Part shown: piece after piece, positions 1 to 64,000 of the stretch
Layout of the letters: the number at the start of each line of letters is the position of its first letter
Numbering within the stretch: position 1 is the first letter of the stretch
Source of the DNA: Acidobacteriaceae bacterium
GTDB taxonomy: Bacteria; Acidobacteriota; Terriglobia; Terriglobales; Acidobacteriaceae
Assembly (NCBI GenBank): GCA_030037545.1
Contig: JASHRF010000116.1
Coordinates: 1 to 64,000, forward strand
DNA length: 64,000 nucleotides
Reading direction: 5' to 3'
Translations under genes and position numbers: made by a program
Notes under the pieces: model-generated
Databases searched by the model: none
Told to the model about the DNA's origin: nothing
Seen by the model: the letters and a program-made list of their open reading frames with translations, nothing else

Positions 1-38
1 CTGAGGAACGATGACAGACGGGTTATGAAACCACTTCC

Positions 39-195
39 AAGTTTTTTTGCACAAATCCGCATGTTAATCGAATCCGAAAACACATCCAACCATCAGAAAA
101 CAAGTAACTTGATCGCAGAACCCCACGTACCCACCCCCCGGGGGTAAGTATGAACCTGAAATCAACACTACCGGCGCACCTTTCCAGGTGCGATT
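39..195. repeat. Right part of a dispersed ~400-bp MITE-like element (copy 1, diverged)
   Basis: This stretch is closely similar to the right-hand 160 bp of two other elements in the window, 39572-39965 and 48323-48725. Shared blocks include the region around ACAAATCCGCATG, the run CAACCATCAGAAAACAAG and a C-run/G-run palindrome near 140. The last bases (about 185-195) resemble the right terminal inverted repeat AAGTGCGATTG with two changes. The sequence left of about position 39 no longer matches, so the copy is truncated or diverged on that side. It lies just upstream of the ECF sigma factor gene. Confidence 0.75.
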
Positions 196-273
196 ACCCT
201 GGAAGTCGCCCGCTTTCGCATTGACTCGGCTCCCAAAGCGGGGCTATCTTACTAACCAAATGCCCCTGGGAGC

Positions 274-888
274 ATGCTGGTGCCACAATCCTCCGGTCCG
301 GCCACTGAATTGCTCGTTCGCTGGAGGAGTGGGGACGGAGAAGCGCTGCACGCTCTCATCCCGCTCGTCTATAACGAGTTGCGGTTGGCCGCGCACCGCT
401 GCCTCCAGTCCGAGCGTCTCGATCACACCTTGCAAAGCACGGAACTGGTCCACGAGGCGTATGTCCGCCTGGCGGGCCACGAACCGGCCGTTGCCATAAA
501 TCGCGCGCATTTTGTCGCCATTGCGGCTAAACTGATGCGGCAGGTCCTTGTGGATTATGCGCGCCGCCGCGGGGCGGCAAAACGGGGCCCCCAGTACAAA
601 GTAGAGTTGGACGAAAGCTTTCACCTCCCCTATCAACAGAGCGTCGATGTTGTGGCAATTGACCGCGCGCTGACCTTGCTGTCGCGCCGCGATGCGCAGC
701 AGGAAAAGATTGTCGAGATGCGCTTTTTCGGCGGGCTGACGATAGAAGAAACCGCCGTTGCGCTCGCGGTCTCTCCGGCAACGGTCAAGCGCGACTGGAA
801 CATGGCCAAGGCATGGCTGACGCGTGAAATGGGGAGAGGACTCCATGGAGAAGACCGGACAATGGGAGCGGGTGAAGGAGTTATTTGA
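274..888 (+). CDS. ECF-family RNA polymerase sigma factor (acidobacterial/planctomycete type)
   Basis: A 204-residue sigma-70 family protein of the ECF type that usually directs transcription of surface-stress or signalling genes. Region 2 is visible as LVRWRSGDGEALHALIPLVY and the following ELRLAAHRCL helix. Region 4 is seen as IVEMRFFGGLTIEETAVAL followed by SPATVKRDW, the recognition helix. The ATG at 274 has a GGGAG only one base away; a GTG at 280 would have better spacing and may be the true start. Its 3' end overlaps the following kinase gene by 44 bases, so the two are almost certainly co-transcribed and translationally coupled. No anti-sigma factor is adjacent; the kinase may fill that role (inference). 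The target promoters are not evident. Confidence 0.88.
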   Translation: MLVPQSSGPATELLVRWRSGDGEALHALIPLVYNELRLAAHRCLQSERLDHTLQSTELVHEAYVRLAGHEPAVAINRAHFVAIAAKLMRQVLVDYARRRGAAKRGPQYKVELDESFHLPYQQSVDVVAIDRALTLLSRRDAQQEKIVEMRFFGGLTIEETAVALAVSPATVKRDWNMAKAWLTREMGRGLHGEDRTMGAGEGVI

Positions 889-3433
889 CGCCGCCCTGGA
901 ATGCCACCCGGCCGATCGTGACCAATTTCTAACCAGTGCATGCGCCGGCGAGCCATCCCTGCGTGAAGAAATCGAATCGCTGCTCTCCGCCTACGCCCAA
1001 TCCGATGGGCTTTCTCGCCCGGCAATCTCCGTAGCCACAGTCCCAGAGCCTCAACCGCTTGAGTCAATCGGCCCCTACCGATTCATCAGGAAAATCGGAG
1101 AAGGCGGCATGGGGCAGGTCTGGCTCGCCGAACAAACGGAGCCATTGCGCCGCCAGGTGGCGCTAAAGCTGATCCGTTCCGGAACGTTCGACGACGCCCT
1201 TCTCCGCCGCTTCCAGGCTGAGCGGCAATCGCTGGCGCTCATGGACCACCCGGCAATCGCCAAAGTCTTCGACGCGGGAGCCACCGCCAACGGGCAGCCG
1301 TACTTCGTGATGGAGTACGTCCCCGGCGAACCCATCACCAAATACTGCGATCACAGGAAGTTGAGCATTCATGAGCGGCTGGAGCTCTTCGTCAAGGTCT
1401 GCGAGGGAGTGCAACACGCTCACCAGAAGGCGATCATCCACCGCGACCTGAAGCCGGCCAACATTCTTGTGGTTGAAATCGACGGCAAGCCGGCGCCGCG
1501 CCTCATCGACTTTGGCCTGGCCAAGGCAGCCGCGCCGCAGGCTCCCGGCGAGCCGGGCCTGACCGGCGTTTGGGGATTCGCCGGCACCCCCGGATACATC
1601 AGTCCTGAGCAGGCGGCCGGCGGCGACATCGACACCCGCACCGACGTGTACTCGCTCGGCGTGGTTCTTTACGAGCTCCTCACCGGTTCGCTGCCCTTCG
1701 ACACTGAGAAGTGGCGCAAGCAGCCCCTCGATGAGGTGTTGCGGCAGCTCCGCCAGCAGGATCCGCCGCGCCCCAGCACGCGCCTCGCATCGGACAAGCA
1801 AAACTCCCGCGCGGCCGCCTCGCTGCGCGCCGCCGAGCCCAAACATCTGGCTGGCCTTCTCCAGGGCGATCTCGATTCCATCGTCATGAAGGCGCTCGAG
1901 AAAGACCGAACCCGCCGCTACGGAACCCCCTCCGAGCTCGTCGCCGACATCACGCGCCATCTCCAGCATCAGCCGGTCCTAGCTCGCCCCGCGAATGCCG
2001 CTTATCGCATCAGCAAGTATGTCCGGCGGCACCGAGTCGCGGTGGGCATAGCGGCCGCGCTCGTCCTCCTCCTCGCCGGCTTCGCCGTCCTTGAGGCTGT
2101 GCAACTGCGCCGCATCATCAGCGAACGCGACCGCGCCAGCCGCATCACCGATTTCATGACCGGCATGTTCAAGGTTTCCGATCCCAGCGAGGCCCGCGGC
2201 AACCAGGTCACGGCGCGCGAAATCCTCGACAAGGCCTCCGTGCAGATCGAGTCCGGCCTCGCCCGCGATCCCGAAATGCAGGCCCAGATGATGATGGTCA
2301 TGGGCCAAGTCTACGAAAACCTCGGCCTTTACCAGCGCGCGCAATCGCTCTACGGCCAGGCTGCATCCATTCGCGAGCATCAACTCGGTCCCGAGAACAC
2401 CGATACCTTGAAGTCGCAGACTTCGCTTGCCTGGGATCTTTACCGTCTCGGCCGCTATCACCAGTCCGAATCTCTCCTCCGCCAGACGCTCGCCATCCGC
2501 ACTCGCCGCTACGGCTCCCAGGAACCTGACACCATGACCGTTATGAGCTACCTCGGCGTCGTGCTCAATGAAGAAGGCCACGCCACCGAAGCCGAGAGCC
2601 TGGAGCGCCAAGTCGTCGACTATCGCCGCCGCACGCTCGGCGACGCCAACCCCGGCACCCTTGTCGCCATGAACCATCTCGGTCTCGCCCTTCTCGGCGA
2701 AGGCCAATGGGCTGAGGCCGAAGCCTTGCAGCGCCAGCAGCTCGTCATCTGGCGCAGCATCGAAGGCGCCGATTCCCCGCAAGCCCTCCCGGCCATGGAG
2801 AATCTCGGCATCGTCCTCTACCGCGAAGGCCGTCTCGCCGAGGCCGAGTCCCTCGACCGCGAAATCCTCGCCACCAAGCGCCGTATCCTCGGGTCCGACC
2901 ACCCGGAGACGATTCGCACCATGAACACCCTCACCGCCGTGCTTACCGATGAAGGCAAGCTCGATCAGGCTCAAACCATCGGAGAGCAGGTGCTCGCCGC
3001 GCGCACGCGCCTGTTGGGGCCCGATCACCCGCTCACGCTCTCGGCGATGAGCAACCTTGCAGAAATTCTCACCCGCCGCGGCAATTACGCGCGCGCTGAA
3101 CAGCTCCTCACCGAGGCCCGAGCCGAAGACATCCGCCTCCGCGATGACCCGCACCGTACCCTCGCTACCTATAACCTGGCCTGCCTCAAGCTCCGCGAGG
3201 GCCGTCGCGATGACGCCATTGGCCTGTTGCGGGACTCCGTCGATCACGGCCTCGCCGGATGGGTCATTGCCGGCATGGCCACTGATCCCGACCTTAAGCC
3301 GCTTCACGGCGATCCCCGCTTCACCGCCCTCCTCGCCTACGCAACCGGGAAAGCCGCCGCCGTGCAACATCCTCCTGCGCCCGCCCAGACCGCCTCTGCC
3401 CAACCTCCCTCCCAAAAACACAACGAGCCATGA
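845..3433 (+). CDS. Ser/Thr protein kinase with transmembrane segment and TPR repeats
   Basis: An 862-residue PknB-type kinase. The kinase domain runs from about residue 75 to 375 with the glycine loop IGEGGMGQVW, the VALKLI lysine, the catalytic HRDLKPANIL and the DFGLAK metal-binding motif. A single hydrophobic segment (VGIAAALVLLLAGFAVLEAV) follows, then about 400 residues of tetratricopeptide repeats of the kinesin-light-chain/TPR_10 type (repeated LGxxHPxT and EAExL patterns), predicted outside the cytoplasm. The start at 845 is chosen because GGGGAGAGGA lies four bases upstream; an in-frame GTG at 824 lacks such a site. The pairing with an ECF sigma factor is common in Acidobacteriota and suggests signalling from the periplasmic TPR domain to transcription (family knowledge plus inference). 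Confidence 0.92.
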   Translation: MEKTGQWERVKELFDAALECHPADRDQFLTSACAGEPSLREEIESLLSAYAQSDGLSRPAISVATVPEPQPLESIGPYRFIRKIGEGGMGQVWLAEQTEPLRRQVALKLIRSGTFDDALLRRFQAERQSLALMDHPAIAKVFDAGATANGQPYFVMEYVPGEPITKYCDHRKLSIHERLELFVKVCEGVQHAHQKAIIHRDLKPANILVVEIDGKPAPRLIDFGLAKAAAPQAPGEPGLTGVWGFAGTPGYISPEQAAGGDIDTRTDVYSLGVVLYELLTGSLPFDTEKWRKQPLDEVLRQLRQQDPPRPSTRLASDKQNSRAAASLRAAEPKHLAGLLQGDLDSIVMKALEKDRTRRYGTPSELVADITRHLQHQPVLARPANAAYRISKYVRRHRVAVGIAAALVLLLAGFAVLEAVQLRRIISERDRASRITDFMTGMFKVSDPSEARGNQVTAREILDKASVQIESGLARDPEMQAQMMMVMGQVYENLGLYQRAQSLYGQAASIREHQLGPENTDTLKSQTSLAWDLYRLGRYHQSESLLRQTLAIRTRRYGSQEPDTMTVMSYLGVVLNEEGHATEAESLERQVVDYRRRTLGDANPGTLVAMNHLGLALLGEGQWAEAEALQRQQLVIWRSIEGADSPQALPAMENLGIVLYREGRLAEAESLDREILATKRRILGSDHPETIRTMNTLTAVLTDEGKLDQAQTIGEQVLAARTRLLGPDHPLTLSAMSNLAEILTRRGNYARAEQLLTEARAEDIRLRDDPHRTLATYNLACLKLREGRRDDAIGLLRDSVDHGLAGWVIAGMATDPDLKPLHGDPRFTALLAYATGKAAAVQHPPAPAQTASAQPPSQKHNEP

Positions 3434-3536
3434 ACATCCATGCGTTGGGGTTGGACCGTTGGCAGCTGCCGCAGTGCGTTTCCGTGCGCCATCTCCAGAC
3501 GCTCCCGATCGGCCTCCGCCAAAGCGGTCGGGCTCC

Positions 3537-4226
3537 CTAGCAGGTCTTCAAGAGGACCAAGGATAGGGTCAGCGGTGTGCGCAATTCATGGCTGATGTTG
3601 CTGAAGAACGTTGTCTTCGCGCGGTCGATTTCGGCCAATGCTTCGTTCCGCCGGCGTTCCATTTCGCGTGCTCTCGCATTCGCCACCGTGGCCGCTATCT
3701 GCGCCGACGCCAAATCGAGAAAACCCTTATATGCGTCATCGAAACGCAGACGGGAACTGACGCCGGCGATCGGGAACCGGCTAGCTGGTGAGCAGACTGC
3801 GATTGAATCGGAACTACTGCCGCCGTGTCCGGCAGGTCGGCCCAGGGGCCGGCCGGCACGCGGCCGAATCTCGAGCCTAAACGGCGTATCAGCACGATCT
3901 GCTCGCTCCGGCGGCATTCCTCGAGCGGCCACGCTGCTTCGGCGTCCACCAGGCTCACCGACTGCAAACACAAATCCGCGCATCCTTCGGTTCCAGACAC
4001 ACCGGCCCGATGTGCGGCTTCTCCCGCCGCCATGAAATGGCTTTTCCGCCAATGGCCCCAGCACGTGGTACACCTCCGCCCAGCACTTTTGAAACGGCTT
4101 CCCAAGGGCGCTCCCGGGGTGCTTATCGCCGAGCACCGGAATACAGGCGTCGTTATAAAGCTGGATAAAATCCAGGCCCCACCGCAGTAGGATCGAAAAG
4201 CTGTTGCTCAACAGCCTGCGCGCCAT
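3537..4226 (-). pseudogene. Decayed hybrid sensor histidine kinase (GAF plus HisKA remnant)
   Basis: Read on the minus strand, the first part resembles the start of multi-sensor hybrid histidine kinases (a stretch around LYNDACIPVLGDKHPGSALG). The middle resembles the GAF portion (PWADLPDTAAVVPI) but in another frame, and the last part returns to the first frame with DDAYKGFLDLASAQIAATVA and the dimerisation/phospho-acceptor segment FFSNISHELRTPLTL. The reading frame therefore switches twice, and the sequence stops right after the H-box with no ATPase domain. A single frame is open over 229 codons only because the shifts compensate. This looks like a gene inactivated by frameshifts and 3' truncation next to the kinase gene, not a functional protein. 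Confidence 0.75.
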
Positions 4227-4290
4227 CGTCTGCAGCGCCGGGGACCAGGTTTCCGGTGAGCCCGGCTACCACGGCGCCCTGTCACCCGCA

Positions 4291-5649
4291 TTACTGACCC
4301 CGCCTCCCGCCGCTCGTTACCGCCGAAACCTGCGGGCACTCCTCCACCGGTATCGGCACCTGCTCCACGATCTCCAGCCCGAATCCCTCGAGAGCCGGAA
4401 TGTGCATGGGTGTATTCGACAGCAGTCGTATGCGCTGAATTCCCAAGTCCGACAAAATCTGGCCGCCTAGGCCGATGGCGCGCAGAATGCGCCCGCTTCG
4501 CGCCTGCACGCCTTCGCGGGAGCGCAATTCCTGGTGCAGAATGATGCGCCCCGTCTCCTCGCCAGCCGGCGCAGCCAACCCCTCCGGCCCGAAGGCCGCG
4601 GCCGGCGTGCGGTCGATCTCGAAGCCGCGCGAAGTGTTGTGCAGATAGAGAATCACCCCGCAACCCGCCTCCGCGATCATACGCATCGATTGATCCAGAA
4701 CCTCGCGGCAGCGGCAATCGGCGCTGAACACGTCGCCCGCCGTGCAGCGCGTGTGTACACGCACCAGCACCGGATGCGGACAGGGTGGGCGCGAAGGCGT
4801 GGCGGCCGAATCGGGCACGCCCAGATTCTCCTGCAACAGCGAGCGTCCGCCATCCGCCGGCCCGTCATTGAACGCCGGGCAGCCGGGGCACAGGTCGCCG
4901 CGCACCAGCGCGATGTGGCTCTCGCCGCCGTTCACCTCGCTCTCGTAGGCGATCATGCGGAACTCGCCGTAGCGCGTCTGGATGCGCGTCTCGCCGGCGC
5001 GCACAATGTAGCGCTCGTGGCGCAGCCGGTAGCGGATCAGCTCGGCCACGGTGAGAATGCGCAGCCCATGCTCGCCGCAGAATGGAATCAGGTCCGGAAC
5101 GCGCGCCATCTCGCCGTCATCGCGCATGATCTCGCAGATCACGCCCGCCGGATTGAGCCCCGCCAGCCGCGCCAAATCCACTGAGGCTTCAGTCTGCCCG
5201 GCGCGCACCAGAACGCCGCCGCGCCGCGCCCGCAGCGGGAAGACATGTCCCGGCCGCGCCAGGTCGGCGTATGTCGTCCTCGGGTCGACCGCCGTCCGGA
5301 TGGTATGCGCACGATCCGCCGCGGAAATTCCGGTCGTCACGCCCTCGCGCGCCTCAATTGTCTCGGTGAACGCAGTCCCAAATCGGGATGAGTTTTGCTG
5401 CGTCATGGGAAACAGGCGCAGATAATCGGCGCGCTCCTCGGTCAGCGTCAAACAGATCAGTCCGCGCCCGTACCGCGCCATGAAGTTGATCGCCTCCGGC
5501 GTCACGAACTCCGCCGCCAGCGTCAGGTCGCCTTCATTCTCGCGATCTTCATCGTCCACCACCACCACCATGCGCCCGGCGCGAATCTCGGCCAGCGCGC
5601 CCGGCACATCGGTGAATGGTGGCTCGAAGCTGCGTGAACTCTGCGGCAT
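4291..5649 (-). CDS. ribBA: RibBA-like: 3,4-dihydroxy-2-butanone-4-phosphate synthase with degenerate GTP cyclohydrolase II domain
   Basis: The N-terminal half (residues 10-210) is a good DHBP synthase, with the acidic [11 protein letters not shown] motif at 31-41, the [19 protein letters not shown] segment and RPGHVFPL. It converts ribulose 5-phosphate to the four-carbon riboflavin precursor. The C-terminal half resembles GTP cyclohydrolase II, but its zinc site reads C-x9-C-x-C instead of C-x10-C-x-C. The catalytic QEGRGIGL is replaced by a stretch reading HNTSRGFEI, and the usual following segment is replaced by unrelated sequence. The first step of riboflavin synthesis is therefore probably not catalysed by this domain (inference). 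No FMN riboswitch was recognised upstream. The total length of 452 residues is slightly longer than typical RibBA because of an insert near 265-290. Confidence 0.85.
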
Positions 5650-5833
5650 CGATCTCTCCGGGACTAAAGCCAGCGCTTTGTAGCGCCTGATTTAGGGGCC
5701 CTCAAGCGCCTGCTCCTCCTCTGCATAGCGTGATTGAGGAGGCCTGAAGGCTCCTGCCATTCGTTATGGCCGCGAGGATTCGTCCGGCTCTTGCTTAACC
5801 CCTTTAATTCTCCCCCATGCCACTATAAACAGC

Positions 5834-5861
5834 AAAAGCGCCGCCCGCAGGCGGCGCTTTT
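5834..5861 (-). terminator. Hairpin terminator
   Basis: A perfect 12-bp stem, AAAAGCGCCGCC paired with GGCGGCGCTTTT, with a four-base loop. It follows the stop codon of the minus-strand small gene at 5889-6116 and separates it from ribBA. The T-run in the stem fits intrinsic termination in either direction. Confidence 0.75.
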
Positions 5862-5888
5862 CGGTCTCTGGCAAAAGGGGATGGGATC

Positions 5889-6116
5889 CTACAACGTCGA
5901 CTCGATCTCGAATCCCCAGGCCTCAAGAAGCGCTTCGGGGATGTACTTCGAATTCTTGTTCCGCCGCGCCCACTCCCGCAGGCGGGTCGACCGGATGTAC
6001 TGATCCGGGGGCAGCTTGAACTCCTTCACAATCTGCTCGAAGGAGGTGACAGTGGGCACAACCGGACCAATGGGCTCCGGCTTGCCCCAGTTCGGATTTC
6101 CACGACGCTTTGCCAT
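5889..6116 (-). CDS. Small basic protein of unknown function, 75 aa
   Basis: The protein starts MAKRRGNPNWGKPEP and contains SFEQIVKEFKLPPDQYIRS, then a basic segment RLREWARRNKNSKYIPEALL. It has no signal peptide, membrane segment or cysteines. The arginine- and lysine-rich helix suggests nucleic-acid binding, but no known domain is recognised. It is flanked by a clean terminator on its 3' side and has a long upstream intergenic region, so it appears to be a free-standing, well-defined gene. From memory, similar short proteins occur in other Acidobacteriota, which could not be tested here. Confidence 0.7.
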   Translation of the reverse strand: MAKRRGNPNWGKPEPIGPVVPTVTSFEQIVKEFKLPPDQYIRSTRLREWARRNKNSKYIPEALLEAWGFEIESTL

Positions 6117-6421
6117 TGATTTTGTGTCCTTAGATGATGGATGGGTTTTTCTTTACTTCCTCTGGGGCGGCCTGGGGGACCCTAGAAACTCCAGAGGAAA
6201 CTTTAGTGTTATTTTAAGGATATTTTCTTCAAAAATCAATAGAAAATTGTCAGCTTCCCAGATGAAATCGCCATTCTCTCCAACGGACCACTTTGTGTGG
6301 CGTAAACGTATGAAAATAATGGCCAAAGCCCCGCACCTCTCTGGCCAATCGCACACTCTTGAAAACGTTTTTCCTCAGCGACGGAATGTGCAGTTTCGGC
6401 CGCTGGTGGCACGATACTCTT

Positions 6422-7042
6422 ATGACAACATCCAGGTTCGGATGGATTCCGCGGCAGCGCCTTGTGGCTACTGGCCTGCTTTTTTGGGCCGGGTTGGCCA
6501 CCTATGCAGGCGCCGTGGAGCTGACCGTGAGCCGCGTTGCCCTGGAGCGCACCCTCCGCCAGCAGCTCTTCGCCGGACCCGATGGCCGCTACTATCTCAA
6601 GGGCAACCCGCAATCTCCCTGCTTCACTTATGCTCAGGATCCTCAACTCAGCTTCGTGCAGGATCGTATCGTTGTACGCGTCAAAACCGTGGCGCGCCTC
6701 GGCCGGCGCGTGGGAGGCGCCTGCCTGGGTATTTCGCTCACCACTCCGGCTGAAGTTTCGCTGGCGCCAGATGCCCAGGGCGAGATCATCGGCTTCCGCG
6801 GCGCCCGCGTCGACAAAGTCGCCGACCAGAAGGAGCTGAATTTTCTGCTGCTTCCGTTTCTCCGCCACCAGATACCGTCGAACATGAAGGTCAACGCCGC
6901 TGATCTGCTGCGCAAGGCGTTGGCCGGCTCAACCGCCTCATCCGGCTACACGGTCAGTCTCGACCGCCTGAAAATCCATTCCATTGTGATTGAGGGCGAC
7001 ACGCTGGTCGTCGACGCCGATGGCGATCTCAGCGTGAAGTGA
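6422..7042 (+). CDS. Exported protein of unknown function
   Basis: A 206-residue protein. The start at 6422 gives an N-terminal signal peptide (basic start, hydrophobic VATGLLFWAGLATYAGA, probable cleavage before VELTVS). An in-frame TTG at 6359 would bury the signal and is not preferred. The mature part is a beta-rich sequence with one cysteine pair (SPCFTYAQDP and GGACLGISL) and a repeated hydrophobic/charged pattern. No enzyme motif is visible. It resembles lipid-binding or outer-membrane-associated periplasmic proteins only in general character, so no function is assigned. The gene converges on hutH, with an imperfect inverted repeat between their 3' ends. Confidence 0.7.
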   Translation: MTTSRFGWIPRQRLVATGLLFWAGLATYAGAVELTVSRVALERTLRQQLFAGPDGRYYLKGNPQSPCFTYAQDPQLSFVQDRIVVRVKTVARLGRRVGGACLGISLTTPAEVSLAPDAQGEIIGFRGARVDKVADQKELNFLLLPFLRHQIPSNMKVNAADLLRKALAGSTASSGYTVSLDRLKIHSIVIEGDTLVVDADGDLSVK

Positions 7043-7057
7043 GAAAAGCAGCGATTT

Positions 7058-7164
7058 GCCATTAGCTTTTAGCTCTTAGCTGGATCTGCGGCACCGGTGG
7101 CAATCGCGCATCAATTAGACAATCTCTGGCCAGCCGGGCCCAGCCAAGAGCTAATGGCTAAAAA
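7058..7164. repeat. Imperfect inverted repeat between convergent genes
   Basis: GCCATTAGC, an extra TTTTAGC, then TCTTAGCTGG (7058-7083) pair with CAGCCAAGAGCTAATGGC (7141-7158). The repeat sits between the convergent ends of the exported-protein gene and hutH and may act as a bidirectional terminator. The TAGCTTTTAGCT core recurs after gnd at about 10388. Confidence 0.5.
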
Positions 7165-7177
7165 TTGGAAGCTCGGT

Positions 7178-8707
7178 TCACTCGCACCACGCGTTGAACG
7201 CGCCTGCGCGCACCGCGGCCGCCAACGCCTCAATTTCCTCAGCCAGGCTGCGATCCTCCTCGAGCCGCGCCGTCACCGCGCGCACCGCGGCCTGAACCTT
7301 CTGAATTTCAGCACTCGATTTGAGTGGAAGCCGGAACTCCAGCCCCTGCGCCGCGCACATCAGCTCAATGGCCACAATCCGTTCCACGTTCTCCACAATC
7401 TGTCGCAGCTTCAGCGCTCCGGTCATCCCCATCGACACGTGATCTTCCTTGCCGCCGCTGGTGGGAATGTTGCCGCACGAGCTGGGCGCGGCCAGTACCT
7501 GGCACTCGTTGATCAGCGCCGCCGCAACAATCTGCGCCATCATGAAGCCCGATGAAAGCCCCGCGTGCGGCGACAAGAACGCCGGCAGTTTTTCGTTGAT
7601 GTCGGGATTGAGTAGCCGGTCAATACGCCGTTCCGCAATGCCCGCCAGATCGGTAAGCGCTATTGCCGCGTAGTCAAACGCATACGCCAGCGGCGCTCCA
7701 TGAAAATTCCCCCCCGACAACACTCCGTGCTCTTCGGTTTTGGTCGAGGGGAGTGCGAAAACCAGGGGATTATCCGTAGCCGCACCCGATTCCGTCTCCA
7801 GCACCCGGGTCACGTGGTCGAGCACGTCGCGCACCGCTCCATGCACCTGCGGCATGCAGCGCAGACAGTAGGCATCCTGCACGCGCGTGTCGTGCTCGCG
7901 ATGCGACTCGCGAATCTCCGACCCCTCCAGCAGCTTCACCAAATGCGCCGCCGCCGCAATCTGTCCCACATGAGGCCGCGCCCGGTGAATGCGCGCATCG
8001 AAGGCCGCCGGCGTGCCCATCAGCGCCTCCAAACTCATGGCGCCCGCCAGGTCCGCCAGCCGCGCCACGCGCCGCGCGCGCACCACCGCCAGCGCACCTA
8101 CCGCCGTCATGGCCTGCGTGCCATTCAGCAGCGCCAATCCTTCCTTTGCGTGCAACGCCAGCGGCTGCAACCCGGTGCGCCGCAGCGCCTCCGCGCCAGC
8201 CATCCGTTCGCCTTCATAGAAGGCCTCGCCCTCGCCAATCACCACCAGCGCCAGGTGCGCCAGCGGTGCCAGATCCCCGCTCGCACCCACCGAGCCTTTC
8301 TCCGGAATCACCGGCGTCACACCCGCGTTCAGCATCGCTGCCAGCAGCTCAACCACCTCCGGCCGAACCCCGCTGAACCCTTTGGCCAGCACGTTGGCCC
8401 GGAGCAGTAGCATGGCGCGCGCTTCTGCTTCCGCCAGCGGCCGGCCCACACCACCCGCATGGCTGCGCACCAGGTTTACCTGCAATTGCGCCAGGTTCTC
8501 CGCCGGCACGCGCACGTCCGACAAGCGCCCGAAACCCGTGTTCACGCCATAAACCACCCGCCCGGCCGCCAGAATCGCGTCGATGCAATCCCGGCTCGCT
8601 ACCACGCGCTCCGTCGCCGCCGGCGCAATCTCCACGCCCCGTCCCGCCGCCACCTGCTCGATCTCCGCAAGCGTCAGCGCATCGCCATTCAGCACCAGTT
8701 TTTCCAT
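7178..8707 (-). CDS. hutH: Histidine ammonia-lyase
   Basis: A 509-residue lyase that deaminates L-histidine to urocanate, the first step of histidine breakdown. The Ala142-Ser143-Gly144 triad that forms the MIO electrophile is present in GSVGASGDLAPLAHL, at the same position as in characterised HutH. The conserved YGVNTGFGRL segment is near residue 53. The start at 8707 is chosen because it gives the standard MEKLVLNGDAL N-terminus; the frame extends upstream but lacks family similarity. No hutU, hutI or hutG neighbours are in the window, so the rest of the pathway lies elsewhere or is absent. Length is normal for the family. Confidence 0.95.
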   Translation of the reverse strand: MEKLVLNGDALTLAEIEQVAAGRGVEIAPAATERVVASRDCIDAILAAGRVVYGVNTGFGRLSDVRVPAENLAQLQVNLVRSHAGGVGRPLAEAEARAMLLLRANVLAKGFSGVRPEVVELLAAMLNAGVTPVIPEKGSVGASGDLAPLAHLALVVIGEGEAFYEGERMAGAEALRRTGLQPLALHAKEGLALLNGTQAMTAVGALAVVRARRVARLADLAGAMSLEALMGTPAAFDARIHRARPHVGQIAAAAHLVKLLEGSEIRESHREHDTRVQDAYCLRCMPQVHGAVRDVLDHVTRVLETESGAATDNPLVFALPSTKTEEHGVLSGGNFHGAPLAYAFDYAAIALTDLAGIAERRIDRLLNPDINEKLPAFLSPHAGLSSGFMMAQIVAAALINECQVLAAPSSCGNIPTSGGKEDHVSMGMTGALKLRQIVENVERIVAIELMCAAQGLEFRLPLKSSAEIQKVQAAVRAVTARLEEDRSLAEEIEALAAAVRAGAFNAWCE

Positions 8708-8771
8708 CCCCATCATGCTAGCCCCGCGCGCCGCACCCGGTACAGCGCGCCACTCAGGCGGGGTCAAACGA

Positions 8772-8820
8772 GGGTGCTCCATCCTTTGCGCGTTTTTTTG
8801 CGCGAAGGATGGGAAGCCAC
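8772..8820. repeat. Short intergenic palindromic repeat (CATCCTTTGCGC family, copy 1)
   Basis: The sequence GGTGCTCCATCCTTTGCGCG, a T-run, then GCGCGAAGGATGGGAAGCCA forms a stem-loop. Related elements occur at 13772-13814 and 28721-28768, all in intergenic DNA. It is a dispersed, REP-like palindrome in the shared upstream region of hutH and gnd. Confidence 0.6.
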
Positions 8821-8845
8821 AAGCTTCAATCGACCTGCGCCGGGC

Positions 8846-8856
8846 GGTCAGACCAC
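8846..8856 (+). promoter_or_regulatory. Candidate operator GGTCAGACCAC upstream of gnd
   Basis: GGTCAGACCAC is identical to the site upstream of the uxaC operon (19228-19238) and is the reverse complement of the site upstream of the TonB receptor. It is close to a TACAAT box at 8862-8867. It may extend the hexuronate regulon to gnd, but as a single site in front of a central-metabolism gene it is the least certain member. Confidence 0.4.
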
Positions 8857-8916
8857 CCCGCTACAATGAAAGTTGCCCACCAATCGCGGTGCTACAATCT
8901 CGCTTCGGAGCACACC

Positions 8917-10377
8917 ATGCCAGACCCCACATGCGATATCGGCCTCATCGGCCTCGCCGTCATGGGACAGAACCTCGTCCTCAACATGAACGATCACGGC
9001 TTCAGGGTCGCCGTCTTCAACCGCACCGTCTCCAAGGTCGACGATTTCCTGGCCAACGAAGCCACGGGTACGCAAGTCATGGGCGCGCACTCTATCCAGG
9101 AGCTGGGCAGCCTGCTCAAGCGCCCCCGCCGCATCATGCTTATGGTCAAGGCCGGCGACACTGTGGATCACATGATCGACCAGATCCTGCCCTGCCTCGA
9201 GCCCGGCGACATCATCATCGATGGCGGCAACTCGCTCTTCACCGACTCCAACCGACGCACCAAAAGGCTCGCGGACAAAGGCATCCTCTTCATCGGCACC
9301 GGCGTCTCTGGCGGCGAAGAAGGCGCGCGCCACGGCCCCTCCATCATGCCCGGCGGCAATCCCGCTGCATGGCCGCACGTCAAGCCCATCTTCCAGGCCA
9401 TTGCCGCCAAAGTCGAAGACGGAACCCCCTGCTGCGACTGGGTGGGCGAAGACGGCGCCGGTCATTTTGTGAAGATGGTTCACAACGGCATCGAGTACGG
9501 CGACATGCAGCTTATCTGCGAAGCCTACGACCTGCTGCAGCACGGCCTTGGCCTTAAGCCCGGCGAGCTGGCAGGGGTTTTCGCCAACTGGAATACCGGC
9601 GAACTCGACAGCTACCTGATCGAGATCACCAGCCACATCTTCGCGAAGAAAGATGACGATGGCGCGCCCATGGTGGACAAGATTCTCGACACCGCCGGAC
9701 AGAAGGGCACCGGAAAATGGACCGTGATCAGCGCGCTCGACACCGGGCAGCCAGTCACGCTCATTGGCGAATCGGTTTTCGCGCGCTGCCTCTCCGCGCT
9801 CAAGGAGGAGCGCATGGCCGCGTCCAAAGTCCTCACCGGCCCCACGGCCAAGGCTGACGCCGGCGACCGCGCAACGTTTATTGAAGACGTGCGCCGCGCC
9901 CTCTACTGCTCCAAAATCGTCAGCTACGCGCAGGGCTACATGCTGCTGCGCGCCGCGGCGGCGGAGAATAAGTGGAATCTGAATATGGGCGGCATCGCGC
10001 TCATGTGGCGCGGTGGGTGCATTATCAGGAGCCGTTTCTTAGGCAAGATCAAAGAAGCCTTCGACAAAAATCCCGCCATAACGAATCTGCTGCTCGACAG
10101 CTTTTTCTCGGATGCGGTGCTGCAGTATCAGGCCTCGTGGCGCCGGGCCGTCGCCCACGCGGTCACAGTGGGCGTGCCCACTCCGGCGTTTTCTACGGCG
10201 CTCGCTTTCTTCGATGGCTACCGCACCGCACGCCTGCCGCAGAACCTGCTCCAGGCGCAGCGCGACTACTTCGGCGCCCACACCTACGAGCGCGTAGACC
10301 AGCCCCGCGGCCAGTTCTTCCACACCAATTGGACAGGGCATGGAGGCCGCGTGTCGTCGGGGACGTATAACGTGTGA
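8917..10377 (+). CDS. gnd: 6-phosphogluconate dehydrogenase, decarboxylating
   Basis: A 486-residue enzyme of the oxidative pentose phosphate pathway that converts 6-phosphogluconate to ribulose 5-phosphate with NADP. The nucleotide-binding start is IGLIGLAVMGQNLVLNMNDH, followed by the GVSGGEEGARHGPSIMPGG substrate loop and the catalytic lysine segment GAGHFVKMVHNGIEYGDMQ. The C-terminus ends TNWTGHGGRVSSGTYNV, as in full-length decarboxylating enzymes. The start at 8917 gives MPDPTCDIGLIG; longer in-frame extensions lack family similarity. Its upstream region is shared divergently with hutH and contains a palindromic repeat and a candidate operator. Confidence 0.96.
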   Translation: MPDPTCDIGLIGLAVMGQNLVLNMNDHGFRVAVFNRTVSKVDDFLANEATGTQVMGAHSIQELGSLLKRPRRIMLMVKAGDTVDHMIDQILPCLEPGDIIIDGGNSLFTDSNRRTKRLADKGILFIGTGVSGGEEGARHGPSIMPGGNPAAWPHVKPIFQAIAAKVEDGTPCCDWVGEDGAGHFVKMVHNGIEYGDMQLICEAYDLLQHGLGLKPGELAGVFANWNTGELDSYLIEITSHIFAKKDDDGAPMVDKILDTAGQKGTGKWTVISALDTGQPVTLIGESVFARCLSALKEERMAASKVLTGPTAKADAGDRATFIEDVRRALYCSKIVSYAQGYMLLRAAAAENKWNLNMGGIALMWRGGCIIRSRFLGKIKEAFDKNPAITNLLLDSFFSDAVLQYQASWRRAVAHAVTVGVPTPAFSTALAFFDGYRTARLPQNLLQAQRDYFGAHTYERVDQPRGQFFHTNWTGHGGRVSSGTYNV

Positions 10378-10600
10378 GGCCAGCTCCTAGCTTTTAGCTG
10401 CCAGCTTTTTCGCGGCGGTCCGGCCGCTGTGCTTTCGATGACACAGATGCGCGCCGGGCCCGCTGCGCGAAGAAAAACAGCGTGGCGATGCAAAGAGCGA
10501 AACTCAGCGCCAATAACGCAAAAATGCCCACTCAGGAAGATCGATCGCATTTCCATCCTCAACGCCGCGTTTTTCCGAGTCGCAGTCCTGAGCCCATGCT
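10378..10600. other. Intergenic region between gnd and kduI
   Basis: About 220 bp between convergent genes. It begins with CAGCTCCTAGCTTTTAGCTG and a nearby CCAGCTTTTT, a weak terminator-like motif that shares its core with the repeat at 7064-7083. Nothing else was recognised. Confidence 0.4.
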
Positions 10601-11431
10601 TCACCGCAGGCTTTCCACCGGCGCCGGATCCATATCGGAGTAGTCCTGGTTTTCGCCGCCCATGCCCCAGCAAAAGCTATAGGCGCGCGTGCCCACTCCG
10701 GAGTGAATCGACCACCCCGGCGAAATCACCACGTCCTTATCCGCGAGCACCAGATGCCGTGTCTCATCCGGCGGGCCCATCACATGAAACACGCGCGCGC
10801 CCGCGTCAAGATTGAAGTAAAGATAAATTTCCGAGCGCCGCATGTGCGTGTGCGGCGGCATCGTGTTCCAGTTGCTCCCCGGCGCCAGGTGGGTTACGCC
10901 CATCACCAGTTGGCAGCTCCGCGCGCCTTCGAGATGAATATATTTGCAGACGGTCCGCTTGTTGCAGGTTTCCACCGACCCCAGTTCGACCGGCTCCGCG
11001 TCTTCTTTGCGCACCAGCGTGATCGGGAACTCGGCGTGAGCCGGATAACTCAACAGGTAGTAAATCGCCGGCGTGGATTTGTCCGTCGATGAAAAGCTCA
11101 CCTCCGTATTGCCGCGCCCGATATAAAGTACGTCGAGGTTATTCAGCTTATAACTCTTGCCGCTCACGTGCACCCCGCCGCTGCCGCCGATATTCAGCAC
11201 GCCAACTTCTCGGCGCTCCAGAAAATACGTCGCGCGCAGCTCCGGATAGGTCGAGAGTTGCAGCGCGCTCTCCACCGGCGCCGCCATGCCCACTAGCGCG
11301 CGATCGAGATCGACATAATTGAGATGAATCTTCCCCGGCTCATACAAGCTGTGCAGCAGAAACGTCTCGCGCAGCTCTTCCGTGGTCATGCGCGCATAGC
11401 GCACCGGATCGGCTATCAGAATGGTCTTCAT
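10601..11431 (-). CDS. kduI: 5-dehydro-4-deoxy-D-glucuronate isomerase (KduI)
   Basis: A 276-residue cupin enzyme that isomerises 5-keto-4-deoxyuronate to 2,5-diketo-3-deoxygluconate in pectin breakdown. The metal-binding cupin motif is seen as MPPHTHMRRSEIYLYF, with the further histidine in SPGWSIHSGVG. The C-terminus WGMGGENQDYSDMDP is a family signature. The start at 11431 gives MKTILIADPVRYARM, as in other KduI proteins. It is transcribed divergently from the GH28 gene across a region carrying a perfect palindrome (11540-11554), and it works with KduD (12942-13718). Confidence 0.96.
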   Translation of the reverse strand: MKTILIADPVRYARMTTEELRETFLLHSLYEPGKIHLNYVDLDRALVGMAAPVESALQLSTYPELRATYFLERREVGVLNIGGSGGVHVSGKSYKLNNLDVLYIGRGNTEVSFSSTDKSTPAIYYLLSYPAHAEFPITLVRKEDAEPVELGSVETCNKRTVCKYIHLEGARSCQLVMGVTHLAPGSNWNTMPPHTHMRRSEIYLYFNLDAGARVFHVMGPPDETRHLVLADKDVVISPGWSIHSGVGTRAYSFCWGMGGENQDYSDMDPAPVESLR

Positions 11432-11539
11432 CGTTTGTCGCCTCGGTGTTCCAGGAGCGAAGCCATGCGAGGACCATTTCATTTTACTGCCGGGAAGAAA
11501 GACCCGGCTCGAAGGCTCGGATCGATTGAGCGCATGATG

Positions 11540-11554
11540 AGTGGTATGACCACT
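11540..11554. promoter_or_regulatory. Palindromic operator AGTGGTATGACCACT between kduI and GH28
   Basis: A perfect inverted repeat, AGTGGT-ATG-ACCACT. Half-sites TGGT/ACCA are typical of FadR/UxuR-type GntR regulators (family knowledge). Related sites lie in front of the uxaC operon, the regulator gene, the TonB receptor and gnd. It overlaps a possible -35 region (about 11546-11551) 18 bases before a TATGAT box at 11570-11575 for the GH28 gene. Confidence 0.7.
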
Positions 11555-11614
11555 GCGGGCCGGATCGCGTATGATGATTGGCGCAACGCATCCCGATGCC
11601 GAGAGGCCGTTCCC

Positions 11615-12922
11615 ATGACGCAAACCCTGCTTTCACTCAGGCGCCTGCCGTTGCATGCTGGCGCCGCCTTGTTTCTGCTCGCAACCGGCGGCTCTCTGCA
11701 CGCATCGGGAGTGTGCGATCCGCGCGCTTACGGCGCCAAGGGCGATGGGACCACGAAAGACACGGCGGCGATTCAAAAAGCCATTGACGCGTGCGAGGCG
11801 CAGGGTGGCGGCACGGTGCGCCTGACGGCGGGCACCTATCTGAGCGCGCCCATCGTGCTCAAGAGCAACATCATGTTCGAGCTCGACAAGGGCGCCACGC
11901 TGCTGGGCTCTCCCGATCACGCGGATTATCCGGAGAAGATCGAATTCCGCGAGCCCGATTTGCAGCCGCTGGTGAGCGCGACAGACGCCTCGAATATCGC
12001 GATTACCGGCGAGGGAACGATTGACGGCAACGGCGCAAGCTGGTGGGCGGAGGCGCGTGGCATGCGCGACCACGGCGTGCTGGGCAGTCATCCGCGGCCC
12101 AAGCTTATCATTTTCGATCATTGCAAGCGCGTGCGGGTGGAAGGCGTCACCATTCAGAATTCACCCATGTGGCACCTGGTGCCCTACTATTCCGACGATG
12201 TTGTGATTCGCGATGTGCGCATCCTGGCGCCGCAGCACTCGCCCAACACCGATGCCATCGACCCGTTTTCGTCGTCGCATGTGACCATCGATCACGTGTA
12301 TTCGAACGTCGGCGACGACAATGTGGCCATCAAGTCCGGCGCCATCAATTCGCCGGGGCCGGACGCGCCCAGCCGCGACATTACCATTTCCGACTGCACC
12401 TTCATGCACGGCCATGGGCTTTCGATTGGGAGCGAGATTGCAGGCGGCGCGCAGAACATCACCGCGGAGCGTATCGTCTTCCAGGGAACGGACAACGGAA
12501 TCCGCATTAAGGCCAATCGCGACCGCGGCAGCGATGTGAGCCACATTGTGTTTCGCGACATCACAATGAAAGACGTAAGGAATGCGCTGATTATCAGCGA
12601 GTATTACCCGAAGGTGATGCCGCCCGAGGACAACACTGCACAGCCCGTAACGCGATTGACGCCGCATTTCCACGGCATCCTGATCGAGAACCTGATAGCG
12701 ACGGAAATCGGGACGGCGGGGGCGATTGTGGGACTGCCGGAGTCGCCAGTGACGGGTGTGGTGCTGCGCAATGTGCAGATTGGCGCCGGGACCGGCTTGA
12801 CCGTGGGCTATGCGAGCGTGATGGGGCAGAACGTGAAGATCTTTGCGCCGCGAGGGCCGGCGATTATCAAGCTTGCCGGTGCGGAAGTGACGCTGCGGCA
12901 AATATCTGATCCCTGGAAATAA
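11615..12922 (+). CDS. Glycoside hydrolase family 28 (polygalacturonase-type) exported enzyme
   Basis: A 435-residue right-handed beta-helix enzyme that hydrolyses polygalacturonate or related rhamnogalacturonan chains. The four GH28 motifs are all present: SPNTDAIDPF (NTD), VGDDNVAIKSG (DD), GHGLSIGSE (GHG) and NGIRIKANRD (RIK). An N-terminal signal peptide (LHAGAALFLLATGGSLHASG) follows the ATG at 11615, so the enzyme is exported. The start is chosen because it places the signal peptide correctly. Neighbours supply uptake (TonB receptor, transporter) and catabolism (UxaC, UxaE, KduI, KduD). Whether it acts endo or exo cannot be told from the sequence. Confidence 0.93.
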   Translation: MTQTLLSLRRLPLHAGAALFLLATGGSLHASGVCDPRAYGAKGDGTTKDTAAIQKAIDACEAQGGGTVRLTAGTYLSAPIVLKSNIMFELDKGATLLGSPDHADYPEKIEFREPDLQPLVSATDASNIAITGEGTIDGNGASWWAEARGMRDHGVLGSHPRPKLIIFDHCKRVRVEGVTIQNSPMWHLVPYYSDDVVIRDVRILAPQHSPNTDAIDPFSSSHVTIDHVYSNVGDDNVAIKSGAINSPGPDAPSRDITISDCTFMHGHGLSIGSEIAGGAQNITAERIVFQGTDNGIRIKANRDRGSDVSHIVFRDITMKDVRNALIISEYYPKVMPPEDNTAQPVTRLTPHFHGILIENLIATEIGTAGAIVGLPESPVTGVVLRNVQIGAGTGLTVGYASVMGQNVKIFAPRGPAIIKLAGAEVTLRQISDPWK

Positions 12923-12941
12923 TGCTGCTGCGAACGCCTGG

Positions 12942-13718
12942 TTACTGGTTCACGCCGCTGGCCAGGAATCCGCCGTCCACCGCCAGGATGTGGCCGGTGA
13001 CGAACGAAGCGCTGTCGGAGGCTAGGAAGACGGCGGCGCCGATGAGCTCGTCGGTTTTGCCAAAGCGGCCCATGGGAGTGCGCATCAGCAGTTCCTGGCC
13101 GCGCGCGGTCGAGTCGAGCAGCTTGGCGTTGAGGTCGGTGCGGAAGACGCCGGGCGCGACGGCGTTCACCGTGACGCCTTTTTTCGACCACTCCACCGCC
13201 AGCGATTTGGTGAGCGAAGCCACGCCGGACTTGCTGGCGGCGTAGGCGGCCACTTCGCTGAGCGAAATAAAGCTGTTGAGCGAAGCGATATTGACGATGC
13301 GGCCGTAGCCGCGCTCCAGCATTGGTCGCCCGAAAACCTGGCAGGCGCGCAGCGTGCCGGTAAGGTTGGTATTGAGGATGCTGGTCCATTCCTGCTCAGA
13401 AAAATCGAGGGTGGGCGCGCGCTTGATGATGCCGGCGCAGTTGACCAGGATGTCGATTTTGCCGAAGCGATCGAGGACTGCTGCGGCCAGTTTTTCGAGC
13501 GTGGCGCGGTCGCAAACGTCTGACGCCAGGCACAGAGTTTTGCGGCCCAGGGCCTCAATGGCGGCAGCGGTTTCATCCACTTGCTGCTGGCGGCGCGCGG
13601 TTGCTACTACGTCCGCACCGGCTTCCGCCAGGCCCAGGCTGAGTGCGCGGCCAATGCCGGAAGTGCCTCCGGTGACGACCGCGATTTTTCCTTCCAGGCT
13701 GAATAAATCGGCTTTCAT
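12942..13718 (-). CDS. kduD: 2-dehydro-3-deoxy-D-gluconate 5-dehydrogenase (KduD), SDR family
   Basis: A 258-residue short-chain dehydrogenase with the TGGTSGIG nucleotide-binding motif near residue 17, NCAG, and the catalytic Ser-Tyr-Lys in NIASLNSF and YAASKSG. It reduces 2,5-diketo-3-deoxygluconate to KDG, following KduI. The assignment as KduD rather than a generic SDR rests on the N-terminus FSLEGKIAVVTGGTSGIG, the ending GHILAVDGGFLA and the context with kduI and GH28. It is the last gene downstream of uxaE, separated by 135 bp that hold a palindromic repeat. It converges on the GH28 gene with only 19 bp between stop codons. Confidence 0.88.
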   Translation of the reverse strand: MKADLFSLEGKIAVVTGGTSGIGRALSLGLAEAGADVVATARRQQQVDETAAAIEALGRKTLCLASDVCDRATLEKLAAAVLDRFGKIDILVNCAGIIKRAPTLDFSEQEWTSILNTNLTGTLRACQVFGRPMLERGYGRIVNIASLNSFISLSEVAAYAASKSGVASLTKSLAVEWSKKGVTVNAVAPGVFRTDLNAKLLDSTARGQELLMRTPMGRFGKTDELIGAAVFLASDSASFVTGHILAVDGGFLASGVNQ

Positions 13719-13771
13719 GCTTTCTCCGTGAACATCGACGACCCGGCGATCTCCTTCTTTTAGCTTTGTGG

Positions 13772-13814
13772 TTTCCACCCTCGCGCAAAGAACGCGCAAG
13801 GATGGGGAGCCCAA
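13772..13814. repeat. Short intergenic palindromic repeat (copy 2)
   Basis: CCACCCTCGCGC, a short A-rich loop, then GCGCAAGGATGGGGAGCCCA. It is related to the elements at 8772-8820 and 28721-28768. It lies between uxaE and kduD and may reduce read-through between them. Confidence 0.55.
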
Positions 13815-13853
13815 GATGGTGATCGGCAACCACCATGGTACAGGAAGAAGCGA

Positions 13854-15167
13854 TCAGCGACTTTGTGCTGCGGGAGCGTTCTGCTTCATGCTGATGGCGT
13901 CGCTCACGCCCAGGAAGACTGGCGCGATGTGGCGATTGTAAAGATTCTCCGTGACGTTCCGGGCGATGACGGCTTCATTGGCTTCGAGCAGGTCGAGATA
14001 GCGGCGCCCCATTCTGGCGGCCACTTTGAAGCCCACGTGCAGCAACTGGCGAACGCTGCTGTTATACTCCGGCGCGCCCTCCACGTGGCGCAAGGCGGAG
14101 GTGTACTGCTCTGAGGTCCAGCCGCGGACTTCGGCCGCGGAGGGCAGCTTGGCGGGATCGATGTCGATGACATTCGCGTATGGGCCGCAGAGCTCTTCGC
14201 GGTGCGCCAGCGCCTCGGCGTAAATTTCCTTGGCCAGCGCCAACCCCTTACCGCCAGCTTCGGCTAGGCCGATCAGTTCTTCAAGCCATGTGGTTCCCGC
14301 AGTCTTCAGGTGCATACCGGCGCCGGTGTGCTGCATGATGGCATGAATGGCGGGATAGATGGAGAATTTGTCGCTGCCGGAATGAATGCTGAGCTTGAGA
14401 TCGGCGGGCAAGCCGTATTCCTGCACGGCGTGAGCGATGGCGGCCACGTCGAGCGTCATCTCGCGCTCGAACTGCGGCACGTTGCCCACGTAGTCGACGC
14501 CCTTGTTGAATCGGCCGCTGAATTTGGGCGCGATGGTCTGCACCGGAATGCCTTCATCGGCGATGGCGGCGAGGATGATGAGCAGCTCCACGGGGCTTTG
14601 CGCGCGATCCGTCTCATCCATGGAGACTTCGGGGATGAAGCCGCCGGCGCCTTTCGCATTTTCGACTTTGCGGTAAACCTCGCCGGCCTTTTTCACTGCA
14701 GCCAGGAATTTGTGAGCGGTCCGGCGGACGGTTTCGGCAGTGATGGTGAAGGGCTCCTTCACGCCGGCGAGATGAATGTTCCCGGTCAGCTCGGGATGAC
14801 GGCGTAGGAAGATATCGATATCGACGGCCGGCGCAGGCTGGCCGATGAAGTCGGCCACGTCGATGGTGAAAAAGTCGCAGGAGTCGAGGAAGCGATCGAC
14901 GGTTTCGCTGGTGATGTGGTCGGCGTCGCAGAACCACGGCGACTTCCAGCCCAGCGCCTTGACAGCGGCCTCCGCGGCGTGGAGCACGGAGGCAGGGTCG
15001 GACCCGATGATCGTGTGCTCGCGATTCGATTTGTTCCACACGGGAACGATTTCGAGGCCGTGGTCGAGGGCCTGGATGCATGCCCGGAGCTGGGCCTTGG
15101 CCTGGTGCGCGAACCGGTCGCCGGTTCCAACGGAGTATTTGCTCAGGGTTTTGTTTTGACGGGCCAT
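13854..15167 (-). CDS. uxaE: Tagaturonate epimerase (UxaE family)
   Basis: A 437-residue protein matching the UxaE family, first characterised in Thermotoga, which interconverts D-tagaturonate and D-fructuronate. This lets galacturonate breakdown enter the glucuronate branch. Recognisable segments are KYSVGTGDRFAHQAKAQL, FFTIDVADFIG, GGFIPEVSMDE and LSIHSGSDKFSIYP, which include the likely metal and substrate ligands. The ATG at 15167 has AGGAG seven to eight bases upstream, inside the stop region of the preceding gene (gap of three bases). It follows uxaC, a transporter and a LarA-like gene on one strand, so UxaC would supply its substrate. No uxaB or uxuB is in the window. Confidence 0.88.
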   Translation of the reverse strand: MARQNKTLSKYSVGTGDRFAHQAKAQLRACIQALDHGLEIVPVWNKSNREHTIIGSDPASVLHAAEAAVKALGWKSPWFCDADHITSETVDRFLDSCDFFTIDVADFIGQPAPAVDIDIFLRRHPELTGNIHLAGVKEPFTITAETVRRTAHKFLAAVKKAGEVYRKVENAKGAGGFIPEVSMDETDRAQSPVELLIILAAIADEGIPVQTIAPKFSGRFNKGVDYVGNVPQFEREMTLDVAAIAHAVQEYGLPADLKLSIHSGSDKFSIYPAIHAIMQHTGAGMHLKTAGTTWLEELIGLAEAGGKGLALAKEIYAEALAHREELCGPYANVIDIDPAKLPSAAEVRGWTSEQYTSALRHVEGAPEYNSSVRQLLHVGFKVAARMGRRYLDLLEANEAVIARNVTENLYNRHIAPVFLGVSDAISMKQNAPAAQSR

Positions 15168-15170
15168 TTT

Positions 15171-16445
15171 TTACTCCTGCTCGAAGCGGCTGCGGTGCGC
15201 CCACAGGCCGAGTCCGGGGTTGGCGACGAAGAAGATCGATTCCCCACCGACCTGGTTGAATCCGTGTCGCAGTTTTTGGGGGTTGTAGCGGCGAAGCTTG
15301 GTTTTCAGATCGCCGTAGGCGTAGCCCGCTGCCTCGACTTCCGCCTGACTGAGATGCCCGGGACACCAGGTGATTTTGAAGCGGCCTTCCGACGAGGCGT
15401 GGATGAGATGCGCGGCGGCGCTCAGATCGGCGGCCAGATCCGCATTCTCCTTCACAGCCTTGAGCGTGGCCGGCGTGCCGCGGTAACCGTACTTGCGGAT
15501 CAGGGCGTCGATACCCTTGTCTTCGCCGAACTCGTGCACGCCGGGGGCGAGAATGATCAGCTCGGCATTGTCGGCCAGCGCCATGCGCGTGCGATAAACG
15601 GCCTTGTTGCCGATCCAGGTGCTGTGAAACTCGTTTGGATCGAGATAGACCACGGCTTTGCGAATGGGCTCGTCGACCATTTCGAAATTGACTTTGAGGC
15701 TGAGCGCGGCGGCGCGCAGAAAGCATTCGGGATCGTCGCCGATGAAGAGACCGCGCACGGCCAGGCCGCCTTCGGGTTTGCGACCGATGACGGTCAGCAC
15801 GTAAACAATAGGCAGGTGGCGGAGAAAACGGTCGGACGCGCAGTTGAGCACGTTGCGCACGGGATTTTGCGCGCGGCCCATGATGCGCTCCATGCCGTAG
15901 ACCGCGCCCAAGTAATGGCTGCGGTTAATGCTGTCGCGGCCGCCGGCTCCGATCAAAATATTCTTGGTGTAGTTGGCCATGCCGATGACTTCGTGGGGCA
16001 CCACCTGGCCGATGGAGAGAATGAGATCGAAGCCGCCCTGGGAAATGAGGCGGTTGACCTGCGCGGGCCAGGCGTAATCGAGCTGGCCCTCGGACTGCTC
16101 GCGAATGTAGGCGGCGGGAATTTCGCCCAGCGTCTCGATGCCGGTGCGCCAGTTGTGGACGCGAAAAAGCTCTTGCGGAACCCCCTCGAACATGCGTGCG
16201 ATCTGATCGGGGCGCATGGGCGTGTGGGTGCCGATAGCGGGCAGGACGGCTTTGAGGCTATCGCCGTAGTGTTCAAAGGCATAGCGCGTCAGTTCGCCGG
16301 CGCGCGAGTGCTCGCGGCTTTGATCGGGCGGGACGGCGAGGACGCTGCGGCGCGGGCCGAGCTTGCCGAGCGCTTCAACGAGCAGCTCCTGCAAGTGCGG
16401 CGACAGATCAGCGCCGGCATTTCCCTGGGCACAGTAAAGGCTCAT
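15171..16445 (-). CDS. LarA-like nickel-pincer-cofactor racemase/epimerase (DUF2088 family)
   Basis: A 424-residue member of the lactate racemase LarA superfamily. The residues that bind the nickel-pincer nucleotide in LarA appear conserved: His74 in IGTHTPM, His151 in VVPHEVIG, Lys161 in NYTKNILIG and His177 in INRSHYLG. The spacings 151-161 and 161-177 equal those of LarA His174-Lys184-His200. The start at 16445 overlaps the stop of the transporter gene as ATGA, which indicates translational coupling. LarA homologues act on various 2-hydroxy acids, including sugar acids such as gluconate (family knowledge). In this operon a uronate or aldonate epimerisation is likely, but the substrate is not known. 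No larB, larC or larE is in the window. Confidence 0.82.
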   Translation of the reverse strand: MSLYCAQGNAGADLSPHLQELLVEALGKLGPRRSVLAVPPDQSREHSRAGELTRYAFEHYGDSLKAVLPAIGTHTPMRPDQIARMFEGVPQELFRVHNWRTGIETLGEIPAAYIREQSEGQLDYAWPAQVNRLISQGGFDLILSIGQVVPHEVIGMANYTKNILIGAGGRDSINRSHYLGAVYGMERIMGRAQNPVRNVLNCASDRFLRHLPIVYVLTVIGRKPEGGLAVRGLFIGDDPECFLRAAALSLKVNFEMVDEPIRKAVVYLDPNEFHSTWIGNKAVYRTRMALADNAELIILAPGVHEFGEDKGIDALIRKYGYRGTPATLKAVKENADLAADLSAAAHLIHASSEGRFKITWCPGHLSQAEVEAAGYAYGDLKTKLRRYNPQKLRHGFNQVGGESIFFVANPGLGLWAHRSRFEQE

Positions 16446-17749
16446 GCGGCAATCCTCGCTTTTTTCAGCCCTGGCGCAAGCAAACCAATGCACAGCCACG
16501 CCACCAGGTAGGCGCAAGCGGCGATTACAAAAAGGGGCGCATAGGTATGCATATATTGGAGAATCAAGCCGGCGGCGGAGGCGATGAGTGCACCGCCGAC
16601 CGCGCCGGCCGTGCCGCCGATGCCCGTCACCGAGGCGACTTCAGTGCGCGGGAACATATCTGAGACAGTTGTGAAGAGGTTCGCGGACCATCCCTGGTGT
16701 GCAGCGGCGGCCAGGCTCAGGAGGCCGATAGACGTCCACTCGGTGTGCGTATAGGAGGCCAGATATATGGGAACGACAGCCAAGGCACAAACCAGCATCG
16801 CGGCCATGCGCGCGCGTGTAACCGGCATGCCCACTGTACGGAATGGCGCCGGCAGCCAACCGCCGAAGATGCTGCCTACAGTGGCGCCGGTGTAGACAAC
16901 GATAAGCGGCAGGCCGAGAGTGGAGAGCGTGAGGTGGAACCTGGTGGTGAAGAAAGACGGCAGCCAGTAAAGATAGAACCACCAGATGGGGTCGGTGAGA
17001 AACTTGCCGGTGAAGAATGCCCAGGTCTGCCGGTACTTAAATAATTTGAGCCACGGCGTGCCGGGCTTAAGCTTTTCCGTCATGCCCTCATTGATATGTT
17101 CGAGCTCGGCGGGACGGAGTCGGGGATGCTCGGCGGGCTTGCGGTAAAAGAAAAACCACAACACCACCCAGGTGGCGCTGAAGATCCCGGTGATGAGAAA
17201 GCCTGCATGCCAGCCGTAGTGCAGCGCGACCCAGGGCACGGCGAGGGGAGCAAGAATGGCGCCCAGGTTGGTGCCGGAGTTGAAAATCCCGGTGGCCAGT
17301 GAGCGCTCTTTCTGCGGGAACCACTCGGCCACAGTCTTAATGGCGACGGGGAAGTTGCCGGACTCGCCGAAACCGAGGCTGAAGCGGGCGATGCCGAACT
17401 CGAGAACCGTATTGGCCAGCGCATGTCCCATGGCGGAGAGGCTCCACAGGCCCATGACCACGATGTATCCGATGCGCGTGCCCACCTTGTCGATCAAGCG
17501 GCCCATGACCAGCATGCCCACCGCGTACGCAATCTGGAAAGCGTCTACGACGTAGGCGTAATCCAGCTCCGACATGCCAATGCTGTGCTGGATGGTGGGC
17601 TTGAGCAAGCCCAGCACCATGCGATCCATGTAGTTGAGCGTGGTAGCGGCGAAGAGCATGGCGCAGACGGTCCAGCGCACGTTGCCGATGCGCGCGCCCA
17701 TCGAGCTATCGCTCACTGCTTCCATCTCCGCCGCCGATTTCGTTTCCAT
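16442..17749 (-). CDS. MFS transporter, hexuronate (ExuT-like) anion:cation symporter family
   Basis: A 435-residue major facilitator with about twelve membrane segments. The N-terminal part contains LNYMDRMVLGLLKPTIQ, the sugar-acid transporter signature of the ACS family, and the GRLIDKVGTRIG loop between helices 2 and 3. The FGESGNFPVAIKTVAEWFP segment is typical of hexuronate, glucarate and galactonate permeases. It lies 23 bp after uxaC and overlaps the LarA-like gene by four bases, so import of galacturonate or glucuronate into the cytoplasm is the likely role. The start at 17749 gives METKSAAEM; longer in-frame extensions are not hydrophobic and not family-like. Confidence 0.9.
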   Translation of the reverse strand: METKSAAEMEAVSDSSMGARIGNVRWTVCAMLFAATTLNYMDRMVLGLLKPTIQHSIGMSELDYAYVVDAFQIAYAVGMLVMGRLIDKVGTRIGYIVVMGLWSLSAMGHALANTVLEFGIARFSLGFGESGNFPVAIKTVAEWFPQKERSLATGIFNSGTNLGAILAPLAVPWVALHYGWHAGFLITGIFSATWVVLWFFFYRKPAEHPRLRPAELEHINEGMTEKLKPGTPWLKLFKYRQTWAFFTGKFLTDPIWWFYLYWLPSFFTTRFHLTLSTLGLPLIVVYTGATVGSIFGGWLPAPFRTVGMPVTRARMAAMLVCALAVVPIYLASYTHTEWTSIGLLSLAAAAHQGWSANLFTTVSDMFPRTEVASVTGIGGTAGAVGGALIASAAGLILQYMHTYAPLFVIAACAYLVAWLCIGLLAPGLKKARIAA

Positions 17750-17772
17750 GCGCGCTTCCCGAACCGCTCTGT

Positions 17773-19185
17773 CTAAAGTCTGTAAGCTTTTTTCGCCAAG
17801 CCGTAGGTCAGGTCGTGAGCCACTTCGTGGGCTTCGTCCTCCTCGAGCCTGTGCTCGGCGACCAGGCGGGCCAGGAAGGCGCAATCGACGCGACGCGCCA
17901 TGTCGTGGCGGGCGGGAATGGAGAGGAAGGCGCGGGTGTCGTCGTTAAAGCCCACCGTGTTGTAGAAGCCCGCGGTTTCCGTGGCCAGCTCGCGAAAGCG
18001 CATCATGCCTTCGGGGCTGTCGTGAAACCACCACGGAGGGCCGAGGCGCAGGCAGGGATAATGACCGGCCAGCGGCGCCAGCTCCCGGCTTATGGTGGAC
18101 TCATCGAGCATGAAGAGGATGATGGTGAGGCCGATCTCGTTGCCGAAGCGGTCAAGCAACGGGCGCAGCGCGTCGACATAATTGATGGCGCGCGGTATAT
18201 CCGCTCCCATGTCGCGGCCGTAGCGCTCGGACACAAAGCGGTTGTGGTTGCGCACGCTCCCCGGGTGAATCTGCATCACCAGTCCGTCTTCCACGCTCAT
18301 GCGCGCCATCTCGGTGAGCATCTGTGCGCGGAACAGCTCCTGCTCGGCCGCAGCGGATTTTCCCGAAATGACTTTCGCGAACAGCGCGGCAGCTTCCGAT
18401 TCTGGCAGATCGGCCGTTTGCGCGCTGGGATGGCCGTGGTCGGTGGCCGTGCAGCCAAGGGCGCGGAAACGGGCGCGTGCCTTGGCCAGTGCGTTCAGAT
18501 AGCCCTTCCACGTCAAAGCGTCTTCGCTGGTTTGCTCGCCCAGCTTGGCGATGCGTTCCCCGAAGCCGGGGAATTCGGGATCGACGACGGGATCGGGCCG
18601 GAAGGTGGGCAGAATACGAGCATTGCCGCGCGGCTTCCAGCCGGAATCACGAATGGCCTGGTGATCAGCGAGCGAATCGAGAGGCGAATCGGTGGTCGCC
18701 AGCACTTCAAGATGGAACTGCTCGTACAGAGCGCGAGGCAAAAATGATGGCGTGCTCAACTTTGCGGAGATGGTGTCGAAGTAGAGGTCGGCGGATTGTT
18801 CTGAGAGCCGCTCCTCCAGGCCGAAGAGCTGTTGGAAGGCGTAGTCAAGCCAGATGCGCGTAGGCGTGCCGCGAAACAAATAGTAATGGCGGGCAAAGAG
18901 GTGCCACACGCGCCGCGGGTTGCGGATGACGGGCTGCCCGATTTCCAGATCGTCCATCGAGACGCCCTGGCTGTACAACATGCGGAAGACGTAGTGATCC
19001 GGTTGCACGAAGAGCGTGGCGGGATCGGGAAACGGTTGATTGCGGGCAAACCAGCCGGCCTGCGTATGCCCGTGCGGGCTGATGAGGGGCAGGTTCGAAA
19101 CCTGCTCGTACAATGCGCGGGCAATGTTGCGCACCCCGGGTTCGGCTGGAAACAAGCGATCCGGATCGATCAACATGGCTTTCAT
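17773..19185 (-). CDS. uxaC: Glucuronate/galacturonate isomerase (UxaC)
   Basis: A 470-residue amidohydrolase-fold isomerase that converts D-glucuronate to D-fructuronate and D-galacturonate to D-tagaturonate. Family segments are LISPHGHTQAGWFA (metal-binding HxH), WKPRGNARILPTFRPDPVVD, and GLVMQIHPGSVRNHN. WWFHDSPEGMMRFRELA and AFLSIPARHDMARRVDCAFLA lie near the C-terminus. The start at 19185 gives MKAMLIDPDRLFP. It is the first gene of the operon that continues with the transporter, LarA-like and uxaE genes. A promoter with an overlapping palindrome lies just upstream (19226-19268). Confidence 0.95.
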   Translation of the reverse strand: MKAMLIDPDRLFPAEPGVRNIARALYEQVSNLPLISPHGHTQAGWFARNQPFPDPATLFVQPDHYVFRMLYSQGVSMDDLEIGQPVIRNPRRVWHLFARHYYLFRGTPTRIWLDYAFQQLFGLEERLSEQSADLYFDTISAKLSTPSFLPRALYEQFHLEVLATTDSPLDSLADHQAIRDSGWKPRGNARILPTFRPDPVVDPEFPGFGERIAKLGEQTSEDALTWKGYLNALAKARARFRALGCTATDHGHPSAQTADLPESEAAALFAKVISGKSAAAEQELFRAQMLTEMARMSVEDGLVMQIHPGSVRNHNRFVSERYGRDMGADIPRAINYVDALRPLLDRFGNEIGLTIILFMLDESTISRELAPLAGHYPCLRLGPPWWFHDSPEGMMRFRELATETAGFYNTVGFNDDTRAFLSIPARHDMARRVDCAFLARLVAEHRLEEDEAHEVAHDLTYGLAKKAYRL

Positions 19186-19226
19186 CTTACCCCGTGAAGA
19201 GCATGGCGCAGGAGGACCTCCCGCTG

Positions 19227-19238
19227 AGGTCAGACCAC
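19227..19238. promoter_or_regulatory. Operator AGGTCAGACCAC between uxaC and the FCD regulator
   Basis: GGTCAGACC is an odd-length palindrome whose flanks match the consensus seen at 11540 and 20301. It lies immediately downstream of the predicted uxaC -10 box (19240-19245, minus strand), around the expected transcription start. That position fits repression by the adjacent GntR/FCD regulator. Confidence 0.7.
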
Positions 19239-19239
19239 A

Positions 19240-19268
19240 AGTATACACGTGATGCCGGACAACGTGAA
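19240..19268 (-). promoter_or_regulatory. Predicted sigma-70-type promoter of the uxaC operon
   Basis: Read on the minus strand, TTCACG (-35) and TATACT (-10) are separated by 17 bases. The -10 box is followed directly by the operator GTGGTCTGACC. The start codon of uxaC is 55 bases downstream of the -10 box. Confidence 0.6.
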
Positions 19269-19290
19269 TCGAATTTTGCGCGCAAGAAAC

Positions 19291-19320
19291 TTGGGCGCGC
19301 CGCGCTTTTGGTGTTAATCT
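19291..19320 (+). promoter_or_regulatory. Possible promoter of the FCD regulator gene
   Basis: TTGGGC and TAATCT are separated by 18 bases, 44 bases before the likely start codon. The shared operator at 19227-19238 lies about 60 bases upstream. Confidence 0.35.
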
Positions 19321-19363
19321 CGTTTTGCCCTCAGAAAATAAGGGAAGTCGAAAGGTGGCAGCC

Positions 19364-20137
19364 ATGATGCGGCGCACGAAACCTGACCAGCCCGATACCC
19401 ATCGCACCCAGCAGGTGGTGGACCACATTCGTTCGCTGATCGAAAACGGAACCCTGCAGCCGGGGGACAAAATACCGCCGGAGCGGGAGTTTGCGCGCGC
19501 CCTGAAGATCAGTCGCGCCAGCCTGCGCACCGGTATCGGGTACCTGGCGGCCATGGGGGTGATGAAGGTCAAGCACGGGGTGGGAACGTTTGTGGCCGAT
19601 GGCCCCGCGGAGTTCGGCAAGGCGTCGCTGAGCCTGATGGGGGCGCTGCACGGATTCCAGTCGTGGCAGATGTTCGAGGCGCGCATGATCCTGGAAAGCC
19701 AGGTCGCGGCGCTGGCCGCGGAGCGCGGTAAGGAAGAGCATCATGCCGCCATGTCCGAAGAGGTAGCCGAGATGTTCGCGGCCATGGACGCGCCTGCCGA
19801 CTATCTGATTCACGATGTTCTGTTTCACCGCATTATTGCGCAGGCCTCCGGCAATCCTATCCTGGCCGCGCTTTCCGAGACCATCACTTCGGCGCTCTAT
19901 GACAAGCGGCGCAAGACCGTGGAGCGGTCCACGGACTTGCGCGAATCGGCGGAGATGCATCGCGAGATCTATCGCGCCATCCGCGCGCACAAGCCGGCGG
20001 AGGCGCGGCGTTTGATGGAAGAGCATCTGCGCATGGCCAAGGAGGCGCAGGTCATGGAGCGCTCTGCGGAGCGCCGGCCTGCGGCGCCTGTCCGGTCGCG
20101 AGCGGGACGGGCGGAGCTGCGGGCAAACCTGACCTGA
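19364..20137 (+). CDS. GntR-family transcriptional regulator, FadR/UxuR (FCD) type
   Basis: A 257-residue regulator. Residues 12-80 form the winged helix (QVVDHIRSLIENGTLQPGDK, PPEREFARALKISRASLRTG, GVMKVKHGVGTFVA). Residues 100-230 form the FCD ligand-binding domain with the usual metal-coordinating pattern, including VLFHRIIAQASGNP and ESAEMHREIYRAI. It is divergent from the uxaC operon and precedes the TonB receptor, and palindromes with TGGT/ACCA half-sites lie on both sides. It is therefore the probable repressor of the hexuronate/pectin genes, with a uronate-derived inducer (inference). The start could be 19364 or 19367; an upstream TTG at 19325 lacks a ribosome site. Confidence 0.9.
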   Translation: MMRRTKPDQPDTHRTQQVVDHIRSLIENGTLQPGDKIPPEREFARALKISRASLRTGIGYLAAMGVMKVKHGVGTFVADGPAEFGKASLSLMGALHGFQSWQMFEARMILESQVAALAAERGKEEHHAAMSEEVAEMFAAMDAPADYLIHDVLFHRIIAQASGNPILAALSETITSALYDKRRKTVERSTDLRESAEMHREIYRAIRAHKPAEARRLMEEHLRMAKEAQVMERSAERRPAAPVRSRAGRAELRANLT

Positions 20138-20456
20138 CCCGCTCCGGAGGGGAACTGGTCGAACCAGGCCCGCGGCAGGTTTTCGTACAAATCCCCAATA
20201 ATCAACCCATTCACGGCATTCGAACCAATTGCCGGTCCCCGATTACATTCCTGTTGACAAGAGTTCATGGTCTGAACGAAACTGGTAGGCGTTTCTAAGT
20301 GGTCTGACCTTTGACGGGCCAAGCGCCACGAGACAACCGCTCAGAGCGCCTGCCCGCCGACGAAGGGCTCCCGCGTGATGCAGCCGCTGCCAGGCGGCTG
20401 CTGCGTATCGGCATCGACTGAATAAACGCAGAAGAAGTCTCTCTATGGAGGAAACC
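20138..20456. other. Regulatory intergenic region upstream of the TonB receptor
   Basis: About 320 bp without a gene. It contains the operator at 20299-20310, a weaker similar sequence GGTCTGAAC at 20269-20277 exactly 32 bases upstream, and a TTGACA hexamer at 20254-20259. No clear -10 box at 17-bp spacing was seen. Confidence 0.5.
20299..20310. promoter_or_regulatory. Operator GTGGTCTGACCT upstream of the TonB receptor
   Basis: This is the exact reverse complement of the site AGGTCAGACCAC in front of uxaC. It lies about 145 bases upstream of the receptor start and likely links outer-membrane uptake to the same FCD regulator. Confidence 0.65.
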
Positions 20457-23400
20457 ATGACGCAAGTTGTAACTGGAAAGCATGGGGAAGGCAGCAGCTC
20501 TCTACACGACGAAGCCTCGACCCTTTGCGTAAAGAGTCCTTGCACCTCTCATCGCAACCGTGAAGGTTGGAAAATCCCCGGCGCGGCTCTGCTGGTGGCG
20601 CTCTCGTTTCTCTTTCTTCTCGCCCCACGAGCCTTTGCCCAGGAGTTTCGCGCCACTGTCAGCGGAACAGTGACTGACACCACCGGGGCGGTGGTTCCGA
20701 ACGCCAAAATCGAGGTGCGCGAAGCCAGCACCGGCGCCGTCAGCGCCACAGTCAGCGATGCCGCCGGCCAATACAACGTACCCTTTCTGCTTCCCGGACA
20801 CTATGCGATCAAGGTGACCGCCAGCGGCTTTGCGACTCTGACCCGCAACGGCATCTCGTTGCAGGCGCAGGAACACCCCATCATCGATCTGGTCCTCAAA
20901 GTAGGTTCGGCCAATTCCACGGTCACCGTAACCGGCGCAGCGCCGCTGCTCAATCAATCTGGCGCCACTATCAGCGACGTTATCTCCACCGCGTCGGTTG
21001 CCGACCTGCCTCTCAACGGCCGTGCCCCCATGATGCTGGCCGAGCTTTCGCCTGGCGTCGAAACCGAGGCCGCTCCGCAAATCTCCCACCCCTTCGACAA
21101 CAACAACATGAATTCGTTCAGCATCGGCGGCACGCCGTTGCAAACCAGCGAAGTGCTCGTGGATGGCTCTCCCGATGAGACCATGCTCGGCTCGCTGGCC
21201 TTCAGCCCATCTGAGGACTCAGTAGCGGAAGTCTCAGTCCAGCCCTTCGCCACTGACGCCTCCTTCGGCCACACCATCGGCGGGGTGATGAATCAGGTCA
21301 CCAAGAGCGGCACCAACAATCTGCATGGCACCGCCTACGAGTTCATTCAGCTCCCCAACCTCTACGCCAATACCTATTTTGACGACCGCAACGTCCCGGT
21401 TACCCCGCTCCCGAACACTCGTTTCAACCAGTATGGTCTGACCGCGGGCGGTCCTATTTGGATTCCCAAAGTTATCAACGGCAGAAACAAGCTGTTTTGG
21501 TTCTTTGCCTGGGAAGGACTGAAGGACAAAACGCCTGCGACGACTTCGTTGACCGTCCCCACGGACGCGGAAAAAGAAGGCGACTTCAGCGCGCTGCTGC
21601 CACTGCAAATCACCAACCCGACTCAGCTCTATCAAATCTATGAGCCGGGGACAGGATCAGACTCGAGCGGCACGATTTCGAGCCGCACCCCGGTTCCGAA
21701 TAACTGTCTCACCAATCAATCGAGCTATTGCTCTTCTGCGACAGGCGGAACCGCCGGGTACACGCTCGACCCCGTTGCCCTGAACTACCTGAAACTGTAT
21801 CCGGAGCCAAACGCCACGGCCGAGCAAAAGGATGACGGCGCGGACAACTACCTTAGCAATGCGCCCAGCGTGGACAATTACAACGAAGAATTCGGGCGCC
21901 TCGATTACAACGTCAGCTCCAGCGATCACCTCTTCTTCGATTTCCGCGCGAATCACCGCTCCCAAGTCAAGGAAGATTACTTCAACAACACCAACGGCTC
22001 GACCCTCATCCGCCAGAATTGGGGCGGCACGCTGGATAACGTTTACACCATGAATCCCTCGACGGTTTTCGATGTCCGCCTCAATTGGACCTTCTTCTAC
22101 GAAGCGCACGATTCGCCGGCAAGCCTGTCTTCGGAAACGCCAACCGCGATGGGATTCAGCGGCCTGCCGAATTCCGCCCTGCCCTACGTGGAGTTGCCGG
22201 TCGTCAAATTCAACAGCAGCAGCTTTGAGGATTTCAACAACACGGCCTCGCCCAGCTACGATCCGACTACGAGCTACCAGGTCTTTGCCGACATGCTGAA
22301 GACCCACGGCAAGCACTCGCTGAAGATCGGCTTCGACGGCCGTCAATACCGCATGAGAATCCGGAACTTCGACAATGGAGCCAGCCCTTCAGGCGAATTC
22401 ACCTTCGGTAACAGTTGGGTCACGGAAGGAACCGGCGAGCCAAGCCAGACCTTCGGCGGCGATCTGGCATCGTTCGAGCTGGGCTTGGCGCAAACCGGCA
22501 ACGATGGCCTCGATCTGCAAGCCAACGGAGACTATCGCGCGTACTACATCGGAACCTTCGCCCAGGACGACTGGCGGCTGAATCAGCGCCTGACGCTGAA
22601 CTTGGGCGTCCGTTTCGATATTGGCACGCCTTTCGGCGAGAAGTTCGGGCGCACCATTAGCGGATTCAACCTGACGGCGACCAACAGCGCTTCGGGAGCC
22701 CAGTATAACCCGGCCGACTCTGTGACCCTGACCAATTATGGCAACGCAACCTACACCGTAAACCCGACCGGATTCAACACCCTGGGAGGAGTCACCTTCC
22801 CCAGTTCCGACTGGGGCGCGCCTTACCAGATCGAGGATAAAACCGGTTTCTGGAGCCCGCGCATCGGCTTCTCCTACAATCCATCATGGCTCAAAGACAG
22901 CATGGTGGTACGCGGAGGCTTCGGCATCTTTGTCATGCCGCAAACGCTGTCGAGCCTGAACGCGTCCGGCACGGTCTCCTCCAATGCGCAAAGCTTCCAG
23001 TCGGGCTTCAGCGCATCCACAACTTACACCGCGTCGACCAACAGCTACTACACCAACTGCACCTCCGGCAGTACTGCCAGCCCCGGTCTCTGCTCCGGCA
23101 GTTCCGCGTTTACGTTCGACAATCCCTTCCCGAGCGGCTTCGAACAGCCGACTGGTTCCTCGGAGGGCGCCAGCACTTTCCTCGGAGAATCCATCAGCTT
23201 CTTCGCTCCTGTACAGCACGACGCTTACTCCGAGCGCTGGAACCTGGGGGTGCAGAAGCAGATCACCCCGTCCACTCTGATCGAGGCCATCTACGTGGGC
23301 AACCATGCACTGCATCTGACTGCCAACGACTTGAGCGGCTCCGAGCAGAATCTCAATGCCGTCGAAAAGCAGTACATGAACACCAATCCTTACCCGGATT

Positions 23401-24338
23401 ACACTCTGAGCAAGGCGGCGGGAACCGCTGTACCCAACCCGTTTTACAATCTGCTTCCTCTCAACAAAACCTTCAACGCGTCCACCACGGACTTGGGCTA
23501 CCTGTTCGTGCCCTATCCGCAGTTCGGCAACGAGGGCATTTACGAAGTGAACCAGACCATCGGCCAGTCGTGGTACAACGCCGGCATGCTGCACGTCGAA
23601 CAACGCGCCAGGCACGGCCTGACGCTGACAGCCAACTACAACTTCTCAAAGCTCATTGAGCGGGACTCCTGGCTCAACGACGAAGACACCACCATGGAGA
23701 AGCGAGTCTCGCCCTTCGACCACGCGCAGCACTTCACGGTAGGCGGCCTCTACGAACTACCCTTCGGCCGCGGCAAAATGTTCGACTTCGGCGGCAGCCG
23801 CCTGGCCGACGAGCTTTTAGGCGGATATGTCCTCAACGGCATCTACCAGTTCGAAAGCGGCCCGCCCATCGTCTTTACAAGCAATCTTGTTTTGCAGCCG
23901 GGCATGACCATCAAGGACATCAAGAGCGAGCCGCGCAATACGAGTGAAACAACTCCGGCGCTCGTCAATGCGAGCAATGTTTTCGCCACGGGCAACCTTA
24001 GCTGCACTTATGTGGCCTCCTCGCAGCCCTGCGATGGCTCGGTATTCTTCAACGGGCAATACTCCGGCTACGATTACCGCACGCTGCCGACAACCATTGG
24101 CTCCGTACGGGCGGACGGGTACAACAACCTCGACGCATCGGTTCTCAAGGACTTCCCGATCAAGGGAGAGGGAACCTATTTCCAGCTCCGCTTTGAGACC
24201 TTCAACACTCTTAACCATCCGGTGTTCGCCTCGCCAAACGTCTCCAGCGCGACCAGCAGCACGTTCGGCTACATCACCTCGGTCACCAGCAATAGCCAAT
24301 CGCGCCAGATTCAGCTCGGCGGACGCCTCGTCTTTTAA
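20457..24338 (+). CDS. Oar-type TonB-dependent receptor with carboxypeptidase-regulatory domain
   Basis: An outer-membrane protein of 1,293 residues. A hydrophobic signal segment (ALLVALSFLFLLAPRAFAQ) comes after an unusually long 35-residue hydrophilic leader. Then follow a carboxypeptidase regulatory-like fold (about 60-150, starting ATVSGTVTDTTGAVVPNA), a plug region (150-300, LPLNGRAPMMLAELSPG) and a long barrel ending in a C-terminal aromatic/hydrophobic strand (QIQLGGRLVF). The start at 20457 is preferred because GGAGG lies five bases upstream; a Met at 20445 has no good site. Receptors of this class are abundant in Acidobacteriota and import oligosaccharides or similar. The position beside the pectin genes and the shared operator suggest oligogalacturonide uptake (inference). 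Confidence 0.9.
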   Translation: MTQVVTGKHGEGSSSLHDEASTLCVKSPCTSHRNREGWKIPGAALLVALSFLFLLAPRAFAQEFRATVSGTVTDTTGAVVPNAKIEVREASTGAVSATVSDAAGQYNVPFLLPGHYAIKVTASGFATLTRNGISLQAQEHPIIDLVLKVGSANSTVTVTGAAPLLNQSGATISDVISTASVADLPLNGRAPMMLAELSPGVETEAAPQISHPFDNNNMNSFSIGGTPLQTSEVLVDGSPDETMLGSLAFSPSEDSVAEVSVQPFATDASFGHTIGGVMNQVTKSGTNNLHGTAYEFIQLPNLYANTYFDDRNVPVTPLPNTRFNQYGLTAGGPIWIPKVINGRNKLFWFFAWEGLKDKTPATTSLTVPTDAEKEGDFSALLPLQITNPTQLYQIYEPGTGSDSSGTISSRTPVPNNCLTNQSSYCSSATGGTAGYTLDPVALNYLKLYPEPNATAEQKDDGADNYLSNAPSVDNYNEEFGRLDYNVSSSDHLFFDFRANHRSQVKEDYFNNTNGSTLIRQNWGGTLDNVYTMNPSTVFDVRLNWTFFYEAHDSPASLSSETPTAMGFSGLPNSALPYVELPVVKFNSSSFEDFNNTASPSYDPTTSYQVFADMLKTHGKHSLKIGFDGRQYRMRIRNFDNGASPSGEFTFGNSWVTEGTGEPSQTFGGDLASFELGLAQTGNDGLDLQANGDYRAYYIGTFAQDDWRLNQRLTLNLGVRFDIGTPFGEKFGRTISGFNLTATNSASGAQYNPADSVTLTNYGNATYTVNPTGFNTLGGVTFPSSDWGAPYQIEDKTGFWSPRIGFSYNPSWLKDSMVVRGGFGIFVMPQTLSSLNASGTVSSNAQSFQSGFSASTTYTASTNSYYTNCTSGSTASPGLCSGSSAFTFDNPFPSGFEQPTGSSEGASTFLGESISFFAPVQHDAYSERWNLGVQKQITPSTLIEAIYVGNHALHLTANDLSGSEQNLNAVEKQYMNTNPYPDYTLSKAAGTAVPNPFYNLLPLNKTFNASTTDLGYLFVPYPQFGNEGIYEVNQTIGQSWYNAGMLHVEQRARHGLTLTANYNFSKLIERDSWLNDEDTTMEKRVSPFDHAQHFTVGGLYELPFGRGKMFDFGGSRLADELLGGYVLNGIYQFESGPPIVFTSNLVLQPGMTIKDIKSEPRNTSETTPALVNASNVFATGNLSCTYVASSQPCDGSVFFNGQYSGYDYRTLPTTIGSVRADGYNNLDASVLKDFPIKGEGTYFQLRFETFNTLNHPVFASPNVSSATSSTFGYITSVTSNSQSRQIQLGGRLVF

Positions 24339-24431
24339 AAGTTGAAACTTTCCGGCCGGCGTGGATTCAATCATCGCACCGGCCGAAAAAAATCCAGTCT
24401 GCCGTGGCGGCCGCTGGCAATTGAGCGGCCG

Positions 24432-25910
24432 CTACGATGCTTGGCGTGCAGGCGCGGCAGCTTCCTTTACCGGCAGCCGTACCTCGAACCGCGTTTGGCC
24501 CGGCGCCGACTTCACCTCGATGGTTCCGCCAAAGTTCTGGGTCACGATGCGGTGCACAATCTCCAGCCCCAGGCCCGTCCCTGAGCCATGCGGCTTGGTG
24601 GTAAAGAACGGCTCGAAGATGCGCGGCAGCACCTCCGACGCGATCCCCTCGCCGGCATCCGCAATGCTCACCCCCAGAATGCCTGGCTCATTCCACGTGG
24701 CAATCTCTACCTTCCCGCCCTCCGGAGACGCGTCCACGGCATTGTCAATCAGGTTGGTCCACACCTGGCTGAGCGCCGCGCCGCGCACAAAGATCTTGGC
24801 CGGCGCAGCCTCGAACCGCTTCTCCACGGTCAGGTTCTTCACCCTCAGCTTGTGCCCCAGGATGGTCAGCGTGCTCTGCAGGCTCTCGTGCACATCCACT
24901 TCCCGGCCCCCGGAGCGGTCGTCGTACGCAAACTTTTTTACCGCCATCACCAGGTCGGAGATGCGCCCCACGCTCTCTTCAACCGTGCACACCAGCAACA
25001 CGCTGGAAACCAGCGCCTCCAGCCAGTTCAGCGCGTCGGAAAAACTGCTGTTGGGGAATGCCAGGCGCGCGCAGTCCAGCTCTTCCCGTGCCAATCCTGC
25101 CTTTACCAGCGCCGGCGCAATGGCGAACGCATTCTCTACGCCCACGCTTTTCAGCCACTCCGCCATCGCTTCTTCGGCGTCCGCCTGCTCCAGGCTGCTC
25201 ATGGCCGCTTCCTTGCAACCGGCCAGCGTGCGCTCCAGCAAACTGCGCATGCATTCCAGTTGCTCGGGAGTCTTGGGCTGTTTGCTGCTGCGCAGGCTCA
25301 ACTGCTGCAGCCGCAGCAGGTTCTCGCGCATCTGCGCCGCCGCGCGCTTGGCCGCTCCCCCGGGGTTGTGCAGCTCGTGCATCAGCCCCGCCGCCAGCGT
25401 TCCCAGCGCTACCAGCTTCTCGCGGTGCAGAGCCTCCACCTGGTGCGACTGCAGGCGCTGCGCCATATTCCCCAGAATTACCTTGCGCACCGCCGGGCAA
25501 CACGCCAGCAGGCTCCAGAACTCCTGCTCGCGGAACCGAATCAGGGTTGAATCCTGCGCGGCGACGACGCGTAACGGGCTACGATATCGTCCCGTAAGCA
25601 GCGGAAACTCTCCCAGTCCCTCACCCGCCTTCGCGCAACCTACCAGCATCCAGGTTCCGTCCGGCTCCGGCCGCTCGGCGCGAATCTCACCCTCCAGAAT
25701 CACCCAATAGAATGCAAAGGTTTCCCCCGGCTCAATCAGGAGCGTTCCCGCCCGGACCTTCACGCGTTCCAGGTGCTCGACGTCCGGCAACGCATCCTTA
25801 ATCTCAGTGTCTGCGAATGGCAGCGTCCCGCGCAGCACCGCGGCCGCTTCTGATAAGGGGAGGGTCTGGACTTCAATCCCTTGTGCGCTTTGAATCATCT
25901 CACCCTGCAT
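24432..25910 (-). CDS. Sensor histidine kinase with N-terminal cyclic-nucleotide-binding domain
   Basis: A 492-residue soluble kinase with no membrane segment. Residues 20-150 form a cNMP-binding/Crp-like beta-roll (LIEPGETFAFYWVILEGEIR, GEGLGEFPLLTGRYRSPLRV). The H-box is HELHNP at 178-183 after the helix LHREKLVALGTLAAGLM. An unusually long helical stretch of about 150 residues separates it from the ATPase domain, whose N-box is NLIDNAVDAS and G-boxes are DAGEGIA and GSGTGLGLEI. It lies 113 bp downstream of the receiver-flavoprotein fusion on the same strand and is the natural partner of that receiver. The signal could be a cyclic nucleotide, but the canonical phosphate-binding arginine pattern is not clearly seen. 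Confidence 0.9.
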   Translation of the reverse strand: MQGEMIQSAQGIEVQTLPLSEAAAVLRGTLPFADTEIKDALPDVEHLERVKVRAGTLLIEPGETFAFYWVILEGEIRAERPEPDGTWMLVGCAKAGEGLGEFPLLTGRYRSPLRVVAAQDSTLIRFREQEFWSLLACCPAVRKVILGNMAQRLQSHQVEALHREKLVALGTLAAGLMHELHNPGGAAKRAAAQMRENLLRLQQLSLRSSKQPKTPEQLECMRSLLERTLAGCKEAAMSSLEQADAEEAMAEWLKSVGVENAFAIAPALVKAGLAREELDCARLAFPNSSFSDALNWLEALVSSVLLVCTVEESVGRISDLVMAVKKFAYDDRSGGREVDVHESLQSTLTILGHKLRVKNLTVEKRFEAAPAKIFVRGAALSQVWTNLIDNAVDASPEGGKVEIATWNEPGILGVSIADAGEGIASEVLPRIFEPFFTTKPHGSGTGLGLEIVHRIVTQNFGGTIEVKSAPGQTRFEVRLPVKEAAAPARQAS

Positions 25911-25953
25911 TTGCCCTTGCGCCCCGCGCCGCTCGGTGCGGACGGTAAAGGGG

Positions 25954-25980
25954 AGGTCCCAATTCTGGATTTTGGGACCT
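25954..25980. repeat. Perfect 9-bp inverted repeat between the flavoprotein and kinase genes
   Basis: AGGTCCCAA (25954-25962) and TTGGGACCT (25972-25980) form a stem with a nine-base loop in the 113-bp gap inside the presumed operon. No long T-run follows, so an RNA-processing, regulatory-protein or weak attenuation role is possible. Confidence 0.5.
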
Positions 25981-26023
25981 GGGAGAGCACGAACTCAATT
26001 AGCAATATCATCGCTTCAACGGC

Positions 26024-27676
26024 CTAGAACCCGGCCAGATACTGGTGCACAAACTGCACGGCGATCGATCCCTCACCTACCGCCGATGCCACCCGTTTTA
26101 CCGAGCCGTGCCGCACGTCCCCGGCCACAAAGATCCCCGGCACGCTGCTCTCCAGCAGAAACGGCTGCCGCTCTTCGTGCCATCCGTCCGGCAGTTTCCC
26201 GTCGCTGCGCAAGTCGGGCCCGGCGAGCACAAATCCCTTCCGGTCCCGTAATACGCACTCTGGCAGCCAGGCTGTTCCCGGCGCCGCTCCGATGAATACA
26301 AACAACGAAGAAGCCGGAACTTCCTTCTCACCCTCCGGTGTCCGCACCCGGATCGCCTCCAGCCGCTCATCGCCTCGCGCTTCCAACACTTCGGTGCGCG
26401 CCTCCAGCTTAATATTCGATGTGCGACCGATCTCATCGATCAAGTATTTCGACATGCTGGCCGAAAGCCCCGCTCCACGTACCAGCATGGTTACGTTGCG
26501 GGCATATTGGGCAAAGTGCAGGGCTGCCTGGCCGGCCGAGTTCGCCCCGCCCACCACGAAAACCTCCTCGTCCTTGCACGCCACCGCCTCTACCAGCGCC
26601 GCCCCGTAATAGATGCCGCGTCCAGTCAGCCGTTCCGCGCCGGGAATTCCCAGCTTGCGGTATTGCACCCCCGGCGCCAGCAATACCGCGTGCGTTGAAA
26701 CTTCGCGCCCGTCTGCCATTTGTACAAACCGGTACTGGCCGTCCAGGCGCAGCGCGGTGGCCCGCTGCACCACGAATTCCGCCCCAAACCGGCAGGCCTG
26801 GATGTGCGCGCGGCGCGCCAGGTCCGCACCCGTCAGCCCCGACGGAAACCCCAGGTAATTCTCGATCCGCGACGTCGAACCCGCCTGCCCGCCCGGCGCT
26901 TCCGGCTCGACGACCAGCGTTTTCAGCCCCTCGCTGGCGCCATACACGGCCGCCGCCAGACCGGCCGGCCCCGCGCCCACCACAACCAAATCGTAAAATT
27001 CCTGTGCCGCCTGGACCCGCAGCCCCACCCGTGCCGCCAGCGCCTCCGGCTCCGGGTCCACCAGCGCCGTGCCATCCTCAAAAAGCACCACCGGCAGCCG
27101 GTTCTGATCTAACTGCCGGTCCTTCAGCAGCTTCTCCACCTCCTCATTGCCGGCCGCGTTCAGCCACCGGTAGGGAACATGGTTACGCGAAAGAAATGTG
27201 CGCACCTGGTGGTCTTTCAGCGACCACCGGTGCCCGATCACCCGCAGCCCCTCGAATTCCGGCCGGTAGGCCGCCTGCCAGTCCTCCAGCAGATCGTTGA
27301 GCGCCGGGTAGAGCTTCTCCTCCGGCGGATCCCACGGCTTGGTCAGGTAATAGTGGATGCGCGCGGAATTGATGGCCCGGATGGCCGCCTCGGTATCGGC
27401 GTAGGCGGTCAGCAGCACCCGCCGCGCTTCAGGATAAAGCTCCTGCGCCCGCTCCAGGAACTCCACGCCGCTCATGCCCGGCATCCGCTGGTCGCTCAAA
27501 AGCAGCGCCACCGGCTCTTCCCGCGCCCGCAGTTGGTTCAGCGTCTCCAGCGCCGCCGGCCCGCTCCCCGCCCGCAGCACCCGGTACGTGGCCGCGTATT
27601 GGCGGCGCAGGTCCTGCACCACTGCCTCTAACACGTTTGGGTCATCGTCTACCGCCAACAGGATCGGCCGTTTCAT
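26024..27676 (-). CDS. Response-regulator receiver fused to thioredoxin-reductase-like flavoprotein
   Basis: A 550-residue fusion protein. Residues 1-125 form a receiver with acidic pocket Asp10-12, phospho-acceptor Asp62 (LLLSDQRMPGMSG) and Lys in YYLTKPWD. Residues 145-225 resemble a glutaredoxin/thioredoxin fold without a CxxC motif (DHQVRTFLSRNHVPYRWL). Residues 228-550 are an FAD/NAD(P)-binding thioredoxin-reductase-like module (VVVGAGPAGLAAAVYGASEG, VFVVGGANSAGQAALHFAQY, GIFVAGDVRHGSVKRVA). The redox-active CxxC of true thioredoxin reductases is missing: the corresponding segment reads GRGIYYGAALVEA. It is therefore not a classical disulfide reductase. It precedes the cNMP-domain kinase gene, which presumably phosphorylates it. 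Such fusions are known from genomes but the activity is not established to my knowledge. Confidence 0.9.
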   Translation of the reverse strand: MKRPILLAVDDDPNVLEAVVQDLRRQYAATYRVLRAGSGPAALETLNQLRAREEPVALLLSDQRMPGMSGVEFLERAQELYPEARRVLLTAYADTEAAIRAINSARIHYYLTKPWDPPEEKLYPALNDLLEDWQAAYRPEFEGLRVIGHRWSLKDHQVRTFLSRNHVPYRWLNAAGNEEVEKLLKDRQLDQNRLPVVLFEDGTALVDPEPEALAARVGLRVQAAQEFYDLVVVGAGPAGLAAAVYGASEGLKTLVVEPEAPGGQAGSTSRIENYLGFPSGLTGADLARRAHIQACRFGAEFVVQRATALRLDGQYRFVQMADGREVSTHAVLLAPGVQYRKLGIPGAERLTGRGIYYGAALVEAVACKDEEVFVVGGANSAGQAALHFAQYARNVTMLVRGAGLSASMSKYLIDEIGRTSNIKLEARTEVLEARGDERLEAIRVRTPEGEKEVPASSLFVFIGAAPGTAWLPECVLRDRKGFVLAGPDLRSDGKLPDGWHEERQPFLLESSVPGIFVAGDVRHGSVKRVASAVGEGSIAVQFVHQYLAGF

Positions 27677-28006
27677 ATATGCTCAGTTTAAGACCGGTGT
27701 CCCATTGTGGTTAACAGGCCACGTCTTTACTGCGTGCCTTTTTGATGTAAGTGTCCCTAAACTAGGGTTAAGCTCAGTCCCAGAGCCCGGCCTTGGCAGG
27801 GAAACAGATGTGCTGACGGTGCGCCATCATGGGGAATCCGCTGCGGGCTTTTGTGTGTTGCAAATGCAGACATACGCCGAGACTCGTGCCACGTTTGCCG
27901 ATAAAAGTCAAAAGGCGAACAGAATCGCTGGAACTTCAGCCACTTTTGCCGCGCCGCCCGCGCCGCAAATCGGTGTCGGGTTCCTTTGCCAGGCAGGGCA
28001 CAAGCC
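27677..28006. other. Divergent intergenic region, 330 bp
   Basis: The region lies between the receiver-flavoprotein gene (minus) and the LuxR-type regulator (plus). It probably holds both promoters, but no clear consensus boxes, riboswitch or palindrome were recognised. Confidence 0.4.
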
Positions 28007-28687
28007 ATGAATAAAGTTATTCTCGCCGATTCCCAGGCCATCTTCCGCGCCGGAACCGCCAAGGTCCTGGCCATGGACGAGGATTTGCGCATCATCGCGC
28101 AGTGCAGCGATCTGGAGCGGATGTACCACGCCATTGCCACATTCCCCAACTCCATCGTGCTCTTTGCCGCCTCGCTGCGCCCCGATTTCGACCGCCTCCA
28201 CATGCTGCTTGAAACCACCGGCAGCCGCGGCATCGTCATCGCCGAGAACACTGAGAACACCAGCGCATATCTGCAGCAGGGCTTTCGCGGCGTGGTCTTC
28301 CGCAACGTCACCAGCCCGGCCTTGGCCGATTGTGTACGCCGCGTGGCCGCCGGCGATACCTGGCAGCCTCCCCAGGTCATGCACCCCGGCTCACCCGAAG
28401 AGGACATGGTGGGCACACGCGTCCGCGACCGCCTTACCCCCAAAGAAATGCGCATCGTGGCTCTGATCGTTCAGGGCTGCAAGAATCGCGAAATCGCCCT
28501 CCGCCTCAAAACCACCGAGCAGGTCATCAAGAACTACCTGCGCTCCATCTACGACAAGACCGGGGTCGGCGACCGCCTCGAGCTGGCGCTCTTCACCATC
28601 CACCACCGCGTTCTGGCGCAAGCCGCCAACGAAGTCGGCAACCGCCTCGAAGCCGAGGAGCAAGCCACTTCCCCCGCCGTTGCGTAA
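28007..28687 (+). CDS. LuxR/NarL-type response regulator with degenerate receiver
   Basis: A 226-residue protein. Residues 1-125 have the receiver fold (KVILADSQAIFRAGTAKVLA), but the phospho-acceptor strand reads SIVLFAASLRPD with no Asp at the expected place, and the conserved Lys position reads FRNVTS. The C-terminal helix-turn-helix is intact: RLTPKEMRIVALIVQGCKNR, then EIALRLKTTEQVIKNYLRSI. It likely binds DNA without classical phosphorylation. The start at 28007 is the Met directly before NKVILADSQ. It is divergent from the receiver-flavoprotein gene, so it may belong to the same signalling set. Confidence 0.85.
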   Translation: MNKVILADSQAIFRAGTAKVLAMDEDLRIIAQCSDLERMYHAIATFPNSIVLFAASLRPDFDRLHMLLETTGSRGIVIAENTENTSAYLQQGFRGVVFRNVTSPALADCVRRVAAGDTWQPPQVMHPGSPEEDMVGTRVRDRLTPKEMRIVALIVQGCKNREIALRLKTTEQVIKNYLRSIYDKTGVGDRLELALFTIHHRVLAQAANEVGNRLEAEEQATSPAVA

Positions 28688-28720
28688 TTCAAGTTTTTCG
28701 ATTAGGAGGGGTCCCGTGCC

Positions 28721-28768
28721 GGGTGCCCCATGCGTTCGCGCGCCTTTGCGCAAAGGATGGGAAGACAC
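28721..28768. repeat. Short intergenic palindromic repeat (copy 3)
   Basis: GGGTGCCCCATGCGTTCGCG followed by CGCCTTTGCGCAAAGGATGG. The element resembles those at 8772 and 13772 and sits between the convergent ends of the LuxR-type gene and pruA. Confidence 0.55.
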
Positions 28769-28815
28769 GGATCTAACCGTCCTCCGCCAACCGGCCGTCG
28801 AGCCGCTGGGACGGC

Positions 28816-30444
28816 TCACAGCCCCCGCGTCCGCTCCACGCGCGGTTCCGGCGGCAGCTTTTCCGCCACGCTCTTGGCCTGCGTGAAAAGCAACAAATAA
28901 TCGGGCCCGCCCGCCTTCGAATCCGTTCCGCTCATGTTGAACCCGCCAAACGGATGCGCGCCCACCATGGCCCCTGTGCATTTGCGGTTGAAATACAAGT
29001 TACCCACGTGAAACTCGCGCCGCGCCCGCTCCAGCCGTTCCCGGCTCACCGAATACACCGAACCCGTCAGCCCATACTCGGTGTTGTTGGCCAACGCCAA
29101 TCCGGCGTCGAAATTCGCCGCCTTGATCAGCGCCAGCACCGGCCCGAAGATTTCCTCCTGCGCCAGCGCCGCATCTGGCGCCACATCGGCAAACACCGTC
29201 GGCTCAAGATAAAATCCGCCATCTTCCTTCGCCGGCGCGCTCCCACCCGCAATCAGCCGGCCTTCTTTCTTGCCGATCTCCACATAACGCAGCATCGACT
29301 GGAGCGCGGCTTTGTTGATCACCGGCCCCAGGTTGTGATTCTCGGTCGGATCGCCGACCGTCAATTTCGCCACCCGCTCCCGAATCCTCTCCACAAACAC
29401 GTCGTACAGCGGCGCCTCAATAATCGCCCGCGAGCACGCCGAGCACTTTTGCCCGCTGAATCCAAAAGCCGACGCCACCACCCCCTCGACCGCCGCATCC
29501 AGGTCGGCATCTTCGCACACCAGAATCGTGTCCTTGCCGCCCATCTCCAGGATGGTCCGCTTGATCCAGATCTGGCCCGGCTGCGTTTTGGCCGCGCGCT
29601 CGTTGATCTCCAGTCCCACCGCCTTCGATCCCGTAAAGGCAATGAAGCGCGTTTTGGGATGCTCCACGATCGCGTTGCCAAACGCTGCGCCGGATCCCGG
29701 GCAGAAGTTCACCACCCCGTCCGGCATCCCCGCCTCTTCCAGCACTTCCACAAATTTTTCGGCAATCGTGGGTGAGTCGCTCGAAGGTTTGAGGATCACC
29801 GTATTTCCGGTCACGATCGCCGCCGCCGTCATCCCCGCCATAATGGCAAACGGGAAATTCCAGGGCGGAATCACCGCGCCCACGCCCAATGGGATGTACA
29901 AAAGCTCGTCGCGTTCGCCGGGATACTGGATGGGCGTGGCCGCCGCTGCCAGACGCAGCGCCTCGCGCGCGTAAAACTCCAGAAAGTCAATGGTCTCGCC
30001 CACGTCCGCGTCGGCCTCAGCCCAGTTCTTGCCCACTTCGTAGGTGAGCCAGGCCGCAAACTCGAACTTCCGCCGGCGAATGATCTCCGCCGCACCCAGC
30101 AGCAATGAGACGCGCTCGCGGGCCGAAACCCTGCTCCATGTCTCGAACGCCCGGAGCGCCGCGGCCATCGCTTTTTCCGCGTGTTCCGCGCCCGCCTTCT
30201 GGTGCACGCCCACCACCTGCGCCGGGCGCGCCGGGTTGATGGAGCGGATCTTGTCCGCGGTCTTCACCCGTTCGCCGCCAATAATCAGTCCGTATTCGCC
30301 GCCCAGGTTGGCGCCCACAGACTCCAGCGCGGCCCGCATGACGCGTACATTTTCCGGATCCTTGAAATCGATAAACGGTTCGTTGCGAAACACGCCCTGT
30401 GGCGTGCGCGGCTCAATCGAAGAGGTGACGCTCACGGTAGCCAT
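28816..30444 (-). CDS. pruA: L-glutamate gamma-semialdehyde (1-pyrroline-5-carboxylate) dehydrogenase
   Basis: A 542-residue aldehyde dehydrogenase of the RocA/PruA group. It oxidises glutamate semialdehyde to glutamate in proline and arginine catabolism. The N-terminal extension (NEPFIDFKDPENVRVMRAAL) is characteristic of this group. The active-site Glu is in ILEMGGKDTILVCEDADLD and the catalytic Cys in FGFSGQKCSACSR. The ending MSGTDSKAGGPDYLLLFTQ is also typical. There is no proline dehydrogenase domain or neighbouring putA/prodh in the window. The gene stands alone, divergent from the aminotransferase gene. Confidence 0.94.
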   Translation of the reverse strand: MATVSVTSSIEPRTPQGVFRNEPFIDFKDPENVRVMRAALESVGANLGGEYGLIIGGERVKTADKIRSINPARPAQVVGVHQKAGAEHAEKAMAAALRAFETWSRVSARERVSLLLGAAEIIRRRKFEFAAWLTYEVGKNWAEADADVGETIDFLEFYAREALRLAAAATPIQYPGERDELLYIPLGVGAVIPPWNFPFAIMAGMTAAAIVTGNTVILKPSSDSPTIAEKFVEVLEEAGMPDGVVNFCPGSGAAFGNAIVEHPKTRFIAFTGSKAVGLEINERAAKTQPGQIWIKRTILEMGGKDTILVCEDADLDAAVEGVVASAFGFSGQKCSACSRAIIEAPLYDVFVERIRERVAKLTVGDPTENHNLGPVINKAALQSMLRYVEIGKKEGRLIAGGSAPAKEDGGFYLEPTVFADVAPDAALAQEEIFGPVLALIKAANFDAGLALANNTEYGLTGSVYSVSRERLERARREFHVGNLYFNRKCTGAMVGAHPFGGFNMSGTDSKAGGPDYLLLFTQAKSVAEKLPPEPRVERTRGL

Positions 30445-30612
30445 AACCCTCTAGTTTAGTCCAGAATGCGGTACGAAGGCCACGACTGGACGCCACCGAT
30501 TTGTAGCGGCACGAAATACCGGGCAATGCCCAACATTTGTATAATCCTTTGTGCCTAGGCCGGTCCGGCTCAATGCCGCGCGTACGGGCAGGATTTTTGA
30601 GGAGTGCAGGCC

Positions 30613-31806
30613 ATGACGACTTCAGCATTGGAACACGAATTGATTCTGGCGCAGCGCATGTCGCGCCTGGGAACCGAAACCGCCTTTGAAGTTCTCAACA
30701 AGGCGCGCGCCCTGGAGCACAAGGGACGCAACATCATCCATCTCGAAATCGGCGAACCCGACTTCGACACGCCCTCCAATATCGTGGACGCCGCGGTAGA
30801 CGCCTTGCGCGCCGGCTGGACCCACTACGGCCCCTCAGCCGGCCTGCCCGAGCTCCGCCACACCATTGCAGAGTATGTGAGCCGCACCCGCGGCGTGGAA
30901 GTCTCACCCGACGAAGTGGTAGTCGTGCCCGGCGGCAAGCCGATCATCTTCTTCACCATGCTCGCCCTCATCGACGAAGGCGACGAAGTTATCTATCCCG
31001 ATCCCGGTTTCCCCATTTACGAATCCATGATCAACTACGTGGGCGCCACGGCCGTGCCCATCAAGTTACGAGAAGACCGCGGCTTCGCCATGGACGTGGA
31101 CGAACTCGCCCGCCTCATCACCGATCGCACCAAGCTCATCATTCTCAACTCGCCGCACAACCCTACCGGCGGCATCCTGCCCCGCTTCGATATCGAGCGC
31201 ACTGCACAGGCCATCGGCAGACGCAATCTTTTTGTGCTCTCCGACGAAATCTACAGCCGCCTGCAATTTGAAGGCCTGCCGTTCTCCATCATGAGCCTGC
31301 CCGGCATGAAGGAGCGCACCATCCTGCTCGACGGCTTCTCAAAAACCTACGCCATGACCGGCTGGCGCATGGGCTACGGCGTGATGCGCGCCGACCTGGC
31401 CGCACACATCACGCGCCTGATGACCAACTCCAACTCCTGCACCGCGAGCTTCACGCAAATCGCCGGCATCGAAGCGCTGCGCGGCGACCAGAGCACCGTA
31501 GACACCATGCGCATCGAGTTCGAGCGCCGCAGCCGCGCCTTTGTCGAGCGCCTCAACCGCATCAGGGGTTTCCACGCACTCATGCCCAAGGGCGCCTTTT
31601 ACGTCTTCGCCAACATAATGAAAACCGGCTGGGAGTCGAAGCGCCTGGCCGACGCTCTGCTCGAAGAAGCTGGCGTAGCCGCGCTGTCGGGAACATCGTT
31701 CGGTAAGAATGGCCAGGGCTATGTCCGCTTCAGCGTCGCCAACTCCATGGAGAATCTGATGGAAGCCCTGGACCGCATGGACGCGTGGACGAAGAAGCAT
31801 CTGTAG
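30613..31806 (+). CDS. PLP-dependent aminotransferase, class I/II
   Basis: A 397-residue fold-type I aminotransferase. Visible motifs are HLEIGEPDFDTPSNI, HYGPSAGLPELRHTIAEY, the NSPHNPTGG substrate-binding motif, and the PLP lysine in LDGFSKTYAMTGWRMGYG. The ATG at 30613 has GAGGAG nine bases upstream. Sequence and size fit the AspC/AlaA-like subgroup acting on aspartate, alanine or aromatic amino acids, but the substrate cannot be fixed from sequence. It is monocistronic and divergent from pruA. Confidence 0.9.
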   Translation: MTTSALEHELILAQRMSRLGTETAFEVLNKARALEHKGRNIIHLEIGEPDFDTPSNIVDAAVDALRAGWTHYGPSAGLPELRHTIAEYVSRTRGVEVSPDEVVVVPGGKPIIFFTMLALIDEGDEVIYPDPGFPIYESMINYVGATAVPIKLREDRGFAMDVDELARLITDRTKLIILNSPHNPTGGILPRFDIERTAQAIGRRNLFVLSDEIYSRLQFEGLPFSIMSLPGMKERTILLDGFSKTYAMTGWRMGYGVMRADLAAHITRLMTNSNSCTASFTQIAGIEALRGDQSTVDTMRIEFERRSRAFVERLNRIRGFHALMPKGAFYVFANIMKTGWESKRLADALLEEAGVAALSGTSFGKNGQGYVRFSVANSMENLMEALDRMDAWTKKHL

Positions 31807-31944
31807 CGGAACCCGGAAAGCATCTCTCGGCCGCCGGGCCCGCACATCACCGCTCGCACTAACCTGCTAACCTGCTACGTCCGCGCAGCCGACGCTAACT
31901 CGCCGTCTGTTGACTTACCCGTCAACGCCTCCAATAATCAACCC

Positions 31945-32832
31945 ATGGAGATCTATGAGGAGATCGTGAAGCTTCAGCGCGCCGGCCGCCGGGGAGCGGT
32001 GGCAACCATTGTGAGCGCGCGCGGCTCCATCCCCTCGTTCAAAAGCGCCAAGATGCTTATCCGCGACGATGGCTCCATCGCCGGCACCATCGGCGGGGGC
32101 TGCGTGGAGGCCGAAGTTTGGCAGGCGGCGCGCGAAGTCATCGCCACGGAAAAATCGCGTACCCTCAGCTTCGATCTCAACCAGGACCCAAAGTACGAAA
32201 CCGGCCTGGTTTGCGGAGGCACATTGGAAATCTTCGTCGAGCCGGTGCTGCCCGCGCCGCTGCTTTATGTTTTCGGAGCCGGTCACGTCTCGCTCGAGCT
32301 CTACAAAGCGGCACGCAACGCCGGCTTCGACGTAATCGTCGCCGACGATCGCGACCTCTACGCCAACGCCGAGCGCTTCCCCGATGCCCGCGAAGTCATT
32401 GCCGAGGATTTCGACAAAGCGCTCGCAGCCCTCAGCCCCAGCGAATCTTCCTACATCGCCATCGCCACGCGCGGCCATCGCGACGACATGCGCGTTTTGC
32501 GCTGGGCAGTGCAAACGCCGGCGCGCTACGTCGGCATGATCGGATCGAAGCGCAAAGCCATCACCGTGTATCGCGAGCTGGTGCGGGAAGGCCTTCAGCC
32601 CGCGCTTTTCGATCGCGTCTACTCACCTGTGGGCCTCGACATCGGCGCCATCACGCCCGAAGAAATCGCGGTCTCCATCATGGCCGAGCTCATCGCCTTG
32701 CGCCGCCACGCGGAGTGCATGCTGCCGCACATGAGCTGGTTCCAGTCCGCGCGCCGTCTCACGCCCGAAGATGCTGAAGAAGCCGCCACTTCCGTCGAAA
32801 GCAGTTGCGACTCAGCCGAAAAGCTGGCTTGA
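31945..32832 (+). CDS. XdhC/CoxI-family molybdenum hydroxylase maturation protein
   Basis: A 295-residue protein that is expected to bind and sulfurate the molybdenum cofactor and insert it into xanthine-dehydrogenase-family enzymes. The N-terminal XdhC domain has AGRRGAVATIVSARGSIP and GGGCVEAEVWQ, with the conserved Cys in ETGLVCGGTLEIFVEP. The C-terminal Rossmann domain begins LLYVFGAGHVSLELYKAARN and includes YVGMIGSKRKA. It is followed after five bases by a MocA-like gene, and both converge on the molybdenum hydroxylase genes (33485-39372), which are their likely client. Confidence 0.93.
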   Translation: MEIYEEIVKLQRAGRRGAVATIVSARGSIPSFKSAKMLIRDDGSIAGTIGGGCVEAEVWQAAREVIATEKSRTLSFDLNQDPKYETGLVCGGTLEIFVEPVLPAPLLYVFGAGHVSLELYKAARNAGFDVIVADDRDLYANAERFPDAREVIAEDFDKALAALSPSESSYIAIATRGHRDDMRVLRWAVQTPARYVGMIGSKRKAITVYRELVREGLQPALFDRVYSPVGLDIGAITPEEIAVSIMAELIALRRHAECMLPHMSWFQSARRLTPEDAEEAATSVESSCDSAEKLA

Positions 32833-32837
32833 TCTCC

Positions 32838-33464
32838 ATGGACGGCCAAGAAAGGTTCTGCGCAGTCATCCTCGCTGCCGGCGCTTCCTCGCGCATGGGC
32901 CGCGACAAAGCTCTGCTCCCATGGCCTCCTGCATCCGAAACCGGCACGCTGCTCTCCGCCGCGATCCTCCACCTCCAGCCGTTCGCGCAGACCGTCATCG
33001 TCGTTGCCGGCAAAAATGCGGATCGGCTCGCGCCCGTTGCCGAGGCCCACGGCACAATCCTCGTCCGCAACCCCGCTCCTGAGCGCGGCCAGTTCAGCTC
33101 CATGCAGACCGGCCTTCGTGCCGCTCTCGATCATGGTTGCGACGCAGCCATGATCACGCCGGTCGATTGCCCGCCGCTGAGCGCCGCATCCCTTGAAAAG
33201 CTCCGTGCTCAATTCGATCAGGCGTACGCCCGCGGCGCGTGGGGGGTCGCGCCCGAGCACAACGGACGCCGCGGCCATCCGCTCCTCGCCAGCCGAAGTT
33301 TGATCGAAGCAATTCTCAACGCCCCCGTTACCAGCAACGCCCGCGAAGTCAGCCGCACCCACGCAACAAAATTTGAGTACGTCCCTGTCCTCGACAAGCT
33401 GCTCAGCGTTGATTTGAACACGCCAGCGGAATACTCGGCACTGGCTGCGCATATAGACCGGTAG
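32838..33464 (+). CDS. mocA: MocA-like molybdenum cofactor nucleotidyltransferase
   Basis: A 208-residue GT-A-fold nucleotidyltransferase. The signature CAVILAAGASSRMGRDKALL binds CTP or GTP, and ITPVDCPPLSAASLEKL is the metal-binding aspartate segment. It would make the dinucleotide form of the molybdenum cofactor, most likely molybdopterin cytosine dinucleotide, for the hydroxylase encoded nearby. The start at 32838 lies five bases after the xdhC stop codon, indicating an operon. A longer frame from 32805 would overlap xdhC and lacks similarity. Confidence 0.88.
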   Translation: MDGQERFCAVILAAGASSRMGRDKALLPWPPASETGTLLSAAILHLQPFAQTVIVVAGKNADRLAPVAEAHGTILVRNPAPERGQFSSMQTGLRAALDHGCDAAMITPVDCPPLSAASLEKLRAQFDQAYARGAWGVAPEHNGRRGHPLLASRSLIEAILNAPVTSNAREVSRTHATKFEYVPVLDKLLSVDLNTPAEYSALAAHIDR

Positions 33465-33484
33465 CACCGGTCTCCCTACCGGCC

Positions 33485-33844
33485 CTACTTCGGCAACTGA
33501 TCGAGCGCAACGCGAAGCGCATCCATCGCCAGGTGACTGGCGTGCATCGATTCCGCCGGCAATCCGCCTACCTTGCTTAGCAACTCCTCGCGCTTCAGCG
33601 CGCGTGCTTCGCCGATCGGCTTCCCGCGCACCAGCTCCGTCAGCGCCGACGCACATGCCATCGACGCAACACACCCCCGCGCGCGAAATCGAATCTCCTC
33701 GATCCGTTCGCCGGCAACCTTGATTGTGAGTTGGAGAACATCGCCGCAGGCCGGATTCTGAATCTGCGCCGATGCATCCGGCGCATCCAAAACACCCGCA
33801 TTGCGCGGATGCTCAAAATGATCGAGAACCTGCGGCGAGTACAT
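33485..33844 (-). CDS. IscU/NifU-like iron-sulfur scaffold protein lacking the third cysteine
   Basis: A 119-residue protein of the IscU/NifU N-terminal family. It has Cys33 and Asp35 in NPACGD and Cys58 in RARGCVAS. The third ligand Cys, normally in an HCS motif, is replaced: the sequence reads SMHASHLAMDAL with Ala102. The codon was checked on the minus strand (GCC). The protein cannot form the standard three-cysteine cluster site. It is placed at the end of the molybdenum hydroxylase gene set, so it may serve cluster or cofactor assembly for that enzyme rather than general Fe-S biogenesis (inference). A standard A-type carrier is encoded separately at 40158-40529. Confidence 0.85.
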   Translation of the reverse strand: MYSPQVLDHFEHPRNAGVLDAPDASAQIQNPACGDVLQLTIKVAGERIEEIRFRARGCVASMACASALTELVRGKPIGEARALKREELLSKVGGLPAESMHASHLAMDALRVALDQLPK

Positions 33845-33870
33845 GGCTTTCCCGCTGATTGGCTGACTTG

Positions 33871-34311
33871 CTAACTCGCTGCAGGCTGTGACGCCGCCGC
33901 CCGCGCCTGCTGCGCTTCCAGAATCTCCACCACTAGAAACAAATCCGTCAGCAGCGCGCGCAAATGAATCGACGCGTTCAGATTATCGATCAGTTGCGAG
34001 CTGATGGCCGGCTGCGCCAGCACCAGCTCGACCGCCGCAATCGCGTCCTTCGCGTCCCGGAGCAACACCGCGAAAAACGCTTCATAGCGTCCGGCGAACG
34101 CGAGCTCAGCGGTCTTCAGGTAGGCCGCGCAACTCGCTTCCAGCCCGCGCATCGCCTCGACTGCGCGCGCCAAATGGTCGCGAAGCAGCCGCCCCTGCGG
34201 GCTGCTCTCGTCAATCCCGTGCCCCTGTGCCGCATAGGAGAGCGTGAACTCGTAACATTCTTCGATGATTTCCGAGCGCTCCTCAAATTCAGTCGGCATC
34301 GCTTCCTGCAT
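33871..34311 (-). CDS. Small helical protein of unknown function in the molybdenum hydroxylase locus
   Basis: A 146-residue protein, predicted almost entirely helical, with no signal peptide or membrane segment. It begins near MPTEFEERSEIIEECYEFTL and carries several acidic helices and three to four scattered cysteines and histidines. The start at 34311 overlaps the cytochrome b gene by 23 bases; an alternative Met at 34299 would overlap by 11. The overlap implies co-translation with the enzyme subunits. No known domain is recognised. A chaperone, assembly or adaptor role for the membrane-bound enzyme is possible but unproven. Confidence 0.7.
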   Translation of the reverse strand: MQEAMPTEFEERSEIIEECYEFTLSYAAQGHGIDESSPQGRLLRDHLARAVEAMRGLEASCAAYLKTAELAFAGRYEAFFAVLLRDAKDAIAAVELVLAQPAISSQLIDNLNASIHLRALLTDLFLVVEILEAQQARAAASQPAAS

Positions 34312-35137
34312 AGCTCCGTTTCTTTTCGGGCTTGACCGCCCAGCGCTGCGGATCGTGCTCCTCAAGATAGAAATCGCGGTTCATCCATCCCAAGATCATG
34401 GACTTGGTAATAGGCAGCTTCTCCGGCCGGATGCCCATATACACATGCACCATGATCAGCGCGATGAAACTCACTCCCGCCAACCCGTGCAGTACGTAAA
34501 TCATGCCCCACGTGAAATCGCTGAATAGATATGGATTGCGCGGAGTAAGAATGCTGGGCACGCGCTTCATCATGAACAGCCCGGTGACGATCACCGCCAG
34601 TCCGGCGATCATGATGACGCCGTGGTAGAGCTTGTTCTCCAGCGGATATTTCGCAAACCGCTTCGGCGGCGGAGCAGGCTTGCCGAAGAACCGCAGCACG
34701 CGGTTCACGGAGTCGCGCACGTCCTGCCGGTCAGGCCAGATCGACCAGAAGTCCAGGAAGAACGAGGAGTGCGCGATGTGGAAGATGACCGAAACCGTCA
34801 GCAACAGTCCTGCGATCCAGTGGTAGAGCACCCAGTTGAATTCGACGCCCACCTTTGGCAGGAATGCCGTAATCAGCAGCGCGAACATGCTGACGGCCAT
34901 GATCCAGTGAAACAGCCGCGCCGCCAGCGAGTGACGCGGCACGCGCTCCGGAACCGCCGCGGCTTCGGCCTGCGAAATCTTTTCCGCCACGCGCCGCGGC
35001 GTCACCACAGCCACGTAAATCGCATGCGCCACCATGAAGAAGAATCCGGCGATCACCGCAACCCACATCAGCCCCCACGCAATGTGCGCCGGCACCGATT
35101 GTCCCCACGGACTTGTCGCCCAGGTTATGAAGTCCAT
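34289..35137 (-). CDS. Membrane cytochrome b subunit (formate dehydrogenase gamma/cyt b561-like)
   Basis: A 282-residue membrane protein with about five hydrophobic helices. Histidines suitable for haem b appear in HSLAARLFHWIMAVSMFALL, WVLYHWIAGLLLTVSVIFHI and MIYVLHGLAGVSFIALIMVH. The arrangement resembles the gamma subunits of formate dehydrogenases and hydrogenases, which pass electrons to quinone. It overlaps the FAD-subunit gene by 13 bases, so it is translationally coupled to the hydroxylase. Linking a xanthine-dehydrogenase-type enzyme to a dedicated membrane cytochrome b is unusual, and it fits the Tat signal on the 2Fe-2S subunit. Confidence 0.88.
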   Translation of the reverse strand: MDFITWATSPWGQSVPAHIAWGLMWVAVIAGFFFMVAHAIYVAVVTPRRVAEKISQAEAAAVPERVPRHSLAARLFHWIMAVSMFALLITAFLPKVGVEFNWVLYHWIAGLLLTVSVIFHIAHSSFFLDFWSIWPDRQDVRDSVNRVLRFFGKPAPPPKRFAKYPLENKLYHGVIMIAGLAVIVTGLFMMKRVPSILTPRNPYLFSDFTWGMIYVLHGLAGVSFIALIMVHVYMGIRPEKLPITKSMILGWMNRDFYLEEHDPQRWAVKPEKKRSYAGSDAD

Positions 35138-36141
35138 GTTGCCTCCCGAACGCCCGTGATGGACCGTTTCACCAGGTTGCGCATCAATGGAATCTTGTAC
35201 GCATTGAACTGCAGCGGTTTCGCGCCCTCGATCGCCAGCTTGCCGGCCATCTCGCCGGTCTCGGGCGTGGCGGGCTTGCCGCGCACTGCATCTTCCACAT
35301 TTTTCAACCGCATGGGCCGCGGCGAAACCGCATTCACCGCAATGCGAATCTGGTCGATATTATTGCCGCTCAGCTTCATCGCCGATGCCACATTCATCAG
35401 CGGAAAATCCCACACATTGCGATCGCGCACTTTCTCGAAATAGAAACGCGCTCCGGCAAATGTCGCCGGAATGCGAATCGCCGTCAACAGGTCGCCGGGC
35501 TTCAAAATGTTGATGTGCGTGATATCGTCCTGTGGCCCGATGTAGAAATCCTCAGCGTCGATCACGCGCTCGCCCTTGGCGCTCTGCACCACGAACTTTG
35601 CATCCAGCGCGATCAGCGCCGGCACCGAGTCCGATGGATGCACGGCGATGCAGCGGTCGCCGCCGAAGATGGCGTGCTCGCGATTGCGGCCCACCGGCGT
35701 ATCGGCGTAGCAAATGTTTCCGCCCGCGCGATAGCATGGCCAGCCGCCGCGATAGTACCAGCAACGCACGTCCTGTGAGACGTTCCCGCCCAGCGTGCCC
35801 TGGTTGCGAATCTGCGGCGACGCCACTAGCGAAACCGCCTCCGCCAGCACGCCGTAATTCTTTTTGATCTCCGCATGATTCGCGATCTCGGTCAGCGTGG
35901 TCATGGCGCCGATCTCCACGCCGTCGCTCGTCACGCGCACTCCGCGCAGCTCGTCTACACCGCTCAAATCCACCAGCACGCGCGGCTTCTTGATGCGGTC
36001 TTTGAGCCAGTCGAAGCTGTCCATGCCTCCGGCCATCACCCACGCCGCTTCGCCGTTCTGCTCCAGCAGTCTCTGCGCATCGGCCGCCGAGCCAGGCTGC
36101 AGCAGCTCGAAGGCCGGCATTACGTCTCGAATTACGGCCAT
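35125..36141 (-). CDS. Molybdenum hydroxylase FAD-binding subunit with extra cysteine loop
   Basis: A 338-residue medium subunit of the xanthine dehydrogenase family. FAD-binding segments are WVMAGGMDSFDWLKDRIKKP and ASPQIRNQGTLGGNVSQDVR. An insert holds four cysteines (RCWYYRGGWPCYRAGGNICY and, further on, GGDRCIAVHPSD). This matches the pattern of PaoB and HcrB subunits that carry an additional 4Fe-4S cluster (family knowledge). The C-terminal domain starts around IRIPATFAGARFYFEKVRD. The subunit would move electrons from the 2Fe-2S subunit, in this case probably on to the cytochrome b. Its start overlaps nothing upstream; a 45-bp gap separates it from the Mo subunit. Confidence 0.92.
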   Translation of the reverse strand: MAVIRDVMPAFELLQPGSAADAQRLLEQNGEAAWVMAGGMDSFDWLKDRIKKPRVLVDLSGVDELRGVRVTSDGVEIGAMTTLTEIANHAEIKKNYGVLAEAVSLVASPQIRNQGTLGGNVSQDVRCWYYRGGWPCYRAGGNICYADTPVGRNREHAIFGGDRCIAVHPSDSVPALIALDAKFVVQSAKGERVIDAEDFYIGPQDDITHINILKPGDLLTAIRIPATFAGARFYFEKVRDRNVWDFPLMNVASAMKLSGNNIDQIRIAVNAVSPRPMRLKNVEDAVRGKPATPETGEMAGKLAIEGAKPLQFNAYKIPLMRNLVKRSITGVREATWTS

Positions 36142-36158
36142 AGCTCCTCCGCCGTTCT

Positions 36159-36184
36159 CAGTCCCTGGTCCCTTTGTCCCTGCC
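36159..36184. repeat. Intergenic AGGGACMAAGGGA repeat (copy 1)
   Basis: On the minus strand the sequence reads GGCAGGGACAAAGGGACCAG. Closely related purine-rich tandem strings follow stop codons at 43632, 50921 and 53641. Here it fills most of the gap between the Mo-subunit and FAD-subunit genes. Confidence 0.55.
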
Positions 36185-36186
36185 TC

Positions 36187-38712
36187 TCAAATATGCGCCA
36201 ACAGCGGATTCTGCATGGGACGCCCCGCTTCATAGGACGTCAGAATGGTGTCCGCATTCACCGGCGCGCGCTGGAAAATGTTGTCCCCCAGCGCGTCCGC
36301 CAACGCATTGAGGATCGCCGCGCAACCGCCTCCCACCGGCGGCTCGCCACAGCCGCGCGCGCCGACCGGCGTCTCCGGATCGGGAATATTCAGTGCATTC
36401 CACTTCATATCCACGGGCACATCCAGAATGGTCGGCGGCCGGTTCTGGTAGAAGCGCTCGGCAACCGTCACGCCGTATTGCGGATCGATCACCCACTTCT
36501 GCCCGATGGCGTGGCCGATGCCCAGCGTCGAGCGGCCCAGAACCTGCCCGCCCAGCGCCGCCGGATGAATCACCGTGCCTACATCGGCGTAAGCCAGGTA
36601 ATCGGTAATGTAGTATTTGCCCGTCTCCACGTCGGCTTCCACTTCGGCAAAGCAGGCAAGAAACGAAAAGGAATCACCCTCGTGCGAGTAGTTATCGCGC
36701 GCCGACGCCACCAGACCCTGCCCGGCCAGCGCCGCCACCGACGTCTTGGTCACTTTGTTGACCTCGGGATTCACGTCGTGTCCGTCGTAAATCCCGCCCA
36801 GCCGGATCGCCTGCTGCGCAGCCTCCGCAAAGCTCAATCCCGCGCCGCCTCCTTTGCGCGCGACGCGCTGGTTCGCAATCACGTAATCGTCGGGCTGCCC
36901 GCCCAGCTTTTTGGCCGCAACTTCCTTGAGCCTCTGCACGCACTCCAGCCCCACCGCGTGACCTGCGCGCGTCATGGCGTGGATGGTCTGGCTCCCGCCC
37001 GAGTGGCAGGTATACGGCAGATGCTTCGACGTGTCGCCCCAGACAATGTCGCAAACCTCCCACGGCACATCGAGAACCTCGGCAGCCGCGCGATGCACGT
37101 CAATCAGCGCCTCGGTGCCCAGATTGCCCACGCCCGACTGGATCTGCACGCGGCCCTCGGGCGTAATCACGATCAGCCCGTCGAAGCCGCTGCTGCCGCC
37201 ATGGAATGTGCTCAGCGATACGCCCACGCCGCGGACTTTGGTGCCCATCTGCCTGGGCCGGCGCGCCACGCGCTCGTTCCACTTGAACTGCTCCGCGCCC
37301 AGGTCCAGCGCCTGCTTCAAGAAACAACTGGTCGCGTGCCCGCGCTGGCCCTCGTGATTGGGAGGTCCGAATTCCGCTTTGCCTTCGGGGCAATTCACGC
37401 GCCGCAGCGCTACCTGGTCCACGCCCAACTGGCGCGCAGCCTTGGCCAGGATCGGCTCCATAATGGCAATGGCCTGCATGCCGCCCGGCGCGCTCTGGGC
37501 GCTGCGCGGCGGCGTGTTCGTGGCCACCGTCACGTTGCGCCAGCGCATGGCCGGCGGCTGATACAGCAGCGAAGTAATTTGTCCGCACGCGCCGCCGTCC
37601 CCGTTCGATCCGTAAGAACCGGCATCGGAGACCAGGAACATGTCCACCGCGGTGACCCGCCCATCCTTCGCAAATCCAACTTTCGTCCGCGCGCGAATGC
37701 CCGGCCGCGCGCGCCCGATGAAATGCTCTTCTTCGCGGCTCACGCGCATCATCACCGGAGCATTGAGCTTCCTGGAAAGCAGCGCCGGAATCACCAGCGT
37801 GAGCGCGCCGGTAATCTTGCTCCCGAATCCGCCGCCGGTGTATTCGCTGATGAAGACGATCTTGTCTTCGTCCATGTGCATCCAGCGCGCGATGGCGGGA
37901 ACGGTTTGCATGGTGCTCTGCGTGCCCGTATACAGAAACAGCTTGCCGTTCTCCCAGCGTGCCATCGTCGTCCGCGGCTCCAGGCACTGATGGCTCACGT
38001 CGGGCGTAAGAAACGTCTCATCGAGCACCAGCGCGGCATTTTTGAAACCCGCGTCCACGTCGCCAAAGGACCATTCCTCGGGCGCATGACCCATAGGCAG
38101 CTTGCCTTCCTTTTCCGCGGCGAAATCTTCGTTCGTCCACTTGAGCACCGCAAGCTGCGGTTCCTGGCGGCCTTCCTGCACCCACACGTTGCCGTCTTCG
38201 CGCGCATTCGCGCTGCCGGGGCGTAGGCTCTCCAGTGGATCGGTCGCAAACGGAAGCGGCTCCATTTCAATTTCAATTCTTTCGATGGCTTCCGCGCAGG
38301 TAAGCTCGTCCACGGCCGCAACCGCCAATATCGGCTCGCCCTGGTACATCGGCTCGTCGGCCAACGCCAGTTCGCCCCAGCGATCCGCTCTGATCCGCGT
38401 GCCGTTGTCGTTTACATAATCCGCGTGGCCGGGAACCTCGTCCGGAGTCAGGATCCCCCGCACCCCCGGCATGGCCAGCGCTTTTTCCGCATTGATTCGC
38501 TTGACGCGCGCATGGGGCATGGGGCTGAGCACCAGCCTGCAGAACAGCATCCCTTCGGCGCGAAAATCCTCAGCATACTTCGAGCGCCCTGTGACCTTCG
38601 CCACCAGGTCGTTGGTCGAGTAGTCCTTGCCGATCAGCTTGTATCCCGTGCCAAACGGGCGAGGCTTTTCGGCCTCTGCCTTGGCCGCTCCAACCGGGTC
38701 CAGATCAGCCAT
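36187..38712 (-). CDS. Molybdenum hydroxylase molybdopterin-binding (large) subunit
   Basis: An 841-residue catalytic subunit of the xanthine dehydrogenase/aldehyde oxidoreductase family. Recognisable parts are the N-terminal a/b hammerhead (VTGRSKYAEDFRAEGMLFCR), the molybdopterin segment VFISEYTGGGFGSKITGAL, and a C-terminal GARGCGEPPVGGGCAAILNA carrying the catalytic Glu region. Length and motifs fit the YagR/HcrA-type group. It has no signal peptide of its own, so if exported it would travel in a folded complex with the Tat-signal subunit. The substrate, an aromatic aldehyde, purine or N-heterocycle, is not evident. Confidence 0.93.
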   Translation of the reverse strand: MADLDPVGAAKAEAEKPRPFGTGYKLIGKDYSTNDLVAKVTGRSKYAEDFRAEGMLFCRLVLSPMPHARVKRINAEKALAMPGVRGILTPDEVPGHADYVNDNGTRIRADRWGELALADEPMYQGEPILAVAAVDELTCAEAIERIEIEMEPLPFATDPLESLRPGSANAREDGNVWVQEGRQEPQLAVLKWTNEDFAAEKEGKLPMGHAPEEWSFGDVDAGFKNAALVLDETFLTPDVSHQCLEPRTTMARWENGKLFLYTGTQSTMQTVPAIARWMHMDEDKIVFISEYTGGGFGSKITGALTLVIPALLSRKLNAPVMMRVSREEEHFIGRARPGIRARTKVGFAKDGRVTAVDMFLVSDAGSYGSNGDGGACGQITSLLYQPPAMRWRNVTVATNTPPRSAQSAPGGMQAIAIMEPILAKAARQLGVDQVALRRVNCPEGKAEFGPPNHEGQRGHATSCFLKQALDLGAEQFKWNERVARRPRQMGTKVRGVGVSLSTFHGGSSGFDGLIVITPEGRVQIQSGVGNLGTEALIDVHRAAAEVLDVPWEVCDIVWGDTSKHLPYTCHSGGSQTIHAMTRAGHAVGLECVQRLKEVAAKKLGGQPDDYVIANQRVARKGGGAGLSFAEAAQQAIRLGGIYDGHDVNPEVNKVTKTSVAALAGQGLVASARDNYSHEGDSFSFLACFAEVEADVETGKYYITDYLAYADVGTVIHPAALGGQVLGRSTLGIGHAIGQKWVIDPQYGVTVAERFYQNRPPTILDVPVDMKWNALNIPDPETPVGARGCGEPPVGGGCAAILNALADALGDNIFQRAPVNADTILTSYEAGRPMQNPLLAHI

Positions 38713-38715
38713 AGA

Positions 38716-39372
38716 TCAAGCCCTCCTCTCGGCCGGGAAACCGTTCCGCGTGTACTCTGCGCCGCGCATCATCGAATCGAGAATCTTACTGTAGTCCTGG
38801 CACCGGCACAGATTGCCCGAAATGCCGTGCGCCAGCTCCGCCCGCGTGGGATTGGGATTCTGCTTCAGGTACCCCACTGTGGCCATGATGAATCCCGACA
38901 TGCAGAAAGCGCACTGGAAGCCCTGCTGGTCCACTACCGCCTGCTGCACCGGGTGCAGCTTGCCATCGGCCGCGGCCAGGCCCTCGATGGTGGTCACTTT
39001 CTTATTGCGCACCGTGTGCGTCAGCACCGAGCAGCTATAGTGCGGCACATCGTCCAGCAGCACCGTGCAAGCGCCGCACTCCGCGCGATCGCAGCCCAGC
39101 TTGGTGCCGGTCAGGCCCAGCTTGTAGCGCAGCGTCCAGGCCAGCGTCTCCTGCTTCATCGCCTCCACGCGCCGCGCCTTGCCGTTCACGTTGATGGAGA
39201 TCAGCCGCTCGCTCCAGTTCGCCGAAGACAATCGCCCGTGCCCGGGAGCCAGAAGCCGGTAGCTCGCCGCGCTTACCACCGCTCCTCCGGCAATTACGCC
39301 CAGAATGAATTGACGCCGCGTGACTTTTCTTTGAGCGCCTTCGCTTTGCCTCGGATCGTCCATCTCCGGCAT
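38716..39372 (-). CDS. Molybdenum hydroxylase 2Fe-2S subunit with Tat signal
   Basis: A 218-residue small subunit with a twin-arginine motif KVTRRQFILGVIAGGAVVSA at the N-terminus. Two 2Fe-2S domains follow: the plant-type LGCDRAECGACTVLLDDVPHYSC, and the helical one QCAFCMSGFIMATVGYLKQN with NLCRCQDYSK. It transfers electrons from the molybdenum centre. It is the first gene of the enzyme operon (Fe-S, Mo, FAD, cytochrome b, small protein, IscU-like), with a 3-bp gap to the Mo subunit. The Tat signal implies export of the assembled heterotrimer, as known for the periplasmic PaoABC enzyme. Confidence 0.93.
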   Translation of the reverse strand: MPEMDDPRQSEGAQRKVTRRQFILGVIAGGAVVSAASYRLLAPGHGRLSSANWSERLISINVNGKARRVEAMKQETLAWTLRYKLGLTGTKLGCDRAECGACTVLLDDVPHYSCSVLTHTVRNKKVTTIEGLAAADGKLHPVQQAVVDQQGFQCAFCMSGFIMATVGYLKQNPNPTRAELAHGISGNLCRCQDYSKILDSMMRGAEYTRNGFPAERRA

Positions 39373-39571
39373 GACCCATCCTCCGCACTCGAATTCGGTT
39401 CAGGCTGGCTTGCGTCATCTATGATGCGTTCTGGCGAATCGGAATTAAAGCGGGTAAGGAAAACAGCAGTTGATTCTGGTAGCGTCACTTATGAATTTAG
39501 GACGCGATGCTGCCGCTATGGTAATCCTCGCAACCGGTTTTGGGGAAGGCTTCGCCAGTCAGACTTCAGGG
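39373..39571. other. Upstream region of the molybdenum hydroxylase operon
   Basis: About 200 bp between the first enzyme gene (minus strand) and the MITE-like element. It should contain the operon promoter; no convincing boxes or operators were identified. Confidence 0.35.
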
Positions 39572-39965
39572 CAATCGCACTTCAAAAAACCAGCAATCCT
39601 CTTGAAGAATTCCTCTCCTCCGCCTGGCCGTTGTCAAGCCCTTGCCAAGGCCGCATCGCCCGCATCGCGCTCATTCGGCGGGAAATATATTTTCGCCCTT
39701 CGTTGGGGGTTAATTTCGCCGTTCCGCTATGCTGTGAAGAAACGTTCCCAGGCGCTCGTAGCCGCTCGAGAATCCGGGGCCGGCAGGCGCAAGGAAGCGC
39801 AAGAAAGTTACGCTTACTTGCGTGAAACTGCACGTAAATCGCACCCGAAAACGCATCCAACCATCAGAAAACAAGTAACTTGATTGCAGAATCCCAAGCA
39901 CCCCCCCGGGGGGTACGTACGAACCTGAAATCAACACTGCCGGCGCGCCTTTCCAAGTGCGATGG
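39572..39965. mobile_element. MITE-like ~394-bp element (copy 2)
   Basis: This element aligns along its whole length with 48323-48725 and over its right part with 39-195. It begins CAATCGCACTTCAAAAAA and ends with AAGTGCGAT, the inverse of the left end, so it has short terminal inverted repeats. It contains the CCCCCCCGGGGGG palindrome near 39901. It has no transposase gene. A minus-strand frame is open but is not preserved by the indels in copy 1, so the element is judged non-coding. Confidence 0.75.
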
Positions 39966-40157
39966 CCCTGTTGGCAGCCGGAGTCTTCGAGCTTTAGATG
40001 TTGGTGGGCGCTAGAGACGGTTGGCGGCGGTTTCCTGCGACCAGTCGGGAGACGTGGGCATCGAACGAACAGCCCTTATCGCCGCGGGGGTTGTCGTCAC
40101 GGGCGCCGAGGGGTACATTGGAGAAAGAGGGCAACCACTTCACCCGAGGAGATACTG

Positions 40158-40529
40158 ATGGCCACAGCAACCACCGCACCCACCCAGGAAACCGTGAAGA
40201 AGCCACCCCTGGCGCTGACCCCGCAGGCGATTGCCAAGGTGCGGGAGATCATGGCCACACAGGACCCGATTCCTGCCGGACTGCGCATTGGTGTGGTGGG
40301 CGGCGGCTGTTCGGGATTCCAATACTCGATGGCGTTTGAAAACCAGAGCGGGATGATGGATAAGGTCTTCAACTTCGACGACCTGAAAGTGTTTATCGAC
40401 GCCACTTCGCTAATGTATCTGAACGGCTGCACGGTGGACTATGTGGAGACGCTGGAGGCGGCCGGCTTCAAGTTCGAGAATCCACAGGTGAAATCGACTT
40501 GCGGCTGCGGATCGTCGTTCAACGTGTAA
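40158..40529 (+). CDS. erpA: A-type iron-sulfur carrier (ErpA/IscA family)
   Basis: A 123-residue protein that delivers Fe-S clusters to target enzymes. The three cluster-binding cysteines are in GGGCSGFQYSMAF and STCGCGSSFNV. Other family features are LTPQAIAKVREIMATQ and VFIDATSLMYLNGCTVDYVE. The ATG at 40158 has GAGGAG about six bases upstream; the first 18 residues are a Thr/Ala-rich extension. It is flanked by a MITE-like element on the left and by another element that begins at the base after its stop codon. No other isc or suf genes are adjacent. Confidence 0.93.
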   Translation: MATATTAPTQETVKKPPLALTPQAIAKVREIMATQDPIPAGLRIGVVGGGCSGFQYSMAFENQSGMMDKVFNFDDLKVFIDATSLMYLNGCTVDYVETLEAAGFKFENPQVKSTCGCGSSFNV

Positions 40530-40657
40530 CAGCCTGTGGTAAAAGTCGAGTTTTGAAAGGGCACGGCTTCGGCCGTGCCGTAAGTGGTCTCAAATCAATG
40601 TGGCTTTAGCCGCTGAGGAATGGTTTTTCTCGAATTTTTGACTTTCGCCACAGGCTG
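40530..40657. mobile_element. 128-bp MITE-like element with 18-bp inverted ends
   Basis: The left end CAGCCTGTGGTAAAAGTCGA and the right end, which in reverse complement reads CAGCCTGTGGCGAAAGTCAA, are near-perfect inverted repeats. Inside is a strong hairpin GGCACGGCTTCGGCCGTGCC. It starts exactly after the erpA stop codon and contains no frame. From memory, similar GCACGGCTTC-AGCCGTGC elements are frequent between genes in Acidobacteriaceae. Confidence 0.7.
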
Positions 40658-40706
40658 CTAAAGGACGCGCGCCAAGTCAGGGTGCGTGCTGCGCTGCTGA
40701 GCAAGG

Positions 40707-40737
40707 AAAAGGCCTGCCTCGCGAGGCGGGCCTTTTT
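40707..40737. terminator. Bidirectional hairpin terminator
   Basis: GGCCTGCCTC and GAGGCGGGCC form a ten-pair stem (one G-T pair) with a two-base spacer, flanked by AAAA on the left and TTTTT on the right. It lies between the convergent erpA and membrane glycosyltransferase genes. Confidence 0.85.
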
Positions 40738-40771
40738 GCGTGGACGCGGGCAAGGCTTCCCTGGCTGCTTT

Positions 40772-42406
40772 TCACTCGATCATCACGTCGATCTTGTCGC
40801 CGGGGAGCGGCTGCGTCAGATCCTGGCCGTCGTCGATCGCGCGCACCGCGCCGCCGGGCAGCGGGTGCAGCTTGAAGAGAACCAGCACATTCCGCTCCTT
40901 GTCGTCGAAGGCGGGAAAGCTGGCCACCTGTTCCAGCGCGTAACGGGTGTGCAGGTCCTGGAGCGTGCCGGGATCGAGATCGTTCCAGGCTGCATACCAG
41001 CCGGGCTTATAGCGGGCGAGTTTCGCGGGCAGAAGCTCGGTGCCGAAATCGTCGCACAGGGCGGGCAGATGCGTGGCCAGCATGATCTGGTCGCCGCTGA
41101 CAGAAACCAGCAAGCGGCGGCCGTTGGGGTGTGCATCGACGTAGCCAGCCAGCGCCACGGCTGTGTTCACAAACGTGTACTGCGGATGGACTGCGTAGCT
41201 TACAGTGCGAACAGCGTCTAGGCTGGCTCCCAAGAAAGCTACTGCGGCTACTGACCATCCAAGACGCTGCGCAGGCAGGCGCGGCACGCGATGGCCCGGC
41301 TCTGCAGTGATAAGTGTGGCTGCGCCCAGCGCAATCATCACAAAGCAGAAATAGGCCACTACGGCGTAATAGCGTGGTTGCGGATGATTCTGGAAGGTCA
41401 TGAACAGAATGGAGCCGGCTGCGGCCCAGGACGCGCCGCCGAAGGCAGGATCGAGCGCCAGCGTCTTGCGCCCCGCTCGCCATGCCGCAAGCGCGCTGAG
41501 GATGGCCACGCCGGCAAGCGGAACCAGCACCCAATCAACCCATAGCGCGCCATGAAACGACCACCAGAAGCTTGCCAGCGGCCAGGCGAAGCCGGGCGGT
41601 TTCTCATAAGAGTTTATGAAGAACAGATAGCGGTAGTCGGGAAGCAGGCCAAAGTAGGCGATCAGGGCGATCCACGCGCCGTAAACGGCCGCTGTCGTGC
41701 CCAGAGCCGCAAGGGCGCAGCGCCGGAGCAGACGCCCGGCGGGAATGCGCGCCGGTGGCGTTTGCCCTGCCGGGTGCGAATTGCGAAGCCCCATAAGCAT
41801 GGCCCAGGCCAGAGCCGGCGCCAGAAATATGGCCATGATCTTGGTGAGCATCATTATCGCGAAGAGCAGTCCCACAGTGGCCGCGGCCCACGCGGGGCGA
41901 CGGAAACGGGAGATACGCACTGATACATTCAGCGCGGCAAGGGTGAACGTGATCAGAGCTGGTTCCAGAATGGCAAGGCGGCTGAAGCAGTACAAGAAAG
42001 GGTTGGCGGCCACAAGGGTGACGGCCACCAGGCCGGCCCAGCGCGGCGCACTCGCCCGCACCAGCAGGTAGGTGAGCGCCAGGTTTGCAAAGAAGAACAG
42101 CACCGCCAGGCCACGCGCTGCCTGCAAGCTGACACCGGCTACGGCGAAGGCAAGCCACGCGAGGGCCGGCCAGACGGGCAGAGCTACTGCGGGGTTGAAG
42201 TCGCCCCGCTGGTACCAGTGGCCGAAAAGATGCGCGCGCACGGCCGCGTTGGCCCACCAGCCTTCATCGGTGTACTTGGCCCAATCCATCCACCAAGGTG
42301 ATCCGTTGGGAAAATCGGCTCTCAGGTGGAGGGTGTGGAGCGCGGCCAGAGCAAAGATGGTTGCCAGCCAGAGGCCGATTGCCCAGAATTTGAGCTGCTG
42401 CTTCAC
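40772..42406 (-). CDS. Polytopic membrane glycosyltransferase (GT39/ArnT-like fold), substrate unknown
   Basis: A 544-residue membrane protein with around ten hydrophobic segments. A large loop after the first helix contains WWMDWAKYTDEGWWANAAVR, the Asp/Glu-bearing periplasmic loop typical of lipid-phosphate-sugar dependent glycosyltransferases (GT-C fold). The C-terminal 120 residues are soluble. The start is taken as GTG at 42406 because GGGGA lies seven bases upstream and the protein then begins KQQLKFWAIGLWLA. The frame continues upstream for 46 codons without similarity. It is single-gene and divergent from the sigma-54-like regulator gene. The acceptor and donor cannot be told. Confidence 0.78.
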   Translation of the reverse strand: MKQQLKFWAIGLWLATIFALAALHTLHLRADFPNGSPWWMDWAKYTDEGWWANAAVRAHLFGHWYQRGDFNPAVALPVWPALAWLAFAVAGVSLQAARGLAVLFFFANLALTYLLVRASAPRWAGLVAVTLVAANPFLYCFSRLAILEPALITFTLAALNVSVRISRFRRPAWAAATVGLLFAIMMLTKIMAIFLAPALAWAMLMGLRNSHPAGQTPPARIPAGRLLRRCALAALGTTAAVYGAWIALIAYFGLLPDYRYLFFINSYEKPPGFAWPLASFWWSFHGALWVDWVLVPLAGVAILSALAAWRAGRKTLALDPAFGGASWAAAGSILFMTFQNHPQPRYYAVVAYFCFVMIALGAATLITAEPGHRVPRLPAQRLGWSVAAVAFLGASLDAVRTVSYAVHPQYTFVNTAVALAGYVDAHPNGRRLLVSVSGDQIMLATHLPALCDDFGTELLPAKLARYKPGWYAAWNDLDPGTLQDLHTRYALEQVASFPAFDDKERNVLVLFKLHPLPGGAVRAIDDGQDLTQPLPGDKIDVMIE

Positions 42407-42667
42407 GATATTTCCCCGTGCCGGAGGGTCGCGATGGCGCTCGATTCTGAGAATCGGCCAATGTTGCCGGCATTCATTCCGGAGGAATGTTTCGAGTATA
42501 GCGTTCCGCCAGGCTGCAGTCTGGCAGGCGTCCGCCATGGCCACGCCGAAGTGAGGACCGGTCGTGGGTCCTCGGTTTTCCTCGCTTCATGTTTTACCTT
42601 CCAGCGCCGATGAACCTCCTGTTGGCCGGGAATACCCCGTGTCACGGAGACGAGGCTAGTGGGATCC

Positions 42668-43627
42668 ATGCAGAACGCGGCTCATCTTCCATCTTCGTTT
42701 CCAGTTGATCACGCGTCCGCATCGACATCGTCGACGCTGACGCTTATGGAGCTGGGCGCAGGGCCGGTGGCTGTGGTGGGGGTGAGTGCCGCGTGGCGCA
42801 AGCTGCTGATGCAGGCCGAGATGGCCGCGCCGCATTTGCAGGTGGCGGCGATTGAGGGCGAGCACGGCTCGGGCAAGCAGACGCTGGGGCGGTATCTTTT
42901 TTCGCGCTCGCCGCTCAAGGCCATGCTGTTCCAGCGGCGCGATGCGCGCGAGTGGCTGGCCACGGATGCCGATCCGGCCACGCTGGCCGGGTTCACCTAT
43001 CTGGACCGGGTGGACCTTCTGGCTCCGCCGGGGCAGGGGCTGTTGCTGGGGGTGCTGAAAGGTCTGCAGGATCGGCCGCCGGGGCGCGCGGTGGTTCTGG
43101 CTTCTTCACAGACCCCGCTGCGGCAGATGGCAGGGCAGGGATTGCTGTTGCCGGATCTGGCCTTCCGGCTGACGGCCATCCGGTTTTCGATTCCGCCGCT
43201 GCGCGAGCGCCGCGAGGACATTGCGCCCCTGGCGCAGTATCTGCTGGACCGGCTCTGCCAGCGTTATCAGCAACGGCCGCTGCTGCTGGGGCCAGGAACG
43301 CTGGCGCGTCTGCTGCAACACCACTGGCCGGGCAATGTGCGCGAATTGGCCAGCGTGCTGGAAACGGCGCTGTTGGAAGCGGCCAATGGAGTAATCCGCC
43401 CCGCCGATCTGGCGCTTCCCGATGCGGCGGAAATGGCGTTGGCCGGCCGTCCCGAGCTTGCACCTGCCCGTACCGGCGATCTTTCGCTGGACGCGGTAAT
43501 TCGCCACCACGTTCAGTATGTTCTTGACCTCAATCGCGGCAACAAACTGAGAGCGGCGCGCCAGCTCCAGATCAGCCGGTCGACTCTTTACCGGATCCTC
43601 GGCAACGAGTCGTTGCTGGCGAGATAA
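42668..43627 (+). CDS. Degenerate sigma-54-activator-like AAA+ protein with Fis-type HTH
   Basis: A 319-residue protein related to NtrC-family activators. Walker A is intact (EGEHGSGKQTLGRYLF, about residues 63-78). The Walker B-like strand reads GFTYLDRVDLLAP, with Arg in place of the catalytic Glu. The GAFTGA loop that contacts sigma-54 is absent, the region between the two being shortened. The C-terminal parts are preserved: IPPLRERREDIAPLAQYLLD, HHWPGNVRELASVLETALLE and a Fis-type helix-turn-helix, RAARQLQISRSTLYRILGN. It is likely a DNA-binding regulator that no longer drives sigma-54 open-complex formation. No receiver domain is present. A GTG at 42659 is an alternative start. Confidence 0.82.
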   Translation: MQNAAHLPSSFPVDHASASTSSTLTLMELGAGPVAVVGVSAAWRKLLMQAEMAAPHLQVAAIEGEHGSGKQTLGRYLFSRSPLKAMLFQRRDAREWLATDADPATLAGFTYLDRVDLLAPPGQGLLLGVLKGLQDRPPGRAVVLASSQTPLRQMAGQGLLLPDLAFRLTAIRFSIPPLRERREDIAPLAQYLLDRLCQRYQQRPLLLGPGTLARLLQHHWPGNVRELASVLETALLEAANGVIRPADLALPDAAEMALAGRPELAPARTGDLSLDAVIRHHVQYVLDLNRGNKLRAARQLQISRSTLYRILGNESLLAR

Positions 43628-43631
43628 GAAG

Positions 43632-43650
43632 AACAGGGACCGAGGGAACC
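43632..43650. repeat. Intergenic AGGGACCGAGGGAACC repeat (copy 2)
   Basis: Five bases after the stop codon of the AAA+ gene. It is related to 36159-36184 (reverse), 50921-50949 and 53641-53670. Confidence 0.5.
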
Positions 43651-43714
43651 GGGGGCCGGGAAGACCGGCCCTGGTAGCTCCCGTGTCCATGGCTTGCTCG
43701 AAGTCCCTGGTTTT

Positions 43715-44722
43715 TTAGTTGGCCAGGACAGCGCGGTAGCGGACCTTGTTCTTCTTCATCTTTTCGATGGCTTCGTTGGCCTTGGCCATGGGAAACAGCT
43801 CGGTCTTGGCCTGGACTTTGTGACGGGCGGCGACGTCGAGCATCTCGCGCAGGCGAAATGGACTGCCAATGGGGCTGCCGGAAATGACTTTCATGCCGGA
43901 GATGAGAGGGAAGGCGGGAACGGTCATGGGCGAGGGTGGAACGCCGACCATGCACAGCGTGCCGGCGGGGCGCAGGGCCTGGAGGTAAACGGACCAATCC
44001 TGATCGGCGTTGGCGGTGTTGAGGATGAAATCCTGTGAGCCGGCCATTTCTTTCATGGCCTTGGAGTCCAGGCTGTTGACGAAGCGGTGCGCGCCGAGGG
44101 CGCGAACCTCCTCCTCTTTCCCTGTGGAAGTGGAAAAGGCGGTGACTTCAGCTCCGAATGCGCGGGCAAACTGGATGGCGATATGGCCGAGGCCGCCGAT
44201 GCCCACGATGCCTACGCGTGAGGAGGGATTGACGCCGTGGATGCGCAGGGGGGTGTAGACAGTGATGCCGCCGCAGAGCAGCGGTGCGGCATTTTCGCTC
44301 TCCAGCGCCTCAGGGATAGGAATGACGAACCGGGAGTTGGCGCGGACGCGGGAGGCGTAGCCGCCGTGGCGATGGACGCATGTGGCTTCAGACTGGGCGC
44401 AGAGGTTTTCGCGGCCCGTCACGCACCACTCGCAAATGCCGCAGGAGTTGGATTGCCAGCCCAGTCCCACGCGCTGTCCCTTCTCGCGCGACCGTACCTG
44501 GGAGCCGGCCGCAGTTACCGTGCCGATGATTTCGTGGCCCGGGATAAAGGGAAACTGGCTGACGCCCCAGTCGTTGGCGATGAGGTGCAGGTCGCTGTGG
44601 CAAACGCCGCAATGGGAGATGGTGATCTCAACTTCGTGCGGCTTGAGCTCGCCGGGATCGTAGTGGTAGGACAAAAGCTCGGCTCCTGCCGCGTGGGCTG
44701 CCAGTCCCTGAATTTGAGCCAT
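43715..44722 (-). CDS. Zinc-dependent NAD(P) alcohol dehydrogenase (YahK/CAD-like)
   Basis: A 335-residue medium-chain dehydrogenase. Catalytic zinc ligands lie in ISHCGVCHSDLHLI and FPFIPGHEIIGTV. The structural zinc cysteines are in SNSCGICEWCVTGRENLC, and the cofactor-binding motif is GIVGIGGLGHIAIQFARAFG. Sequence style fits the NADP-dependent aldehyde reductase group with YahK and cinnamyl alcohol dehydrogenases; the natural substrate is unknown. The start at 44722 gives MAQIQGLAAHAAG; the longer frame lacks similarity. Single gene on the minus strand. Confidence 0.93.
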   Translation of the reverse strand: MAQIQGLAAHAAGAELLSYHYDPGELKPHEVEITISHCGVCHSDLHLIANDWGVSQFPFIPGHEIIGTVTAAGSQVRSREKGQRVGLGWQSNSCGICEWCVTGRENLCAQSEATCVHRHGGYASRVRANSRFVIPIPEALESENAAPLLCGGITVYTPLRIHGVNPSSRVGIVGIGGLGHIAIQFARAFGAEVTAFSTSTGKEEEVRALGAHRFVNSLDSKAMKEMAGSQDFILNTANADQDWSVYLQALRPAGTLCMVGVPPSPMTVPAFPLISGMKVISGSPIGSPFRLREMLDVAARHKVQAKTELFPMAKANEAIEKMKKNKVRYRAVLAN

Positions 44723-44946
44723 GGCGTTACGGGCTCCTTGCTTTGCGGATAGATTGACCGGCCAGGCGTACGCCGGTCTCCCGTGGTTGATCGACAATAA
44801 GCGGCGTGTGAAGATTCACCGATCAACTTCGCCGGGGCCAGCGGCGAGACTTTGAGGTCATTTCTTCTCAAAGCCGTCATATCTTTCGCAGTCGCGCCCC
44901 AAACGCCCCGGCGAAGCACTTTCACAAATCCGATTATGTGACGTTC

Positions 44947-46884
44947 TCAGTGTAAACCGCCGCCCGCATCGATATGCACAGTGAGAATCTGGAAACCGGA
45001 AAGAACGCCGCCGGCCGGCGCCTGGCCGGCCAGCTCAGCGGACTCGCCGTTGAGGCTGATGTCCTGGGTGGAACGGACAGGCTCGAGTGCGTTGGCCACG
45101 GAGAGCGGCAGGCTGGTGAGGGTGTGTCCGTCCATGGCGGCCTGGGCTTCGGGCGCAAGAAGGCTGACGTAGATGCGGTCGGCGGGATGGGCGCGGCGGT
45201 CCTGGGCCAGAACGGTATCCATGTCGGCCGAGCGGGCGGTGAGCTGGGGCTGATTGAGAGTGCGATCGAGCGTAGCGCCATCGGAGACCAGGACGCGGAG
45301 ATTGCCGGGGTCGAGGCGCGCGGGCAGCACGATGGGGATGCGCACGTTACGCTCGGGCTGCTGCCAGGGGCGGAGGGTGGCTTCCACGGTGACGGTGTCG
45401 CCGGCGTGGACGATGTCGCTGGAGACGATGCGAGAGCTGACCAGCTCCACCTGGAGGCGTCGCGGAATGGCCTGGACGTGGAGATCGACGCTTTTGATGG
45501 CGCCGCGCCGGGCGTCATTGGAGTAGAGGCTCATGAAGCGCTCGCCGGTCTGCATAGCGGCATCGAGCGGCGCGGGCATCATGCCACCGGCCGCGGCCCA
45601 CAGGTCGAGCGGCGCAGGAGGGTAGTCAGCCAGGTCGATGCTGCCAGTGATGTGATAGCTGGTCTCCGCGGTGCTTTCGTTGGACTGCAGGAGCGCGTCG
45701 TAAAGGACCACCAGGACGGCCTGGGGAGTGAGCGAAGGCAGGTCGAGGACCTCGACGTTGACCTTGCGCGGGCCTTCAGGGCCGTCGATGGCGATATGCA
45801 TGGAAATCATGTGGGCCTGGGCGCGCAGAATGCCGCGAATGCCGGATTCGCGGTCCTCAGTAAATGCGCCCACGGTGGCCCCGGTGTTAATGATCTTGAA
45901 GGCGTTGAGAGGCGATGCGAGGGTAGTGACCACGTCTGCGACGGTCATGGGCAGCGAGACGGGACCGGCCTGCAGGACGGGATGGCCGCAGGCGAGGATC
46001 TGTTTGGGGTCGATGTAGGTGATAGTGCAGGTGGCGGCGATTTCGAGATCGCCGCGGACCAGTTGGGCGCTGATGGCGGAGCCGGGCTTGAGCGTAGCGA
46101 GAGCGGCTTCGGAGATTCGATCGTCGAGTTCGGACGAGCCGCCCGGCGAGGCTCCGGACATCATGCCCCCGGCAGCCACTTCGGCCAGGCTCGTGCCGGT
46201 CATTTTCTGCTGCCAGAGCTGAATGGCTTGAGGGAGAAAGCCACTCATGACCAGCGGAGTATCCATGGCCTGGAAGTCCATCGCGCCGGTGTCAACGGGC
46301 AGGCCGGGAAGCGCGGCGGGAGCGGAGACTAGGGCCTCTTCGTGGACCGGCGTTATGGAGGGCGGATTGGGCTGGCCGGGGCCGCTGGGCAGGTCGCGCA
46401 GGCCCAGCATCTGCTCGATGGGTGTGATGCCGGCGATGGGCTCTTTGCTGAACTGGCCGATGCGGTAGGAGAGCGAGCCGAGAAGCTTGTTGCCGATGTA
46501 GACGGGGCTGCCGCTCATGCCTTCGACAACGCCCGTGAACTCGGCCTGTGCGCCGTGGAGCTGGGCGAGAATCATATCTTGGCCGGGACCGCGGGCGTTG
46601 CGCAATACGCCGAGGATTTCGACGGGAATGGCCTCGGGCTTGGCGCCCTGAAAGACGGTCCAGGCCGTTCCGGTGAGGCCGCGATGAACCTCGGAAAGCG
46701 GGAAAAAGCCTCCGGCGGAGGGTGGCGGGGCGGAGGGCTGCGCGGAAAAAGCCGCAGGAGATTGTGCCGGTGGGTTTTCAGCGCCAGGCAGATTTTGCGC
46801 GGTCAGCGGGCTCGGCGCGCCCAGCAGCGCGGCCAGGGTGCAAAGCGCTCCAGTCAGGCCCATAAGCAGCCTCCTGGTTTCCAT
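44947..46884 (-). CDS. Exported protein with SpoIVB-type S55 peptidase domain
   Basis: A 645-residue protein with an N-terminal signal peptide (LLMGLTGALCTLAALLGAPS) after the ATG at 46884, followed by a Pro/Ala-rich linker. Residues 65-230 resemble the S55 serine protease domain of SpoIVB: HRGLTGTAWTVFQGAKPEAI, the probable catalytic Ser in GVVEGMSGSPVYIGNKLLGS, and SYRIGQFSKEPIAGITPIEQ. The remaining 400 residues are beta-rich and unassigned. In Acidobacteriota this type is widespread and not tied to sporulation; no sporulation genes are near. It is divergent from the VWA gene, with about 160 bp between the starts. Confidence 0.85.
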   Translation of the reverse strand: METRRLLMGLTGALCTLAALLGAPSPLTAQNLPGAENPPAQSPAAFSAQPSAPPPSAGGFFPLSEVHRGLTGTAWTVFQGAKPEAIPVEILGVLRNARGPGQDMILAQLHGAQAEFTGVVEGMSGSPVYIGNKLLGSLSYRIGQFSKEPIAGITPIEQMLGLRDLPSGPGQPNPPSITPVHEEALVSAPAALPGLPVDTGAMDFQAMDTPLVMSGFLPQAIQLWQQKMTGTSLAEVAAGGMMSGASPGGSSELDDRISEAALATLKPGSAISAQLVRGDLEIAATCTITYIDPKQILACGHPVLQAGPVSLPMTVADVVTTLASPLNAFKIINTGATVGAFTEDRESGIRGILRAQAHMISMHIAIDGPEGPRKVNVEVLDLPSLTPQAVLVVLYDALLQSNESTAETSYHITGSIDLADYPPAPLDLWAAAGGMMPAPLDAAMQTGERFMSLYSNDARRGAIKSVDLHVQAIPRRLQVELVSSRIVSSDIVHAGDTVTVEATLRPWQQPERNVRIPIVLPARLDPGNLRVLVSDGATLDRTLNQPQLTARSADMDTVLAQDRRAHPADRIYVSLLAPEAQAAMDGHTLTSLPLSVANALEPVRSTQDISLNGESAELAGQAPAGGVLSGFQILTVHIDAGGGLH

Positions 46885-47045
46885 CAGGGAAGTTTCCACG
46901 TCTATAAGACTACAGCCAGCAGCGCGCCTGTTGCTCAGGGGAAACGCCGGCTGTTCCGGGATCGGCGATTTGAGCTTCGATGGAGGTGTCATCGAACCGC
47001 AAAAGGGACAGGCGAATCCCGTATGCTGGTGGGAACGAGGTTGTT

Positions 47046-48314
47046 ATGCTAAAGCCGCGCAAGGTAAATGTCGCTTTCTTAAACCATTGGTGGGCCGTGG
47101 TCGCCGTCGCCGCCCTGGCGCTGGCCGCGGTGCCGCTGAACCAGGCTTACAGCCAGGCGCAGGACTCGAGCCAGGCCGCTGCAGGCCAGCAGCAGACTCA
47201 GCCGGCTCAGCAGACTCAGCCGAATCAGCAGAACCCGGTGCCGGCGACAAGCGATTCCGGCGGTCCGGGAGGCGACAACGGCGCGATTGCGATTCCCAAA
47301 AAGAATCCCGACGATCAGCCGCCGCCTGCGCCAGCGCCGCCTGCGCCCAAGTTCACGAACCCCGCGGGCGCGCCCGACGTTTCGTTCAAGCTCCAGGTGC
47401 CGGAAGTGACCGTGGACGTGGGCGTGCTGCTGGAAAAGACGCACCAGTTCGTGCCCGGATTGAAGCCCGGCAACTTCAGAGTATTCGAAGATGGCGTGGA
47501 ACAGAAGATCATAGGGTTCAAGCGCGTGGAAGCGCCCATTACAGCGCTGCTGCTGTGCGAGTTTGCGGCCCGCGGATGGGCCTTCCGCATCGACATGCTG
47601 AATTCCGCGTGGGCATTTACGCAGCAGTTACGGCCACAGGATTACGTGGCCATGATGACCTTCGACCTGAATACCCACATCGTAAGCGATTTTACGCAGG
47701 ACAAGCGGCAGATCCAGGAGGGGATCAACCAGTTGGCCATGGAAGCCTATATGCCGGCGGCGTTCAGCGAGACCGACGTGTTTGACGCCCTGTCGGAGGC
47801 ACTGGATCGGCTGTCGCGCATCCAGGGCGAGAAGTACATCATCCTCATCGCGTCCGGCGTGGATTCCATGTCGAAGTTGACGCTGGACCAGATTCTGAAG
47901 CGCGTGAAGGAGTCGCGCGATATCACCATCTTTTCGATTTCGACGGGCGGATTGTTGCTGGAGATGACTGAGGGGCAGGGCGGCATGATGGGCGGCATGC
48001 GCGATATGACCTACCTGCAGGCCGAAAACCAGATGCGCACCTTCGCCAATCTGACCGGGGGGATGGCTTTCGAGCCGAAATTTGTGGGCGAGCTGCCGGA
48101 TATGGTGAACACCATCAACGAGAATATCCGGTCGAAGTACGAGCTGGTGTACACGCCCACCAACCCCAAGCAGGACGGCACCTGGCGCAAGCTGCGGGTG
48201 ATGCTGGTGGACGACGAAGGCAATCCGCTGCGCATGCAGGATACGAAACACAAGCCGCTGAAGTACGACATTATTGCGCGCGACGGGTACCGGGCGGCGC
48301 AGGAAGTAGAGTAG
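47046..48314 (+). CDS. VWFA-related acidobacterial protein, exported
   Basis: A 422-residue protein. A signal-anchor/peptide (WWAVVAVAALALAAVPLNQA) is followed by a Gln/Pro-rich low-complexity region up to residue 105, then a domain of the VWFA-related acidobacterial type. That domain holds a short N-terminal beta segment with LKPGNFRVFEDGVEQKIIGF and the von Willebrand A fold to about residue 390. The metal site is degenerate: the expected DxSxS strand reads ALLLCEFAARGW. The family is nearly restricted to Acidobacteriota, which supports the taxonomic assignment. Function is unknown, possibly protein-protein contacts at the cell surface. The start at 47046 gives the signal peptide; the open frame begins earlier at 46980. 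Confidence 0.88.
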   Translation: MLKPRKVNVAFLNHWWAVVAVAALALAAVPLNQAYSQAQDSSQAAAGQQQTQPAQQTQPNQQNPVPATSDSGGPGGDNGAIAIPKKNPDDQPPPAPAPPAPKFTNPAGAPDVSFKLQVPEVTVDVGVLLEKTHQFVPGLKPGNFRVFEDGVEQKIIGFKRVEAPITALLLCEFAARGWAFRIDMLNSAWAFTQQLRPQDYVAMMTFDLNTHIVSDFTQDKRQIQEGINQLAMEAYMPAAFSETDVFDALSEALDRLSRIQGEKYIILIASGVDSMSKLTLDQILKRVKESRDITIFSISTGGLLLEMTEGQGGMMGGMRDMTYLQAENQMRTFANLTGGMAFEPKFVGELPDMVNTINENIRSKYELVYTPTNPKQDGTWRKLRVMLVDDEGNPLRMQDTKHKPLKYDIIARDGYRAAQEVE

Positions 48315-48322
48315 GTGCAGGG

Positions 48323-48725
48323 CAATCGCACTTCAAAAAACTGGCAATCCTGTTGCTGTTGAAGGAGTACTCCTCTTCGTTTTTGCCGATGTCAAGGCCT
48401 TGCCAATGCCACATCGCCCACATCGCGCTCATTCGGCGGGAAATATATTTTCGCCGCTCGTTGCGGGTTAATTCCGCCGTTCCGCTATGCTGTGAAAAAA
48501 CGTTCCCCAGGCGCTCGTGGCTGCTCGAGAATCCGGGGGCCGGCAGGCGCAAAGAAGCGCAAAGAAGTTAAGTTTTCTCGCACAAATCCGCATGTTAATC
48601 GCACCCGAAAATGCATCCAACCATCAGAAAACAAGGAACTTGATTGCAGAATCCCAAGCACCCCCCCGGGGGGTACGTAGGAACCTGAAATCAACCCTGC
48701 CGGCGCACCTTTCCAAGTGCGATTG
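48323..48725. mobile_element. MITE-like ~403-bp element (copy 3, most complete ends)
   Basis: It is bounded by CAATCGCACTT at 48323-48333 and its exact inverse AAGTGCGATTG at 48715-48725. It aligns over its full length with 39572-39965, including CATTCGGCGGGAAATATATT, TTCCGCTATGCTGTGAA and the central CCCCCCCGGGGGG palindrome. No target duplication is obvious. It starts only eight bases after the VWA gene stop codon. Confidence 0.8.
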
Positions 48726-49103
48726 TTCTGGGAGTAGGTGGGGTTTCCGGACCGGACAAACCCGGGCAGGTTTCCCTGGCCCTCCACCGTTTGGCCGGGA
48801 AGAAAGCCAATGGATGGTGCGTCCAAGTTTGGTTTTTCCTCAGTGGGATGCTGCGGTGATATGCCCCGCCGAGGCCGCAACCGTGCATTGCAGGAATCGG
48901 CAAAATACTATAGGTTCGAAGTGGCATCCCCTGACGGGCCGCGGAGGGGTTTCACGGCGGGAGGGGTGGTTTGTCCGCCGCGCGCCTAGCCGCATGTTCG
49001 AATCCGGGCGCAGGCCGATCTCTCCATTTCAGTGCAGGTTCCCGTTTCAAACTCAGAGGGCGCCCGGCGCAGAAACAGCAAGCGCAAAATTGAGGCGAAT
49101 TCA
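48726..49103. other. Leader region upstream of uppS
   Basis: About 380 bp between the MITE-like element and uppS. It contains a GTTCGAATCC string that resembles a tRNA T-loop but no tRNA can be folded around it. It probably holds the promoter for the uppS-cdsA-dxr-rseP genes. Confidence 0.35.
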
Positions 49104-49937
49104 TTGCATTCATCCGGCACGTTGCGCATTCATGAGCTTAGTCCTGAGGAGCAGACCGTCTACGCCACGCTCAAGCCGGAGCGGCTGCCGGAACATGTGG
49201 CCATCATCATGGACGGCAACGGCCGCTGGGCCGGGCAACGATCGCTGAAGCGGTTTTTCGGTCACCAGCAGGGCGCGCGCAGCGTGCAGATGGTGACGGA
49301 AACGGCCTCGCGCATCGGGCTTCCGTGGCTCACGCTCTATGCCTTCTCGCTCGAAAACAATCTGCGCCGTCCGCGCGCCGAGGTCAACTTCCTGATGCGC
49401 CTGCTCAAGAGCTACCTGGAGAGCAACGTGCAGCGCATGATGGACAACAACGTGCGCATCCGGTACATCGGTCGGACGCACGACCTTCCTCCTGAAGTGC
49501 AGGAGAAGATGCGCTGGGCCGAAGAGATTACCGCGCGCAATACCGGCACCACGCTGACGCTGGCCCTGAATTATGGCGGGCGCTCAGAGCTGGTGGACGC
49601 CTTTCGGCGGCTGGCGGCGGAGATCCAGCACAAGCACATCAGCGCCGACCACATCACGGAACAGGACATTCACCGGCACCTGTATACGGCGCACATGCCC
49701 GATCCGGATCTGCTCATCCGCACCTCGGGCGAGATGCGCATCTCCAATTTCCTGCCCTGGCAGATTGCGTATACCGAGATTTTTGTCACCGAGCGCTACT
49801 GGCCCGACTTTCGCGGCATTCATTTGCTGGAAGCCATCGCGGATTTTCAGCGCCGGGAGCGGCGCTACGGCGGCCTGGGCGAGGATTGCGGCGAGGTCGA
49901 GGACGATCCGGAGCGGATCCATATCGCGGCGAGCTGA
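49104..49937 (+). CDS. uppS: Isoprenyl transferase (undecaprenyl diphosphate synthase)
   Basis: A cis-prenyltransferase that makes the C55 lipid carrier for peptidoglycan and surface sugars. The diphosphate-binding signature is HVAIIMDGNGRWAGQRSLKR. Further motifs are LTLYAFSLENNLRRPRAEVN and the C-terminal PDPDLLIRTSGEMRISNFLP, with the conserved IAYTEIFVTERYWPDF. No ATG is available at the N-terminus. A TTG at 49104 has GAGG eight bases upstream and is preferred here (277 residues); a GTG at 49032 would give 301 residues but has no ribosome site. It leads the cdsA-dxr-rseP cluster, the usual bacterial order. Confidence 0.93.
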   Translation: MHSSGTLRIHELSPEEQTVYATLKPERLPEHVAIIMDGNGRWAGQRSLKRFFGHQQGARSVQMVTETASRIGLPWLTLYAFSLENNLRRPRAEVNFLMRLLKSYLESNVQRMMDNNVRIRYIGRTHDLPPEVQEKMRWAEEITARNTGTTLTLALNYGGRSELVDAFRRLAAEIQHKHISADHITEQDIHRHLYTAHMPDPDLLIRTSGEMRISNFLPWQIAYTEIFVTERYWPDFRGIHLLEAIADFQRRERRYGGLGEDCGEVEDDPERIHIAAS

Positions 49938-50055
49938 GGTGCGATCGACCGGGCAAATCTCCGGCCGCGCTTGCACTGATGAGTTCGCTGCGTTCGGCTT
50001 CGGTCCAGTCATTGAAGGGGAAGTCGGCGGCCCGGCAGTGTATCCTCAACCCTGA

Positions 50056-50919
50056 ATGAAAAGGGTTGTTACAGCGGTCGTTCTGGTTCCGATAGTCCTG
50101 GTTCTGGTGCTTCTGGCGCCGCGCTGGCTATTCACACTGGCGGTCGCAGGGGTGGCAGCACTGGCCGGCTGGGAGTACATCGGGCTGGCGCAAAAGTGCG
50201 CCGTAAAGCCCCCGCGTGCCGCCCTCCTGGTTTCCCTGCTGGCGCTATTCGCCGTGAACTTTGAGTGGCCCGATCGCACGGGCGCTTTTTTTGGTTTGCT
50301 GTGTCTCGGCCTGCTGGTCTATTGCACGTTTTTCCGGTCGGTGGTGCAAGTAATGGCCGACGCCGCGGCGTCGATTTTCTGCCTGCTGTACGCCGGATTC
50401 ACGCTGCTGGCGCTGCCCATGCTGCATGAAGAGAGCAACGGACCCTCGCTGGTGATCTTTCTGCTGCTGGTGGTTTGGGCGGGGGATGTGAGCGCGTATT
50501 ACGTGGGCCGCGCGTGGGGCCGCCGCAAGCTGGCGCCGGCGCTGAGCCCGGGCAAGAGCTGGGAGGGCGCCGTGGCTTCGCTGGCAGGAAGCCTGCTGGT
50601 GGCCGCGGCGCTGGTGGGCCTGGCAGCGCTCGAGCAGGAGCCGTGGAACTCTGTTCTGCTTTCCTGGCTGGAGCGTGCCTGCCCGGCGGCGATTCTTTCC
50701 TTTCCCGACGATCTCTGGTACTGGCTGGTGCTGGCGGCCATCGTGAATGTGGCGGCTCAGGTGGGAGATCTGGCCGAATCGGCGCTCAAGCGCTCGGCGG
50801 GGGTGAAGGATTCGGGAAGCATTCTGCCCGGCCACGGCGGCGTGCTCGACCGCATCGATGCGCTGCTGCTGGCTGCGCCGGCGCTGTGGTACGCGCACGT
50901 GATTCATCAGGCGTTGTGA
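50056..50919 (+). CDS. cdsA: Phosphatidate cytidylyltransferase
   Basis: A 287-residue membrane enzyme that converts phosphatidate and CTP to CDP-diacylglycerol for phospholipid synthesis. About seven hydrophobic segments are visible. The cytoplasmic signature motif near the C-terminus reads QVGDLAESALKRSAGVKDSG with SILPGHGGVLDRIDALLLAA, and the preceding YYVGRAWGRRKLAPALSPGK is also conserved. It lies 118 bp after uppS and is followed by dxr after 52 bp that include an AGGGAACAAGGGA repeat. Confidence 0.95.
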   Translation: MKRVVTAVVLVPIVLVLVLLAPRWLFTLAVAGVAALAGWEYIGLAQKCAVKPPRAALLVSLLALFAVNFEWPDRTGAFFGLLCLGLLVYCTFFRSVVQVMADAAASIFCLLYAGFTLLALPMLHEESNGPSLVIFLLLVVWAGDVSAYYVGRAWGRRKLAPALSPGKSWEGAVASLAGSLLVAAALVGLAALEQEPWNSVLLSWLERACPAAILSFPDDLWYWLVLAAIVNVAAQVGDLAESALKRSAGVKDSGSILPGHGGVLDRIDALLLAAPALWYAHVIHQAL

Positions 50920-50920
50920 G

Positions 50921-50949
50921 GCAGGGAACAAGGGAGCAAGGGAACAAGT
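50921..50949. repeat. Intergenic AGGGAACAAGGGA repeat (copy 3)
   Basis: GCAGGGAACAAGGGAGCAAG followed by GGAACAAGT, directly after the cdsA stop codon. It is nearly identical to 53641-53670 after rseP. Confidence 0.6.
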
Positions 50950-50971
50950 CGGCTTGAAGCCAGAGGCTCAA

Positions 50972-52129
50972 TTGAAGCGACTCGCCATTCTCGGTTCCAC
51001 GGGCTCGATCGGACAAAGCGCACTCTCCATCGTTGAGCAATTTCCGGAGCGCTATGCAGTAGCTGCGCTGGCTGCGGGTCGCAACGTGGACCAGGCGTTT
51101 GCGCAGGTGCAGCGCTGGCATCCGCAGATGGTTTCCCTGGCAACCGAAGAGCTGGCCGGCCAACTTGCGGCGCGGCTGCGCGAAGCCGGCGTGAGTGGAA
51201 TCGAGATCGTTTACGGGACGGCCGGTACAGTGGCCTGCTCGACGCTTGCGGAAGCCGATTTTGTGGTCTCGGCTATTGTGGGCGTGGCCGGGCTCGAAGC
51301 TACCCACGCGGCTATTCTGGCCGGCAAGCCGGTAGGACTGGCCAACAAGGAATGCATGGTGGCGGCGGGCGAGATTCTGACCCGCTCTGCGCGCGAACGG
51401 AGCGTGCCTATCCTGCCTATCGACAGCGAGCACAACGCCGTGCACCAGTGCCTGCGCGTGGGCTCGCATGACGAAGTAAAGACCATCTGGCTCACTGCTT
51501 CGGGGGGGCCGTTCCGGCAGACGCCGCTCAAGGAGTTTGCTGGCATCACGCCGGAGCAGGCGCTGAAACACCCTACCTGGGTAATGGGAAGGCGCATCAC
51601 CATCGACTCCGCCACCATGCTCAACAAAGGATTGGAGATCATCGAGGCCTGCCGGCTCTTTGACGTTGTGCCCGGCCAGGTGCGGGTCACGGTGCACCCG
51701 CAGTCGACGGTGCACTCGCTGGTTGAATATGTGGATGGATCGATCGTAGCGCAGATTTCGGTCACCGACATGCGCTTGCCGATTCTGTACGCGCTGGCCT
51801 ACCCGGAACGTCCCAAATCCAACCTCACCTTCGATCTGGCGGTGCTACGGCATTTGGAGTTCGAAGAGCCGGATTTCGAGCGTTTTCCCTGCCTGCGGCT
51901 GGCTTTTGATGCGGCTAAAAAAGGCGGAGCGCATTGCATTGCCCTCAATGCAGCCGACGAAGTGGCCGTGGAGGCGTTTCTGGAGCGGCGCATCCCTTTC
52001 CTGGGAATCCCGCGTACAATCGAAGAGGTGCTTGCCCGCACCCCAGAAGCCCACCCCGAGACCATAGCGGAAGTGCTGGCCGCGGATCGGGACGCACGGG
52101 AAACGGCGCGGGCGTTGCTGTACAAGTGA
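50972..52129 (+). CDS. dxr: 1-deoxy-D-xylulose 5-phosphate reductoisomerase
   Basis: A 385-residue NADPH-dependent enzyme, the second step of the MEP isoprenoid pathway. The N-terminal nucleotide-binding motif is LAILGSTGSIGQSALSIVEQ. Metal and substrate segments are LPIDSEHNAVHQCLR, LTASGGPFRQTPLKEF, PTWVMGRRITIDSATMLNKG and VHPQSTVHSLVEYVDGS. The start is taken as TTG at 50972 because AGAGG lies five bases before it; an in-frame TTG at 50954 lacks such a site. It supplies precursors for the UppS product encoded two genes upstream. Confidence 0.95.
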   Translation: MKRLAILGSTGSIGQSALSIVEQFPERYAVAALAAGRNVDQAFAQVQRWHPQMVSLATEELAGQLAARLREAGVSGIEIVYGTAGTVACSTLAEADFVVSAIVGVAGLEATHAAILAGKPVGLANKECMVAAGEILTRSARERSVPILPIDSEHNAVHQCLRVGSHDEVKTIWLTASGGPFRQTPLKEFAGITPEQALKHPTWVMGRRITIDSATMLNKGLEIIEACRLFDVVPGQVRVTVHPQSTVHSLVEYVDGSIVAQISVTDMRLPILYALAYPERPKSNLTFDLAVLRHLEFEEPDFERFPCLRLAFDAAKKGGAHCIALNAADEVAVEAFLERRIPFLGIPRTIEEVLARTPEAHPETIAEVLAADRDARETARALLYK

Positions 52130-52250
52130 TTCGATTGTCGAAAGCCGGGGTCGCTCGGGCCCGCCCAGGCGTCCAATTCTAAGAGCGGAGATTGCGGCGA
52201 GCGTGTGCCCGGCGGCAAGCGCCGCTGATTGAGGAACTGCTTCCACAGGT

Positions 52251-53639
52251 ATGCATCAATTTCTAGTTTCCACCGTAGCTTTTATCGTGCTGGTCGGCGT
52301 CATGATTGTGGTGCACGAGTTTGGCCACTTCCTGGTCGCCAAACTTTGCGGCGTCCGTATCGAACGATTCTCCGTCGGTTTTCCGCCACGCCTGTTCGGC
52401 GTCCAGATCGGCGAAACCGACTATTGCATCTCCGCCATCCCGGTGGGCGGTTACGTGAAGATGACCGGTGAAAACCTGCCCGGCGAGAACCTGTCGATCG
52501 AGGGTGCCGGCGCGGAGGCCGTTGAAGCCCAGAAGGCTGATCCTGGGGCGCTTACTTCGCATCCGCGCTGGCAGAGAATGCTGATCGGCGTGGCCGGGCC
52601 CGCTGCCAACTTTGCGTTGGCGCTGGCGCTGATGCTGATTTACTTCGGCTTTATCAATGAAGTGCCGTCGGTGCAGGTCAAGTCGACCACCGTGGAGTGG
52701 GTGACGCCGGATTCAGCAGCGGCTGCGGCTGGTTTTCAACCGGGCGACGTGATCCGGAGTTTCGATGGCGTGGCCAATCCCTCCTGGGAGCAGGTCGCCG
52801 AGCATATGGTGCTCAATGTCAACCAGTACGTTGCGGTGACCGTGGAGCGCGCGGGTAAGACAGTTTCTTTCAGTCTGCACGTACCGTCCTCCGCCAAAGA
52901 CGACGATTTCGACGTGAGCAACGCGGGTCTTCTGCCCCAGTATCTGCCCGGACCGATTCAAGTATCGGCAGTGCAGGCGGGAACGCCGGCGGCAGAGGCG
53001 GGGCTGCGCGCGGGCGACAAGATTGTGAGCGTGAACGGGCACCCATTTCATTTCGTGGACTCGTTCGCGGCCTACCTGCAGACCACCAAAAACCAGCCGG
53101 TTCACCTGGAAGTGGAGCGCGACGGGAAGATCCTTCCGATGGTGGCCACACCGGAGGAGATCGATTCGCGATGGATGCTGGGCTTCTCCGAGATCCTGCC
53201 TCCGTACCACCACCAGCCGCTGAGACTAGGTGCGGCATGGACGAAATCGGTGGCCTTTTGCGACGACAATTCCATGCTGGTATTCGAAGTGCTGGAGCGG
53301 TTGTTCACGCACCGGTTCGCGGTTTCGCAGTTAATGGGACCGGTAGGCATCGCGCAGGCTGCGGGCGAAGCCGCGGAAACACAGGGCTGGTATCCCAAGT
53401 TTTATTTAGCCGGCGTGATCAGCGTCAACCTCGGTATTCTCAACCTGCTTCCGTTCCCCATTCTGGACGGCGGCATGATTCTGCTGCTGGCCATCGAGGC
53501 CGGACTGCGTCACGACATCAGCCTCAACGTGAAAGAGCGCGTCTACCAGGCCGCGTTCGTAGTGTTGATGGTATTCTTCGTTTTCATCATCTTCAACGAC
53601 GTGAGCAAGCTGCCCGTGTTCACGCACGTCAAGCCGTAA
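52251..53639 (+). CDS. rseP: RIP-type zinc metalloprotease RseP
   Basis: A 462-residue site-2 intramembrane protease that cleaves anti-sigma factors and other membrane proteins. The first membrane helix holds the zinc motif VVHEFGHFLVAKLCGVRIE. Two PDZ domains (about 140-215 and 235-310, each with a GLxxGD-like start, PGDVIRSFDG and AGDKIVSVNG) sit in the periplasm. The second zinc and membrane motif is NLGILNLLPFPILDGGMILL. The gene follows dxr after about 120 bp in the classical uppS-cdsA-dxr-rseP order. The nearby ECF sigma factor genes are not adjacent, so its target is unknown. Confidence 0.95.
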   Translation: MHQFLVSTVAFIVLVGVMIVVHEFGHFLVAKLCGVRIERFSVGFPPRLFGVQIGETDYCISAIPVGGYVKMTGENLPGENLSIEGAGAEAVEAQKADPGALTSHPRWQRMLIGVAGPAANFALALALMLIYFGFINEVPSVQVKSTTVEWVTPDSAAAAAGFQPGDVIRSFDGVANPSWEQVAEHMVLNVNQYVAVTVERAGKTVSFSLHVPSSAKDDDFDVSNAGLLPQYLPGPIQVSAVQAGTPAAEAGLRAGDKIVSVNGHPFHFVDSFAAYLQTTKNQPVHLEVERDGKILPMVATPEEIDSRWMLGFSEILPPYHHQPLRLGAAWTKSVAFCDDNSMLVFEVLERLFTHRFAVSQLMGPVGIAQAAGEAAETQGWYPKFYLAGVISVNLGILNLLPFPILDGGMILLLAIEAGLRHDISLNVKERVYQAAFVVLMVFFVFIIFNDVSKLPVFTHVKP

Positions 53640-53640
53640 A

Positions 53641-53670
53641 GGCAGGGACCAAGGGAACGAGGGAACAAGA
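53641..53670. repeat. Intergenic AGGGACCAAGGGA repeat (copy 4)
   Basis: GGCAGGGACCAAGGGAACGA followed by GGGAACAAGA, directly after the rseP stop codon and before the thioesterase gene. Confidence 0.6.
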
Positions 53671-53678
53671 GCGCACGA

Positions 53679-54107
53679 ATGCCCGTAACGACTGAAGTGA
53701 GGGTGCGGTATGCTGAAACCGACCAGATGGGCATCGTCTATTATGCCAACTACCTGGTCTGGTTTGAGTTGGGCCGCGTGGAGTTGCTGCGCTCTTTGGG
53801 ATTGGCCTACAGCCGACTCGAAACCGATCACGGCTGCATTCTGCCGGTGATTGAATCGCATTGCCGCTACAGGTCTCCGGCTCGCTACGACGACGAGATT
53901 CTCATTGAGACGCGGCCCGCGCTGGTGCGCGGCTCAGTGCTGAAGTTTGCTTACCGAATCCTGCGCAAGGCGCACGATGGTGGCGAGAACGCCCTCCTGG
54001 CCGAGGGGGAAACGACGCATGTAGTGTGCGACGACCAGTTGAAGCGCAAACCCCTGCCGGAACGCTATGCGGCGGCGCTGAAGGCTATGATGGAGCGCAG
54101 CGAGTAG
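53679..54107 (+). CDS. YbgC/4HBT-type acyl-CoA thioesterase
   Basis: A 142-residue hot-dog-fold protein. The family active site is in RVRYAETDQMGIVYYANYLV, which contains the Asp near Tyr, followed by WFELGRVELLRSLGL. It hydrolyses short or medium acyl-CoA or acyl-ACP thioesters and is often linked to envelope functions (family knowledge). It lies 39 bp after rseP and is probably the last gene of the cluster. The ATG at 53679 gives MPVTTEVRVRYAETD, so no extension is needed. Confidence 0.92.
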   Translation: MPVTTEVRVRYAETDQMGIVYYANYLVWFELGRVELLRSLGLAYSRLETDHGCILPVIESHCRYRSPARYDDEILIETRPALVRGSVLKFAYRILRKAHDGGENALLAEGETTHVVCDDQLKRKPLPERYAAALKAMMERSE

Positions 54108-54279
54108 CGCCTGTTCTCCAGGCGTCCCCAACGACCGGTCTTCGTCGTTAGGGTGATAGACCGGCTATACTGGCGGCGTCCTGGCCGCCGGCGGGGTGCC
54201 CGAGTTGGACTTGCGCGAGTTTTGAGGCTCGCGCTGCAGCCGATCTGGAAACCGGCGCTACCATGCGAGGACCAATTTC

Positions 54280-55680
54280 ATGATTCGCATTGCACGGTAC
54301 TTTGTTTTCGCGCTTTCCTTCTTGCTTATCACTTCGTCCGCAACAGCCCAGACAGTTGACACCATCGATCCGGGGCTGCGGGCGCAGATCGATCGCATTG
54401 CGACACAAATACTCGCACAGACGGGTGTACCGTCGGCCTCGGTTGCGGTGGTGCAGAAGGGCAAGCTGGTTTACACGCATGCCTACGGCAAAGCGCGCCT
54501 GCAGCCGCCGCAAGCGGCGACGCCGGAGATGCGCTATTCGATCGGGTCGATTTCAAAGCAATTCACTGCCGCAGCCATCCTCATGCTTCGGCAGGAGGGC
54601 AAGCTCTCGCTCGATGACCCGGTCGGCAAGTACGTGCCCGGACTCACGCGTGGAAATGACGTTACGATCCGCGAGATCCTATCGCACACCTCCGGCTACC
54701 AGGATTTCTGGCCTGAAGATTACGTGATGACGCCGATGCTGAAACCGGCCACGGTCGAGTACATCCTGGACACGTGGGCGAAGAAGCCGCTGGATTTCGA
54801 GCCCGGCACGCAATGGCAGTATTCAAATACGAATTACGTGATTGCCGGCGCGATCGTGGAGAAGGTTTCGGACGAGCCGCTGTTTCAATTTCTTACTGAG
54901 CACATCTTCCGTCCGCTGGCCATGCAGTCGGTATGGAACTCGGACACGCATCCGATTCCACCTCCGGACGCCACGGCTTATTATCGCCACGCGCTGGGGC
55001 TGTTGCGGGTCGCGCCCAAAGAAGGGGCAGGATGGATGTTTGCGGCTGGCGAACTGGCCATGACGCCGCACGATCTCGCCCTGTGGGACCAGAGCCTGAT
55101 TGCGCGCTCCCTTTTGAAGTCGGAAAGCTACAAGGAAATGTTCAAGCCGATCCTGCTCAAGAACGGCACCAACACTCATTACGGCCTGGGCGTAGAGGTA
55201 CGAGAGCGCTCCGGGCAGCTCTCCATTGAGCACTCGGGCGAGGTTTCAGGATTTGTTTCCGATAACGAAGTGCTGCCCGATGCGGGCGCGGCCGTAGCCG
55301 TGACCACCAACCAGGATGCAGTAAATGCCGCCAGCGCGATTGCGCAGCTTACTGCGCCACTCGTGGCCGACATCCCGCTCAAGCCGGCCGAACAGCAGGC
55401 GCTGGACATCTACCGCGGATTGCAGCACGGGCAGATCGACCGCTCGCTGCTGGCGCCAAATTTGAATGATTACTTTACCGCGCAGGCAGTGGCGGACTTT
55501 GCATCGAGCCTGGGGCCGCTTGGCGAGCCCTTGAGTCTGCGCCAGAGCAGCGAGGATCTGCGCGGGGGCATGACCTTCCGGTCGTTCCTGATTACGTATC
55601 CCGACCGGCGGCTGCGGCTGACAACATACACATATCTGGACGGCAGGCTGGAGCAGTACCTGATTGCGCCTACCGAGTGA
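54280..55680 (+). CDS. Exported serine hydrolase of the beta-lactamase/DD-peptidase family
   Basis: A 466-residue protein with a signal peptide (FVFALSFLLITSSATAQ). It has the SxxK motif in SIGSISKQFTAAA and the YxN motif in WQYSNTNYVIAGAIVEKV. A third motif, HSG in SIEHSGEVSGFVSD, stands in place of KTG. Beta-lactamase-family proteins of this class C-like type act as esterases, peptidases or D-amino-acid hydrolases, so the substrate is unknown and resistance is not implied. The last 110 residues after LVADIPLKPAEQQ form a separate small domain. It is monocistronic, 172 bp after the thioesterase gene. Confidence 0.9.
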   Translation: MIRIARYFVFALSFLLITSSATAQTVDTIDPGLRAQIDRIATQILAQTGVPSASVAVVQKGKLVYTHAYGKARLQPPQAATPEMRYSIGSISKQFTAAAILMLRQEGKLSLDDPVGKYVPGLTRGNDVTIREILSHTSGYQDFWPEDYVMTPMLKPATVEYILDTWAKKPLDFEPGTQWQYSNTNYVIAGAIVEKVSDEPLFQFLTEHIFRPLAMQSVWNSDTHPIPPPDATAYYRHALGLLRVAPKEGAGWMFAAGELAMTPHDLALWDQSLIARSLLKSESYKEMFKPILLKNGTNTHYGLGVEVRERSGQLSIEHSGEVSGFVSDNEVLPDAGAAVAVTTNQDAVNAASAIAQLTAPLVADIPLKPAEQQALDIYRGLQHGQIDRSLLAPNLNDYFTAQAVADFASSLGPLGEPLSLRQSSEDLRGGMTFRSFLITYPDRRLRLTTYTYLDGRLEQYLIAPTE

Positions 55681-55869
55681 CAGCCGCCGGGCGCCATAGC
55701 GGTTTCGGAATTACTGTGTCTGGAATCCACTTCCGTCAATTGGATTTTCCTTCGAAGGAAAAGCCGCCTTTCACGGTGGCCGGAGACGGCTACGCCATTT
55801 CCGAAAAACCGCTCTTAAGCCCTGGTGTGATTTCGCCTCTGCGTGAGGGCCTAATACGAAGTAGGAGTT

Positions 55870-56507
55870 CCCCCGGCTTTGCCGGGGAGGCAGCCGAGGT
55901 TTGGGATTTCCGGGAGTCCATCCAAGAAACTCCAATCGTGAGCCGCCAAGCACACGAAGAGGAGAACTCGGATGGACGAATACGAGAGTTTAAGTCACAC
56001 GAAGTGGGAATGCAAATACCCTGTGATGTTTATTCCCAAGTGCCGCCGCAAGACGCTGTACACGCAACTGCGGCCGCATTTGGGCGAGGTGATGAAACGG
56101 TTGGCCGAGCAAAAGGAGAGCCGCATCGAAGAGGGCCACCTGCTGAGCGACCATGTACACATGTTGATCTCGATTCCGCTCAAGCACTCGGTCAGTCAGG
56201 TGATAGGGTTCATCAAGAGCAAGAGTGCGATCCACATGGCACGTGTATACGGGGAGCGGAAGAAAAACTTCGTAGGGCAGCACTTCTGGGCACGAGGATT
56301 CCTGGTGTCCACAGGGGGCCGCGAGGAGAGCGTAGTCCGGGAGTACATCCGCAATCAGGAAGAGGAAGACCGGCGTTTGGATCAGCTCAATATGTGGAAG
56401 TAGCCTGCCACCGTAAGGTGGCTCAACATCAACCGGGGCCGCGTTAGCGACCCCGCTCAAGCCGCTTTGAGCGGCTCACATCATAAGGCCCCCGGCTTTG
56501 CCGGTGG
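55870..56507 (+). mobile_element. IS200/IS605-type insertion element
   Basis: It contains a single tyrosine transposase gene (55972-56403) flanked by imperfect hairpins of the same sequence: CCCCCGGCTTTGCCGGGG at 55870-55887 on the left and CCCCCGGCTTTGCCGGTGG at 56489-56507 on the right. Such subterminal hairpins are the recognition structures of this family. Three further hairpins lie between the gene and the right end (56407-56422, about 56436-56455, 56460-56476). The exact ends were not fixed, since this family makes no target duplication. No tnpB gene is present. Confidence 0.8.
55972..56403 (+). CDS. tnpA: IS200-type Y1 transposase (TnpA)
   Basis: A 143-residue HUH transposase that processes single-stranded DNA. 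The His-hydrophobic-His motif is in LSDHVHMLISIP, and the catalytic tyrosine is in VVREYIRNQEEEDRRLDQL. Also typical are SHTKWECKYPVMFIPKCRR at the N-terminus and QHFWARGFLVSTGG. The length is full for the family, with no frameshift, so the enzyme could be active. GAGGAG is placed seven to nine bases upstream of the ATG. Confidence 0.95.
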   Translation: MDEYESLSHTKWECKYPVMFIPKCRRKTLYTQLRPHLGEVMKRLAEQKESRIEEGHLLSDHVHMLISIPLKHSVSQVIGFIKSKSAIHMARVYGERKKNFVGQHFWARGFLVSTGGREESVVREYIRNQEEEDRRLDQLNMWK

Positions 56508-56940
56508 ATACTTACCCGGACCTTCAATTTCACAATTGGAGCTGCTGCGGTGCAAGAGGGAAGTGCTTTGGGAACGGCTTTGCATAATTTTGCGCACTCC
56601 CATTTTTGCCTTAGTGGAACTTCTTGAAACTGAATGCCTTCGGTTTGGAGCGCAATCTGCATACCAGAGGGGCAGTGCGATTGGGGCGCGGGACGTGGAC
56701 TGTTAATCCATCTTCTGCGAGCGTACTTGGTTCTGGCTTCTTGATTTTCAAAAGTGCAGGGACATTGTGCCTCACGGCGCAGGATTTGTATCTGTGCTCT
56801 GTCGGTGACGCGCACTTTATGTTTGCACGCATTTCGGTGTTTGGGGCGGTTAAAAGGCCCGGACAATTGACTACCAATCCGCTGTGTGCGGGAAAGAAAG
56901 TTTTTCCGCCATGGCGATTCGTCGAGCTATAGGAGGTTAC
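56508..56940. other. Intergenic region upstream of the PEP-CTERM gene
   Basis: About 430 bp. Short frames on both strands exist but look random in composition and have no recognisable similarity. It presumably carries the promoter of the PEP-CTERM gene; nothing specific was recognised apart from AGGAGG at the end, which is that gene's ribosome site. Confidence 0.4.
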
Positions 56941-57504
56941 ATGAAGAGGTTTGGTTTTACCTTGCTTCCAGTCTTGGCTGCTCTTTTATTCGCCCCCGGA
57001 GCGATGGCCGATTCGCTCCCAGTCACAGGATCAATTGCCGTTACCGGCATTGACGATGTCACCTTCAACTCAACGAGCATTACATTCTCGAGCAGCGGAG
57101 CCGCAATTGCGGTGGGGACGGGCGGCTCACTCGCCGATGTCGCCGGTTTGGTAACATTGACCGGGTTCACGTTTGCCGACCCTAACGGCGTGGTTTTGTT
57201 TGATGTGACTTCCGGATCGGGATCTCCCGTCACGTTCACAATTGAAGACGGTATCGCCGAATCGATTGTGGACGGGATCTTGACAATTACCGGCTCCGGG
57301 CTATTGGCGGAGAGCGGTTATCTCACCAGCAGCGCAAACTTCGACCTCAGCGTAAGTGAATCCGGGCAGTCTGATGCTCTTGAGATCACTGCTGTTACTA
57401 CTCCTGAGCCGAGCAGCCTCGCACTCCTCGGAACGGGACTCCTGGGTCTGGCTTTCGGCCTCTTTCGGAAGGCCAAGTCGAACGGTTTACCCACCCATAA
57501 GTAG
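56941..57504 (+). CDS. PEP-CTERM sorting-signal protein
   Basis: A 187-residue exported protein. The signal peptide FTLLPVLAALLFAPGAMADS is followed by a Thr/Ser/Gly-rich beta sequence with few charged residues. The C-terminal sorting signal reads TPEPSSLALLGTGLLGLAFG, then a basic tail FRKAKSNG. This tripartite PEP motif, helix and basic end is the substrate signal for exosortase (EpsH) in EPS-producing Gram-negative bacteria. AGGAGG stands six bases before the ATG at 56941. The mature function is unknown. No exosortase is in the window, but the following polysaccharide genes fit the known link. Confidence 0.9.
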   Translation: MKRFGFTLLPVLAALLFAPGAMADSLPVTGSIAVTGIDDVTFNSTSITFSSSGAAIAVGTGGSLADVAGLVTLTGFTFADPNGVVLFDVTSGSGSPVTFTIEDGIAESIVDGILTITGSGLLAESGYLTSSANFDLSVSESGQSDALEITAVTTPEPSSLALLGTGLLGLAFGLFRKAKSNGLPTHK

Positions 57505-57568
57505 TTGAGCCGCTCTCCTCATTTGTCTTGACGGAAGGGCGCACAACGGGCGCTTGGCACTTCCGCCC

Positions 57569-57597
57569 AAATCCCCACCGAACCTGGTGGGGATTTT
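57569..57597 (+). terminator. Rho-independent terminator of the PEP-CTERM gene
   Basis: A perfect eleven-base stem, AAATCCCCACC with GGTGGGGATTT, a six-base loop and a T5 tract, 65 bases after the stop codon. Confidence 0.9.
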
Positions 57598-57793
57598 TGG
57601 CTTGGAGGAGCTTGGCGTGCGCGCATTGAGGCCGCCGATGGTTCCCATCCGGGACCGGCGGGGACGCGGCTAAGGACGATAGAAGGATGGCCTTGACAGG
57701 CAAGAGTAGCCGGCTCGATACTTAGTTTAAACTTGTGACGTCTTCGCATTTACAGGACTCACCGCGACGGGTAGAGGGCAAATTCCACGTGCA

Positions 57794-58840
57794 ATGAACC
57801 TCCCACGCCACGCAGAAATCTGGCTCTTACCGTATTTAAAAGACCGTGTTCGAAGCAGCCTCAGGCGTACCAAGCCTAAACGGGCGTGGGTCGCCGTTAC
57901 CGATCATTACGAGCCACTCGGCATGGGCGTTTCGCTTGAAACTGCGCTCGTCCGCGTTGCACTGTGGCGTAACAAGTGGCCGCGAATTGCAAGCGACGCC
58001 CCCCGGGACGTCGCCGGTCAGTGCCCACAATACAGTTTCTTCTATCCGCAAGAGGAGTACCGGCGCGAAGTACTCGACGGCATAGCCGAAATGGTGCGCC
58101 TCGGTGTCGGCGACGTGGAAGTGCATCTCCACCATGACCACGAGCAACGCGACTCCTTTATTGCAAAAGTAACCGAATTCTGCCGGCGCCTTACGGACGA
58201 TCATGGGCTTCTTCGTCAGTGCAACGGGCGTACGGTGTTCGGCTTCATTCACGGCAACTGGGCTCTCGACAACTCGCGCCCGGATGGCAAATGGTGCGGA
58301 CTCAAGGACGAAATTGCGCTTCTTCGCGATCTCGGATGCTACGCCGACTTCACCATGCCATCTCTTCCCTCCGCGACCCAGGGGCGGATCGTCAATCAGA
58401 TTTACTGGTGCACGAACAATCCCGATCATCGGCCCAGATCCTTCGATCGCGGAATCGAAGCCACGGCTGGCGGCGGTCGGCACGGGGACCTGCTGATGAT
58501 CACCGGGCCGCTTGGGCTCCGCTTCGGTGAGAGGGTTCTGCCACGGCTGGAGACAGGCGAGATCGCCGGCTACGACCTGCCCACGCCATCACGGGTGCGC
58601 CAGTGGTTCGATCTGGCCCCCACCGTCGGCGAGGATCTTTTTCTCAAGCTCTACACCCACGGTGCGGTGGAAAGAAACCTTGTGCCGCTGCTCGACGGGG
58701 CGCTTGACCAACTGTTTAACTGGCTCGCGGAAGAGGCTCTCCGAAGAGGGATTGAAATCCACTGGGCCACGGCGTGGCAAATGTACAAGGCGGTGGAAAC
58801 TGTGACGGCTGACCGCGAAGCCGCCAAGCTTGCCAAGTAA
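57794..58840 (+). CDS. Putative polysaccharide-deacetylase-like (NodB/WalW-type fold) protein
   Basis: A 348-residue cytoplasmic-looking protein without a signal peptide. Acidic and histidine-rich segments in the order of a carbohydrate esterase 4-like barrel are seen: WVAVTDHYEPLG near the start, VEVHLHHDHEQRDSF, FGFIHGNWALDNSRPDG and DLGCYADFTMPSLPSATQG. They suggest a metal-dependent hydrolase or deacetylase, but classical NodB motifs are not complete. It is 22 bp upstream of the GMC oxidoreductase gene and so probably in the same operon, within a likely surface polysaccharide region. The assignment is tentative. Confidence 0.6.
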   Translation: MNLPRHAEIWLLPYLKDRVRSSLRRTKPKRAWVAVTDHYEPLGMGVSLETALVRVALWRNKWPRIASDAPRDVAGQCPQYSFFYPQEEYRREVLDGIAEMVRLGVGDVEVHLHHDHEQRDSFIAKVTEFCRRLTDDHGLLRQCNGRTVFGFIHGNWALDNSRPDGKWCGLKDEIALLRDLGCYADFTMPSLPSATQGRIVNQIYWCTNNPDHRPRSFDRGIEATAGGGRHGDLLMITGPLGLRFGERVLPRLETGEIAGYDLPTPSRVRQWFDLAPTVGEDLFLKLYTHGAVERNLVPLLDGALDQLFNWLAEEALRRGIEIHWATAWQMYKAVETVTADREAAKLAK

Positions 58841-58862
58841 ACTATTCCGGAATGACAGTCCT

Positions 58863-60536
58863 ATGAGCAACTTCACATGTAACAAACGATTCGATGCACT
58901 GGTAATCGGTTCCGGCGCGGCCGGCAGCTTTGCAGCCAAGGAGCTTACGTCTCACGGCTTGGAAGTGCTGCTTTTGGAAGCGGGACCAAATATCACAGAA
59001 AATGATTTCAAGGTTCCTGATCGGAAACGGCAAAAGGGAATCAACCTCAAGACACGCGCTCTGGCTGTACTTCGGGGCCAATACATTCAAGCCAGGATCG
59101 GCTTTTTCGACGAGCAGTTCAAGCACCTGTTTGTGAACGACTGGAAAAACCCTTACACCACACCTCTAAGAGACTTCTATCTCTGGATTCGAGGCAGGCA
59201 GCTTGGAGGGCGCCTTCATCTTTACGGGCGCGTCCTGCTTCGTATGACCGACTACGATTTCAAGGCAGCAAGCAGGGATGGGTTCGGCGAGGATTGGCCA
59301 ATCTCCTATTCCGACCTTGCGCCCTACTATGAGCAAGTCGAAGAATTTCTTGGCGTCTACGGATGCGACGACAAGGTGCGCAACCTTCCCGGCGGTAAAT
59401 ACTCCGGAACTCCTAAACTGACAGCGCTGGAAAAGCAATTCAAGGCCAACGTGGAGGCCAAGTGGACTGGGCGTTCGGTTATTTCATGGAGATACGCGGC
59501 GCCCAATCTCAAGCGGGTGCCTTTGCCCATTATCGCGGCAACGGAAACCGGCCGGCTCACCATCAGGACCGATGCCGTCGTTAAACGCATTATTGTCGAT
59601 GAGACAACCGGAAGAGCCACAGGCGCCGAGTTCATCGATCGCGAGACAAAGAAAACGGAATTGGCTTCCGCAAATGTTGTTGTTCTGTGTGCGTCCACGA
59701 TCGAGTCTATACGACTGCTCTTCAACTCAGCATCTCCGAAACACCCCAACGGTTTGGGCAATTCCTCCGGGCTGCTGGGCCGATATTTCATGGATCAATG
59801 TCCGAGTCAGATCTACGGGTCCATACCGGGCACCAAGGGCTACGAGGTGGACGACTCGGCGCCACGCGATCCTTTCTATGGCCCTTCCGGCGGCGTTTAT
59901 ATTCCTCGATTCCAGAATCTCGATACGGTTACCAACCCAGAATTCATCCGCGGCTTTGGAGTGCAGGGAGCCATTGGACGGGGCGCCGTTGCCGAAGACA
60001 GTCCGGCCATTTACGGATTGATGGGTTTCGGCGAGACGCTACCCTACTTCGACAATCGAATCACCGTCAACCGCTGGCGGAAGGATGCATGGGGTATCCC
60101 GGTTGCGCACATCAGGTGTTCGTTAGCGGAGAATGAGCGCGAATTGCTGCGAGAGCAAACGCGGTCGATAAGGGAGATGGTTGAATCGTGCGGCTATCGG
60201 GTTACTTTTTCGGGTTCAGCCCTGGGGCTTGACAATGAGAAGGAAGTTTTCCCCGATGCCGATTGGTTGAGCAGGTTCTTGTTCCGAAAATCCTTCACCA
60301 AAAGCATGGCAGTTGGAGCTGCCATTCACGAATGCGGCGGCGCTCGAATGGGAAACGATCCGAGTAAGTCCGTCCTTAATTCTTACAATCAGTCCTGGGA
60401 TGTAAAAAACCTGTTCGTGACCGACGGGAGCTGCTTCGTCAGCAGTGGAACTGTAGGTCCGGCATTAACCATCATGGCGCTTACGGTCAGAGCCTGCGAG
60501 TACATAGCGCGGGAATACAAGAGCGGCGGACTATGA
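58863..60536 (+). CDS. GMC-family FAD-dependent oxidoreductase
   Basis: A 557-residue flavoprotein. The FAD-binding start is FDALVIGSGAAGSFAAKELT, the substrate side includes GGRLHLYGRVLLRMTDYDF, and the C-terminus has the family ending HECGGARMGNDPSKSVLN, NLFVTDGSCFVSSGTVGPAL and TIMALTVRACEYIAREY. Such enzymes oxidise alcohol groups of sugars, sterols or cyclitols. The start at 58863 gives MSNFTCNKRFDALVIG. The genomic context (deacetylase-like gene, glycosyltransferases) suggests a sugar or polysaccharide substrate (inference). No heme or cytochrome partner gene is adjacent. Confidence 0.9.
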   Translation: MSNFTCNKRFDALVIGSGAAGSFAAKELTSHGLEVLLLEAGPNITENDFKVPDRKRQKGINLKTRALAVLRGQYIQARIGFFDEQFKHLFVNDWKNPYTTPLRDFYLWIRGRQLGGRLHLYGRVLLRMTDYDFKAASRDGFGEDWPISYSDLAPYYEQVEEFLGVYGCDDKVRNLPGGKYSGTPKLTALEKQFKANVEAKWTGRSVISWRYAAPNLKRVPLPIIAATETGRLTIRTDAVVKRIIVDETTGRATGAEFIDRETKKTELASANVVVLCASTIESIRLLFNSASPKHPNGLGNSSGLLGRYFMDQCPSQIYGSIPGTKGYEVDDSAPRDPFYGPSGGVYIPRFQNLDTVTNPEFIRGFGVQGAIGRGAVAEDSPAIYGLMGFGETLPYFDNRITVNRWRKDAWGIPVAHIRCSLAENERELLREQTRSIREMVESCGYRVTFSGSALGLDNEKEVFPDADWLSRFLFRKSFTKSMAVGAAIHECGGARMGNDPSKSVLNSYNQSWDVKNLFVTDGSCFVSSGTVGPALTIMALTVRACEYIAREYKSGGL

Positions 60537-60757
60537 CGGGTTTGGAGCTACGGCGATTTGCGAACTAGAGCGCCGGTCGGGCGGTTCTGCCACCAACGCG
60601 GCGTAGCACACTGAATACGGCATCCTCGGAAATACAGTGAACTTTTGAGATCTGCGAAGGTGAATTTTTCTTGAGGAAAACCCACTCAGCACTGGCGGCT
60701 TCAATCTATAGCTTTTCCGAAAATGGTATAAGTCTGTGCGCCAGATGGCTGCATACC
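60537..60757. other. Intergenic region between GMC oxidoreductase and aldo/keto reductase
   Basis: About 220 bp between convergent genes. No strong terminator or repeat was recognised. Confidence 0.4.
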
Positions 60758-60759
60758 CG

Positions 60760-61758
60760 CTACGTGTTCGGCGCCATAGACGGCCAGTGCAGCAGCAGCC
60801 GTTGCCGAATCAGCGCCAGGTCCTCACCGCTAAACCGATTATTTTCGATTGCCCGTGCGTTCGCGCGAAGATGATCCGGCCGCATCATCGAGAAGACCAG
60901 CGCGTGCGTGTTCGCGCCAGTCAAAATCATTCCGAACAGGGCTTCGATCACCATTTGCCATTCTCCACCGCGTAGTTTTTCGCGGAGATCGGCGGGCACT
61001 TTCGCATCTGCCGACATAGCGGCCAGAGCAGCCTCCAAGCGCGCCACGCGCGGCTCACCGCCAAATGGATGATTGGCAATCAGAAGCATTCCGCGCCGGT
61101 TCTGCTCCATAATCCCCGCCACCACGGGATCGAAAAGATCGGCGCCAAACTGCATTGCGCTTAGCATTGCTGGTCCATCCGCTATGCACGCGGCAATTAC
61201 CTCCGCACTCGCATAGAGGCCAGCCCGAAGCACCTTGCCGGCCCTGACCAGAGCTTCGAGTTCGGCCATCAGGTCCTGCTGGTACATGACGCTCGCGGTA
61301 GCTTCATGGAGAAACAGGATGTCTACATAATCGGTGCGCAATTGCTGGAGACTAGCCTCAAGCGAGTCGCGCAACCCGGCCACCGTAAACTGTCCGAATG
61401 CGACCCCGCGGTTGCTCCTGCGACGTATGAAACTGCGAACTCCGGGTAAGTGCATAGCAGCCCGGGCAGCCGGAACCGCTATCCGCGTAAGTGCGCTCTG
61501 CCTGCGCGGGACAATGCCGAGCTTGGTCGACACAATAACCCGCTCCCGCTTACCGCGCAGGAATTCTCCCAGCACAGCTTCCGCTTCGCCGTACCCGTAG
61601 CTCCGCGCCGTATCGAATAGCGTGATCCCGTGGTCCCATGCGATGCTCATGGCGCGTAATGAGGCTCGGCGGCCCGCCCGCCCAAGCACAGATCCGCATC
61701 CGAAACCCAGAACAGATGTGCGTATTTCTTCGCATATGGACTGTCGCATGGCCTCCAT
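60760..61758 (-). CDS. Aldo/keto reductase family protein
   Basis: A 333-residue barrel protein. It has the catalytic Asp and Tyr in ITLFDTARSYGYGEAEAVLG, Lys in ERVIVSTKLGIVP and His in YVDILFLHEATA, so the tetrad appears complete. The N-terminus SVLGFGCGSVLGRAGRRASL is the usual glycine-rich start. Substrate unknown; membership of a polysaccharide locus suggests a sugar aldehyde or ketone. Two start codons are possible, 61758 and 61749; the latter has GGAGG but only two bases away. It is transcribed divergently from the glycosyltransferase genes. Confidence 0.88.
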   Translation of the reverse strand: MEAMRQSICEEIRTSVLGFGCGSVLGRAGRRASLRAMSIAWDHGITLFDTARSYGYGEAEAVLGEFLRGKRERVIVSTKLGIVPRRQSALTRIAVPAARAAMHLPGVRSFIRRRSNRGVAFGQFTVAGLRDSLEASLQQLRTDYVDILFLHEATASVMYQQDLMAELEALVRAGKVLRAGLYASAEVIAACIADGPAMLSAMQFGADLFDPVVAGIMEQNRRGMLLIANHPFGGEPRVARLEAALAAMSADAKVPADLREKLRGGEWQMVIEALFGMILTGANTHALVFSMMRPDHLRANARAIENNRFSGEDLALIRQRLLLHWPSMAPNT

Positions 61759-61984
61759 TGTAGCGTCCGGGTACAACCGCACGCCTCTCGAATGCAGGCT
61801 TTGCCCGTGCGCTTCAGCCTACTGTAAAATGAACGTTGTAACTAGACCCCGCCTCCCGCATATGGTACGGACACAGCGGGCGCAAAATCACTCGATGAAC
61901 ATTCAGCGCGTTATGGGAAATATGGCTTGCGCCACTCAGCGCGGACCACTTGCGCAAGGGCGCACAGCTTGCGGAGGCCAGGCG

Positions 61985-63373
61985 ATGAGCGCGTTGAATG
62001 TCCTGCTAGTGACCTATGCGTTTCCGCCCGCCGGGGGCGTCAATACTCTACGTGCCGCCAGCCTAGCGCGGTATTTCCCATCCGAGGGCATCCGGCTGGA
62101 CATACTTACAACCCGCAACCCGTCCTCGGTCGGCAAAGACGCCAGCCATCTGCGGGAAATTCCGCCCGAAGTCACAATTCACCGCACTGCTACGCTGGAC
62201 CTTCCCTTCGGCATCAAGAAGCGGCTGAAGAGGCTGATCACCGGATCCAGACCTCCCTCCACACACGCCGCCATGAATGCCCCGCACGGCAAACCCAGCT
62301 TCCTGAAGCGATTTTTGCAGGACTTTCTGCTGCCCGATCCCCAGGTGACGTGGCTGCCTGTGCTCAGACGCGCTGCGCGCCGCATCGTCAAGGAGCGGAA
62401 CATCGACCTCGTCCTCATCACGGCCGCGCCTTTCTCCGTGCTTCTGGTGGCGGAAAAACTCAGGAGAGAGTTTCCGGATCTGCCCATCGTGCTGGATTTC
62501 CGCGACGAATGGCTGTCGACCAGCTTCGACGTGGCGAGTTTCCAGTTCAGTGGAACTGAGCGTTATCGCAACTTCGCAATTCAGGCCGAAGCCAAGGCAG
62601 TTGCAAGCGCCACCGTAGTTGTTTCAGTAACCGAAGCCGCACGTCGTGAGATTTGCGACCGCTACTCGAACCAACCCGAGAGCAAGTTTTTGCATATCGC
62701 CAACGGATTTGACGCCACCAGAATCTCCCGGTCCGCGCCTGCACACGCTGTCCGGCGCGACGGCAAGATTGTGGTCACGTATATCGGCAGCGTCTACGCT
62801 TCAACCGAACCGACCATGCTCGTCGAGGCCTTGAAATCGTTGCCCGCGGAGATGAAATCCCGTTTCGCAATTCGCTTTATAGGCCACATTGAGGAGCCGC
62901 GCTACCTCGAAGCTCTTTTGCAACTCGGGGATATGGTTGAACTGAAAGGCTACCTGCCACAGCACGAGGCGCTGGCCGCCATGAGCGAGACTGACTATGT
63001 TTTGCTGGTGACTCACGACCGCCTGAATATTTCCGCAAAGTTCTATGACTACATAGGCGCGGGCAAGCCCATCCTGGCCTGCGTCCATCCTCAGGGCGAC
63101 GTGCGCCGCCTGTTGGAGGAGCTGCGGGCGGGGTGGTGGGCAGACAGCCGCGATGCCGGCGCCATTCGACAGATATTCCTCGACGCGGCGGCCAGGGAAA
63201 ATTGTCCGCCCAGCGAGTTTCACCCCGATCTTGAGAAGATCGCGCAATACGAGCGCAAGGTTTTGGCGCAGCGGTACGCATGGTTGTTGCACTCCATTGC
63301 CGCGCCGCAACGCAAAATCGGCCCAGCGTTGCCAACCGCTGAACTTGCCGGAGAGCCGAATAGGAATGCTTAG
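61985..63373 (+). CDS. Glycosyltransferase, GT4-like
   Basis: A 462-residue GT-B-fold enzyme. The N-terminal acceptor domain starts LNVLLVTYAFPPAGGVNTLR. The donor domain has VVVTYIGSVYASTEPTMLVE-like segments, the loop YLPQHEALAAMSETDYVLLV and the end SAKFYDYIGAGKPILACV, with the conserved Glu/Asp positions of GT4 enzymes. It probably adds a sugar during exopolysaccharide synthesis. The start at 61985 has GGAGG eight to twelve bases upstream. Upstream frames extend 121 codons more but are not similar to the family. The next glycosyltransferase starts 8 bases before its stop codon, so the two are coupled. Confidence 0.88.
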   Translation: MSALNVLLVTYAFPPAGGVNTLRAASLARYFPSEGIRLDILTTRNPSSVGKDASHLREIPPEVTIHRTATLDLPFGIKKRLKRLITGSRPPSTHAAMNAPHGKPSFLKRFLQDFLLPDPQVTWLPVLRRAARRIVKERNIDLVLITAAPFSVLLVAEKLRREFPDLPIVLDFRDEWLSTSFDVASFQFSGTERYRNFAIQAEAKAVASATVVVSVTEAARREICDRYSNQPESKFLHIANGFDATRISRSAPAHAVRRDGKIVVTYIGSVYASTEPTMLVEALKSLPAEMKSRFAIRFIGHIEEPRYLEALLQLGDMVELKGYLPQHEALAAMSETDYVLLVTHDRLNISAKFYDYIGAGKPILACVHPQGDVRRLLEELRAGWWADSRDAGAIRQIFLDAAARENCPPSEFHPDLEKIAQYERKVLAQRYAWLLHSIAAPQRKIGPALPTAELAGEPNRNA

Positions 63374-64000
63374 GGTTGCCGTCGTCACCCGCTATTTCCC
63401 CAGCTCGGCCGAGCCTGCGCAAGGTCGGTCGGCATACCAGACGTTGCGTGTGCTTGCCCGCAGCGCAGGCATCCGGGTTTTCTATCCAAATGCTGCCTAT
63501 CCTTCTTTGCTCAAGCCGCGGAGCCGGAATTACAGCACCCTAGATCCTTCTTACAGCCCCGAGGGTGTGAATACGAGTTACTACGACTATCCAGCCCTGC
63601 CCATGGTTACTCGGCCGTTCAACGGATGGATCGCCGCCCGCACCCTCCTGCCTCACGTCAGCGCATTCGCACCCGATCTGATTTTCAGTTACTTTCTTTA
63701 CCCGGAAGGTTATGCCGCATTCAAAATCGGGAAAGCCCTGAAAGTTCCAGTCGTGGCCATGAGCATCGGGTCCGACATCAACAGGATCGGCGATCCCATT
63801 TCCGCCTTGCACACGCGAGCTGTTTTACGCGGAGTGGATTTTCTGCTTACCGTCAGCGAGGACCTTTGCACCAAGGCTGTGGCCATGGGTGCCTGGCCGG
63901 GGAAGAGCCGGACCATGACGAATGGCTGCGATCTGGCGGTCTTCCGCGTCAGGGACCGCGCTGAGGCGAGGCGGAAGCTGGCCATCGATCCCGAGGCCGA
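63366..64000 (+). CDS. Glycosyltransferase, GT4-like (partial, runs off the window)
   Basis: The reading frame from ATG 63366 stays open to the last base of the window, giving 211 residues so far. It begins MLRVAVVTRYFPSSAEPAQG and continues with PHVSAFAPDLIFSYFLYPEG, VVAMSIGSDINRIGDP and FLLTVSEDLCTKAVAMGAWP, then MTNGCDLAVFRVRDRAEAR. These are the donor/acceptor hallmarks of GT4 enzymes (serial GSD, SE and NGxD patterns). It overlaps the previous glycosyltransferase by eight bases, indicating one operon. The C-terminal donor half is outside the window. Confidence 0.85.
   Translation, partial: MLRVAVVTRYFPSSAEPAQGRSAYQTLRVLARSAGIRVFYPNAAYPSLLKPRSRNYSTLDPSYSPEGVNTSYYDYPALPMVTRPFNGWIAARTLLPHVSAFAPDLIFSYFLYPEGYAAFKIGKALKVPVVAMSIGSDINRIGDPISALHTRAVLRGVDFLLTVSEDLCTKAVAMGAWPGKSRTMTNGCDLAVFRVRDRAEARRKLAIDPEA

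Follow-up and report, generated by a model that had tools for sequence, protein, structure and literature searches.

A palindromic site associated with an FCD-type GntR regulator ahead of pectin, galacturonate and gnd genes in Acidobacteriaceae

We analyzed 64,000 nucleotides of an Acidobacteriaceae genome (contig JASHRF010000116.1 of assembly GCA_030037545.1, positions 1 to 64,000; hereafter the window), in which genes for pectin and hexuronate use surround a gene for a GntR-family regulator. The features are listed below with their profile scores; PWM scores refer to a scoring matrix built from the own genome's five sites only and used at a threshold of 14, with a hit rate in shuffled DNA of 0.4 per 64 kb at scores of at least 14.

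8843..8857, minus: operator-like site GGTGGTCTGACCGCC between the divergent genes hutH and gnd, ~60 bp ahead of gnd; PWM 16.6
8917..10377, plus: gnd, decarboxylating 6-phosphogluconate dehydrogenase (TIGR00873 783 bits, cut-off 426.7)
10601..11431, minus: kduI, 5-keto-4-deoxyuronate isomerase (NF002091 383 bits, cut-off 250)
11540..11554, plus: operator-like site AGTGGTATGACCACT, 60 bp ahead of GH28; PWM 20.3
11615..12922, plus: GH28 polygalacturonase-family protein (PF00295 171.8 bits)
12942..13829, minus: KduD-like short-chain dehydrogenase (SDR), last gene of the uxaC operon (kduD 271.6 bits, below 338.85)
13854..15167, minus: uxaE, tagaturonate epimerase (PF16257 173 bits)
15171..16517, minus: nickel-pincer LarA-superfamily group 18 putative hexonate epimerase (NF052594 620.9 bits, cut-off 500)
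16442..17884, minus: MFS hexuronate-type transporter (PF07690 203 bits)
17773..19185, minus: uxaC, uronate isomerase, which opens the operon (NF002794 553.5 bits, cut-off 387)
19225..19239, minus: operator-like site TGTGGTCTGACCTCA, 39 bp ahead of uxaC
19240..19245, minus: uxaC promoter -10 box, TATACT, one base ahead of the site
19364..20137, plus: GntR/FCD (FadR-type) regulator, the proposed repressor (PF00392 57.3 bits, cut-off 27; PF07729 93.1 bits, cut-off 24.3)
20298..20312, plus: operator-like site AGTGGTCTGACCTTT, 132 bp ahead of the TonB-dependent receptor gene; PWM 18.7
20445..24338, plus: TonB-dependent receptor-like outer-membrane protein (CarboxypepD_reg + OMP_b-brl_4)

Judging from the open reading frames, the nickel epimerase probably starts at about 16445 and the MFS transporter at about 17749; the transporter scores 228 bits against the D-galactonate-transporter subfamily, below its cut-off of 395. 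The KduD-like SDR, which reaches 236.9 against the D-mannonate oxidoreductase profile PRK08277 (below the cut-off of 281), is possibly a fructuronate reductase.

The motif GGTCANACCAC occurs exactly four times in the window, at 8846 (+), 11541 (-), 19228 (+) and 20299 (-). The sequence-only reading had found copies at 8846 and 19228 and placed another at 20301, two bases off; it had also described 11540-11554 as a longer perfect palindrome, and there the site holds and the outer arms of 6 bp match perfectly, though the centre, ATG, is not palindromic. The 8846 copy, to which that reading gave no target gene, precedes gnd (start 8917). With at most one mismatch, GGTCANACCAC is matched 7 times in the window where 2.62 would be expected, a count reached in 0 of 100 shuffles, and the loose 15-mer (at most 3 mismatches, both strands) has 6 against 2.35, reached in 2 of 100; a match at 21432, within the receptor gene (PWM 14.8), was taken as chance. 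In the own genome (4.17 Mb searched, 88.7% complete), GTGGTNTGACC had 9 matches and its reversed control 2, with 4 of the 9 inside this 11.5-kb cluster, so that the random genomic scatter named earlier as a refuting outcome does not refute the regulon. The excess in this genome is limited to exact matches; allowing one mismatch gave 52 hits against 125 for the control, and TGGTNNGACCA alone was found 13 times against 53.

Around the regulator genes of relatives (40 neighbourhoods, 725,811 bp), GTGGTNTGACC occurred 32 times, in 22 of the 40 loci, and the reversed pattern 0 times, while 500 permuted patterns in the same neighbourhoods gave a mean of 1.7 and a highest count of 23. In 52 further, non-overlapping loci the counts were 48 and 0, with a mean of 1.7 and a maximum of 12 over 200 permutations. 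Within the one genus whose counts were split by regulator, 17 regulator-bearing genomes held 22 GTGGTNTGACCAC sites (12 of the 17 had one, and N was always A or C) and 10 regulator-free genomes held 5, of which 3 had A or C at N; the hand-summed reversed controls were about 5 and 7, respectively. The GTGGTNTGACCAC excess was confined to the regulator-bearing genomes of this genus, and when the whole order was counted (200 genomes) this 13-mer showed no enrichment (106 places against about 111 reversed, hand-summed). This last count, like the lack of enrichment of TGGTNNGACCA alone and the 2 of 100 shuffles that reach the loose 15-mer count, would fit a G+C-rich palindrome recurring near related genes through chance or composition. 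The permutation controls and the conserved island and trans co-occurrence described next speak against it; the trans co-occurrence already contradicts it, and we give this explanation almost no weight.

The region upstream of uxaC scores at least 14 in 22 of 26 and 27 of 29 cases in two locus sets, and that upstream of the regulator in 23 of the 25 loci having uxaC nearby. Alignment of 24 uxaC promoters shows the site as a conserved island directly behind the -10 box, and the box itself is kept in roughly two thirds of the anchored sequences; the TATACT box that the sequence-only reading had noted just before the uxaC copy indeed lies one base away, at 19240-19245 on the minus strand. Among genomes that encode a close regulator ortholog (at least 70% identity) away from uxaC, 7 of 7 have the site before uxaC, as do 0 of the 27 regulator-free genomes examined (Fisher p 1.9e-7), which supports the earlier proposal that the FCD regulator at 19364-20137 controls a regulon. 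Among orthologs of lower identity, four genomes at ~61-64% had no site before uxaC, and six loci with 61-64% orthologs beside an MFS gene (L106-L111) had it before the regulator in 0 of 6. Because many relatives with the regulator have the site and those without it lack the site, it is very probably where the regulator docks. The sites could also be true operators of a different regulator, such as an FCD/GntR paralog or a second factor, with the neighbouring FCD gene a linked passenger. A first look gave 14 FCD-like candidates in the genome, one of them matching at E <=1e-30, and binding by the 19364-20137 protein is itself a prediction from sequence; moreover, TGGTNNNACCA is a general FadR-type core. 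Yet the uxaC site follows this ortholog even when unlinked (the 7 of 7 against 0 of 27 above) and is missing in nine same-genus genomes that have uxaC but lack this regulator, and we consider a different regulator quite improbable.

Very probably, then, the palindrome serves as operator for the FCD-type GntR regulator, which would repress the pectin/hexuronate genes and gnd and be released by a ligand. From the computed site conservation, co-occurrence in trans, target set and position in the uxaC promoter, we infer that the protein physically binds, that it represses and does not activate, and what kind of ligand it has. A regulator dimer would bind GTGGT(C/A)TGACC(AC) and thereby repress the genes for pectin breakdown and uptake (GH28, a beta-helix protein elsewhere in the genome and the TonB-dependent receptor), the uxaC-MFS-nickel epimerase-uxaE-SDR operon, and gnd, until a sugar acid from pectin releases it. 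One base separates the start of the uxaC operator from the -10 box, so that it spans the expected transcription start, where the bound regulator would block RNA polymerase; the conserved island after the box likewise points to repression. The regulator might instead activate at these sites, or activate some targets and repress others, since the GH28 and TonB-receptor sites lie 81-225 bp from the matched coding start. We regard this as unlikely, though deserving some weight: in roughly two thirds of the 24 promoters a -10-like box directly precedes the uxaC site, and several of the sites upstream of gnd lie just upstream of a TACAAT/TAGAAT-like box, both of which favour repression.

As predicted from upstream sites in relatives, the conserved targets are uxaC, GH28 and TonB receptors, with gnd in some lineages. 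The site was found for 13 of 17 and 12 of 16 GH28 orthologs in two locus sets and for 4 of 4 TonB receptor orthologs (at least 45% identity); before gnd it has a similar position in several Terracidiphilus relatives, and the gnd site tracks the regulator only weakly (8/17 vs 1/8, p 0.18). Genes inside the operon are seldom preceded by an individual site (nickel epimerase, 3/20 and 0/23). Off-cluster sites in regulator-bearing genomes precede GH28, pectinesterase-like, TonB-receptor and gnd genes, with 4 of the 25 fetched adjoining no recognised pectin gene, and the sole further GTGGTCTGACC in the own genome stands on another contig before a pectate-lyase/rhamnogalacturonase-like (Pect-lyase_RHGA_epim) beta-helix protein. 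The uxaC, GH28 and TonB-receptor targets named in the sequence-only reading are thus retained, and its kduI is dropped for want of a conserved upstream site: 1 of 5 upstream regions scores at least 14, and 0 of 6 in a separate check of six loci, two of which overlap the other five. We assign the site at 11540 to GH28, though kduI has the same intergenic region. A YjhG/YagF-type dehydratase + MFS operon of the own genome (C20:10652, PWM 14.6) was also rejected as a target; 29 relatives were checked, and among the 27 that could be read 0 scored at least 14 (best 11.4); the match is therefore treated as chance or genome-specific.

The regulator combines a GntR winged helix at its N terminus with a C-terminal FCD domain, and both score above the curated cut-offs. 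FCD effector domains have seven helices in the FadR group and six in the VanR group, and FCD regulators have a D/H metal-binding set. The AlphaFold2 model of our regulator (mean pLDDT 79.4) predicts an all-helical effector domain with seven helices (88-97, 100-121, 124-139, 144-161, 165-188, 192-207 and 211-236). Across 30 sequences, D151, H155, H199 and H221, a putative metal-binding set, are invariant, and the recognition-helix residues S50, R51, S53, L54 and R55 show no variation. FadR/FCD operators are palindromic with a TnGTnnnACnA core, which the candidate operator TGGTCTGACC(A), kept in the 24 aligned uxaC promoters, fits.

The core recognized by E. coli FadR is TGGTCnGACCA-like, as is the core here, and the TGGT..ACCA spacing of the UxuR consensus is shorter than here. 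E. coli FadR has the same domain layout but acts on fatty-acid genes, and our regulator falls below the FadR cut-offs (40.2 vs 189 and 35.4 vs 249.2 bits) as well as the NCBIfam equivalog cut-offs for UxuR (57.7 vs 442) and ExuR (53.2 vs 396 bits). According to PMC12288454, E. coli UxuR and ExuR are FCD-type GntR repressors of hexuronate genes, and the GntR/FadR protein DgoR represses a sugar-acid operon from operators that overlap the promoter; its operator core is TTGTAGTACAA, against TGGTCTGACCA here, and its effector is D-galactonate, where we propose a sugar acid from pectin. The proposed regulon is new, and its type, a FadR-type sugar-acid repressor, is already known.

A profile of the regulator orthologs matches 3fms/3sxy, presumably TM0439, at E about 1e-7 and 34 bits, a remote similarity. 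In PMC3750489, Thermotoga maritima UxaR (TM0439, GntR family) has a multi-copy motif over pectin/galacturonate genes, and its regulon unites gnd, uxaE and the gluconate/mannonate epimerase gntE with pectinases. The proposed Acidobacteriaceae regulon parallels it in these respects, its epimerase being a putative one, and differs in having an MFS transporter and TonB receptor instead of an ABC transporter; gntK lies in the Thermotoga locus, and no linked gntK was found here. If the galacturonate route proposed below is true, the Thermotoga UxaR gene set would have evolved in parallel under a remotely related FCD regulator.

The predicted co-regulation of gnd with the group 18 epimerase tentatively suggests a galacturonate-mannonate-gluconate-pentose phosphate route. 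Galacturonate would be converted to tagaturonate (UxaC), fructuronate (UxaE) and mannonate (SDR), the putative nickel-pincer epimerase would turn mannonate into gluconate, and gluconate, once phosphorylated, would enter the pentose phosphate pathway via Gnd. In PMC7583248, LarA group 18 is hypothesised to be a hexonate epimerase, and groups 19 and 20 are shown to convert D-mannonate to D-gluconate; the 15171-16517 protein belongs to group 18 by the NCBIfam cut-off and is here co-regulated with gnd. That the repressor joins pectin hydrolysis and uptake to such a non-canonical route, by-passing mannonate dehydratase, is a tentative idea that we hold to be possible but rather doubtful. For mannonate dehydratase, PF03786 has no match in six regulator-bearing genomes (G056, G071, G093, G100, G185 and G194) and matches in 11 others of the same genus, the own genome included; the own genome has a UxuA-type protein (C109; above the PRK03906 cut-off, 218 vs 191, and below that of TIGR00695, 153.5 vs 199.6), which counts against the by-pass here. 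Among 40 genomes of the genus, neither GntK profile gave a match above cut-off (TIGR01313, weak matches in 8; TIGR01314, weaker FGGY homologs in 39), leaving the step from gluconate to 6-phosphogluconate without a named kinase, and the strict site was present at 0 of the 12 FGGY loci fetched. In another genus the site precedes two PfkB-family kinase genes (L165, L166), and there a KDG branch may be co-regulated.

Acidobacteria are common plant-litter degraders in acidic soil and peat, and our literature search found no described regulon for acidobacterial pectin use. The co-regulation of gnd and epimerase bears on an uncharacterised nickel-enzyme group and, if true, would be regulatory evidence for the LarA group 18 substrate. 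The proposed regulator-operator pair has strong evidence in trans and comes with a usable matrix, and isolates are at hand for direct tests: the regulator is found in Terracidiphilus gabretensis, Silvibacterium bohemicum and Acidipila rosea, and T. gabretensis (L289, G071) has both the ortholog and the site.

The four shared sites that the sequence-only reading had proposed are all exact and all lie in intergenic DNA. They are listed here in the GTGGT orientation, with neighboring genes identified by Pfam and NCBIfam profile matches (for the KduD-like SDR and for the MFS gene, whose scores stay under their respective NCBIfam cut-offs, the names give the kind of protein only):

8843-8857, site GGTGGTCTGACCGCC, about 60 bp upstream of gnd
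11540-11554, site AGTGGTATGACCACT, 60 bp upstream of GH28 and 108 bp upstream of the divergent kduI
19225-19239, site TGTGGTCTGACCTCA, 39 bp upstream of uxaC
20298-20312, site AGTGGTCTGACCTTT, 132 bp upstream of the TonB-dependent receptor gene

The region holding the gnd site (8782-8857) is also upstream of a divergent open reading frame, presumably hutH (histidine ammonia-lyase-like), a layout shared with genome G217 (locus L222). Downstream of the receptor, at 24432-27676, reading of the open frames gave a cyclic-nucleotide-binding-like sensor kinase followed by a response-regulator/thioredoxin-reductase-like fusion.

Random scatter of the motif through the genome would have spoken against a regulon. 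Instead, the pattern GTGGTNTGACC occurs at 9 places in the own genome, compared with 2 for the reversed pattern, and 4 of the 9 fall in the cluster; the binomial probability of this clustering for the given stretch is 7e-9, a circular figure, as the pattern was derived from the same sites. A non-circular test is offered by the sole other GTGGTCTGACC of the genome, on contig 10, which lies directly upstream of a pectate-lyase/rhamnogalacturonase-like beta-helix protein (matches to PF12708 and PF13229; GH28 gave none at E up to 1e-5). Four more exact matches are left. One falls within coding sequence (L018); the free position of the other three (L019-L021) is G or T, and by eye these lie inside open frames of other kinds or at their end. 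Among the relatives, 40 regulator neighborhoods, drawn from the 96 of 200 genomes of the order with a regulator match, contained 32 sites in 22 loci, against 0 for the reversed pattern and a mean of 1.7 (highest 23) for 500 permuted patterns. A further 52 neighborhoods, those of 80 without overlap with the first 40, contained 48 sites (reversed pattern 0; 200 permuted patterns, mean 1.7, maximum 12). There is no general enrichment: across all 200 genomes, with or without regulator, the 13-mer GTGGTNTGACCAC occurs at 106 places versus about 111 for its reverse (a hand-summed control). Within the same genus, the counts are 22 versus about 5 in the 17 regulator-bearing genomes, and 5 versus about 7 in the 10 genomes without regulator.

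We then asked which protein reads the site, scoring upstream regions with a matrix built from five own-genome sites only. The region upstream of the regulator gene scores at least 14 in 23 of 25 loci with uxaC nearby, the two misses (L081 and L092) having a weaker site at the same position, and in 3 of 15 loci without uxaC nearby. Linkage was separated from function in genomes that carry a regulator at least 70% identical and a readable uxaC away from it (n = 7; an eighth, G194, was left out for its 5'-truncated uxaC). In all seven, spanning three genera (g1, g6, g7), the site is present upstream of uxaC (scores 15.9-18.3), whereas none of 27 genomes lacking a regulator match at E up to 1e-30 has it there (best score 7.3; Fisher p 1.9e-7, for related species whose events are not fully independent). 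These 27 are every uxaC-bearing genome of this type from the same genus (9) and 18 of the 30 from elsewhere in the family. The site thus follows the unlinked ortholog, which argues for the proposed protein at 19364-20137 as its reader. Upstream of uxaC, the site is absent from four g3 genomes with an ortholog 61-63% identical, and present in 1 of 2 genomes of genus g8. In L106-L111, loci of g3 and g8, an ortholog 61-64% identical adjoins an MFS gene and its upstream region has no operator match; the regulon seems to have changed there, and perhaps the operator too. Orthologs in this identity range come from records titled Edaphobacter and Granulicella, among others. Three genomes (G185, G208, G220) each encode two regulator copies, 71-82% identical to the window's regulator, and in L094 both copies flank the same hexuronate cluster.

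Regulon membership was counted as orthologs of at least 45% identity with a site scoring at least 14 within 300 bp upstream. In the first set, sites precede uxaC (22/26), GH28 (13/17), the TonB receptor (4/4) and gnd (1/1), with low counts for the nickel epimerase (3/20), MFS (3/19), uxaE (1/25), kduD (0/24) and kduI (0/2); several of these genes mostly sit within the operon. The non-overlapping set gave uxaC 27/29, GH28 12/16, gnd 3/5, kduI 1/3, uxaE 3/25, nickel epimerase 0/23, MFS 0/17 and kduD 0/18. The pectin/hexuronate regulon is judged real; of the targets first claimed, GH28, the uxaC operon and the receptor hold, and kduI is not a conserved one. Away from the cluster, 30 of the 106 GTGGTNTGACCAC places were fetched, 25 of them in regulator-bearing genomes, with gnd and regulator genes identified by reading the sequence. 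Sites were found upstream of GH28 (L146, L149, L151 weakly, L156, L163, L172), a pectinesterase-like protein (L154), TonB-receptor-like proteins (L153, L156, L157, L158, L160, L164), MFS genes (L155, L173) and the regulator (L170, L173), and others have UxaE (L159), uxaC (L171), the nickel epimerase (L161) or gnd (L148) downstream. In L165 and L166 (genomes G199 and G112), a PfkB-family sugar kinase, possibly a KDG kinase, lies immediately 3' of a perfect GTGGTCTGACCAC site. Four loci of regulator-bearing genomes (L147, L150, L152, L162) have a site without a recognized pectin gene adjoining, and in the regulator-free L167-L169, L174 and L175 the 13-mer has no such neighbors (open frames by eye).

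When 24 uxaC promoters (own and 23 others) were aligned on the site, a single conserved island, TGTATACTT-GTGGTCTGACC-TC, stood out amid diverged DNA. The anchor itself favors the core; outside it, each base of the -10-like box is kept in 12 to 18 of 24, and a C at +12 in 24 of 24. Because of this layout, the site starts right after the -10 box, as first noticed for the window's uxaC, and the expected transcription start falls within it. This position of the putative uxaC operator is the classical place of a repressor. In several genomes, the gnd site is closely followed by a TACAAT/TAGAAT-like box. The model of the regulator (FadR-type GntR) shows a winged helix and an FCD domain of seven helices; residues of the recognition helix are invariant, as is the set D151/H155/H199/H221. 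A dimer of the regulator would repress the targets, and a sugar acid would relieve the repression.

In the window, gnd lies within the pectin/hexuronate cluster. We surveyed gnd at 30 loci (L204-L208 lack the 5' end, G051 the start), adding two genomes met earlier (G122 and G185). A site is present at -54 to -86 in G000, G217, G223, G139 (two copies), G167, G159, G186, G122 and G185, that is, in 8 of 17 genomes with regulator versus 1 of 8 without (p 0.18), or, if the two added genomes are left out, 6 of 15 versus 1 of 8. The sole regulator-free exception, G217, is 80% complete. On these comparisons, gnd belongs to the regulon in some lineages, though the correlation is weak. In G202 (69% complete), gnd lies about 40 bp 3' of the SDR, inside the uxaC operon; this genome has no regulator match, and its locus L221 lacks the strict site. 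G139 has two gnd copies (L190, L209), each with an operator-like site at -78. Regulator-free G191 (L187) and G190 (L194) carry look-alikes upstream of gnd, GAGGTCTGGCCGC and AGATCTGACCACT, as if decaying after regulator loss.

As for the metabolic route, the protein encoded at 15171-16517 is a member of LarA group 18 (NCBIfam), for which a hexonate substrate is supposed, while groups 19 and 20 epimerize D-mannonate to D-gluconate (PMC7583248). Two points count against the route: no gluconokinase scored above cut-off, and a UxuA-type protein in the own genome clears one of the two cut-offs for mannonate dehydratase, although PF03786 had no match in six of the genus's genomes that carry the regulator. 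In a literature search that covered few subscription journals, no such regulon of Acidobacteria came up, nor any control of the route by such a repressor in Acidobacteriaceae; either may already be in print. PMC6978723 cites Rodionova 2012 for the route; it notes that Acidobacterium and Terriglobus have homologs of gntE, and it shows a variant in Lactobacillus. As it has been published for other bacteria (PMC3750489, PMC6978723), the route idea is not new. The Thermotoga UxaR regulon includes gnd, uxaE, gntE and gntK (PMC3750489), and gnd and uxaE likewise occur in our cluster or regulon. Another pectin regulator named UxaR, that of Caldicellulosiruptor, belongs to the DeoR family (PMC8579813).
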